This document shows, in pieces, positions 1-38,596 of a stretch of DNA of 38,596 bases. The notes beneath the pieces were generated by a model that was given only the letters and a program-made list of their open reading frames with translations, made no database searches and had not been told where the DNA came from. The stretch's first letter is position 1; every line of letters begins with the position of its first letter. The DNA is taken from NCBI GenBank assembly GCA_018971105.1, contig JAGWVB010000007.1:1-38596 (forward strand), written 5' to 3'. Both the position numbers and the translations under genes were made by a program. Source of the stretch: Burkholderiales bacterium (lineage in GTDB: Bacteria > Pseudomonadota > Gammaproteobacteria > Burkholderiales > Burkholderiaceae_C).

Positions 1-1
1 G

Positions 2-376
2 CCGCTGATCATCAACGTCTGGGCCAGCTGGTGCGGCCCCTGCCGCGCCGAGACCGCCTCGCTCGAACGCCTGGCCTGGCGCGACGCGGCGCGCGGCATC
101 GTCGTGATCGGCATCTCGACCGACGACGAGCGCGAGCGCGCGCTGGCCTGGCTGCGGCAATCGAACGCGACCTACAACCATTACATCGACCATCACCTCG
201 TGCTGGAGCACCTGCTCGGCGCGCGGCAGCTGCCGCTGACGGTGCTCGTCGATGCGCAGGGCCGCGTGCGCGCCCGGATCGTCGGTTCGCAGGACTGGGA
301 CTCGCCGCAGGCGCGCGCGCTGATCGAGCGCAGCATCGGCGCGGGGCGGCACGGTCTGGCCTCGCGCGGGCCCTGA
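2..376 (+). CDS. TlpA/thioredoxin-like protein, 5'-truncated
   Basis: The open frame enters from the left edge and ends at a TGA. The visible part begins with a thioredoxin-fold strand followed by the active-site motif WCGPC, so it should be a thiol-disulfide oxidoreductase of the TlpA/ResA type. Such proteins usually work in the periplasm on cytochrome c maturation or redox defence. Further on, QLPLTVLVDAQGRV matches the cis-proline strand of the fold (LPLT) followed by the usual D-x-x-G-R turn. About 124 residues are visible; the signal or membrane anchor that would show its location lies outside the window. The fold call is firm and the cellular role is not. Confidence 0.82.
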   Translation, partial: PLIINVWASWCGPCRAETASLERLAWRDAARGIVVIGISTDDERERALAWLRQSNATYNHYIDHHLVLEHLLGARQLPLTVLVDAQGRVRARIVGSQDWDSPQARALIERSIGAGRHGLASRGP

Positions 377-429
377 GCCGGAAGCGCGGCCGGCGCCGGC
401 CGGCTCCCGGCGCGGGGAGCGCTGTCGCG

Positions 430-948
430 TCAATCCAGGAGCGGCGCGCGCGCGTCCGAGCTCGCCATCAGCTCCGCTTCGGGCATCGCCATGCCCACCA
501 GCCAGCGCCGGATCAGCGCACACGCCTCGGGATCGAGCCCGGCCATCATGGCCGCCTCGAGCGCCTGCACCTCGGCGCGGCAGTGCGACAGCCGGGCGCG
601 GCCCTCGCCGGTGAGATCGAGCCGGCGGATGCGGCCGTGCCCGGGATGTTCGGTACGGGCGAGCAGCCCGTCGCGTTCGAGGTTGCCCACGATCACGCAC
701 ACGGTCTGCGGCGTGAGCAGCGTCAGGCGCGCGAGATCGGCGCCGTAGACGCCCGGGTAGGCGTCCAGCATGGTCAGCACGGTGAATTGCGGCAGCGTGA
801 TCCCGGCCGGCGCCAGGACATGTTCCATGCGGATGCGGTGCGCCGCACAAGCCTGTCGAAAGAGGTAACCGATGCGGCCGTCGACCCCGCGCCTGCCTTC
901 GCCGACACCGGGTATGCAAGGGCCGGCAGCGTCGTTGGAGCCTGTCAT
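430..948 (-). CDS. MarR-family transcriptional regulator
   Basis: Small regulator of 172 residues. The middle part (PQFTVLTMLDAYPG, then ADLARLTLLTPQTVCVIVGNLERDGLL) is the MarR winged helix-turn-helix, followed by the wing (RTEHPGHGRIRRLDLTGEG) and C-terminal dimerisation helices. I chose the ATG at 948. A longer in-frame start would run through the intergenic palindromes and into the divergent transporter gene. The gene is divergent from a Bcr/CflA-type exporter that starts 55 bp away, the classic layout in which a MarR protein represses an efflux pump and itself until a ligand releases it. The ligand is unknown. Family assignment is from motifs; control of the neighbour is inferred from layout. 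Confidence 0.85.
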   Translation of the reverse strand: MTGSNDAAGPCIPGVGEGRRGVDGRIGYLFRQACAAHRIRMEHVLAPAGITLPQFTVLTMLDAYPGVYGADLARLTLLTPQTVCVIVGNLERDGLLARTEHPGHGRIRRLDLTGEGRARLSHCRAEVQALEAAMMAGLDPEACALIRRWLVGMAMPEAELMASSDARAPLLD

Positions 949-953
949 GTTAG

Positions 954-983
954 AGTTCGAACAACTTGATTCATCGAATTCGA
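954..983. promoter_or_regulatory. Palindromes between marR-like gene and MFS gene, candidate MarR operator
   Basis: The 55-bp divergent gap is unusually AT-rich for this window. It holds two perfect palindromes, GTTCGAAC (955-962) and TCGAATTCGA (974-983), about two helical turns apart. Both share a TTCGA core. This is what a dimeric MarR repressor controlling both genes would use. No strong sigma70 boxes are evident, so the promoter positions are not called. Confidence 0.5.
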
Positions 984-1003
984 ATAATAAACCCTGGACC
1001 TCC

Positions 1004-2230
1004 ATGAAGCGCATCACTGAAGCCAACGCCGGATTCGGCGTGCTGCTCGCCTTTTTGGTGATCCCGATGTCGGGCCTGGCGACCGACATCTACCTGCCCT
1101 CGCTGCCGGCCATGGCCGAGAACCTGCACGTCACGCCGCATGGCGTGCAGTTCAGCCTGACGCTGTTCCTGATCGGCTATGGCCTCGGCCAGCTGTTCGT
1201 CGGCAACCTGCTGGACAGCTACGGGCGCTACCCGATCCTGTTGATCTCGCTCCTGCTCGTCGGCCTGAGCAGCGAAGCGATCGCCCTCACCGACAGCGTC
1301 GCCGCGCTGAATGCGCTGCGCCTGGTCCAGGGCCTGCTCGTGGCCGTGGCCGTGGTGGCCAAGCGCACCTTCTTCGTCGATGTCTTCGACGGCCACCGGC
1401 TGCGCCGCTATCTCGCGAGCGTGACCATCGTCTGGTCCATGGGGCCCATCGTGGCGCCGTTCATCGGCGGCTACCTGCAGACCGGCTTCGGCTGGCGCGC
1501 CAACTTCCATTTCCTCGCGCTCTACGCCTGGGCCGTGCTGGTGCTCGAACTGTGGCAGGGCGGCGAGACGCTGCGCGAGCCGCACCCGTTCCACATCCCC
1601 AGCATCCTGCGGCGCTATCGCGAGTTGATGACGCACGGGCCGTTCATGCGCGGGGTCATCAACGTCGGGCTGCCCTACAGCAGCGTGCTGTCGTTCAGCA
1701 TGGTGGCGCCGTTCATCATCGAGCATGTGTACGGCATGAACCCGCATGTGACGGGCTTCGCGTCGCTGGCGATGGGGCTGGCCTGGATGAGCGGCGGCTT
1801 CATCGCGCGCTCGCAATTGCACCGCCCGCTGAGCGAGAAGCATGGCCGCGCGGTGACGCTGATGCTCCTGGTCTCGGCCCTGATGCTGGCCGTCTCGTGG
1901 CGCTACGCCAACCTCTACACCCTGGTCGCCTTCGCCTTTCTCGTGCACGTGACCTGCGGCGCGGTGTTCAACATCTATTTCTCCGAGTGCCTGGGCATGT
2001 TTCCCAAGTTCGCCGGACTGTCGGGCGGTCTCACCGGCGGGATCGCGTTCATGCTGACCTCGATGCTGAGTTACGCCGCGGTGGCGGGCCTGCATGTGCA
2101 GACCCAGCGCGGCCTGGCCATGGTCTATCTCGTGTTCGCGCTCGCCCTGGCAGGCATGTGGCTCTGGGGCCGGCGACCCGACCCCGGCGCCGTCGCCCCG
2201 CGCGCGGACGCGGCCCTCGATCGCCGCTAG
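1004..2230 (+). CDS. MFS transporter, Bcr/CflA drug-resistance type
   Basis: A 408-residue inner-membrane protein with about twelve hydrophobic segments. The N-terminus has the Bcr/CflA signature region: ATDIYLPSLPAMAENL after helix 1, then QFSLTLFLIGYGLGQL and the loop 2-3 motif DSYGRYPIL. These proton-driven carriers export antibiotics such as bicyclomycin or chloramphenicol, and sometimes amino acids or purines. The start at 1004 begins MKRITEANAG just before helix 1; an in-frame upstream start at 872 would overlap the divergent regulator. The gene ends with TAG directly abutting the stop of the convergent kinase gene (TAGCTA), so no terminator lies between them. Substrate is unknown; the adjacent MarR gene suggests inducible efflux. 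Confidence 0.85.
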   Translation: MKRITEANAGFGVLLAFLVIPMSGLATDIYLPSLPAMAENLHVTPHGVQFSLTLFLIGYGLGQLFVGNLLDSYGRYPILLISLLLVGLSSEAIALTDSVAALNALRLVQGLLVAVAVVAKRTFFVDVFDGHRLRRYLASVTIVWSMGPIVAPFIGGYLQTGFGWRANFHFLALYAWAVLVLELWQGGETLREPHPFHIPSILRRYRELMTHGPFMRGVINVGLPYSSVLSFSMVAPFIIEHVYGMNPHVTGFASLAMGLAWMSGGFIARSQLHRPLSEKHGRAVTLMLLVSALMLAVSWRYANLYTLVAFAFLVHVTCGAVFNIYFSECLGMFPKFAGLSGGLTGGIAFMLTSMLSYAAVAGLHVQTQRGLAMVYLVFALALAGMWLWGRRPDPGAVAPRADAALDRR

Positions 2231-4480
2231 CTAACCGGCCGGCCGCTCGCGGCGCGGCGCGACGGCGCCGCCGCGCGCCTGCCAGGCGGCTTCCAGCCGG
2301 CTCCAGGCGCCGCGCAACTGGGCCGGCCAGTCGTCCTGCGCGGGCGTGCCGCGGCGCAGCGCGGTCTCGAACCGGGCCGCGAGCGCCGAAAATTCCAGCG
2401 CGCCCACCTGCGCGCTGGACGACTTCAGCATGTGCAGCAGGCGCTGCGCCTGCGCCGCATCGCCGGCGGCCAGCGCGGCCTCGACCTGGCTCAGGTTGGC
2501 GGCCCCGGTGGACGCGAACAGCGCGCGCAGTTCCTCGGCGAAACCGGGCCGGCGGCCGTCCGCCACCGCCGACAGCGACTGCAGCACCGCCGGGTCGAAG
2601 ACGAAGGCATCGCCCGCATCGGCTGCGTCCGGGCGCGGCGGCTGCGCGGCCGGCGCGGGAGCCGCCGGCCCAGCCTGCAGCGCCGGCCCCAGGTGCCGAT
2701 GCAGGGCGGCGTACAGCGCCGTCGCGGTGATGGGCTTGGCGACATAGCCGTCCATCCCGGCATCGGTGCAACGCTGGCGATCCTCGGCCATCACGTTTGC
2801 CGTGAGGGCGACGATGGGGATGCGCGGACCCTGGGGCCGCGCGGCGCGGATGCGTCGCGTCGCCTCGTAGCCGTCCATCACCGGCATCTGGCAATCCATC
2901 AACACCAGATCGAATTCGCCCTCCTGCATCGCCGCCAGGGCGGCGGCGCCGTTGTCGACCAGCTGCACCTTCAGGCCCTGGCGCTCGAGCATCGCGCACA
3001 CGACCTGCTGGTTGATCGGGTTGTCCTCGGCGACGAGGATGCGCGCGCCGCGCATCGGCTGGCCGACGGCACCGGGCCCGCGGGCGGGCGCGGCCACGGG
3101 GCCGGCGGCGACCTCGAAAGGCAGGTCGAACCAGAACCGGCTGCCGACGCCGGGCCGGCTCTCGACCTCGATGCTGCCGCCCATCAGTTCGACGAGGTTC
3201 TTGCAGATCACCAGGCCGAGGCCGCTGCCGCCGAAGCGGCGCGTGGTCGACGCATCGGCCTGCGTGAAGCGCTGGAACAGCAGCGGCAGGATCTCGGGCG
3301 CGATGCCGACGCCGGTGTCGCACACCTCCACGCGCAACCAGCGGCGCGCGTCGCCGGGCGGTCCCTCGATGGCCTGGCTGCCGAGCGTGATCCGACCCCG
3401 CTCGGTGAACTTGATCGCGTTGCCCAGCAGGTTGGTCACCACCTGGCGGAAGCGCAGCGAATCGCCGCGCACGGCGGGGGCCGACTGCGCATCGAATCGG
3501 GTCACCAGCACCGTGCCCCGGGCCGCCGCCAGTTCGCGGTAGACCTCGACGATGTCGCCGAGCACGCGCGCCGGTTCGAAATCGATGTGCTCGATCTCGA
3601 CCTTGCCTTCCTCGATCTTGGCCAGGTCGAGGATGTCGCCCAGCAGGTCGTGCAGGGAGCGCGCGCCGAGCGCGATGGCATCGACATAACGCGCCTGTTC
3701 GGCATCCAGCCGCGTACCCTGCAACAACTCCGCCATGCCGAGCACCCCGTTCATCGGCGTGCGGATCTCGTGGCTCATATTGGCCAGGAAGCGCGTCTTG
3801 GCCAGGTTCGCATCGACCGCGAGCCGCCGCGCGCGCTCGCGCTCGGCGGCCACCGAGTCGCTTTCCAGGCGCAGGCGGGTCATCTCGGTCCAGCGCTCGT
3901 TGCTGCGCCAGCTCTCCTGCGCCAGCACGACGCCGTAGATGCACAGGCTGCCCACGACCACCCAGGGATCGGAGTAGCCGTTCCAGACCATCGACGCCAT
4001 GAGCGGCAGCAGCATGGTGCCGAAATTGACGACGGCCGTGCGAAAGCTGCTCACGAGCACGAACACGCCGATCGCCGTGATGCAGGTGACGCCGGCGAAC
4101 AGCAGCGCGCCCAGGCCGAGCGATTTCGTCGCCGGGATGAAGACGACGGAGATCACGCTCCAGCCGAGGTTGTCGAGCACGATGAAGGCGTCGAAGCGGG
4201 CGCGCCAGTAGGCGACGGGCCGCTTGCGTGACGCGGCGCGTTCGAAGCGGCGCGTCTCCCAGGAACGCAGGCCGCCGATGGCGATGCGGTAGGCGAGCCA
4301 GCCGATGACCCAGGCCGCCGACACGAGCCCCCACAGGGCATAGCTGATCACGATCGAGAACGCGACCGCGCCGACCTGCGGCATCGGCGCCAGGCGGTAG
4401 ATCGAACTCACGCGTTCGAACTCGATCTGGGCCTCGATGGCCGCAGACGACGGCGCGGCGGGGGACGGTTCGAGCGTCAA
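2231..4480 (-). CDS. Hybrid sensor histidine kinase with receiver and HPt domains
   Basis: About 749 residues if translation starts at the TTG at 4480. Domains in order: about five hydrophobic membrane segments (residues 35-190), a coiled linker, the HisKA box [18 protein letters not shown] with phospho-His 237, and an HATPase domain with N box ([12 protein letters not shown]), G1 (DTGVGI) and G2 (GGSGLGLVI). These are followed by a receiver with the acceptor Asp in [11 protein letters not shown] (D529) and the KPIT lysine, then a C-terminal HPt domain with [12 protein letters not shown] (H683). This is a complete BarA/EvgS-style phosphorelay, membrane bound, with no obvious periplasmic sensor, so a signal within the membrane is possible. 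No partner response regulator is adjacent. The start is uncertain: the frame stays open far upstream and an ATG at 4384 is an alternative. Confidence 0.88.
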
Positions 4481-5050
4481 GGCCGGGCCCCTCCCGGCGC
4501 CAGGATCGGAGCGCGGATCACGCAGGCCTGCGGCAGCGCTCGGCGCGGGCGCGCACAGGCACGCCGCGCCGGCGCGCCCTGGGGTTCGGATGAACGGGAT
4601 CCTGCATGCGGTGTCGGACGGTGCTGATCCGTCCTGTGCTTCGTCGTACGGCCCTCGCCTGATGCCCTCGCGTACTTCCCTCGCGTACTTCCCTCGCGTA
4701 CTTCCCTCGCGTACTTCCCTCGCGTACTTCCCTCTCGTACGGCTCTCGAGCCGCGGCTTTCGCAGCCTGTTTATCGACCCTCCCGGCCGCGATCTGCGGT
4801 CGCCGGCCCTCGCGCGCGCGGGATGCGCGCAGGCCGGTGCTCCGGGTGAGGAATTGTGCACAAACGAAGACCGCGTCAGGCATGCCGCGCCGCGCCCGGC
4901 GGGCCACGCGGCCCGGCAACGCGGCCGCGCGCACCGGTCGGCCAGGCTCCGGTCGCCGGCACGGACCGGCCCGGCCCCGCCAGGGGACCGCTCAGGCCGG
5001 GCATGCCGGGCCTGCCCGGCCTGCGGCGGATCCCGTGGCAAATTCCGGCC
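4481..5050. other. Gene-free stretch between kinase and tcuR
   Basis: I see no convincing gene here. The kinase frame stays open through it only because the DNA is GC-rich and the tandem repeat at 4665-4740 contains no stop in any frame. The right half (4890-5050) is extremely GC-rich and simple in composition. Promoters of the divergent kinase and tcuR genes must lie here, but no clear sigma70 boxes are visible. Confidence 0.6.
4665..4740. repeat. 13-bp tandem repeat, five perfect copies plus one degenerate
   Basis: The unit CCCTCGCGTACTT is repeated exactly five times head to tail (4665-4729), followed by a sixth, degenerate copy ending CTCTCGTAC at 4740. A related CGTAC-containing stretch lies just upstream around 4645. 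The unit length is not a multiple of three and no gene covers it, so this is a non-coding minisatellite, possibly variable in copy number. It lies between the divergent kinase and tcuR genes. Confidence 0.92.
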
Positions 5051-5977
5051 ATGGAACTTCGCCAGCTGCGCTACTTCGTCAAGGTCGTCGAGCAAGGCAG
5101 CTTCAGCCAGGCTGCCGCCGCGCTGGGCGTCGTCACCTCGGCCCTGAGCCAGCAGATCAGCCGCCTCGAGGGCGAGCTCTGCACCCGGCTGCTGCAGCGC
5201 ACGTCCAAGGGCGTGCTGCCGACCGAGGCCGGCCTGGCCTTCTGGCGCCAGGCCCAGCTCGCGCTGCGTCACGCCGACCATGCCGTGCGGGCCGCGCAGC
5301 AGGCGCGGCTGTCGGGTCACGCCAGCGTCGGCCTGGCGCCCTCGACGGCGAGCGTGCTCGGCCTGGCGCTGATGGCGGCGATGCGGGCGCGCTACCCCGA
5401 GGTGCGGCTGCACCTGGTCGAAAGCCTGTCGGGCCACCTGGGGCGGATGCTGGCGGCGCGCCAGCTCGACCTCGCCGTGATGTTCCAGGTCGAGCCGGCG
5501 CAGGGCTGGAGCGTCGTGCCGCTGCTGCAGGAGCGGCTGTACGCGATGGGCCGGCGCGGCCTGCCGGGCCTGCCGACCGGCGCGCGCACCCGCATCGAGC
5601 AGCTGACCGAATTGCCGCTCATCCTGCCCAGCGGCCCGCACGGCCTGCGCGCCCTGGTCGACCAGGCCTTCGCCCGCGCCCGCTGCACGCCCCGGGTGGT
5701 GGCGGAGATCGACGGCCTGGCGCTGCTGATGGACGCCGTCTCGGCCGGCCTGGGCGCGACGATCCAGCCCGGCGCGGCCACGCTGCGCCTGCGCGGCGAC
5801 GACGTGGCCTGGGCCCGGATCGGCAATGCGCAGGCGCGCCGGCCGAACCTGCTCGTGAGCCTGTCGGACGACGAACTGTCGCCGGCCGCGCTCGCCACCC
5901 GCGTCGTGCTGACCGAGGTCGCGCGCGCGCTGGTGGCCGAGGGACGCTGGATCGGCGCCTCGTTTCACGAATCCTGA
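5051..5977 (+). CDS. tcuR: LysR-type regulator, TcuR-like
   Basis: A 308-residue LysR-type regulator. Residues 1-60 are the winged HTH ([20 protein letters not shown], then [17 protein letters not shown]), followed by the linker helix and the periplasmic-binding-protein-like effector domain. The start at 5051 gives the canonical [10 protein letters not shown]-terminus. It lies 76 bp upstream of tcuA in the same orientation. In Salmonella, TcuR activates tcuABC in response to tricarballylate, and the adjacency to tcuA and tcuB homologues is the main reason for the name. LysR proteins usually act on a divergent promoter; here the catabolic genes follow in the same direction, so activation from the short gap at 5978-6053 is inferred. 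Confidence 0.8.
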
Positions 5978-6053
5978 AACCCCCTTGCCGCGCCCGCGCT
6001 GGCGCCCGGCTGGCCCGCTGCCTACAGTGCGGCCAGCTCGAAGGAGGCTCGCA

Positions 6054-7487
6054 GTGGTGGATGTCCTGGTGATCGGCGGCGGCAACGCGGCCTTGTGCGC
6101 CGCGCTGACGGCGCGCGAGGCCGGCGCCAGCGTGCTGCTGCTCGAGGCCGCGCCGCAGGCCTGGCGCGGCGGCAACTCGATGCATGTGCGCAATCTGCGC
6201 TGCATGCACGAGGCGCCGCAGGACGTGCTGATCGAGGCCTACCCGGAGGAGGAGTACTGGCAGGACCTGCTCAAGGTCACCGGCGGCAGGACCGACGAGA
6301 CGCTGGCGCGCCTCGTGATCCGCGCCTCGGCCACCTGCCGGCCCTGGATGCAGTCGCATGGCGTGCACTTCCAGCCCCCGCTGTCGGGCGCGCTGCACGT
6401 GGCGCGCACCAATGCGTTCTTCATGGGCGGCGGCAAGGCCTTGGTGAACGCCTATTACCGCAGCGCGCAGCGGCTGGGCGTGCGGCTGCGCTACGAGGCG
6501 CCGGTCGAGCGCATCGAGCTCGACGGCGAGCGCTTCGCCGCCGCCTGGGTCGGCGCCGAGCGCATCCCGGCCCGCAGCTGCGTGCTGGCCGCGGGCGGCT
6601 TCGAATCGAACCGCGCCTGGCTGCGCGCCGCCTGGGGCCGCAACGCGCGCGGCGAATGGCCCGCCGACCGGTTCCTCATCCGCGGCACGCGCTACAACAC
6701 CGGCGTGCTGCTCGAACAGATGATGGCGCTGGGCGCGGACACCGTCGGCGACCCGACCCAGGCCCACATGGTGGCGATCGATGCCCGCGCCCCGCAGTAC
6801 GACGGCGGCATCTGCACGCGGCTGGACTGCGTCTCGCTCGGCGTCGTGCTCAACCGCGACGCCGAGCGCTTCTACGACGAGGGCGAGGACTTCTGGCCCA
6901 AGCGCTACGCGATCTGGGGCCGGCTGGTGGCGCAGCAGCCGGGGCAGATCGGCTACAGCATCATCGACGCCAAGGCGGTGGGCCGCTTCATGCCGCCGGT
7001 GTTCGAGGGCGTGCAGGCCGACAGCCTGCCCGGGCTGGCGGCCCGGCTCGGCCTGGATCCGGCGCGCTTCGCCCGCACCCTGGCCGCCTACAACGCGGCC
7101 TGCCGCGTCGGCCATTTCGACCACACCCGGCTCGACGACTGCCACACCGAGGGGCTGGCGCCGGCCAAGACGCATTGGGCGCTGCCGATCGACACGCCAC
7201 CGTTCTACGGCTATGCGCTGCGCCCGGGCGTGACCTTCACCTACCTGGGCCTGAAGGTCGGCGCCGCCAGCGCGGTGCAGTTCGGCGGCCGGCCGAGCGC
7301 GAACCTGTTCGTCGCCGGCGAGATGATGGCCGGCAACGTGCTGGGACAGGGCTACACGGCCGGCGTCGGCATGTCCATCGGCACGGCCTTCGGCCGCATT
7401 GCCGGCACCCGGGCCGCGGCGGCCGCCGGCCACCAGGGTCGCAGTTCAGGAGGCGTCGATGTCACCGCTCGAATCACTGGTCGCTGA
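6054..7487 (+). CDS. tcuA: FAD-dependent tricarballylate dehydrogenase TcuA
   Basis: A 477-residue flavoprotein of the fumarate reductase/succinate dehydrogenase family. The N-terminal dinucleotide fold ([18 protein letters not shown]) binds FAD. The C-terminal block [20 protein letters not shown] is typical of TcuA and its relatives. It should oxidise tricarballylate to cis-aconitate, passing electrons to TcuB. Translation starts at the GTG at 6054, six bases after AAGGAGG (6041-6047). The 3' end overlaps tcuB by 29 bp, indicating coupled expression. Related flavoproteins oxidise other succinate-like acids, so the exact substrate is inferred from the tcuR-tcuA-tcuB context. Confidence 0.87.
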
Positions 7488-8655
7488 AGCCGCCGCCCTG
7501 GGCGACGGCCAGCCGGGCGCGCAGGGCGCGGCCCCGGTGCGCGCCGCCACGGCGGCTGAATCCGAAGTCGCCCGGGTGCTGCAGATCTGCAATGCCTGCC
7601 GCTATTGCGAGGGCTATTGCGCCGTGTTCCCGGCGATGACGCGCAGGCTGGCGTTCAGCGCCGCCGACGCCCATTTCCTGGCCAACCTGTGCCACCACTG
7701 CGGCGCCTGCCTCCACGCCTGCCAGTACGCACCGCCGCACGAGTTCGCGGTCAACGTGCCGCAGGCCATGGCCCGCGTGCGCGGCCAGACCTATGCCGAC
7801 TACGCCTGGCCGCCGGCCCTGGGCCGGCTCTACCGGCGCAACGGCCTGGTGCTGGCGGCGGCGCTGGCCGGCGCCCTGGCGCTGTTCCTGCTGCTGGCGC
7901 TGCTGCGCCGGGGCGGGTTGGATGCGCTGGGGCAGCCCGCGGGCGCTGCCGGCCTGTACGCCGTGTTTCCGCATGGGCTGATGGTGGCGCTGTTCGCGCC
8001 TGTGCTGGGCTGGGCGGTGCTCGCGCTGACGCTGGGCCTGCGCCGCTTCTGGCGCGGCCAGGCCCCCGGCAGCGCCGGCCTGCCCGCGCTCGCCGAAGCC
8101 GGCGGCCACGCGCTGCGGCTGACCTACCTGGGCGGCGGCCATGGCGCCGGCTGCAACAACGAGGACGACGCTTACTCGCTGTGGCGCCGGCGCGCCCACC
8201 ACGCCACCTTCTACGGCTTCATGCTGTGCTTCGCCGCGACCAGCGTCGCCACGCTGTACCACTACGCCCTGGGCCGCGAGGCGCCTTACGCCTTCGACAG
8301 CCTGCCCAAGCTGCTGGGCATCGCCGGCGGCATCGGCCTCGCGCTGGGCAGCGCCGGCCTGGGCTGGCTGAACCTGCGCCGCCACCCGCTGCAAGGCGAG
8401 CCGACGCAGCGGCCGATGGACCGCGGCTTCATCGCGCTGCTGTTCCTCGTCGCCGTCAGCGGCCTCGCGCTGGCGGCCGGCCACGGCAGCGCCGCCTTCG
8501 TGGGCCTGCTGTGCCTGCACCTGGGGGCGGTGATGGCGCTGTTCGCGACCCTGCCTTACGGCAAGTTCGCGCACGGCCTGTATCGCGTCGCGGCGCTGTT
8601 GAAATGGTCGATCGAGAAGCGCCAGCCCAGCCGCTTGAAGCTGGCCGACGACTGA
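7459..8655 (+). CDS. tcuB: Tricarballylate utilization 4Fe-4S membrane protein TcuB
   Basis: A 398-residue protein with two cysteine clusters near the N-terminus, C44-C47-C50-C54 ([11 protein letters not shown]) and C78-C81-C84-C88 ([11 protein letters not shown]), each suited to a 4Fe-4S centre. The rest is membrane-embedded, with several hydrophobic helices and conserved histidines ([19 protein letters not shown]). In Salmonella, TcuB reoxidises the FADH2 of TcuA and delivers electrons to the quinone pool. The ATG at 7459 lies five bases after AGGAGG (7448-7453), inside the end of tcuA. No tcuC-type transporter follows directly; the nearest candidate is the MFS gene at 10223-11566 on the other strand. 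Confidence 0.88.
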
Positions 8656-8667
8656 GGATCAGGCGCG

Positions 8668-8712
8668 GCGCGGCCCGGCGCGGCCCGGCCCGGCCCGGCC
8701 CGGCCCGGCCCG
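8668..8712. repeat. CGGCC pentanucleotide tandem repeat
   Basis: After the tcuB stop, CGGCC is repeated six times in perfect tandem (8681-8710), preceded by degenerate GCGGC-type units. It is non-coding and followed by a short, less GC-rich segment before the next gene. It could slow transcription or vary in length by slippage. Confidence 0.8.
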
Positions 8713-8816
8713 CCATTCGACGATCGCGCCACGCAACGATTGTTGATGGTTTTGCAATGGACGCGGGCGCCCGCATCGCGCAGCATCCCGCTCCCCACAA
8801 CCCTCGCTTTGCGCCC

Positions 8817-9149
8817 ATGCCCGTGATCAAGATCTACGCCGATCCGCGTTGCGGCGGCGCTGCCGCCCCGCCTTTCGAGCCGGCCCTGGCCCGCCTCGCC
8901 GACGAGGCCGTGACGACGCTCGGCGCCGATCCCGATCTGGTGCAGATCCTGTGGATCGCCCCCCTCGCCCCGGTCCATGGCAGCCGGGTCTACGTCGAGG
9001 CGAATTTCCGCGCCAAGGAAACGCGCACGCCCGCGGCCGTCGAGCGCCTGATGGACGCCATCGACCGCTGCGTCCAGGCCTGCGTCGGCGAGCACCCGCG
9101 CATCCGCTGCTACGCCGAGGAGGCGGCCCACTTGTACGCGCGCCGATGA
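8817..9149 (+). CDS. Small protein, tautomerase-superfamily-like
   Basis: A 110-residue protein beginning MPVIKIYADP. A proline directly after the initiator Met, on a short beta strand, is the hallmark of the 4-oxalocrotonate tautomerase superfamily, where Pro-1 is the catalytic base. A helix containing VTTLGADPDLVQILW and the following strand (SRVYVEANFRAKETR) also fit that fold, and the length suits a double-unit member. The overall match is weak, so treat it as a conserved hypothetical with a plausible isomerase role. Its stop overlaps the start of the following esterase (ATGA), so the two are translationally coupled. It lies 161 bp after tcuB and may be part of the same operon. Confidence 0.6.
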   Translation: MPVIKIYADPRCGGAAAPPFEPALARLADEAVTTLGADPDLVQILWIAPLAPVHGSRVYVEANFRAKETRTPAAVERLMDAIDRCVQACVGEHPRIRCYAEEAAHLYARR

Positions 9150-10153
9150 ACCTCCCGCAAGGCATCCAGTTGCGCTCGATCGGCAGCTTCCTGGTCGGCG
9201 GCGCAATCCGCAGCCTGCGCGGCCTGCCGCCGCGCCAGGCCCGCCTCGCGCAAGGCGCCGAGCCGCGCGCGATCGACCCGAACGGCGACCTGATGACGGG
9301 CCAGCTCTACGCCCAGGTGTTCGAGCTCGCCCAGCCGCGCTGGCCGGTGCCGGTCGTGTTCTGGCACGGCGGCGGCATGACCGGCGTGAACTGGGAGACC
9401 ACGCCCGACGGCCGGCCGGGCTGGCTCTGGCTGTTCCTGCAGGCGGGGTTCAACGTCATCGTCTGCGACGCCTTCGAGCGCGGCCGCGCCTCCTGGTCCC
9501 CTTATCCGGAAATCTATGCACAGGAGCCGATCTTCAGGACCCTGGACGAAGGCTGGAGCCTGTTCCGCATCGGCCCCGAGGGTGGCTATGCGAGCGAGCC
9601 TGCACGGCGCCGCGCCCACCCCGGGACGCGCTTCCCGGTCCGGGCCTACGACGCCTTCGCCCAGCAATGGGTGGCGCGCTGGCCCGGGCACGAGGCGCCC
9701 ACGCTCGCCGCCTACGACCGCCTGCTGGGGCGCGTCGGCGCCTGCGTGCTCGTCGGCCACAGCCAGGGCGGCGGGTTCGCGCTCGCCGCGGCGCGGCGCC
9801 ATGCGCAAAGCGTGCTCGCCACGGTGGCGCTGGAGCCGTCCGGCGCGCCGACAGCAGAGGTCGATGTCGATGTCGCGATCGAGGTCGATGCCGGACTGCC
9901 CGCGCACCTGCTGGTCTGGGGCGACCGCGTGCTGGAGCATCCGCAATGGCGCCGCTACCGGGAGGTGGTCGACGCCTATGCGCGCCGCATCGCGAGCCGC
10001 GGCACGGCGACGCTCACCGTGGATCTGGCGGCCGAAGGCGTTTTCGGCAACAGCCACTTCCTGATGATGGACGACAACAGCGCCGAACTGGCGCTGCGGG
10101 TGCAGCAGTGGATTGCCGCGCTGCCGGCGCTGCAGGCCGTCGAACGCCGCTGA
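9146..10153 (+). CDS. Alpha/beta hydrolase, esterase-713-like
   Basis: A 335-residue hydrolase. The oxyanion region is WHGGGMTGVNWETTPDG and the nucleophile elbow is GHSQGGG. An acidic residue in LLVWGDRVLEHPQW and a late histidine (NSHFLMMDDN) complete a plausible Ser-Asp-His triad. The long insertion between oxyanion motif and nucleophile, with FERGRASW, resembles the Alcaligenes esterase 713 group of bacterial esterases. No signal peptide is evident. It shares an ATGA overlap with the preceding tautomerase-like gene, so the two probably act on one substrate, perhaps an ester or lactone feeding the tricarboxylate locus. That role is inference. Confidence 0.82.
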   Translation: MNLPQGIQLRSIGSFLVGGAIRSLRGLPPRQARLAQGAEPRAIDPNGDLMTGQLYAQVFELAQPRWPVPVVFWHGGGMTGVNWETTPDGRPGWLWLFLQAGFNVIVCDAFERGRASWSPYPEIYAQEPIFRTLDEGWSLFRIGPEGGYASEPARRRAHPGTRFPVRAYDAFAQQWVARWPGHEAPTLAAYDRLLGRVGACVLVGHSQGGGFALAAARRHAQSVLATVALEPSGAPTAEVDVDVAIEVDAGLPAHLLVWGDRVLEHPQWRRYREVVDAYARRIASRGTATLTVDLAAEGVFGNSHFLMMDDNSAELALRVQQWIAALPALQAVERR

Positions 10154-10222
10154 GCCGCGGCCGCGCACGGGTCTGCCCGGGCCCGGCACGGAGCCGCCAC
10201 GGCGGCCCCGCAGGTCACGTGC

Positions 10223-11566
10223 TCAATGAATCGCTTCGAGCGAGCGCCCGGTCGTCAAGGTGCCGAAGAGGCCGATCGCGGCCGAGACCACGAGCCAGCA
10301 GCCGGCGATGTAGATGAAGACGCTGACGTAGCCGCGCGCCGCGAAGAGCGAGCTGACGATGAAGGGGCCGACGACATTCGCCAGGCGCCCTATGCCGTAG
10401 GTCAGGCCCATGCCGGTCGACCGCACCTCGGTCGGGAACAGCTCCGGCGTGTAGGTGTACAGGCCCACGGCCATGGCCTGGATGCAGAGCGTGACGAGCG
10501 CCCCGAACACCAGGATGGCCTGCGGCTGGAACGACAGGCCGAAGCCGAGGCCGAAGGCCGCGATCAGGATGCCGCCGACCGTGAGGTACCAGCGCCGCTC
10601 GAAGCGCTCGACGAGGTACGAGGCGAGTACGGCACCGAGCGGGTTGCACACGGCGATGAGGGCGGAATAGGTCAGCGAACTGACGATCGAGAAGCCGTGC
10701 TTGACCAGCAGCGTCGGCACCCAGGCCACGAAGCCGTAGAAGCCCAGGGTCTGAAACACCCAGGCGACGAGCAGCGTGTAGGTGCGGCGGCGCTCGCCCG
10801 GCTCGAACAGCCGGGCGAGCGGCACGCGTTGTCCGGGGTCGACCGCGTCCTGCCGCACCGGCGCGGCCGCGGGCCGCGCCGACTGCGGACTGGAGGCCGA
10901 TTGCGCCTCGAGTTCGTCGACGATCTCGAGCGCCTGCGCCCCGCGCTGGTGGCGCTGCAGCCAGCGCGGCGACTCCTTCATGCGCGCGACGAAGGCGAGC
11001 GCGAACAGGCCCAGGCTGCCCCAGACGAAGACCGTGCGCCAGCCCCAATCGGCCATCGGCACGACGGCGCGCGCGATCCAGGCGGTGGCGGGTATGCCCA
11101 GCAGGCCGACGGTCATGATGCGGCCCATGTATTTGCCGCGCACCTTGGCGGGGAAGAACTCGCTCACATAGGTGTTGGCGATGACCGTCATGCCCGAGAG
11201 GCCGACGCCGGTGAGGAAGCGGAACAAGGCCAGCGAGGCCACGTTCCAGGACGCGGCATTGAGCAGCGAGAACAGCGCATAGCAGGAGATCGTCAGGATG
11301 AGCCCCCGCTTGCGGCCGACCGCATCGGCGAGCCAGCCCCCTGAGACCGCGCCGAGGAACATGCCGCCGAAACTGGCCGAGGTGATGAAGGCGACCGAGC
11401 CCACGGCGACGCCCCAGGCCTTCATGACGCCCGGCGCGGCGAAGGCGAAGGTATTCAGGTCCGCGAACTCGAAGAAATACGCGAAGGCCAGCGCGATGAC
11501 GGCCGTGCGGTGGGCTGCGGTGATGGGCAGGCGGTCCATCCGCTCGCTGAGGCTGATGCTGGACAT
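10223..11566 (-). CDS. MFS transporter, metabolite:proton symporter type
   Basis: A 447-residue twelve-helix carrier. Loop 2-3 carries the MFS signature as GGWLADAVGRKRG, and the helix 4-5 region has RFLTGVGLSGMTVIANTYVSEFFPAKVRGKYMG-like residues typical of the sugar/aromatic-acid symporter families (PESPR-like motif seen as KESPRW). An acidic patch FFEFADLN lies in helix 1. The start ATG at 11566 is preceded by an AGGAGA ribosome site. It is divergent from the hydratase/CoA-transferase operon across a 342-bp control region, which makes it the likely importer for that operon's acid, or for tricarballylate since no TcuC is present. The substrate cannot be read from the sequence. Confidence 0.85.
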   Translation of the reverse strand: MSSISLSERMDRLPITAAHRTAVIALAFAYFFEFADLNTFAFAAPGVMKAWGVAVGSVAFITSASFGGMFLGAVSGGWLADAVGRKRGLILTISCYALFSLLNAASWNVASLALFRFLTGVGLSGMTVIANTYVSEFFPAKVRGKYMGRIMTVGLLGIPATAWIARAVVPMADWGWRTVFVWGSLGLFALAFVARMKESPRWLQRHQRGAQALEIVDELEAQSASSPQSARPAAAPVRQDAVDPGQRVPLARLFEPGERRRTYTLLVAWVFQTLGFYGFVAWVPTLLVKHGFSIVSSLTYSALIAVCNPLGAVLASYLVERFERRWYLTVGGILIAAFGLGFGLSFQPQAILVFGALVTLCIQAMAVGLYTYTPELFPTEVRSTGMGLTYGIGRLANVVGPFIVSSLFAARGYVSVFIYIAGCWLVVSAAIGLFGTLTTGRSLEAIH

Positions 11567-11908
11567 GGGTCTCCTAATTTCTGGGGTTCGGACGGCCCTG
11601 GCTGCGGCTTGGAAGCCGGGCGGTCTCGCGCTCTGATGCGCGCCGATTCATTATGGGAACCCCCTTGTGCCGCGGAGAATTGCATGCTTTGCATCGCTTC
11701 ATGCACGGATTGACGAGCTGCGGGCCGCGCCGGCGCCGGGTCCGACGCGGTCGCCACACCGGACTCGGGGTCAGGCCCGATCGGCGACGATGCTCATGCG
11801 CGCAGCGCATCAATCTTTCCGAACCTTGCACTTCAAGTCCAGCCCTCGATGGGCCAGACTTCGAGTCCCCCGGGTTGCGCGCAGGCGCCGCCCGCCGACG
11901 GAGCCGAG
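11567..11908. promoter_or_regulatory. Divergent control region between MFS and hydratase operon
   Basis: A 342-bp gene-free region. It contains several TGCAT elements (around 11681-11704), a perfect inverted repeat ATGCGC-GCA-GCGCAT at 11796-11810, and a 24-bp segment at 11807-11830 that recurs with 19 of 24 identical bases upstream of the LysR gene at 16353-17291. The region is therefore a good candidate for LysR control of both divergent genes. No confident sigma70 boxes are called. Confidence 0.6.
11807..11830 (+). promoter_or_regulatory. Candidate LysR operator, copy 1 (operon side)
   Basis: This segment starts GCATCAATC, continues with a TTC core, and ends TGCA. It matches 17347-17370 upstream of the lysR gene at 19 of 24 positions, while the surrounding DNA does not match. 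It lies 79 bp upstream of the hydratase start codon, a normal distance for a LysR activation site. Binding itself is inference. Confidence 0.55.
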
Positions 11909-12766
11909 ATGAACCAACCCCTCGAAGACCTGGCCGCCTGGATCGGCCGCAGCGAGACCCAGCAGGACCAGATAGGCGCCACGCCGGTGCGCGCCCTGAC
12001 CGCGACGCTGGACCATCCGGCCGCCGCGGTGCCCGACGGCACGCCCTTGCCGCCGCTGTGGCACTGGCTGTATTTCCTGCCGATGCACCGCCAGTGCGAG
12101 ATCGGCGCCGACGGTCATGCCCAGCGCGGCGGCTTCCTGCCGCCGGTGCCGCTGCCGCGGCGCATGTGGGCCGGCAGCCAGTTCGAGTTCCGCGCCCCGG
12201 TGCGCGTCGGCGACGCGGTCGAGCGCCGCTCGACGATCGCCGACGTGACGGCAAAGGACGGCCGCAGCGGCCGCCTCGTCTTCGTCAAGGTCCGCCACGA
12301 GCTGCGCTGCAACGGCGCTGCCGATCCGGCGCTGGTCGAGTTCCACGACATCGTCTACCGCGAGGCGCAGCAGCCGGGCGACGTGGCGCCGCCGCCGCAG
12401 CCCGCTCCGACCGATGCCGCGTGGCGGCGCGAGATCGTTCCCGACGACGTGCTGCTGTTCCGCTATTCGGCGCTGACCTTCAACGGCCACCGCATCCATT
12501 ACGACCGGCGCTACGTCACCGAGGTCGAGGGCTATCCGGGCCTGATCGTCCACGGCCCGCTGATCGCGACGCTGCTGCTCGACCTGCTGCGCCGCGAGCA
12601 GCCCGACGCCGAGGTGGCCACCTTCCGCTTCAAGGCCGTGCGGCCGACCTTCGACCTGCACGCCTTCCACGTCCACGGCGCGCCGCAGCCCGACGGTTCG
12701 GTGCGGCTGTGGGCCGCCGACCACGAGGGCTGGCTGACGATGGACGCCAGCGCCACGCTGCGCTGA
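11909..12766 (+). CDS. HTD2/FAS1-like dehydratase (MaoC family), probable itaconyl- or mesaconyl-CoA hydratase
   Basis: A 285-residue protein with two hotdog folds. The N-terminal half has the FAS1-like dehydratase features (LPPLWHWLYFLP, then GFLPPVPLPRRMWAG). The C-terminal half carries the catalytic segment RYSALTFNGHRIHYDRRY followed by EGYPGLIVHGPL, the form found in HTD2 and in itaconyl-CoA and mesaconyl-C4-CoA hydratases. It should hydrate a branched C5-dicarboxylyl-CoA to citramalyl-CoA. It is the first gene of an operon with a CoA-transferase 11 bp downstream and a citramalyl-CoA-lyase-like gene after it, which together define the route. The start at 11909 gives MNQPLEDLAAW; another in-frame start upstream at 11849 lacks context. 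Confidence 0.83.
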   Translation: MNQPLEDLAAWIGRSETQQDQIGATPVRALTATLDHPAAAVPDGTPLPPLWHWLYFLPMHRQCEIGADGHAQRGGFLPPVPLPRRMWAGSQFEFRAPVRVGDAVERRSTIADVTAKDGRSGRLVFVKVRHELRCNGAADPALVEFHDIVYREAQQPGDVAPPPQPAPTDAAWRREIVPDDVLLFRYSALTFNGHRIHYDRRYVTEVEGYPGLIVHGPLIATLLLDLLRREQPDAEVATFRFKAVRPTFDLHAFHVHGAPQPDGSVRLWAADHEGWLTMDASATLR

Positions 12767-12777
12767 GGAGCCGATCC

Positions 12778-13974
12778 ATGCAACCGCTGAAGGGCATCAC
12801 CGTCGTCACGCTCGAGCACGCGATCGCCGCGCCGTTCGCGACGCGCCAGCTCGCCGACCTCGGTGCCCGCGTGATCAAGATCGAGCGCCCGGGCAGCGGC
12901 GACTTCGCGCGCGGCTACGACGAACGCGTGCGCGGCCTGGCCTCGCATTTCGTCTGGACGAACCGCTCAAAGGAAAGCCTGACGCTCGACGTCAAGCACC
13001 CGCAGGCGGCGGCGCTGCTGCGCCGGCTGATCATCGAGCAGGCCGATGTCGTCGTGCAGAACCTCGCGCCCGGCGCGGCGGCGCGGCTGGGTCTGTCGTT
13101 CGAGGCGCTCGCGGCCGAGAAGCCCGGCCTCATCGTCTGCGACATCTCGGGCTACGGCGACGACCGCCATCGCCCCGGCCCCTACCGCGACAAGAAGGCC
13201 TACGACCTGCTCGTGCAGAGCGAGGCCGGTTTCGTCTCCGTCACCGGCACGCCCGACGAGCCGAGCAAGGCCGGCCCGTCGATCGCCGACATCGCCGCCG
13301 GCATGTACGCCTACACCAACATCCTCGCGGCGCTGATGCAGCGGCGCATCGACGGCCGCGGCCGCCGCATCGACCTCTCGATGCTCGAGTCGCTGGGCGA
13401 ATGGATGAGCTATCCGCTGTACTACGCCTTCGACGGCGCGCCGCCGCCGCCGCGCACCGGCGCCAGCCACGCGACGATCTACCCCTACGGCCCGTTCCCG
13501 GCCGGCGACGGCAGGACCGTGATGCTGGGCCTGCAGAACGAGCGCGAATGGCAGGCCTTCTGCGCCCAGGTGCTGCTGCAGCCGGCGCTGGCGCAGGACC
13601 CGCGCTACACCAGCAATTCGAAGCGCAGCGCCGCGCGCGTCGCGCTGCGCGCGATCATCGTCGAGGCCTTCGCGACGCTGAGCGCCGCCGAGGTGCTGGC
13701 GCGGCTCGATGCGGCGCAGATCGCGAACGCCCAGGTCAACACGATGGCCGAGGTCTGGCAGCACCCGCAACTGGCCGCGCGCGGCCGCTGGCGCGAGGTC
13801 GAGACCGCCGTCGGCCGGGTGCCGGCCCTGCTGCCGCCCGGCAGCTGGGACGACGGCGACGGCCCGCGCCTGGACGCGGTGCCGGCGCTGGGCCAGCACA
13901 CCGAGGCGATCCTGGGTGCGCTGGGGCTGGACGCTGCGGCCATCGCCGCACTGCGTGCCGCCGAGGCGGTCTGA
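12778..13974 (+). CDS. CaiB/BaiF (family III) CoA-transferase
   Basis: A 398-residue family III CoA-transferase. It shows MQPLKGITVVTLEHAIAAPFA at the N-terminus, IKIERPGSGDFARGYD, and the catalytic aspartate at D171 in PSIADIAAGMYAYTN, followed by GRGRRIDLSMLESL. Enzymes of this class move CoA between dicarboxylates through an aspartyl-CoA anhydride. Placed between a C5 hydratase and a CitE-like lyase, it most likely activates itaconate, mesaconate or citramalate with succinyl-CoA, as Ict does in Pseudomonas. Candidate donors and acceptors cannot be separated from sequence. It begins 11 bp after the hydratase stop. A second, broken gene of this family lies at 32869-33354. Confidence 0.87.
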   Translation: MQPLKGITVVTLEHAIAAPFATRQLADLGARVIKIERPGSGDFARGYDERVRGLASHFVWTNRSKESLTLDVKHPQAAALLRRLIIEQADVVVQNLAPGAAARLGLSFEALAAEKPGLIVCDISGYGDDRHRPGPYRDKKAYDLLVQSEAGFVSVTGTPDEPSKAGPSIADIAAGMYAYTNILAALMQRRIDGRGRRIDLSMLESLGEWMSYPLYYAFDGAPPPPRTGASHATIYPYGPFPAGDGRTVMLGLQNEREWQAFCAQVLLQPALAQDPRYTSNSKRSAARVALRAIIVEAFATLSAAEVLARLDAAQIANAQVNTMAEVWQHPQLAARGRWREVETAVGRVPALLPPGSWDDGDGPRLDAVPALGQHTEAILGALGLDAAAIAALRAAEAV

Positions 13975-13990
13975 GGAGGCTGAAGTGAAT

Positions 13991-14060
13991 CCCCCCCGAA
14001 GCGCCTTCGGCGCTCCCCCCCGGGGGGGCGACGCCAGCGGCCCGGCAGAGCCGATTCCGC
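13991..14060. repeat. REP-like hairpin element with C/G tracts
   Basis: A C7 run (13991-13997) is followed by the hairpin AGCGCC-TTC-GGCGCT (14000-14014) and the perfect 14-base palindrome of seven C and seven G (14015-14028), then GCGACGCCAGCGGCCCGGCA. I recognise this arrangement as a common intergenic repeat in Comamonadaceae-type genomes. It sits in the 149-bp gap between two genes of one operon and could attenuate or stabilise the message. A weaker relative with CCCCC-GC-GGGGG lies at 16359-16370. Confidence 0.6.
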
Positions 14061-14123
14061 GGCGTCCGCTTGACCCATGGATTCATGCGTCGAGGGTGGC
14101 CACGGCTGCCATGGAGAACTGAG

Positions 14124-14939
14124 ATGAGCACCGCCCCACGCACCTACCTGTTCGTCCCCGGCGACCGGCCCGACCGCTTCGACAAGGCGCTGGCCGCCGG
14201 CGCCGATGCCGTCGTGCTCGATCTCGAGGACGCCGTCGCGCCGGCCGCCAAGGCGCGCGCCCGCGACGCCGTCGCCGAGCGCCTGCACAGCGCCAGCGAC
14301 GCCGACCACCAGCGCCTCGTCGTGCGCATCAACGACGAAGCGACGCCCGAGTTCGAGGCCGACCTGGCGATGCTCGCCCGCACCCACGCCGCGCAGGTGA
14401 TGCTGCCCAAGGCCGAGCGCGTCGCCACGGTCGCGCGCGTGCGCGCGGCCTGCCCCGGCATCGCCGTGATCGCGCTGATCGAGACGGCGCGCGGCGTGCT
14501 CAACGCCGAGGCGCTGGCCGCGGCCGACGGCGTGCAGCGGCTGGCCTTCGGCACCATCGACTACGCGCTCGACCTCGGCCTGAGTGGCGACCCGGCCGGC
14601 TTCGACCCGGCCGCGAACCGGCTCGCGCTCGCCTCGCGCGCCGCCGGGCTGGCGGCGCCTGTCGCCGGCGTCACGCCCGAGGTCGCCGACCCGGCGCCGC
14701 TGCGGGCCGACCTGCAGCGCGCCCGCGCCCATGGCTACACCGCCAAGCTCTGCATCCACCCGAAACAGGTGGCGCTGGTGCACGAAGCGCTGCAGCCGAG
14801 CGCCGCCGAGATCGACTGGGCGCGGCGCGTGATCGCCGCCGCCGAGGGCGCCGCCGGCGCCGTGCAGGTCGACGGCCGCATGGTCGACAAGCCCGTGCTG
14901 CAGCGCGCCCAGGCCTTGCTCGCCCGCGCGGCGCGCTGA
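14124..14939 (+). CDS. HpcH/HpaI-CitE-like lyase, probable citramalyl-CoA lyase
   Basis: A 271-residue TIM-barrel aldolase/lyase. Signature segments are TYLFVPGDRPDRFDKALAAG near the N-terminus, the metal- and substrate-binding VVLDLEDAVAP (31-40), LPKAERV, IALIETARGVLNAEAL, and FGTIDYALDLG, where CitE proteins have FGAEDL. The last variant is shared with Ccl/RpfX-type citramalyl-CoA lyases, so cleavage of citramalyl-CoA to acetyl-CoA and pyruvate is the best call. Malyl-CoA lyase activity is an alternative. The ATG at 14124 follows a GAG-type ribosome site. The gene lies 149 bp after the CoA-transferase with a REP-like element between, and 38 bp before the next lyase. Confidence 0.83.
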   Translation: MSTAPRTYLFVPGDRPDRFDKALAAGADAVVLDLEDAVAPAAKARARDAVAERLHSASDADHQRLVVRINDEATPEFEADLAMLARTHAAQVMLPKAERVATVARVRAACPGIAVIALIETARGVLNAEALAAADGVQRLAFGTIDYALDLGLSGDPAGFDPAANRLALASRAAGLAAPVAGVTPEVADPAPLRADLQRARAHGYTAKLCIHPKQVALVHEALQPSAAEIDWARRVIAAAEGAAGAVQVDGRMVDKPVLQRAQALLARAAR

Positions 14940-14977
14940 ACACCGCCACCATTCCATCCCTTCCCGAGGACACCGCC

Positions 14978-16324
14978 TTGCCTTCCACGATCATCGACTC
15001 CGCCATCTTCGGCGACATCTTCAGCACCGCCGCGATGCGGCGCGTCTGGTCCGACGAGAACCGCACCGCGAAATACGTCGCCATCGAATCGGCGCTGGCC
15101 CAGGTGCAGGGCGCTCTCGGGCTGATCCCGGCCGAGGCCGCGGCGGAAATCGTGCGCGTCTGCCACATCGAGAACATCGACCTCGTCAAGCTCAAGGCAC
15201 AGACCGAGCGCATCGGCTACCCCATCCTCGGCGTCGTCTCGCAGATCAACGCGCTGTGCCGCGACAAGCTGGGCGAGTTCTGCCACTGGGGCGCGACGAC
15301 GCAGGACATCACCGACACCGCCACCGTGCTGCAGATCCGCGAGGCGCTGGAGATCGTCGACGGCGAGCTCAAGGCGCTCGGCGACGCGCTGGCCAAGCTC
15401 GCGCGCGAGCACCGGCTGACGCCGATGATCGGCCGCAGCAACCTGCAGCAGGCGGTGCCGGTGACCTTCGGCTACAAGATGGCCGGGCTGCTCGCCGCCG
15501 TGGCGCGCCACCGCGAACGGCTGGCGCAGATCCGGCCGCGCGTGCTGCAAGGCGAGTTCGCCGGCGCCGCCGGCACCCTGGCCTCGCTCGAGACCGGGGC
15601 GATGGAGACGCAGGCCGGCCTCTGCGCCGAACTCGGCCTGGCGCAGCCGGTGATCGCCTGGCACACGGTGCGCGACACCATCGCCGAGGTCGGCACCTTC
15701 CTCGGCCTCGTCGGCGGCACGCTGGGCAAGATCAGCATGGACGTGAAGCTGATGATGCAGACGGAGGTCGGCGAGGTCTACGAGCCTTATGCGCACGGCC
15801 GCGGTTCGAGCAGCACGATGCCGCAGAAGCGCAACCCGATCTCGAGCTGCTACATCCACGCCCAGATCTCGGTCCTGCGCCAGCATGCGGCGGCGATGCT
15901 CGACGCGATGGTCGCCGACCACGAGCGCTCGACGGGGCCCTGGGAGATCGAATGGATCGTGCTGCCCGAGGCCTTCTGCCTGCTCGCCGGCGCGCTCGCG
16001 CAGTCGCGCGCGGTGATCGAGGGGCTGGAGGTCGACACCCGGCGCATGCGCGCGAACCTCGACATGACGCATGGCCTCGTCGTCTCCGAGGCGGTGATGA
16101 TGGGCTTGGCGCCCTACATCGGCCGCGAAACCGCACACGACCTGGTCTACGACATCTGCCGCCTCGCGATCCAGCAGGAGCGCCCGCTGCTCGAGCTGCT
16201 GGCCGGGAACGCCGAGATCACCAAACACGTGACGCGCGAGCAGCTCGCGGCGATGTGCGACCCGGCGGCCTACCTCGGCCAGTCGGGGCTGATGGTCGAC
16301 CGGGTGCTCGCGCGCTGGGGATGA
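14978..16324 (+). CDS. Fumarase/aspartase-superfamily lyase (CMLE/adenylosuccinate-lyase-like), substrate unknown
   Basis: A 448-residue member of the fumarase/aspartase superfamily, closest in style to 3-carboxy-cis,cis-muconate cycloisomerase and PurB. Conserved region 1 is CHWGATTQDITDTA (102-115). Region 2 reads GRSNLQQAVPVTFG, where PurB has a catalytic histidine and this protein has N155. Region 3 is the flexible loop GSSSTMPQKRNP (276-287) with the catalytic serine. It therefore retains the serine loop but not the region 2 histidine. Translation appears to start at the TTG at 14978, seven bases after GAGGA. It ends the hydratase/CoA-transferase/lyase operon. It is probably not PurB itself and may release a C4-C5 unsaturated diacid for the upstream enzymes. 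That is inference. Confidence 0.8.
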   Translation: MPSTIIDSAIFGDIFSTAAMRRVWSDENRTAKYVAIESALAQVQGALGLIPAEAAAEIVRVCHIENIDLVKLKAQTERIGYPILGVVSQINALCRDKLGEFCHWGATTQDITDTATVLQIREALEIVDGELKALGDALAKLAREHRLTPMIGRSNLQQAVPVTFGYKMAGLLAAVARHRERLAQIRPRVLQGEFAGAAGTLASLETGAMETQAGLCAELGLAQPVIAWHTVRDTIAEVGTFLGLVGGTLGKISMDVKLMMQTEVGEVYEPYAHGRGSSSTMPQKRNPISSCYIHAQISVLRQHAAAMLDAMVADHERSTGPWEIEWIVLPEAFCLLAGALAQSRAVIEGLEVDTRRMRANLDMTHGLVVSEAVMMGLAPYIGRETAHDLVYDICRLAIQQERPLLELLAGNAEITKHVTREQLAAMCDPAAYLGQSGLMVDRVLARWG

Positions 16325-16352
16325 AAAGCGCCCCCAGACCCGCCGCTGCGCG

Positions 16353-17291
16353 TCAGGCCCCCCGCGGGGGCGCGGGGCGCCCGGATGCCGACTTGCGCTT
16401 GCCCTTCATCTCGCCGAAGAAGGCGTAGAGCTGCTGCGCTGCCGGCGACAGCGTGCGGCCGCGGCGGCGGATCAGGCCGATGCGGCGCGTCACCACCGGA
16501 TCGGCCAGCGCCACGCTGACGAGCAGCGGATGGTCGGCCGCCGGCATCGCCAGCGACGGCACCGCGGCCACGCCCAGGCCCGCTTCGACGAGGCCGAGCA
16601 TGGTGGTCACATGCTGGGCCTCGTAGATCGCCTGCGGCCGGCCTTCCAGCCCCGACAGCGCCTGGTCGAGCAGCAGCCGGTTGCCGGACGACCTGGCGAC
16701 CGAGATGTTGTCGTAGGCGGCCAGCTCGGTCCACGTCACCTTGCGCTTCTTCGCCAGCGGGTGGTCGCGCCGGCAGGCGGCGACGAAGCGCTCCTCCAGC
16801 AGCGGCTCGAACTCGATCTCGGGCTCCTGGCTGCCCATGAAGTTGAGGCCGAAATCGGCCTCGCCGCGGGTCACGGCCGCGAGCACCTCGTTCGCGCTCG
16901 CGTCGTGCATCTTGACCCGGATGCGCGGATAGCGCTCGTGGTAGCGGCGGATCACCTGCGAGACGAAGTAGTAGACGGTCGAGGGCACGCAGGCGATCGT
17001 CACCTCGCCCATGCGCGTCGCCGCGAAGCCGCGAATGCCGAGCAGCGCGCCGTCGAGCTCGTCGAGCACCTGCTGCACGGTGCGCGCGAAGTCGCGCCCC
17101 ACCGCCGTCAGCTGCACCTTGCGCGTCGTGCGCTCGAGCAGGCGCACGCCCAGCGCCTGCTCGAGCTTGTCGATGCGCCGGCTGAACGCCGGCTGCGAGA
17201 TGTGCACCGCGTCGGCGGCCTTGCGGAAGTTGCCCATCTCGGCCACGGCGCGAAAGGCGTGCAGGTCGTTGAGGTCGAAGGCGGCGGCCAT
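16353..17291 (-). CDS. LysR-type regulator of the itaconate-like operon
   Basis: A 312-residue LysR protein: winged HTH at residues 5-65 (LNDLHAFRAVAEMGNFRKAA, ISQPAFSRRIDKLEQALG), then the effector domain (GEVTIACVPSTVYYFVSQVI, GLVEAGLGVAAVPSLAMP). It is convergent with the four-gene operon, its stop lying 28 bp from the lyase stop, and its own start is 4.5 kb from the operon promoter. A 24-bp segment shared between its upstream region (17347-17370) and the operon's upstream region (11807-11830) suggests it controls both. The C-terminus is basic and proline-rich and runs into a CCCCC-GC-GGGGG palindrome, so the last ~15 residues may be a recent extension. The ligand is unknown. Confidence 0.86.
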   Translation of the reverse strand: MAAAFDLNDLHAFRAVAEMGNFRKAADAVHISQPAFSRRIDKLEQALGVRLLERTTRKVQLTAVGRDFARTVQQVLDELDGALLGIRGFAATRMGEVTIACVPSTVYYFVSQVIRRYHERYPRIRVKMHDASANEVLAAVTRGEADFGLNFMGSQEPEIEFEPLLEERFVAACRRDHPLAKKRKVTWTELAAYDNISVARSSGNRLLLDQALSGLEGRPQAIYEAQHVTTMLGLVEAGLGVAAVPSLAMPAADHPLLVSVALADPVVTRRIGLIRRRGRTLSPAAQQLYAFFGEMKGKRKSASGRPAPPRGA

Positions 17292-17346
17292 GGCGGATCT
17301 CCGGTCCCTGCAGCGCAGGCAGTGCGGTGATTTTGCGCCATCAGGT

Positions 17347-17370
17347 GCATCAATCGTTCGTATCCATGCA
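17347..17370 (+). promoter_or_regulatory. Candidate LysR operator, copy 2 (regulator side)
   Basis: It lies 55 bp upstream of the lysR start codon. It matches the operon-side site at 11807-11830 in 19 of 24 bases, including GCATCAATC at the left and TGCA at the right. Here the outer bases also form an inverted pair, TGCAT (17346-17350) and ATGCA (17366-17370). It is consistent with autoregulation. Confidence 0.55.
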
Positions 17371-17412
17371 AGTGCGCGACCGCCGCCGTCGAGCCCCGGG
17401 CGCGGCCGGCCA

Positions 17413-17877
17413 TCAGGCGGGCTTGACGGCCGCAGCGCGATCCTCGAGCGCGACGGCGCCGGTCTCCAGCATCGACTTGAGGTTGGAAATGATCATGGGC
17501 CAGCCGCCCGAGACCGCCCGGATGAGCTTCGATGGTTCGCGTTCGATGGTGTGGGTGATGGAGAGCTTCATGGCGCTTCCGGCAGATTCCATTTCCATCG
17601 TGCAGAGCGAATCGCCCTCGGCCTTGAGCTCGGGATTGTCCTGGTGCTGCCAGCGTATGACGAGGCGCCGCGGCGGCTCGGACTCGATGATCTCGCCGGC
17701 ATCGCAGACGCTGCCGTCGGCGCGGACCATCTTCCAGGGCGACCCGGCCGTCCATGCGCTTTCGCAATGCATGCCGAACCAGTACTGCCGCATGAACGCC
17801 TTGTCGGTCAATGCCGACCAGAGTTTTTCGGGCGTCGTGCGGATATACGTGACGTAGACAAAAGCGGACTTAGTCAT
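17413..17877 (-). CDS. SRPBCC/AHSA1-domain protein
   Basis: A 154-residue START-like protein of the AHSA1 type. The N-terminal strand and helix read FVYVTYIRTTPEKLWSALTDKAFMRQYWFG, followed by EIIESEPPRRLVIRWQHQ and a C-terminal helix beginning GWPMIISNLKSMLE. The fold makes a hydrophobic cavity; members bind lipids or other ligands, but function is rarely known. It follows the ArsR gene on the same strand with an 8-bp overlap, the very common ArsR-AHSA1 pairing in which the regulator represses both. The ArsR C-terminus and this N-terminus share bases 17870-17877. Confidence 0.87.
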   Translation of the reverse strand: MTKSAFVYVTYIRTTPEKLWSALTDKAFMRQYWFGMHCESAWTAGSPWKMVRADGSVCDAGEIIESEPPRRLVIRWQHQDNPELKAEGDSLCTMEMESAGSAMKLSITHTIEREPSKLIRAVSGGWPMIISNLKSMLETGAVALEDRAAAVKPA

Positions 17878-18205
17878 CAGGGTTCTCCAGTCGTCGTTTC
17901 AGTTTGTCGAGCGCCTTCAGGCGCGGCCTTTCGAACTTCGCGATCCAGCGCTCGTAGAGGTCCTGCAGCGGCACAGGATTGAGGAAATGCATCTTTTCGC
18001 GCCCACGCCAGACGACCGCGACGAGGTTGGCTGCCTCGAGCAAGCCCAGGTGCTGCGTCACGCCCTGCCGCGTCATGTCCAGGTGCTCGCACAGTTCGCT
18101 CAGCGTGCGGCCATCGTGGGCGTGCAACAGATCCAGCAGCCGGCGTCGACTGGGATCGGCAAGCGCCTTGAACAGCAGGTCGGGATCGTCTGCGGGGTCG
18201 GTCAT
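17870..18205 (-). CDS. ArsR-family winged-helix regulator
   Basis: A 111-residue winged-helix repressor: FKALADPSRRRLLDLLHAHDG, then TLSELCEHLDMTRQGVTQHLGLLEAANLV as recognition helix, and the wing VVWRGREKMHFLN. It lacks the CxC metal motif of classical ArsR/SmtB sensors, so it likely belongs to the non-metal branch paired with AHSA1 proteins. It starts at the ATG at 18205, behind a near-consensus promoter carrying two inverted repeats (18216-18235 and 18255-18269), and is probably autoregulated. It overlaps the downstream AHSA1 gene. Confidence 0.9.
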   Translation of the reverse strand: MTDPADDPDLLFKALADPSRRRLLDLLHAHDGRTLSELCEHLDMTRQGVTQHLGLLEAANLVAVVWRGREKMHFLNPVPLQDLYERWIAKFERPRLKALDKLKRRLENPDD

Positions 18206-18215
18206 CGCTCGTCAT

Positions 18216-18269
18216 ATGCAAGTGATCAGTTGCATGAACTATAGGCAACTATTTACTTGCATGTCAAGT
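18216..18269 (-). promoter_or_regulatory. Promoter and paired operators of the arsR-AHSA1 operon
   Basis: On the minus strand, TTGACA (18267-18262) is separated by 18 bp from TATAGT (18243-18238), a near-consensus sigma70 promoter. ACTTG-CATGT-CAAGT (18255-18269) covers the -35 box. The inverted repeat ATGCAA-8 bp-TTGCAT (18216-18235) lies at the expected transcription start, 11 bp from the start codon. Two dimer sites bracketing the promoter fit tight self-repression by the ArsR protein. Confidence 0.75.
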
Positions 18270-18484
18270 CCCGCGCGAATTCGGCGAGCGGCCGGCCACG
18301 CGCCATCCGGGTTTCGGGTCCGGCAGCCGCTTGGCGACCGGCCGACCCAGCGGACGATCGCCTGGGTGCCCGCGGCGCAGCGCGGGCGCGGCGCCGATGT
18401 CCGTTGCCGCCGGGCCCGCGCATCTGCATCGAGGTGCGGTAATGTGCCGCCCTCGATGCCGCCGCTGCGGTGCAGGAGATCGCC

Positions 18485-18841
18485 ATGGAATTCGTTCTGA
18501 CATTTCATCAGCCCGCCGAGGTCTACGAGACCAATGCCGACCCGGTGCGGGGGGCCGCGCCGATGCAGGCCTGGCGCCAGTACATGGACGCGATGCAGGC
18601 CGCGGGCGTGCTGCGCGGCGGCAATCGCCTCGACGCCTTCGGCGCCACCAGCGTGCGCGTGCGCGACGGCCGGCGCCAGGTCCAGGACGGGCCCTACGCC
18701 GAAACCAAGGACCTGCTCGGCGGCTATGTCGTCGTCGAGGTGCCGTCGCTCGACGAAGCGCTCAAATGGGCCGAACGCAGCCCCAGCTCGGCGGTCGGCA
18801 GCACCGAGGTCTGGCCGGTGATGACGATGGCGCCGCGGTGA
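18485..18841 (+). CDS. YciI/DGPF-domain protein
   Basis: A 118-residue protein of the YCII-related (DGPF) family. The diagnostic segment is QVQDGPYAETKDLLGGYVVVEV, preceded by a helix AWRQYMDAMQAAGVL and ended by WAERSPSSAVGSTEVWPV. These are small ferredoxin-like dimers with unknown chemistry. They are the established genomic partners of ECF42-type sigma factors, whose regulon in Streptomyces includes the DGPF genes themselves. The ATG at 18485 follows AGGAGA. The stop overlaps the GTG of the sigma gene (GTGA), so both are translated together. Confidence 0.9.
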   Translation: MEFVLTFHQPAEVYETNADPVRGAAPMQAWRQYMDAMQAAGVLRGGNRLDAFGATSVRVRDGRRQVQDGPYAETKDLLGGYVVVEVPSLDEALKWAERSPSSAVGSTEVWPVMTMAPR

Positions 18842-20055
18842 CGGCGGCGCGCGCGGCGGCGGACGCCGCGCGTCACAGCTACGGCCGGCTGCTGTCGTGG
18901 CTGGCCTGGCAATGGCGCGACATCGCCGCGGCCGAGGACGCGCTGGCGGAGGCCTTCGCGCAGGCACTGACGCGCTGGCCCCTGGACGGCGTGCCCACGG
19001 CGCCCGACGCCTGGCTGCTGACGACGGCGCGCCGCCGCCTGCTGATCGCGGCGCGGCGCCAACGCCTCGCCGACGATCCGACGCTCACCGTGCTCTGGCC
19101 TTGCGAGCAGGACGCCCAACCCGAGGCGCTGGCGATCCCGGACCATCGCCTGCGGCTGATGCTCGTCTGCGCGCATCCGGCGATCGATGCCGGGGTGCGC
19201 AGCGCATTGATGCTGCAGACCGTCCTCGGCCTGGATGCGGCGAGCATCGCCAGCGCCTTCCTCGTCAAGCCCGAGGCCATGACCAAGCGGCTGGTGCGGG
19301 CGAAGCGCAAGATCAAGACGGCCGGCATCCGCTTCGAGGAACCCGAGCCGGCCGACTGGCCGGCGCGGCTGGACGCCGTGCTCGAGGCGATCTACGCCGC
19401 CTACACGCTGCACTGGGGCCATGCCGAGGAAGCGACGGGACGGCAATTGGCCGACGAGGCGATCTACCTCGCGCGATTGACGAGTTCGCTGCGGCCCGGC
19501 GAGCCCGAGGCGCTGGGGCTGACCGCGCTGCTGTCGTACGCGCAGGCACGCCGGCCGGCGCAGCGCGATGCGCGGGGCGGTTTCATTCCGTTGGACGAGC
19601 AGGACACCCAGCGGTGGGACGGCGACCTGTGGGCCCAGGCCGATGCCCTGCTGGCGGCGGCCGCCGCGCGCGGTCGGCCCGGCCCCTACCAGCTCGAAGC
19701 GGCAATCCAGGCCGCGCATATGGAAGGCCTGAGGAGCCATGCCGTCCCCTGGGCCGACCTGCAGCGGCTCTACGAAGGCCTGCAGGCGCTTTCGCCGACG
19801 CTGGGCGCGGCGATCGGCCATGCCATCGCCGTCGCCCACGCGGCCGACGACCCGCAAGCGGGTCTGCGCCTGCTCGACGCCCTCGAGGCGAGCCGCGTCG
19901 CCGACCATGCCCCCTGGTGGGCCGCCCGCGCGCGCCTGCTGGCCTGGGCCGGGTTCGGCGAGGCCGCGGCGCAGGCCTACCGGCGCGCCGGTGCCTTGAC
20001 GGGCGATCCGGCGGTACGCGAGTGGCTGATCGGAAAGCTGGAAGCGCTCGGTTGA
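18838..20055 (+). CDS. ECF42-type RNA polymerase sigma factor
   Basis: A 405-residue sigma factor much longer than ordinary ECFs. The first ~170 residues hold the sigma2 region (LLSWLAWQWRDIAAAEDALAEAFAQAL, PDAWLLTTARRRLLIAARRQ) and sigma4 (LMLQTVLGLDAASIASAFLVKPEAMTKRLVRAKRKIK). The remaining ~230 residues are the helical, TPR-like C-terminal extension (YAAYTLHWGHAEE, LGLTALLSYAQARRPAQRDARG, GPYQLEAAIQAAH) typical of ECF42, which controls activity in place of an anti-sigma factor. It starts with GTG overlapping the YciI stop. No anti-sigma gene is nearby, in line with the family. Signal and regulon are unknown. Confidence 0.9.
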   Translation: MTAARAAADAARHSYGRLLSWLAWQWRDIAAAEDALAEAFAQALTRWPLDGVPTAPDAWLLTTARRRLLIAARRQRLADDPTLTVLWPCEQDAQPEALAIPDHRLRLMLVCAHPAIDAGVRSALMLQTVLGLDAASIASAFLVKPEAMTKRLVRAKRKIKTAGIRFEEPEPADWPARLDAVLEAIYAAYTLHWGHAEEATGRQLADEAIYLARLTSSLRPGEPEALGLTALLSYAQARRPAQRDARGGFIPLDEQDTQRWDGDLWAQADALLAAAAARGRPGPYQLEAAIQAAHMEGLRSHAVPWADLQRLYEGLQALSPTLGAAIGHAIAVAHAADDPQAGLRLLDALEASRVADHAPWWAARARLLAWAGFGEAAAQAYRRAGALTGDPAVREWLIGKLEALG

Positions 20056-20090
20056 CAGCGATCGGGACCGCCGTTCACGGGCCGACCGCC

Positions 20091-20144
20091 CTCATGCCAC
20101 TCGATCGTCCATGGCCGGTCGCCGCTCAGAGGCGAACGGGCCCA
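20091..20144 (+). repeat. Direct repeat flanking the benzoate cluster, left copy
   Basis: This segment aligns with 33577-33632 in the same orientation with roughly 47 matches over 57 columns, including an unbroken run ATGGCCGGTCGCCGCT. On the minus strand both copies read as the peptide PLSGDRPxTIEW, so the repeat may derive from a former gene end. The copies lie 0.2-0.8 kb outside the thiolase and benzoate-CoA ligase genes, bracketing the whole box module. Confidence 0.75.
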
Positions 20145-20178
20145 TCCAGGGCCGGCGCGATCGGGCGTCAGTTCATAG

Positions 20179-20208
20179 ATGTCCACAAAATATCCGAAAT
20201 TTGGACAT
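20179..20208. repeat. ParD-type operator remnant
   Basis: An inverted repeat with 7-bp arms, ATGTCCA and TGGACAT, separated by 16 bp. It matches the operator of the intact parDE pair (34557-34586) at 25 of 30 positions. Read on the minus strand it keeps a -10-like TATTTT, but the -35 (TTGACG at the other copy) is degraded to CTCGAT, and no parD gene follows. It is probably the leftover of a deleted or recombined toxin-antitoxin promoter. Confidence 0.65.
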
Positions 20209-20358
20209 GGATCGAGAACATCCTCCGGCCCTCGCCCCTGCTCGGCGGGTGCCGGGCGGGCGTTCTGATTCCCTCGGGGACAGCGGGATCGGTTGTTGTG
20301 CAGGCACCGATCCCGAGTCCGGACTTTGTGGCGAGCTTGCGTCGTTCGAGCGCGGTGG

Positions 20359-21561
<1,203 letters not shown>

Positions 21562-21591
21562 GGTCGATTCTTCTCCCGGGATCCCGCTTGA

Positions 21592-22413
21592 TCAAACAGC
21601 CGCATCGAAGCGCGGCGCGCGTCGCTGGCTCAGCGCGGCGTACCCTGCGCGGGCGTCGGCGCCGCCGAATCCGATGATCTCCAGCGCCAGCGAATGCTCG
21701 AACGCCGGCCAGGCCGCGCGCAGCCAGTGGTTCAACGAGCGCTTCGTGAACGCCAGCGCGGTCGCGCTGCCCTGGGCCAGATGGAGCGCGATCTCGCGCG
21801 CCTTGGCCTGCAGCTCGTCATCGGGCACGGCCAGGCTCACGAGCCCGATGCGCTCGGCCTCGACACCGTCGATGGCGTTGCACATCAGCAGGTGGTACTT
21901 GGCCTTGGCCATGCCGCACAACAGCGGCCAGACGACCGCCGCGTGGTCGCCCGCCGCCACGCCCATCTTCGTGTGCCCGTCGATGATCCGGGCTCGATGG
22001 CCGGCGACCGAGACGTCGGCGAGCAGCGCGACCGCCGCTCCGGCGCCGACGGCGGCGCCATTGATCGCACTGACGATGGGCAGATCGCAATCGATCATGC
22101 CCTGCACGATGGCCCGGCCCTCGCGCATCACGCGCAGCCGGGCGGCTTCGCTGCCCAGCATCTCCTCGACGACTTCAGGCGTGCCGCCGGCGCAGAAGCC
22201 CTTGCCCACGCTGCGCACCAGGATCACGCGCACGCCCGCTTCGGCCTGCAGTCGCGGCCAGATCGTCGCGAGTTCGGCATGGCCGCGGGCATCGGTGTAG
22301 GGCATCGCGCCCTCGGGTCCGAAGATGACTTCGGCAATGCCATCGCTGCCGATGGCGACGCTCAGGCCGGTGCTCAATTCAATGGATTTCGTCGTCGCGA
22401 CATGCGTGGCCAA
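21592..22413 (-). CDS. Enoyl-CoA hydratase/isomerase family protein
   Basis: A 273-residue crotonase-fold protein. The oxyanion-hole region reads VRSVGKGFCAGGTPEVVEEML, then SAINGAAVGAGAAVALLADVSVAG, and HTKMGVAAGDHAAVVWPLL. The catalytic loop GAAVGAG lacks the usual glutamate pattern of classical hydratases, and GDHAA follows where many members have an acidic residue, so it may isomerise rather than hydrate. In the box route a delta-isomerase or hydratase is needed to bring 3,4-dehydroadipyl-CoA to 3-hydroxyadipyl-CoA, and this is one of two candidates in the operon. It overlaps the dehydrogenase stop by 35 bp and precedes the thiolase. Confidence 0.83.
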   Translation of the reverse strand: MATHVATTKSIELSTGLSVAIGSDGIAEVIFGPEGAMPYTDARGHAELATIWPRLQAEAGVRVILVRSVGKGFCAGGTPEVVEEMLGSEAARLRVMREGRAIVQGMIDCDLPIVSAINGAAVGAGAAVALLADVSVAGHRARIIDGHTKMGVAAGDHAAVVWPLLCGMAKAKYHLLMCNAIDGVEAERIGLVSLAVPDDELQAKAREIALHLAQGSATALAFTKRSLNHWLRAAWPAFEHSLALEIIGFGGADARAGYAALSQRRAPRFDAAV

Positions 22414-23941
22414 ATGAATGCTCCCAGATACCTGCCCTGCGCCTGAGCCAGGGACTGACGCGATAGCGCTCGCCGCGGTAGGCCGCGTCCAAGGCCTCGA
22501 CGACCGCGATCACGCCGGCGCCGCTCCATTGCGCCAGCCATTCGAAAGGCCCCGCCGGATAGTTGACGCCCAGCTTCATCGCCGCGTCGGCGCCCTCGGG
22601 CGTGCAGACGCCTTGCTGCACGGCGTCGGCGGCCTCGTTGATCAGCATCGCCACCGTGCGGGCGACGATGAGCCCCGGCGCGTCCTGCATGCGTTGCGGC
22701 GCGTACCCCAAGGCCTGCAGCCACGATGCGGCCGCGGCCTGCCAGGATGCGCTGGTTCCGGCATGGACGCTGTAGGCCAGCGGCGTTGCCGCGGCCACGG
22801 GCCGGCACAGCGGCAGATCGAACACCACGACATCGCTCAAGCCGCCGCGCCTGGCCACCTCATGCGCCGGCGTTCCGTCGCTCAGCATCAGGCGCGCGCC
22901 GTCGACCTCGATGCCGATCCAAGGGCTGTCCGGCGCAAGTTGCGCAAGCCCGCCCTGGGATTCGAGGATGCGCGATGCAGCCGACACGAGCGCCTGGGCG
23001 ACGGGCCCCGCGCCATGGACCGTGACGTTGCGCGCTGTCGGCACCGGGCCGCATGCGGACGGCGGCAGCGGCGGTGTGCCCTCGGGGTAGCCATAGAAGC
23101 CGCGGCCGCTCTTGCGCCCGAGCAGGCCGCCGTCGACCATCTCGCGCTGGATCAGCGACGGCACGTAGCGCTTGTCGCCGAAATTCGCCTCGAACACCGA
23201 ACGCGTGACGGCGAAATTGGTGTCATGGCCGATCAGGTCCATCAGCTCGCAAGGCCCCATGCGGAACCCCGCCGCGCGCAGGCAGGCGTCGAGCACCTGC
23301 GGCGTCGTCGCCTGTTCCTGCAACAGCGCCAGCGCCTCGGCGTAATAGGGCCGCGCAATGCGATTGACGATGAATCCGGGCGTGCTCCTGGCATGCACCG
23401 GCACCTTGCCCCATGACCGGGCGAGCTCGAATGCGCGGTCGGCGACATCCGGCGCGGTCAGCAGTCCGTGCACGACCTCGACGAGTTTCATCAGCGGCAC
23501 CGGATTGAAGAAATGCATGCCGACGACGCGCCCCGGATGCTCGAGTCCATTGGCGATGGCCGTCACGCTGATCGAACTCGTGTTGGTGCAGAGGATCGCG
23601 TCGGCAGACAGCAGGCTTTCCAGCGCGCGGAACAGGCTGCGCTTGGCGTCGAGGTTCTCGACGATGGCTTCGACGACGACGCCCGCCGCCGCCGCGGCGT
23701 CGAGCCTGGCTATCGGCTCGATGTTCGCGAGTGTCGCCGCGACGGTCTCGGCCGCGAGCTTGCCCTTGGCGACCAGACCGTCCAGCGTCGCACCGAGCTT
23801 GCGTTTGGCATCGCCCGCCGCGCCCTCGCGCAGGTCAAAGAGAAACACCGGATGACCGGCCTGCGCGGCGACCTGGGCGATGCCGGCGCCCATGATGCCG
23901 GCGCCGATGACGAGGACGGTGGTTTGATTCGTCGCTGTCAT
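22379..23941 (-). CDS. paaH: 3-hydroxyacyl-CoA dehydrogenase (3-hydroxyadipyl-CoA), PaaH-like
   Basis: A 520-residue NAD-dependent dehydrogenase. The Rossmann motif is VLVIGAGIMGAGIAQVAAQAG (G13-x-G15-xx-G18). HFFNPVPLMKLVEVV supplies the catalytic histidine and TPGFIVNRIARPYYAEALAL continues the domain. Two C-terminal dimerisation domains follow, the second around AYSVHAGTSASW to GVNYPAGPFEWLAQW; the doubled C-terminus is typical of the long PaaC/PaaH-type enzymes. It oxidises 3-hydroxyadipyl-CoA to 3-oxoadipyl-CoA. Its start codon overlaps the preceding hydratase stop (ATGA), and its tail overlaps the next hydratase start by 35 bp, indicating tight coupling. Confidence 0.9.
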   Translation of the reverse strand: MTATNQTTVLVIGAGIMGAGIAQVAAQAGHPVFLFDLREGAAGDAKRKLGATLDGLVAKGKLAAETVAATLANIEPIARLDAAAAAGVVVEAIVENLDAKRSLFRALESLLSADAILCTNTSSISVTAIANGLEHPGRVVGMHFFNPVPLMKLVEVVHGLLTAPDVADRAFELARSWGKVPVHARSTPGFIVNRIARPYYAEALALLQEQATTPQVLDACLRAAGFRMGPCELMDLIGHDTNFAVTRSVFEANFGDKRYVPSLIQREMVDGGLLGRKSGRGFYGYPEGTPPLPPSACGPVPTARNVTVHGAGPVAQALVSAASRILESQGGLAQLAPDSPWIGIEVDGARLMLSDGTPAHEVARRGGLSDVVVFDLPLCRPVAAATPLAYSVHAGTSASWQAAAASWLQALGYAPQRMQDAPGLIVARTVAMLINEAADAVQQGVCTPEGADAAMKLGVNYPAGPFEWLAQWSGAGVIAVVEALDAAYRGERYRVSPWLRRRAGIWEHSFGHACRDDEIH

Positions 23942-24723
23942 CGCGGTATCCAGGCGGCGGGGCGCTTGTCGAGGAAGGCATCGAATCCCTCGCGGGCCTC
24001 GGCCGTGCCGCGTACGCGGGCGATGGTCTGCGCCGTCAGTTCGATCACCTCCGGTGCGTTCGCGCCGACCTCGAGCGCAGCGAACAGCGCCTTGATCTCG
24101 CGCTGCGCGTTCGGTCCGCCGGCCAGCAGTTCGGCGACACGGGCATCGACGGCGGCGTCGAGCTGGTCGGCGGCAGCCACCTGATGCACGAGCCCCATTG
24201 CCAGCGCTTCGGCGGCGCCGATGCGCTCGGTCGTCAGCGCCAGTCGGCGTGCCTGCCGCTTGCCCACGGCATTCGTCACATAGGGTCCGATGACCGCGGG
24301 CAGGATGCCGAACTTCGCTTCGCTGACCGCAAAGCTGGCGTTGTCGGCAGCGACCGCGATGTCGCAGGCGCAGGTCAGTCCCACGCCGCCGCCCAGCGCC
24401 GCGCCCTGCACGCGCGCCACGGTGGGCTTGGCGCAGCGGTCGATGCGCGCCAGCATGGCGGCGAAGCGGCGCGCATCGGCGACATTCCATTCCAGCGTCG
24501 CCTGGCTGGCGCGCTGCATCCATTGCAGGTCGGCGCCGGCGCTGAAATGCCGGCCCTCGCCGGCCAGCACGATGACGCGCACCGAGGCATCGCCCTCGAG
24601 CGCTTCGAAGGCCTCGTCGAGCTCGGCGATCATCGCTTCGTCGAAGGCATTGAATACCGCGGGCCTGGCCATCGTGACCTGCGTCACCCCGGGGGCGCGC
24701 TGCGACAGTTTGAGCGTCTTCAT
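23938..24723 (-). CDS. Enoyl-CoA hydratase
   Basis: A 261-residue crotonase with classical features: RPAVFNAFDEAMIAELDEAF, VIVLAGEGRHFSAGADLQWM (oxyanion hole), VARVQGAALGGGVGLTCACDIAVAA, and FAVSEAKFGILPAVIGPYV with the catalytic glutamate. The HFSAGADLQWM form is closest to methylglutaconyl-CoA hydratase-like members. Here it most likely hydrates dehydroadipyl-CoA to 3-hydroxyadipyl-CoA after ring cleavage. Its ATG shares one base with the boxA stop (TGATG) and its stop overlaps the dehydrogenase start, so it is embedded in the box operon. Confidence 0.87.
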   Translation of the reverse strand: MKTLKLSQRAPGVTQVTMARPAVFNAFDEAMIAELDEAFEALEGDASVRVIVLAGEGRHFSAGADLQWMQRASQATLEWNVADARRFAAMLARIDRCAKPTVARVQGAALGGGVGLTCACDIAVAADNASFAVSEAKFGILPAVIGPYVTNAVGKRQARRLALTTERIGAAEALAMGLVHQVAAADQLDAAVDARVAELLAGGPNAQREIKALFAALEVGANAPEVIELTAQTIARVRGTAEAREGFDAFLDKRPAAWIPR

Positions 24724-26003
24724 CAATAAGTCTCGAGATGCAGTCGTCCCGCGCGCTTGAGCGCGGCACCGACGAGGTCCCAGTTCAGTCCCGCGGCTTC
24801 GGCGATCTCGCGCAGCGTGAGCACGACGCCTTCTTCCATCGCCTTGAGGCCGCAGACATAGAAATAGGCGTGCGGATCGGTCAGCAGCGGTGCGAGGTCG
24901 GCGCTGCGCTCGCGCATCAGGTCCTGCACGTAGCGCCTGGGCTGGCCGGGCGTGCGGCTGAAGGCGAAATGGATGTCGATGAAGTCCCTGGGCAGGTTCT
25001 GCAGCGGACCGAAATACGGCAGTTCCTGCTGCGTGCGGGCGCCGAAGAACAGCAGCAGCTTGCCGCCCTCGAACTTGCCCGAGGCGCGCAGCCGGCGCCG
25101 CCATTCGGTCATCGCGCGCATCGGCGCGCTGCCGGTGCCGGTGCAGATCATCACGATATGGCTCTTCGGGTGGTTGGGCATCAGGAAGCTGGTGCCGAAG
25201 GGCCCGATCACCTGCACCTTCTCGCCCACCTTCAGGTCGCACAGGTAGTTGCTGGCGACGCCGCGCACGGGGCGGCCCTGGTGGTCCTCGAGCACGCGCT
25301 TGATCGTCAGCGAGACATTGTTGTAGCCCGGGCGCTCGCCGTTGCGCGGGCTGGCGATCGAATACTGGCGCGCATGGTGCGGCCGGCCCGCGGCATCGGC
25401 GCCGGGCGGGACGATGCCGATCGACTGGCCCTCGAGCACCGGGAACGGCATCGCGCCGAAGTCGAGCACGAGGTGGTGGGTGTCGTACTCATGCCCGACC
25501 TCGGTCACCCGGACATTGCCGACCACGGTCGCGGTGATCGACTTCTCGGCTGCCCTGGGGCCGTAGAGGTTGGTGTAGGCATGCGCCGCCGACCAGGGTG
25601 GCAGCTTCGCGTTGTAGCGCCCGCTGTCGAATCCGGCCTGCCCGGCCGGGTCGGTCGCGACCGCCGGCGCCGCCACCGGCGCCGACTCGACGTCGGCCAC
25701 GGCGCCGGCCTCGGCCAGCTGCGTCGGCGTCAGCTCGGCCGGCAGCATGTCCCACAGCAGCTGGGCCTCGACGCTGTAGGCCTGCCGGCGCGGCATGCGG
25801 CGGTAGTTGTCGATGCTGCCGGTGGGGCAGGGCGAAATGCAGTCGTTGCACCAATTGCATTTCGCCGCATCGACGACGTAATTGCGCGCGTCGTGCGTGA
25901 TCGCGCCCGTCGGGCACATCGTCTCGCAGGTGTTGCAGCGGATGCAGATCTCGGGGTCGATCAAATGCTGCCGGATGAGCTCCGAAGCGACGCTTGCGTC
26001 CAT
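24723..26003 (-). CDS. boxA: Benzoyl-CoA epoxidase reductase subunit BoxA
   Basis: A 426-residue iron-sulfur flavoprotein. Residues 20-30 ([11 protein letters not shown]) and 49-59 ([11 protein letters not shown]) bind two 4Fe-4S clusters. A linker of ~80 residues leads to a ferredoxin-NADP reductase module: FAD site [23 protein letters not shown] site [14 protein letters not shown], and [13 protein letters not shown]. It takes electrons from NADPH and passes them to the di-iron subunit BoxB for epoxidation of benzoyl-CoA. The start at 26003 is 5 bp after the boxB stop. A frame continuing upstream of 26003 is a shadow inside boxB. Confidence 0.96.
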
Positions 26004-26008
26004 GGCCT

Positions 26009-27436
<1,428 letters not shown>

Positions 27437-27462
27437 TGGGCTGTGCTCCAGGAGGTGTTTGC

Positions 27463-29121
<1,659 letters not shown>

Positions 29122-29150
29122 GGGAGGCTCCTCAGAGGTGATGAAGCAAA

Positions 29151-29207
29151 GTGCATTGGATGAAAAACCGATGCACGAATCATAGTTCACTACACCAACC
29201 ATGACAA
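29151..29207 (-). promoter_or_regulatory. boxC promoter with operator-like inverted repeat
   Basis: On the minus strand TTGTCA (29207-29202) and TATGAT (29184-29179) are separated by exactly 17 bp, each one base from consensus. The expected start near 29172 falls inside an inverted repeat, GTGCAT (29151-29156) and ATGCAC (29171-29176). A repressor there would block initiation. In Azoarcus the BoxR repressor uses TGCA-containing operators, and the TGCA cores here suggest the same. Confidence 0.75.
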
Positions 29208-29236
29208 GCACTTTAATTCATCTCATCACCTATCGT

Positions 29237-29395
29237 TTACCCTGATAACGATAGCGCGCCGCGGACCAACCCGCGCAGCTCGTCGTAGGCCCCGTCCAGT
29301 CCCCGACCGCTGGTATCGAGCGCCAGATCGGCGTTCGAGTAGAAGGCCACACGCCAACGGGTGATTCTCATCCTCGTCGCCAGGCCCGCCTGCAT
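29237..29395 (-). pseudogene. Fragment resembling the C-terminus of BoxR (HTH/shikimate-kinase-like regulator)
   Basis: A 52-codon frame on the minus strand ends ...VAFYSNADLALDTSG, then an acidic helix (DGAYDELRGLVRGAL), then TAA. This closely resembles the C-terminal end of the shikimate-kinase-like, benzoyl-CoA-binding domain of BoxR, where an (F/Y)Y-x-x-AD-x-x-x-DTSG segment precedes the last helix. Nothing of the N-terminal HTH or the nucleotide-binding loop is present, and the upstream part does not look like BoxR. It lies between the two divergent box transcription units, a natural place for boxR. I read it as the residue of a deleted boxR; a chance match over ~35 residues is possible. 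Confidence 0.6.
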
Positions 29396-29433
29396 GCCCG
29401 ACTCGTGCTCGCCCGAGTCACCTTAGTCGATAC

Positions 29434-29497
29434 GCAATATATTGCTTGACATGGCTCCAGCTCAAGCCATAAAGTTCATGCACGCATGATATTGCAT
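29434..29497 (+). promoter_or_regulatory. Promoter and operator region of the boxD-ligase operon
   Basis: TTGACA (29446-29451) is followed after 16 bp by CATAAA (29468-29473). A perfect 12-bp palindrome GCAATATATTGC (29434-29445) abuts the -35 box. Two TGCA elements (29479-29482 and 29493-29496) lie at the expected start site, within ATGCACGCATGATATTGCAT. The TGCA elements echo those at the boxC promoter, so both arms may share one repressor. Confidence 0.65.
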
Positions 29498-29545
29498 CAA
29501 TCTTGGTGCCCGGCAGGCACTTCGAATTCAACCAGTGAGGCTGCA

Positions 29546-31096
29546 TTGATCGAACGTCTCTCCAACTACGTTGCAGGCCAATGGCAGGCCGGGACCGGTG
29601 CCGGCACGCCGCTCGTCGACCCGGTGCTCGGCAACGAACTCGTGCGCGTCGACGCGACCGGACTGGATCTTGCCGCCGCGTTCGCCTATGCCCGCGAACA
29701 AGGCGGCAAGGCCTTGCGCGCCCTCAGCTATCGCCAGCGTGCGGCCATCCTCGCCGATGTCGTCAAGGTGCTGCAGGCCAACCGGGACGCCTATGAGGAG
29801 ATCGCCACGGCCAACAGCGGCACCGTGAAGAACGACTCCGCCGTCGATATCGACGGCGGCGTCTACACGCTGTCGACCTACGCCAGGCTGGGCGTCGGCC
29901 TCGGCGACCGGCGCTTCCTGATCGACGGCGAACCGGCCTCGCTCGGCAAGGAGGCGCTGTTCCAGTCCCAGCATGTGATGGTGCCCACGCGCGGTCTGGC
30001 GCTGTTCATCAACGCGTTCAATTTCCCGAGCTGGGGCCTGTGGGAGAAGGCGGCTCCTGCCCTGCTGTCCGGCGTGCCGGTCGTGATCAAGCCGGCCACC
30101 GCCACGGCCTGGCTGACGCAGCGCATGGTCAAGGATGTCGTCGACTCCGGCCTCTTGCCGCCGGGCGCGCTCTCGGTCGTCTGCGGCAGTTCGGCCGGGC
30201 TGCTCGACGCGCTGGAACCCTTCGACGTGCTGTCGTTCACCGGATCGGCCGAGACGGCGCAGCTGATCCGCAGCCACGCAGCAGTGGCGCAGCGATCGGT
30301 GCGGGTCAATATCGAGGCCGACAGCCTGAACTCGGCGCTGCTGCTCGAAGGCGCCGTGGCCGGCGACGCGGCCTTCGAGCTGCTCGTCAAGGAGGTCGCA
30401 CGCGAGATGACGCAGAAGTCGGGCCAGAAATGCACCGCGATCCGGCGCGTCTTCGTACCCGAGGCGCTCTACGGCGCGGTCGCCGAGGCGATCTCGGCTC
30501 GACTCGGCAAGACCAGCGTCGGCAATCCGCGCAACGAATCCGTGCGCATGGGCGCCCTCGTCAACCGCGCGCAACTCGATGCGGTGCGTGCGGGCCTGGC
30601 GACGCTGCTATCGCAGGCCGAAGCCCTGCACGATGGCGCCAAGCACGCGCTCGTCGATGCCGATCCCGCCGTGGCCTGCTGCGTCGGCCCGACGCTGCTG
30701 GGCACGCGCGCGGCCGACGCCGCAGACCGCGTCCACGACACCGAGGTCTTCGGTCCGGTCGCGACGCTGATGCCGTATCGCGATGCCGGCCATGCGCTGG
30801 CGCTGATCCAGCGCGGCCAGGGCTCGCTGGCCGTCTCGATCTACGGCAGCGACGCGGCCGCGCTCGGCGCGACCGCGCTCGAACTCGCCGCGGGGCATGG
30901 CCGCGTCCATGTCGTCTCGCCCGATGTGGCTGCGATGCACACGGGCCACGGCAACGTCATGCCGCAGTCCCTGCACGGCGGACCCGGCCGCGCCGGCGGC
31001 GGCGAGGAACTCGGCGGCGCCCGGGCGCTGAATTTCTACCACCGTCGCGCCGCGATCCAGGCCAGCACGAGCGTGCTGAGCCCGATGGTCGGCTGA
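29546..31096 (+). CDS. boxD: 3,4-dehydroadipyl-CoA semialdehyde dehydrogenase
   Basis: A 516-residue aldehyde dehydrogenase related to the PaaZ dehydrogenase domain. NAFNFPSWGLWEKAAPALL supplies the conserved Asn, E257 lies in VNIEADSLNSA, and the nucleophile is C296 in QKSGQKCTAIRR. It oxidises the ring-cleavage semialdehyde to 3,4-dehydroadipyl-CoA with NADP. The likely start is the TTG at 29546, five bases after GAGG, giving MIERLSNYVAGQW. An in-frame ATG at 29486 exists but falls inside the putative operator and has no ribosome site. The benzoate-CoA ligase follows after 27 bp. The fused hotdog hydratase of PaaZ is absent, as expected for BoxD. Confidence 0.92.
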   Translation: MIERLSNYVAGQWQAGTGAGTPLVDPVLGNELVRVDATGLDLAAAFAYAREQGGKALRALSYRQRAAILADVVKVLQANRDAYEEIATANSGTVKNDSAVDIDGGVYTLSTYARLGVGLGDRRFLIDGEPASLGKEALFQSQHVMVPTRGLALFINAFNFPSWGLWEKAAPALLSGVPVVIKPATATAWLTQRMVKDVVDSGLLPPGALSVVCGSSAGLLDALEPFDVLSFTGSAETAQLIRSHAAVAQRSVRVNIEADSLNSALLLEGAVAGDAAFELLVKEVAREMTQKSGQKCTAIRRVFVPEALYGAVAEAISARLGKTSVGNPRNESVRMGALVNRAQLDAVRAGLATLLSQAEALHDGAKHALVDADPAVACCVGPTLLGTRAADAADRVHDTEVFGPVATLMPYRDAGHALALIQRGQGSLAVSIYGSDAAALGATALELAAGHGRVHVVSPDVAAMHTGHGNVMPQSLHGGPGRAGGGEELGGARALNFYHRRAAIQASTSVLSPMVG

Positions 31097-31123
31097 GCGA
31101 ATTCGAACGTACAGGAGACAGGC

Positions 31124-32737
31124 ATGCTACAGACAAACCCCGTGCGCGATTCCGATGTCGCACCACCGCCGGAGCTCTTCAACTTCGCCGCACACCTGCT
31201 CGAAGTCAATGCCGGCCGCGCCGCCAAGGCGGCCTTCGTCGACGACCTCGGCACGCTGAGCTACGGGCAGCTCGACGATCGCGTGCGCCGCGCGGCCGCG
31301 GGCCTGAAGGGCCTGGGCGTGCGCCGCGAGGAACGGGTGCTGCTGCTGATGCATGACGTCAACGACTGGCCCGTGGCCTTCCTCGGCGCGATCTATGCCG
31401 GTGTCGTGCCGGTCGCGGTCAACACGCTGCTGACCGCCGACGATTACGCCTACATGCTCGAGAACTCGCGCGCGCAGGCGGTGCTGGTCTCCGGCGCCCT
31501 GCGGCCGGCGTTGACCACGGCGCTGACGAAATCGGATCACGAGGTCGGCAAGGTCATCGTGTCGCGGCCGGTGGCGCCGCTGCATCCGTCGGAAGTCGAA
31601 TTCGAGGCCTTCCTGGCCGCGCAGGCGCCGGCATCGAAGCCCGCGGTGACGAGCCCGGACGATCCGGGCTTCTGGCTCTACTCGTCGGGATCGACCGGCC
31701 GCCCCAAAGGCGCCGTGCACTCGCATGGCAACCCCTATTGGACCGCCGAGCTGTACGGCAAGGGCGTGCTGGGACTGCGCGAGGACGATGTCTGCTTCTC
31801 GGCGGCGAAGCTGTTCTTCGCCTACGGACTGGGCAACGGCCTGACCTTCCCGCTCTCGGTCGGTGCGACGACGATCCTGATGGCCGAGCGGCCCACGCCC
31901 GAGGCGACGTTCACGCGCTGGACCGGTGGCGTCGGCCATCTGAAGCCGACGGTGTTCTTCGGCGCGCCGACCGGCTTCGCGGGCATGCTGGCCAGCCCGC
32001 ACCTGCCCGCGCGCGACCGGATCGCCCTGCGCCTGGTCTCTTCCGCCGGCGAAGCGCTGCCCGCGGACCTTGGCGAGCGCTTCAAGCGCTACAGCGGCGT
32101 CGACATCGTCGACGGCATCGGCTCGACCGAGATGCTGCATGTATTCCTGTCGAACCGGCCCGAAAAGGTCCGCTACGGCACCACCGGCTGGCCGGTGCCG
32201 GGCTACGAGGTCGAACTGCGCGGCGACGACGGCGCCCCCCTGCCCTTGAACGCCGATGGATCGAGCGAGCCGGGCGACCTCTATATCCACGGCCCCTCGG
32301 CCGCGATGATGTACTGGGGCAATCGGCAGAAGACCCGCGACACGTTCCAGGGCGGCTGGACCAAGAGCGGCGACAAGTACATCCGCAACGCCGACGGCAG
32401 CTACACCTACGGCGGCCGCAGCGACGACATGCTGAAGGTCAGCGGCATCTACGTCAGCCCCTTCGAGGTCGAAGCGACGCTGGCTCAGCATCCGGCCGTC
32501 CTCGAGGCCGCCGTGATCGGCAAGGCCGATGCCGAGGGCCTGATCAAGACCAAGGCCTACGTCGTCCTCAAGCCGGGCGCCCATGTCGACGACGCAGAAC
32601 TCAAGGCCTTCGTAAAGGAACGCCTGGCCCCGTACAAATACCCGCGCTTCATCGAGTACGTGTCGGATCTGCCGAAGACGGCCACGGGGAAGATCCAACG
32701 CTACAAGTTGCGCGATCTCGACGCCGGGCAGCGGTAA
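31124..32737 (+). CDS. bclA: Benzoate-CoA ligase
   Basis: A 537-residue acyl-adenylating enzyme. The ATP loop is LYSSGSTGRPKGAVHSH (around 186-200), followed by AAKLFFAYGLGNGLTFPL, GEALPADLGERF, and DGIGSTEMLHVFLSN, a segment typical of benzoate-CoA ligases. The C-terminal catalytic lysine is K523 in TATGKIQRYKLR. It activates benzoate to benzoyl-CoA using ATP and CoA, the entry step of the box route. The ATG at 31124 follows AGGAGA. 2-Aminobenzoate and hydroxybenzoate ligases are close relatives, but the box context favours benzoate. No benzoate transporter is in the window. Confidence 0.93.
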   Translation: MLQTNPVRDSDVAPPPELFNFAAHLLEVNAGRAAKAAFVDDLGTLSYGQLDDRVRRAAAGLKGLGVRREERVLLLMHDVNDWPVAFLGAIYAGVVPVAVNTLLTADDYAYMLENSRAQAVLVSGALRPALTTALTKSDHEVGKVIVSRPVAPLHPSEVEFEAFLAAQAPASKPAVTSPDDPGFWLYSSGSTGRPKGAVHSHGNPYWTAELYGKGVLGLREDDVCFSAAKLFFAYGLGNGLTFPLSVGATTILMAERPTPEATFTRWTGGVGHLKPTVFFGAPTGFAGMLASPHLPARDRIALRLVSSAGEALPADLGERFKRYSGVDIVDGIGSTEMLHVFLSNRPEKVRYGTTGWPVPGYEVELRGDDGAPLPLNADGSSEPGDLYIHGPSAAMMYWGNRQKTRDTFQGGWTKSGDKYIRNADGSYTYGGRSDDMLKVSGIYVSPFEVEATLAQHPAVLEAAVIGKADAEGLIKTKAYVVLKPGAHVDDAELKAFVKERLAPYKYPRFIEYVSDLPKTATGKIQRYKLRDLDAGQR

Positions 32738-32868
32738 GCACCCAGTCGAATCGCGCTCCGACCTGCGAGAGGCCGTATCAGCCGGGCGCTCCAATCGCAT
32801 GAATCAAGGCTCTCGATCCGATCGACAACAAGCCCAGCGCGGCCACGCCCACCGCCCCATGCGCGCCC

Positions 32869-33354
32869 ATGACCCTGGGCTTGTCCATCCTCGATCCGTT
32901 TGCCGGTTACAGGGCCTTCGCCGGGACCATGCCCGGCCTGTTGCAACGGCAGGAGACCGGCATCGGGCAGTGCATCGATATCAGCATGTTCGACCCGGCC
33001 TGGGTGCTGGGCGCCAGTTCGGTGGCCGACAAACTGAACTGCGACGGGCCGGTGTCGATGGTGCCGCGGCCTGATTCGGCCCGCTTCATCTGTCGCGACA
33101 GGCGGTTGTCCATGAGCTTCAACTGGCCCAGGTGGTTCGAAGCGCTGTGCCAGGTGATCGAGGCGCCCGAGCTGCAGACGGATCCCCGGTTCGCCGACGG
33201 CAATTCGATGCGCGCCTATGGCGCGGCGCTCATCGCCGAGGTCGAAAGCCACCTGGCCAGGCGCGACGCGGCGGACTGGGCGGCAGCGCCATCGCAACGC
33301 GGCGTGCCGGCCAGCCCCCCCCCACTCGAGAGCGATCCACCGACGTGTCCATGA
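32869..33354 (+). pseudogene. CaiB/BaiF CoA-transferase fragment
   Basis: A 161-residue frame holds only the middle of a family III CoA-transferase. SILDPFAGYRAFAGTMPGLL carries the catalytic aspartate position and is followed by GIGQCIDISMFD. Further on come the WFEALCQVIEAPELQTDPRFA and DAADWAAAPSQRGVPAS segments. Compared with the intact enzyme at 12778-13974, roughly the first 165 and the last ~80 residues are missing. A run of nine C (33315-33323) lies exactly where similarity stops, so slippage may have broken the frame. It is a decayed gene next to the benzoate ligase and marks the start of the disturbed region. Confidence 0.78.
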
Positions 33355-33955
33355 GATCTCCGATCCGTCCCTGATCGCAGGCCCGGATACCGTCGCGGCG
33401 CCTGACGGCATCGCCGCGGGCCTGCCAGCGTCGGTGCTCGGATACCGTCGAGTCAACCGTCAGTCCGCCGGGGACGCCGCTGCACCCACCGGGACGTCGT
33501 TGGACGCTAAGTCCTTGTCCCTGCAGCGAAATCGGTTTGTCTTCGGATCCCCGTCCACACCACGGGACGATCTTGACTCATTCCCACTCGATCGTCAATG
33601 GCCGGTCGCCGCTGAGAGGGAAAACGGGCCATTTGAAGGCTCCAGAGAACGGGCGATACCGACGGATCTACCGTCGCGCTGGGCGGCGCCGCCCAGGGCC
33701 TTGAGTTCCAGCCTTCTGACATCGATCAGTCCGCGACCGCCGCGGAGGTGCGCCGGGGATGCCCTGAGTCAGAGAGACGGTATCGACGACGGACTCCAGC
33801 AGCGCCGTGACGGTATGCAATTGCGATTGGACGGTATCGCGGCCTTCCTTGGCTGAGCCCGTTTGACTGGCGCGCCGGCGTCGTCGCCTAGTGCATGAAT
33901 TCCAAGACGGCCCGGCGGTGCTGCTGAAAACGCCTGCTCCATGACGGCGCCGGGC
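33355..33955. other. Gene-free stretch after the CoA-transferase relic
   Basis: I see no supported gene in these 600 bases. GC content drops relative to the catabolic genes and short frames on both strands lack ribosome sites and recognisable motifs. It contains the right copy of the cluster-flanking repeat (33577-33632). It looks like degraded DNA at an insertion boundary. Confidence 0.6.
33577..33632 (+). repeat. Direct repeat flanking the benzoate cluster, right copy
   Basis: Partner of 20091-20144, in the same orientation, about 82% identical with three single-base gaps. The minus strand reads PLSGDRPLTIEWE followed by a stop, against PLSGDRPWTIEWH in the left copy, so this copy looks more like a real gene end. 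Confidence 0.75.
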
Positions 33956-34261
33956 TCAGACATGTCTGGCCAGACTCATGCGCTGATGCAGGATTCTGGC
34001 GATGCCGACGGCATCAGCCCTGGCACGGTAGACGATGACATGCGACCCGACCAAGTAGGCCAAGAACGGCGCCGGTAGATCTTCGCAGATGTGCCCGATG
34101 TGCGGGTTGTGGCTGATCGCTTGCAGGGCGTCGTCAAGCTTATGGCGATAGACCTGCAGTTGCTGCGGTCCCCAGGTCTCACCCGTGTAGCGCAGGATGT
34201 CGATCAGATCTTGTCGGGCTTTCGGTGCGAGCTGGATGGGCAGCGGTTTACGGGAGGACAT
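33956..34261 (-). CDS. parE: ParE-family toxin
   Basis: A 101-residue RelE/ParE-fold toxin: IQLAPKARQDLIDILRYTGETWGPQQLQVYRHKLDDAL at the N-terminus, then ISHNPHIGHICEDLP and the C-terminal strands AYLVGSHVIVYRARADAVGIARILHQRM. ParE toxins poison DNA gyrase. The start at 34261 (MSSRKPLPIQ) overlaps the parD stop by 14 bp, so the toxin is translated only with its antitoxin. The C-terminal HQRM is retained, suggesting an active toxin. Such modules stabilise plasmids and islands, in keeping with the mobilization genes next door. Confidence 0.9.
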   Translation of the reverse strand: MSSRKPLPIQLAPKARQDLIDILRYTGETWGPQQLQVYRHKLDDALQAISHNPHIGHICEDLPAPFLAYLVGSHVIVYRARADAVGIARILHQRMSLARHV

Positions 34262-34535
34262 CGGGGTCCATCGGTCGGCCGCTGTGCATGGCATCGATGG
34301 CACTCTGGGTGATCTCGTTCATCGTGTCGGGCGTGTACGGGATGCCCTCGCCGCGATCGAGCTGCTCAGCGCCTTGTTTGATGGCGGCATGCCAGGCCGC
34401 AACCCTGCTTTCCTCAGCCTGCATGCGTCTGATGGCGTCACGGATGACTTCGGTGGCGTTGCCATAGAAACCGCTGGCGACCTTGGTCTTGATGAAGCCC
34501 TCCATCTCGGGCGAGAGATTGACATGCATGGTCAT
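34248..34535 (-). CDS. parD: ParD-family antitoxin
   Basis: A 95-residue ribbon-helix-helix antitoxin. HVNLSPEMEGFIKTKVASGFYGNATEVIRDAIRRMQAEE is the ParD DNA-binding domain, and the tail from AAWHAAIKQGAEQLDRGEGI wraps the toxin. The start is the ATG at 34535 (MTMHVNL). A longer frame to 34586 would start inside the operator. It should repress its own promoter by binding the inverted repeat at 34557-34586, and it precedes and overlaps parE. Confidence 0.92.
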   Translation of the reverse strand: MTMHVNLSPEMEGFIKTKVASGFYGNATEVIRDAIRRMQAEESRVAAWHAAIKQGAEQLDRGEGIPYTPDTMNEITQSAIDAMHSGRPMDPDVLP

Positions 34536-34556
34536 CGGGCAACCTCTGGTTCGGCG

Positions 34557-34593
34557 ATGTCCACAGAATATCCATGATATGGACATACGTCAA
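34557..34593 (-). promoter_or_regulatory. parDE promoter with ParD operator
   Basis: On the minus strand TTGACG (34593-34588) and TATTCT (34570-34565) are 17 bp apart. An inverted repeat with arms ATGTCCA and TGGACAT (34557-34586) fills the spacer and covers the -10, the usual arrangement for ParD self-repression. A related copy without a gene lies at 20179-20208. Confidence 0.75.
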
Positions 34594-34678
34594 GGGAATC
34601 ATCTGGGCTTCGCCCCTGCGCTCTCGGTCCCGGACTCTCAGGCGATGAGCGCCCTGGGTCTGCTTGAAATCAGGCTCT

Positions 34679-34918
34679 CTACGCGGTGGCGAGCCCCACA
34701 CGCATGGCATCAACGCATTCGTGCTCAATCCCGAGCCGGCCGTTCTGGTTGATGTAGCGGAAATGCACGGCCGTCGCTTTCATGCCCCGCCCTCCTCCGG
34801 TCACCTTGACCATGACTTCGAGGGCGCGGCGGACGACGGTCGCCGCGATCCGTTGGCGGATCGCAGCGGCGCGCTGGCGCGACGCGCGGACGCCGTCGAT
34901 GACGGAAGCCGTGGCCAT
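34679..34918 (-). pseudogene. Relaxase, truncated after the N-terminal motif
   Basis: The gene starts well: GAAGGAGACCGCC precedes the ATG at 34918. The N-terminus ends in VMVKVTGGGRGMKATAVHFRYINQNGRLGIEHE, the beginning of a conjugative relaxase of the type common on betaproteobacterial plasmids and islands (KVTGGGRGMKA, then HFRYI-x-x-xG). After residue ~60 similarity ends and an unrelated tail (CVDAMRVGLATA) runs into a stop. Relaxases of this type are usually several hundred residues, so at least 80% is missing. The break lies near 34738, about 150 bp from the parDE operator. The remnant cannot nick DNA by itself; mobilization would need a relaxase in trans. Confidence 0.75.
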
Positions 34919-35519
34919 GGCGGTCTCCTTCGTGCCAAGGAGAGGGCGGTGCATCGCACCGCCGGAATGAGCCTCCCGTTCGTGCCCGTCGCAGTTCGGA
35001 AAGGACGACCGCAGCAAGACGCAGATGAGCCCGCACGTCGACGCTCAGGCTTGCGAGCCGGCGGCGATATTCCTGGGCTTGGAGCACATCGCCTCGGCGC
35101 AGCAGGCTCACCAGTTGATGGACATTGCGGATCAAAGTGGAAAGCTCTGCGCCGGACGCTGTACGCGCTGCAAGGTAGTCCAACCGGCTGCGCGCTCCGC
35201 CGGAGAGCGCGGGGACATTCGCCAGTAGGCCGAAGAGCAAGGCACCACGCGACAGGCCGGCTCGGCGTGCGGCGCCATCAAGCTGATCCACCTCGACGCG
35301 TGCGAGGCGGATAGAGAGCTTGACGATCGAACTTGAAGGCGCCTGCCAGGCCACCCGAAGAGCATCGCCCATCTGTGGATCGCCGGTCCCGAACTCGCGT
35401 TCCATCGCCCGCCGCACGACGCACGAGGTGCTGACCCGCTCGACTCGCGCACGAGCAACCAGCGCGGCTTTGAGCCCGCGCATGTCCACACTGACGAACT
35501 CGTGAGTCGGAGTCTTCAT
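34725..35519 (-). CDS. MobC-like accessory mobilization protein
   Basis: The frame gives 264 residues from the ATG at 35519. Residues ~5-45 (HEFVSVDMRGLKAALVARA, then STSCVVRRAMEREF) and ~72-115 (SIVKLSIRLARVEVDQLDGA, then SRGALLFGLLANVP) each look like a ribbon-helix-helix. The next part, ELSTLIRNVHQLVSLLRRGD, matches the asparagine-rich helix of MobC proteins, which open oriT DNA for the relaxase. The last ~80 residues are arginine/proline-rich and overlap the relaxase gene in another frame, so the original protein probably ended near 34960 and a frameshift may have extended it. It is divergent from the stb-like operon. The N-terminal ~180 residues are well supported and the C-terminus is not. 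Confidence 0.6.
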   Translation of the reverse strand: MKTPTHEFVSVDMRGLKAALVARARVERVSTSCVVRRAMEREFGTGDPQMGDALRVAWQAPSSSIVKLSIRLARVEVDQLDGAARRAGLSRGALLFGLLANVPALSGGARSRLDYLAARTASGAELSTLIRNVHQLVSLLRRGDVLQAQEYRRRLASLSVDVRAHLRLAAVVLSELRRARTGGSFRRCDAPPSPWHEGDRHGHGFRHRRRPRVAPARRCDPPTDRGDRRPPRPRSHGQGDRRRAGHESDGRAFPLHQPERPARD

Positions 35520-35841
35520 GGCCCGGGCGATCCTCATTGCGAGGCCAGCGCAGCGTTTCACAAATCGGCGGCAAGTCGCCTATCTCTGCACTCACCTTCG
35601 AACTCAGTATTGGCTCGAATCGAGGCCTCGCGCGCGATGATTTTTGCTCCAAATCCAGCGCGCGGACCGCTCTTCCAGGCGCTCACAATGAGTCCGCTTG
35701 TCAGCCTTGCATAGGTAGCGCGCAAGGAGTCGTCAGGCGCCTCACAGCCGCTGGGCAAATTGCATCGCCACTGGTTCATGCTCGGTCAAATCGACTACGA
35801 ATTGCACAACGATTGCATAGCAACTGGATAGGGGTTTCGCA
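35520..35841. other. Candidate oriT and stb control region
   Basis: A 322-bp divergent region of lower GC between the MobC-like and StbA-like genes, the position oriT occupies beside the stb operon of plasmid R388. It has the perfect inverted repeat CCTTGC-11 bp-GCAAGG (35705-35727) and a longer-spaced pair GCGGAC (35662-35667) and GTCCGC (35692-35697). TTGCA-type elements occur at 35707, 35760, 35802 and 35813, the last two 11 bp apart. A 16-bp segment at 35759-35774 is nearly repeated at 35812-35827. No nick site is assigned. The role is inferred from context and repeat structure. Confidence 0.55.
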
Positions 35842-36231
35842 ATGAAGCTCGTTCCGACACAACCACCAGGCCGCGGCTCCCGCAGGGCACGGGGCTTTGC
35901 ACCCGAAATCCGTGAACTTCGCGCCCATGGATACACCTTCGAAGCCATACGCGAGGCCCTGGCGGCAGTGGGCGTGCGGGTCAGCAACAGCACGGTCCAG
36001 CGGGAGGCCGCCAGATACGACAGCTGCGTCGCTTCAAACAGCGCTGCGGTCAACCCCGATCGCGGCGACCAGACCCCGTCCGAAGCGCTGACTCCGACGA
36101 CACCGATCCCGCCGGCTGTCAAGCGCTATACCCCACTTGCCGCCGACCCGCGCAGCGGCAAGGAAATCGCCGACGAATACATGAGCAAGTGGATCGCCAA
36201 CCCTCTCATTCGATCGAAGGAGCAGACATGA
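35842..36231 (+). CDS. StbA-like putative DNA-binding plasmid protein
   Basis: A 129-residue protein. The N-terminal basic segment (GRGSRRARGFAPEI) leads into a helix-turn-helix-like stretch, IRELRAHGYTFEAIREALAA followed by VGVRVSNSTVQREAAR. The rest is proline-rich and less ordered, ending in EIADEYMSKWIANPLI. Its stop overlaps the StbB start (ATGA). By position upstream of stbB and next to TTGCA repeats it corresponds to StbA of R388, which binds repeats in this region and balances plasmid stability against transfer. Sequence similarity alone would not have given the name, so it is a positional call. Confidence 0.6.
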   Translation: MKLVPTQPPGRGSRRARGFAPEIRELRAHGYTFEAIREALAAVGVRVSNSTVQREAARYDSCVASNSAAVNPDRGDQTPSEALTPTTPIPPAVKRYTPLAADPRSGKEIADEYMSKWIANPLIRSKEQT

Positions 36232-36953
36232 AGGTCGCCGTCATCAACTTTTCCGGCAACGTGGGCAAATCCACGATCGCCCGTCACCTGCTGTTGCCTC
36301 GTTTCGAGGGCGCCGAACTCATCGCCGTCGAGAGCCTCAATGCCGATGACGGTCAGGGCAAGGCGATACGCGGGCGTCAATTCGGCGAGTTGCAGGAATA
36401 CCTGAACACGATGGAGAGCGTCGTCGTCGACATCGGCGCCAGCAACGTCGAAGACCTGCTGGCATTGATGACCCGCTACCGCGGCAGCCACGAGGACTTC
36501 GACTGCTTCGTCGTCCCGACCGTGTCGGCGCTCAAGCAGCAACGCGACACCATCGCGACGTTGACCGAGCTGGGTCGCTTGGGAATTCCGCCGACGAGCC
36601 TGAAGCTCGTCTTCAACATGGTCGAGGACGGCGTCGAGGTGGCGCAATGCTTCGAATCGCTGCTGGCCTTCGTTGCACAGCATGGGCTCGCAGTGGCCAA
36701 CCCGGCCTGCCGCGTCGGCGTCAATGAGGTCTACGGGCGGCTCAAGGGCAGCACGGATACCCTGGACGCCCTGGCCCGCGACGAGACCGACTACAAGGCG
36801 TTGATCGCCAAGGCTCCAACGGTGGCGGACAAACTCGCTCTGGCCCAGAAGCTCGCCACGCACAGGCTCGCCAGCGGTGTCTTGCAGGAGCTCGACGCCT
36901 GCTATGCCGCGCTGGAGTTCGCCGGCGGCGCCTCGCACAACGTCAACCGATGA
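36228..36953 (+). CDS. stbB: StbB-family plasmid stability ATPase
   Basis: A 241-residue P-loop ATPase with a short ParA-like fold. The Walker A is NFSGNVGKST (residues 8-16), deviating from the KGGxGKT of classical ParA. A Walker-B-like strand is SVVVDIGASNVEDLL, followed by FDCFVVPTVSALKQQRDTI. This matches StbB proteins of mobilizable and conjugative plasmids, which antagonise StbA and are required for transfer in R388. It is translationally coupled to the StbA-like gene. No StbC is seen; the next gene is a convergent toxin, 32 bp away. Confidence 0.82.
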   Translation: MKVAVINFSGNVGKSTIARHLLLPRFEGAELIAVESLNADDGQGKAIRGRQFGELQEYLNTMESVVVDIGASNVEDLLALMTRYRGSHEDFDCFVVPTVSALKQQRDTIATLTELGRLGIPPTSLKLVFNMVEDGVEVAQCFESLLAFVAQHGLAVANPACRVGVNEVYGRLKGSTDTLDALARDETDYKALIAKAPTVADKLALAQKLATHRLASGVLQELDACYAALEFAGGASHNVNR

Positions 36954-36985
36954 CGCGGGAGGCCCCATGAACGGGCCCAACGCAG

Positions 36986-37303
36986 TCAGTGGTAGTCGTC
37001 CTCGAGCTGATGCCGCAATGCGACGACGACGACGTTTGCAGCGTCCTCGATCTCGAAGAGCGCGACGTAGCCCGATCGACCGAAGGGTATGACCAGTTCG
37101 CGCAGGAAGGGGCTCTGGCCCGCCTTGCGGCAAGTGAACGGCGACGTCTTCAGCGTCGCGATGCCGGCCCGCAGCGCGGTGATCGCCCGCGCGGGCAGAC
37201 TCAGGTCGCCATCGTCGCGGGCCAGTTCCCGCTCGAGCACGAAGTCGAACAACCTCCCGAGATCCTCTTCGGCTTCGCGTGTCAGCCGGACCTTGAAGCT
37301 CAC
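36986..37303 (-). CDS. RelE/ParE-family toxin
   Basis: A 105-residue toxin starting with GTG at 37303. FKVRLTREAEEDLGRLFDFVLE is the RelE/ParE N-terminal strand and helix. The middle contains ITALRAGIATLKTSPFTCRK and the C-terminal half is PFLRELVIPFGRSGYVALFEIED, ending with VVVVALRHQLEDDYH. The last segment is the expected catalytic or interaction strand with an RHQ motif. The GTG overlaps the antitoxin stop (GTGA), so it is coupled to the antitoxin. The target (ribosome-bound mRNA or gyrase) cannot be told from sequence. Confidence 0.85.
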   Translation of the reverse strand: MSFKVRLTREAEEDLGRLFDFVLERELARDDGDLSLPARAITALRAGIATLKTSPFTCRKAGQSPFLRELVIPFGRSGYVALFEIEDAANVVVVALRHQLEDDYH

Positions 37304-37581
37304 TTGCGCGTCTTGGCCAGGCGCGAGCGCGCGGCGTCGAGCTTGCGCTGCAGTGCGTCGATGACGACATCGGCGTCGACGTAATCGCCGGTGCGGCGCG
37401 CCTCGTCGCGCGAGCGCAGGCCGCGGGCGATGAACTCGGCCTGGATCCGCCGCCGCTCGACGTTGGCGCGCACCGAAGCTTCGACGAACTCGGACAGGGT
37501 TTCGCCCTCGGTGAGCACGGCCTCGACCTCGGCGCGGAACTCGGGCTCGACACGGACGGAAGGAATGGTGGCGGTCTTCAT
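37300..37581 (-). CDS. YlcI/YnfO-type antitoxin
   Basis: A 93-residue antitoxin with an N-terminal ribbon-helix-helix (TIPSVRVEPEFRAEVEAVLTEGETLSEFVEASVRANVERR) and a charged C-terminal helix RRTGDYVDADVVIDALQRKLDAARSRLA that would neutralise the toxin. It starts at the ATG at 37581 and overlaps the toxin gene downstream. The perfect palindrome CGCAATTGCG at 37595-37604, just upstream, is a likely operator. Confidence 0.8.
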   Translation of the reverse strand: MKTATIPSVRVEPEFRAEVEAVLTEGETLSEFVEASVRANVERRRIQAEFIARGLRSRDEARRTGDYVDADVVIDALQRKLDAARSRLAKTRK

Positions 37582-37594
37582 GACGGCACTGTAT

Positions 37595-37604
37595 CGCAAT
37601 TGCG
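37595..37604. promoter_or_regulatory. Palindrome upstream of the second antitoxin
   Basis: CGCAATTGCG is a perfect 10-bp palindrome 13 bp upstream of the antitoxin start. It probably serves autoregulation by the ribbon-helix-helix antitoxin. The rest of the 210-bp gap to ssb shows nothing recognisable. Confidence 0.45.
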
Positions 37605-37791
37605 CCACAATCGCCGGCTACCGACATACGCGCGTCTACGGCTGTCGGGCCTGCGCAGCTCCGCGCCTCATCGCCCCCTCATGCCAATCTGGGGCATTCG
37701 TCGGGCGAACCAGTCAGGCCCCAATGGTCGATTGCTACGCTCGGGCGCCGACAGACAGGCACCGCCGGAAGCTGCGCCCGCCGGACCTGCT

Positions 37792-38286
37792 TCAGTTGGC
37801 CGCGGTTACGGGCTGGCGCATGGCGCGCGGCCTGGGATTGCGACCCGAGGTCGCCGATCCGGCCTGCCCGGCGCTTCCGCCAGCGTCACTGCTACCCGCG
37901 CCGCTTCCCGCCTCGTCGCCCTCGCCGCGCCCGCGCCGCGCCTGGGCGTCGGACTTGCTGTCGAGGTAGTCGATCTCCTCGGCCGTGAACGCCATGCCGT
38001 AGACGGTCTGCCCGTCCTTCTCGTAATTGTTGTTGCGCAGCCGGCCAACGATGTTCACATGCGAACCCTTGCCGAGGTACTCGGCCGCGTTCTCGGCCTG
38101 CTTGCCCCACAGCGTCCACTGGATGGCGGTGGCCTCCTCCTCGCGCGATTCACCGGACCCGCGGCGCGTGTTGCTGATCGCGGTCAGCATCGCCTTGGCG
38201 ACCTTGCCCTCGCGACCGTTGACGAATTCGAGCCTGACGCCGCCGGCCAGGTGGGCGTGGCGCTGAATGACTTGAACCTGGGACAT
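37792..38286 (-). CDS. ssb: Single-stranded DNA-binding protein, plasmid/ICE type
   Basis: A 164-residue OB-fold protein. The core includes QVIQRHAHLAGGVRLEFVNG, AMLTAISNTRRGSGESREEEATAIQWTLWGKQAENAAEYLGKGSHVNIVGRL and NNNYEKDGQTVYGMAFTAEEIDYLDSK. A glycine-rich linker follows. The C-terminus lacks the acidic DDDIPF-type tip of chromosomal SSB. This divergent form is found on plasmids and integrative elements, where it coats transferred or replicating single strands. The start at 38286 follows AAGGAGAAGGTC. It fits the mobilization genes to its left. Confidence 0.87.
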   Translation of the reverse strand: MSQVQVIQRHAHLAGGVRLEFVNGREGKVAKAMLTAISNTRRGSGESREEEATAIQWTLWGKQAENAAEYLGKGSHVNIVGRLRNNNYEKDGQTVYGMAFTAEEIDYLDSKSDAQARRGRGEGDEAGSGAGSSDAGGSAGQAGSATSGRNPRPRAMRQPVTAAN

Positions 38287-38369
38287 GACCTTCTCCTTGC
38301 AAGAGAGCCCAGCCGGGTCACTGAACCGGCAACCCTGAAAACTGATCCTCTCGCTCGGACTCCCTCGCT

Positions 38370-38422
38370 CCCGCCCACGGGCGGGCGGGGGGTGGGCAAG
38401 GACCCTTCCCTCACGGGAAGGG
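38370..38422. repeat. Two GC-rich hairpins, REP-like or terminator
   Basis: CCCGCCC-AC-GGGCGGG (38370-38385) and CCCTTCCC-TCAC-GGGAAGGG (38403-38422) are perfect stem-loops in the gap between ssb and the IS. No T-run follows, so intrinsic termination is doubtful. The pattern resembles REP/BIME elements common near gene ends. Confidence 0.55.
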
Positions 38423-38463
38423 GTTGGGAATGGGTGGTGTTCCCAGCAGCCGTAGCGGTGAGC

Positions 38464-38596
38464 TGACCTTGCCCCCGAAAAACGTATCCCTTGCTGAGTG
38501 GTTCAATGCAAGCAAGGAGAACGGAAATGACGAAGGCAAAGACGACATCGACGAGGGCGCGCTACACGCTCGAGTTCAAGCAGGAGGCCGTGCGGT
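38464..38596 (+). mobile_element. Left end of an IS3-like insertion sequence, cut by the window
   Basis: The segment beginning TGACCTTGCCCCCGAAAAAC at 38464 looks like an IS3-family terminal inverted repeat (5'-TG, C-rich), and the transposase gene starts 63 bp further in. The right end lies outside the window, so family, length and target duplication cannot be checked. Confidence 0.65.
38527..38596 (+). CDS. IS3-family transposase OrfA, N-terminal 23 residues
   Basis: The visible 23 residues end RARYTLEFKQEAVR, the standard start of the helix-turn-helix of IS3/IS911 OrfA proteins, which usually continue as LV. The ATG at 38527 follows AAGGAGA by six bases. The gene is interrupted by the window edge, not by mutation as far as can be seen. 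Confidence 0.85.
   Translation, partial: MTKAKTTSTRARYTLEFKQEAVR

Follow-up and report, generated by a model that had tools for sequence, protein, structure and literature searches.

Two sources of itaconate in ecosystems, macrophages and fungi, are named in the available part of the Discussion of a recent study (PMC12290011). Bacterial itaconate genes have so far been explained by itaconate of macrophage or fungal origin. According to the available text on Ustilago, itaconate is formed from trans-aconitate by the decarboxylase Tad1, which is paired with Adi1, a PrpF-family isomerase most closely related, among known proteins, to oxalomesaconate tautomerase (PMC4720413). For itaconate degradation, two convergent pathway variants are described in the accessible portion of the literature (PMC12290011).

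The window analyzed here, a stretch of 38,596 nucleotides of a Burkholderiales bacterium, contains an operon that combines homologs of itaconate degradation enzymes with a lyase. This lyase is a homolog of fungal Tad1 and very probably a trans-aconitate decarboxylase, which would feed the intracellular breakdown of itaconate by the operon.

Genes of the operon and its surroundings

Four genes, all in the same orientation, occupy positions 11909-16324 of the + strand. Their products are an Ich-like protein, a CoA-transferase of family III, a lyase resembling CitE, and a lyase of the PurB/CMLE type. The gene set described in the first-pass annotation is confirmed, as its open frames (11909-12766, 12778-13974, 14124-14939, 14978-16324) are present in the sequence. 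The first gene (11909..12766, +) encodes an itaconyl-CoA hydratase (Ich)-like protein of the HTD2/MaoC type. Its best PDB match is 8khg, named "Itaconyl-CoA hydratase" (240 bits, 2e-70, 48.5% identity over 260 aa), with which it shares an identical FNGHRIHYD stretch, and the gene has no further match in its own genome. The family III CoA-transferase (12778..13974, +; Pfam PF02515 CoA_transf_3, 349 bits) scores below every NCBIfam cut-off listed; therefore, its substrate is deduced from the context, and it is presumed to be an itaconate CoA-transferase (Ict role). A second copy of this gene, with 80% DNA identity, is present at C328 of the same genome. The citramalyl-CoA lyase (Ccl)-like protein of the CitE family (14124..14939, +) has 8khl, a "Probable acyl-CoA lyase beta chain", as its best PDB match (179 bits, 1e-51); it contains FGTIDYALDLGL, and reaches 150.1 bits with the NCBIfam model RipC_Ccl, below the cut-off of 375. 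Both 8khg and 8khl are presumably P. aeruginosa proteins. The matches to 8khg, CoA_transf_3, and 8khl bear out the earlier assignment of the first three genes to the Ich/Ict/Ccl type, and, by homology and gene order only, Ich and Ccl homologs are both present and clustered. The CoA-transferase and Ccl genes are separated by an intergenic dispersed repeat (13977..14120, no strand assigned) with at least 41 further DNA matches in the genome, 40 of 1472 candidates having been scored.

The fourth gene (14978..16324, +) starts with TTG and encodes the predicted trans-aconitate decarboxylase, a member of the fumarase/aspartase superfamily with the Pfam domains Lyase_1 and ADSL_C. The same genome contains, at C113, another lyase with 31% identity to the window lyase, presumably purB. 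Scans for Rfam families, tRNAs, tandem repeats, and promoters/terminators yielded nothing useful.

The operon is flanked by a divergent MFS transporter gene (10223..11566, -), a candidate importer of tricarboxylates or itaconate, the best NCBIfam match of which is the aromatic acid/H+ symport MFS model, with a score below the cut-off. In 5 of 80 loci, a relative with 77-80% identity to this transporter is encoded directly 5' of ich. A convergent LysR gene (16353..17291, -; Pfam HTH_1 and LysR_substrate) is a candidate for the operon regulator, and its relatives recur across operon loci. Another LysR regulator (5051..5977, +; also HTH_1 and LysR_substrate) is encoded 5' of tcuAB, which encode the FAD-dependent tricarballylate dehydrogenase TcuA (5985..7487, an open frame with an approximate start, +; NF006130, 746.8 bits, cut-off 369) and the tricarballylate utilization 4Fe-4S protein TcuB (7459..8655, +; NF011607, 606.8 bits, cut-off 524). 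No Pfam or NCBIfam model matched the 112-aa frame at 8811-9146, and neither this frame nor the hydrolase after it was present in any of 80 loci.

Identity of the lyase

The closest solved relative of the lyase is Tad1, with 55% identity over 433 aa. In the comparison with the PDB, Tad1 scored 510 bits, followed by 3c8t (441), CMLE (356 and 316), and the best PurB (183), and the first 11 ranks of a Foldseek search were all Tad1 chains. The solved Tad1, for which the PDB output gives the molecule name only, has 493 aa, the same length as the Ustilago Tad1 in the available text of PMC4720413. The relatives had been labeled "operon", "mid", and "far" before tree construction by their identity to the window lyase, with L138 and L139 (47%) being assigned to "far" because PcaC adjoins them. 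Identity to Tad1 is 54-61% in the operon group (n=87), 43-53% in the mid group (n=28), and 36-43% in the far group (n=29).

In a tree of 77 hand-picked rows (35 of 87 operon loci, 21 mid, 16 far, 4 PDB entries, and the window), Tad1 and the Komagataeibacter protein L091 are sister to the 36 operon rows with a support of 100/99. Tad1 has a long branch (0.92-1.05), and its pairing with L091 unites two long branches. In a reduced tree, from which six long-branched rows had been removed and in which the operon rows besides the window had been thinned from 35 to 17, Tad1 stayed with the operon rows (100/99), and a clade of mid rows plus Tad1 was rejected (p-AU 7e-6). The lyase thus groups with Tad1 in the tree, apart from CMLE and the 3c8t-type lyases, while PurB is set apart by score only. 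L091 had been labeled "mid" beforehand, and fell beside Tad1 in the tree.

The residues T155, N198, K300, S320, and Y335 of Tad1 are present in all 36 operon rows and in none of the 39 mid or far rows, and E366 is present in 34 of 36 and 0 of 39 rows, respectively. Other Tad1-type positions are not exclusive, i.e., S197, I367, and S413 occur in 2, 3, and 4 of the 39 mid/far rows. The variant S320A of Tad1 is named in a PDB title, and the matching serine of the window lyase is S277. R360, the other residue mutated in Tad1 structures, corresponds to R317 of the window lyase; it is conserved throughout the operon, mid, and far rows (75 of 75) and thus does not discriminate. Because the lyase groups with Tad1, it is expected to form itaconate from a C6 tricarboxylate by decarboxylation.

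Conservation of the gene neighborhood

The gene neighborhood was compared at 72 of 83 operon-type loci, namely those in which the lyase gene is preceded by 3.3 kb or more of sequence, and the 11 shorter loci were dropped. Of 291 confirmed relatives, the scan of genome contigs retained the best 80, and therefore the counts cover close relatives only. The search for the four-gene set that the first-pass annotation had proposed revealed the same order at 46 loci, a number that is slightly low because L031, with a Ccl match that overlaps the lyase start, was not scored. Within 4 kb upstream of the lyase gene, one or more of the other three pathway genes are present at 66 of 72 loci; 26 loci do not have the complete set of three in front of the lyase gene, and 6 have none of them. 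Disregarding L009, the closest relative at the DNA level is L010, which lacks a Ccl gene between the CoA-transferase and lyase genes. The operon is patchy, as 11 listed genomes of the same family have no lyase match. Among its hosts are Massilia niastensis and Aromatoleum evansii, and the lyase also has an Azospirillum ortholog.

Further neighbors at the 72 loci are a PrpF-family isomerase (46 loci), TcuB (11), and TcuA (10). Ich, CoA-transferase, Ccl, PrpF, TcuA, and TcuB were not found at any of 27 mid and 25 far control loci, the taxa of which are unmatched to the operon loci and some of which are shorter (10-13 kb). Two operon-locus PrpF proteins were scanned, and both exceeded the NCBIfam cut-off for oxalomesaconate tautomerase. 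Fused frames number 26, which is perhaps a lower bound, because five of the frames counted as PrpF alone (L030, L041, L068, L071, L154) have 683-1153 residues. Four cases were without a ribosome-site match, and two of these (L026 and L042) may be mis-picked starts. PrpF was also sought in the window's own genome and was not found. The idea that the fourth gene is a front end of the pathway is supported: the gene is a conserved neighbor, and the lyase most likely delivers the C5 diacid.

Alternative functions of the lyase

The lyase might decarboxylate another unsaturated tricarboxylate, such as cis-aconitate or a methylated or oxidized aconitate, to itaconate or a homolog. The presence of TcuA and the absence of PrpF in the window genome would fit this possibility; however, the diagnostic residues agree with Tad1, and we regard it as improbable. 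Ustilago Tad1 does not convert cis-aconitate, according to the available text of PMC4720413.

The elimination of an amine or another group from a substituted (methyl)succinate, which would yield fumarate, mesaconate, or itaconate, is consistent with the chemistry of the superfamily. In addition, the mid group, which is about 50% identical, adjoins a class II fumarase at 4 of 27 loci, which suggests that the mid-group lyase yields fumarate. However, the trees split the operon clade from the mid group and join it to Tad1, a fumarase is next to none of the 72 operon lyases, and the recurrent neighbor families recognized at operon loci are of the tricarboxylate type (TctC, PrpF, TcuAB) or general transporters, so that an elimination is very improbable. 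The first-pass annotation had considered an elimination from N-substituted (methyl)aspartate or the simple isomerization of a tricarboxylate. Both proposals are unsupported in view of the grouping with Tad1, for which decarboxylation is expected; an N-conjugate lyase was rejected due to the different clade, and no supporting neighbors were recognized.

A role in aromatic breakdown as 3-carboxy-cis,cis-muconate cycloisomerase, the common database label (pcaB) that relatives of the lyase carry in several plasmid records, is extremely unlikely: CMLE PRK09053 is the top NCBIfam model, but its 495 bits are below the cut-off of 595, as are the scores with pcaB (346.3, just below 355.75) and a further model (210.4, cut-off 371); the CMLE rows fall outside the operon clade, and nine of them have G at the column of Tad1 S320 and W at that of N198; PcaC and PcaD adjoin 23 and 19 of 25 far lyases, respectively, but none of the 72 operon lyases; and no protocatechuate-type gene is among the window genes scanned, from 5 to 17.3 kb. 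An assignment as PurB was rejected based on a score of 293.6, below the cut-off of 326.2.

A putative pathway via intracellular itaconate

The proposed pathway builds on observed genes, gene order, phylogeny, shared residues, and a conserved neighborhood. The substrate would be imported by the MFS transporter in the window, and by TctC, DctA, or TRAP systems in relatives. As a trans-aconitate decarboxylase, the lyase would act in the cytoplasm and form itaconate from trans-aconitate. The CoA-transferase would then activate itaconate to itaconyl-CoA, from which the Ich-like hydratase would generate (S)-citramalyl-CoA, the compound that the CitE-like lyase would cleave into pyruvate and acetyl-CoA. 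Alternatively, the substrate might be supplied from tricarballylate via the neighboring TcuAB. In many relatives, the PrpF-family isomerase may interconvert cis-aconitate and trans-aconitate; as the window genome contains no PrpF, another isomerase would be needed if the product of TcuA is cis-aconitate.

If this pathway is true, the itaconate genes of some soil bacteria would be explained without an outside source of itaconate, a group now called pcaB or adenylosuccinate lyase family would have to be relabeled, and enzymes for itaconate production from plant acids would become available. In a wider perspective, the balance seems even as to whether soil bacteria convert tricarboxylates of plant or microbial origin (trans-aconitate, tricarballylate) to transient itaconate, which would add a third to the natural sources of this compound and let the cells dispose of toxic trans-aconitate independently of aconitase, and whether Tad1, and perhaps Adi1, descended from a bacterial catabolic cassette.

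Comparison with known systems

The product of Salmonella TcuA is cis-aconitate, which is destined for the TCA cycle, and this route is not known to include an itaconate step.

The pathway had initially been termed undescribed. This does not hold for the reaction, which is known from the fungus (PMC4720413, available text), while neither a bacterial trans-aconitate decarboxylase nor its catabolic use was found in the literature searched. As far as the available text goes, the itaconate cluster of Ustilago maydis and the bacterial loci have a Tad1-type decarboxylase and a cluster transporter in common, and the PrpF-family neighbor is represented by Adi1 in Ustilago and by PrpF at 46 of 72 bacterial loci, but is absent from the window genome (PMC4720413). 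In contrast, this maize smut fungus makes and exports itaconate (PMC4720413, same text), whereas the bacterial operon should consume it, as it carries Ich, CoA-transferase, and Ccl.

The ict-ich-ccl cluster PA0878-PA0886 of P. aeruginosa encodes Ich- and Ccl-type enzymes like the operon, but no Tad1-like lyase is named in the accessible parts of the sources, which list an acyl-CoA dehydrogenase, an MmgE/PrpD isomerase, a ring-cleaving dioxygenase/glyoxalase-type gene, and IctPQM as additional genes (PMC9875883, PMC12290011, PMC12599236). P. putida KT2440 failed to grow on itaconate in one of these studies (PMC9875883). By its description, the second Ich cluster of Cupriavidus necator is more alike, with an Ich homolog, a CoA-transferase, and an "adenylosuccinate lyase family protein"; in the available text, it has no Ccl nearby and was left as "a different pathway" by the 2025 authors (PMC12290011). 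Its layout is matched by that of C. oxalaticus L154, which contains TctC and PrpF in addition. The second Ich and Ccl homologs had a low abundance during growth of C. necator on itaconate or methylsuccinate (PMC12290011, available text), which fits another inducer but does not point to a function of these homologs in the degradation of itaconate.

In a hypothetical replenishing route of purple bacteria, itaconate and citramalyl-CoA are linked to aconitate, also by way of trans-aconitate; however, this route runs in the opposite, carboxylating direction from itaconate to aconitate, and no Tad1-like gene is named in the accessible text (PMC8307300). The uptake and use of trans-aconitate, as proposed for the operon, have been described for the importer TarB and the aconitate isomerase TarA (PMC11495376, available text). 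A word search of that text gave no occurrence of "decarboxylase", "itaconate", or "itaconic". TarA isomerizes trans-aconitate to cis-aconitate (PMC11495376, available text), in contrast to the decarboxylation predicted for the operon lyase, which, if true, would represent a second bacterial trans-aconitate route beside isomerization.

Gene Organization of the Operon

Open reading frames were found for all four genes located by the first-pass annotation, all of them on the forward strand: an itaconyl-CoA hydratase (Ich)-like gene (11909-12766), a CoA-transferase gene (12778-13974), a CitE-like gene for the putative citramalyl-CoA lyase (Ccl, 14124-14939), and the lyase gene (14978-16324), with gaps of 11, 149, and 38 bases. 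The 149-base gap contains a dispersed intergenic repeat (13977-14120), which has at least 41 further matches in the same genome. At the corresponding site after its CoA-transferase gene, the related locus L010 has no Ccl gene. The operon is flanked by a divergent MFS transporter gene (10223-11566) on its upstream side and by a convergent LysR gene (16353-17291) on its downstream side. Upstream of the MFS gene lie another LysR gene and the genes tcuA, whose product scores 746.8 bits against a cut-off of 369, and tcuB, with 606.8 bits against 524. The interval between tcuB and the MFS gene (8811-10153) contains a 112-aa frame with the stretch MPVIKIYADP, which we take to be tautomerase-like, and then an alpha/beta hydrolase. 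The frame had no Pfam or NCBIfam match, and neither protein was found among the best 80 of 291 relatives.

Searches of the window's genome (4.8 Mb, 98% complete, 499 contigs) yielded a single Ich, a single close Ccl match (the next at 35 and 25 bits), one lyase of the operon type (next match 31% identical), and a second CoA-transferase copy with 80% DNA identity. The top solved match of Ich is the itaconyl-CoA hydratase 8khg (48.5% identity over 260 aa), and among solved structures the CitE-like protein scores higher with the acyl-CoA lyase 8khl (179 bits) than with the CitE-like 6aq4 (139 bits); 8khg and 8khl are presumably P. aeruginosa proteins. The CoA-transferase belongs to family III and scores under every curated cut-off listed, therefore its substrate rests on context.

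The Lyase Resembles Tad1

The identification of the lyase as CMLE or PurB was rejected, because it scores under the cut-offs of both families, and the pcaB and purB labels of relatives in plasmid records (others read "adenylosuccinate lyase family protein") are thus misleading. Among solved structures its best match is Tad1, the trans-aconitate decarboxylase known from Ustilago maydis (510 bits; 55% identity over 433 aa), followed by 3c8t (441), CMLE (356 and 316), CreD (258), and PurB (183). When relatives are grouped by identity to the window lyase, identity to Tad1 is 54-61% in the operon group (87 loci), 43-53% in the mid group (28), and 36-43% in the far, CMLE-type group (29). In a tree of 77 rows the 36 operon rows are sister to Tad1 plus one Komagataeibacter protein (100/99), with the other mid rows, 3c8t, and CMLE outside; Tad1 stayed with the operon rows (100/99) after removal of six long rows, and a clade of mid rows and Tad1 was rejected (p-AU 7e-6). 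The 11 top PDB matches of the AlphaFold model were all Tad1 chains; the mean pLDDT of the model is 81, but values lie below 50 at 155-157, 262-288, and 315-320, the presumed active-site stretches.

Tad1 residues T155, N198, K300, S320, and Y335 are kept in 36/36 operon rows and E366 in 34/36, while none of the six occurs in any of the 21 mid or 18 far rows. The position of N198 is, we assume, that of the general acid in other superfamily members. S197, I367, and S413 are also kept in all 36 operon rows, but occur in 2, 3, and 4 of the 39 mid and far rows, respectively. Among eight sequences compared, Tad1, the window lyase, and the L091 lyase share RSN and the loop RGSSS, three mid-type sequences have RTH and RGASS, and two CMLEs RTW and K/RGGSS. 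PDB titles (Tad1 S320A; Tad1 R360A with trans-aconitate) indicate that both residues have been probed by others. Their window equivalents, S277 and R317, are kept; S320 discriminates between the lyase groups, whereas R360 does not.

The Komagataeibacter plasmid lyase (L091, 6001-7422) pairs with Tad1 in the tree and has the Tad1 motifs, and itaconate genes are absent from its 13 kb. It might belong to a second lineage of the decarboxylase in bacteria.

Gene Neighborhood and Distribution

Of 83 operon-type loci, 72 had the required 3.3 kb or more upstream of the lyase. The four-gene set proposed at first pass recurs as Ich-CoA-transferase-Ccl-lyase in 46 of them; the other orders are Ich-CoA-transferase-lyase (12, including L031, where a Ccl match overlaps the lyase), Ich-lyase (7), CoA-transferase-Ccl-lyase (1), and the lyase alone (6). 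Neighbors include PrpF (46), TctC (38), DctA (16), TcuB (11), TcuA (10), TRAP DctM (7), and the window-type MFS (5); 14 loci lack every transporter type sought, and PcaC, PcaD, and fumarase occur in none of the 72. Ich, CoA-transferase, Ccl, PrpF, TcuA, and TcuB were found at none of the 27 mid loci (L091 included) and 25 far loci, which served as controls unmatched for taxon. Fumarase adjoins 4/27 mid lyases, and PcaC and PcaD adjoin 23/25 and 19/25 far lyases. Five extra operon-type loci contain Ich (4/5) and TcuAB (2/5), one in the order Ich-lyase-TctC-TcuA-TcuB, and in none were CoA-transferase, Ccl, or PrpF found.

The mid group includes 3c8t, and several records label its members pcaB; no characterized member was among the matches obtained. 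Four of its lyases (L095, L098, L159, L165; about 50% identical) adjoin class II fumarase genes, and mid-group lyases are perhaps fumarate-yielding.

In 26 of 88 loci prpF and tctC share a single open frame without an intervening stop (L012, about 2916-5050, and 25 others), and in L090 and L048 both Pfam domains lie within one protein. Of the 25 junctions tested, 21 have a ribosome-site-like GGAG/AGGA, often GAAGGAGACAAACCC-ATG, ahead of the internal start chosen, and 23 of 26 junctions have a hydrophobic stretch resembling a signal peptide. Therefore, a fused protein and an exported one may both arise from the pair.

The distribution of the operon is patchy. Of 299 other genomes sampled from the order, 5 carry a lyase of operon level (at least 71%), compared with 0/142 in the class sample and 0/397 in the phylum sample; the 11 same-family genomes listed had no match. 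The contig L009, labeled as a Bradyrhizobium MAG, shares 99% identity with window positions 12110-24321 and differs upstream, inside ich; either it or the window's contig therefore carries a rearrangement or a misassembly. The alignments of L010 and L011 with the window run across ich, from 11793.

Proposed Pathway and Comparison with Known Systems

According to Geiser et al. (PMC4720413), purified Tad1 converts trans-aconitate, and not cis-aconitate, to itaconate, and Adi1, a PrpF-family isomerase with oxalomesaconate tautomerase as nearest known relative, interconverts the aconitates. At many bacterial loci both families are present alongside itaconate degradation enzymes. Judged by homology and context, the simplest pathway would start with decarboxylation of trans-aconitate to itaconate and CO2 by the lyase, and proceed via itaconyl-CoA and citramalyl-CoA to pyruvate and acetyl-CoA. 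TcuA and TcuB would tie it to tricarballylate, the metabolism of which is closely linked with that of cis- and trans-aconitate in A. baylyi, according to a study cited in PMC12338516. PrpF was not found in the window's genome, so that trans-aconitate may be imported directly, another isomerase may act, or TcuA may give the trans isomer.

No bacterial trans-aconitate decarboxylase was found in the literature searched, which largely excluded subscription papers and is not proof, nor by word searches within PMC9875883, PMC12290011, PMC8307300, PMC11495376, PMC13188880, and PMC12599236. A route in the opposite direction, in which pyruvate and acetyl-CoA give itaconate and then aconitate, has been hypothesized for purple bacteria (PMC8307300). 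In the second Ich cluster of C. necator, an Ich homologue, a CoA-transferase, and an "adenylosuccinate lyase family protein" are encoded together with no Ccl nearby, and the authors ascribed it to a different pathway (PMC12290011). The C. oxalaticus locus L154 has this layout; its lyase is of the operon type (73%), and TctC and PrpF are also present. The low abundance of the second Ich and Ccl homologues reported there for cells grown on itaconate or methylsuccinate would fit a lack of any role in itaconate breakdown as well as it fits the pathway proposed here. That pathway would explain the C. necator cluster, its inducer being trans-aconitate and not itaconate.
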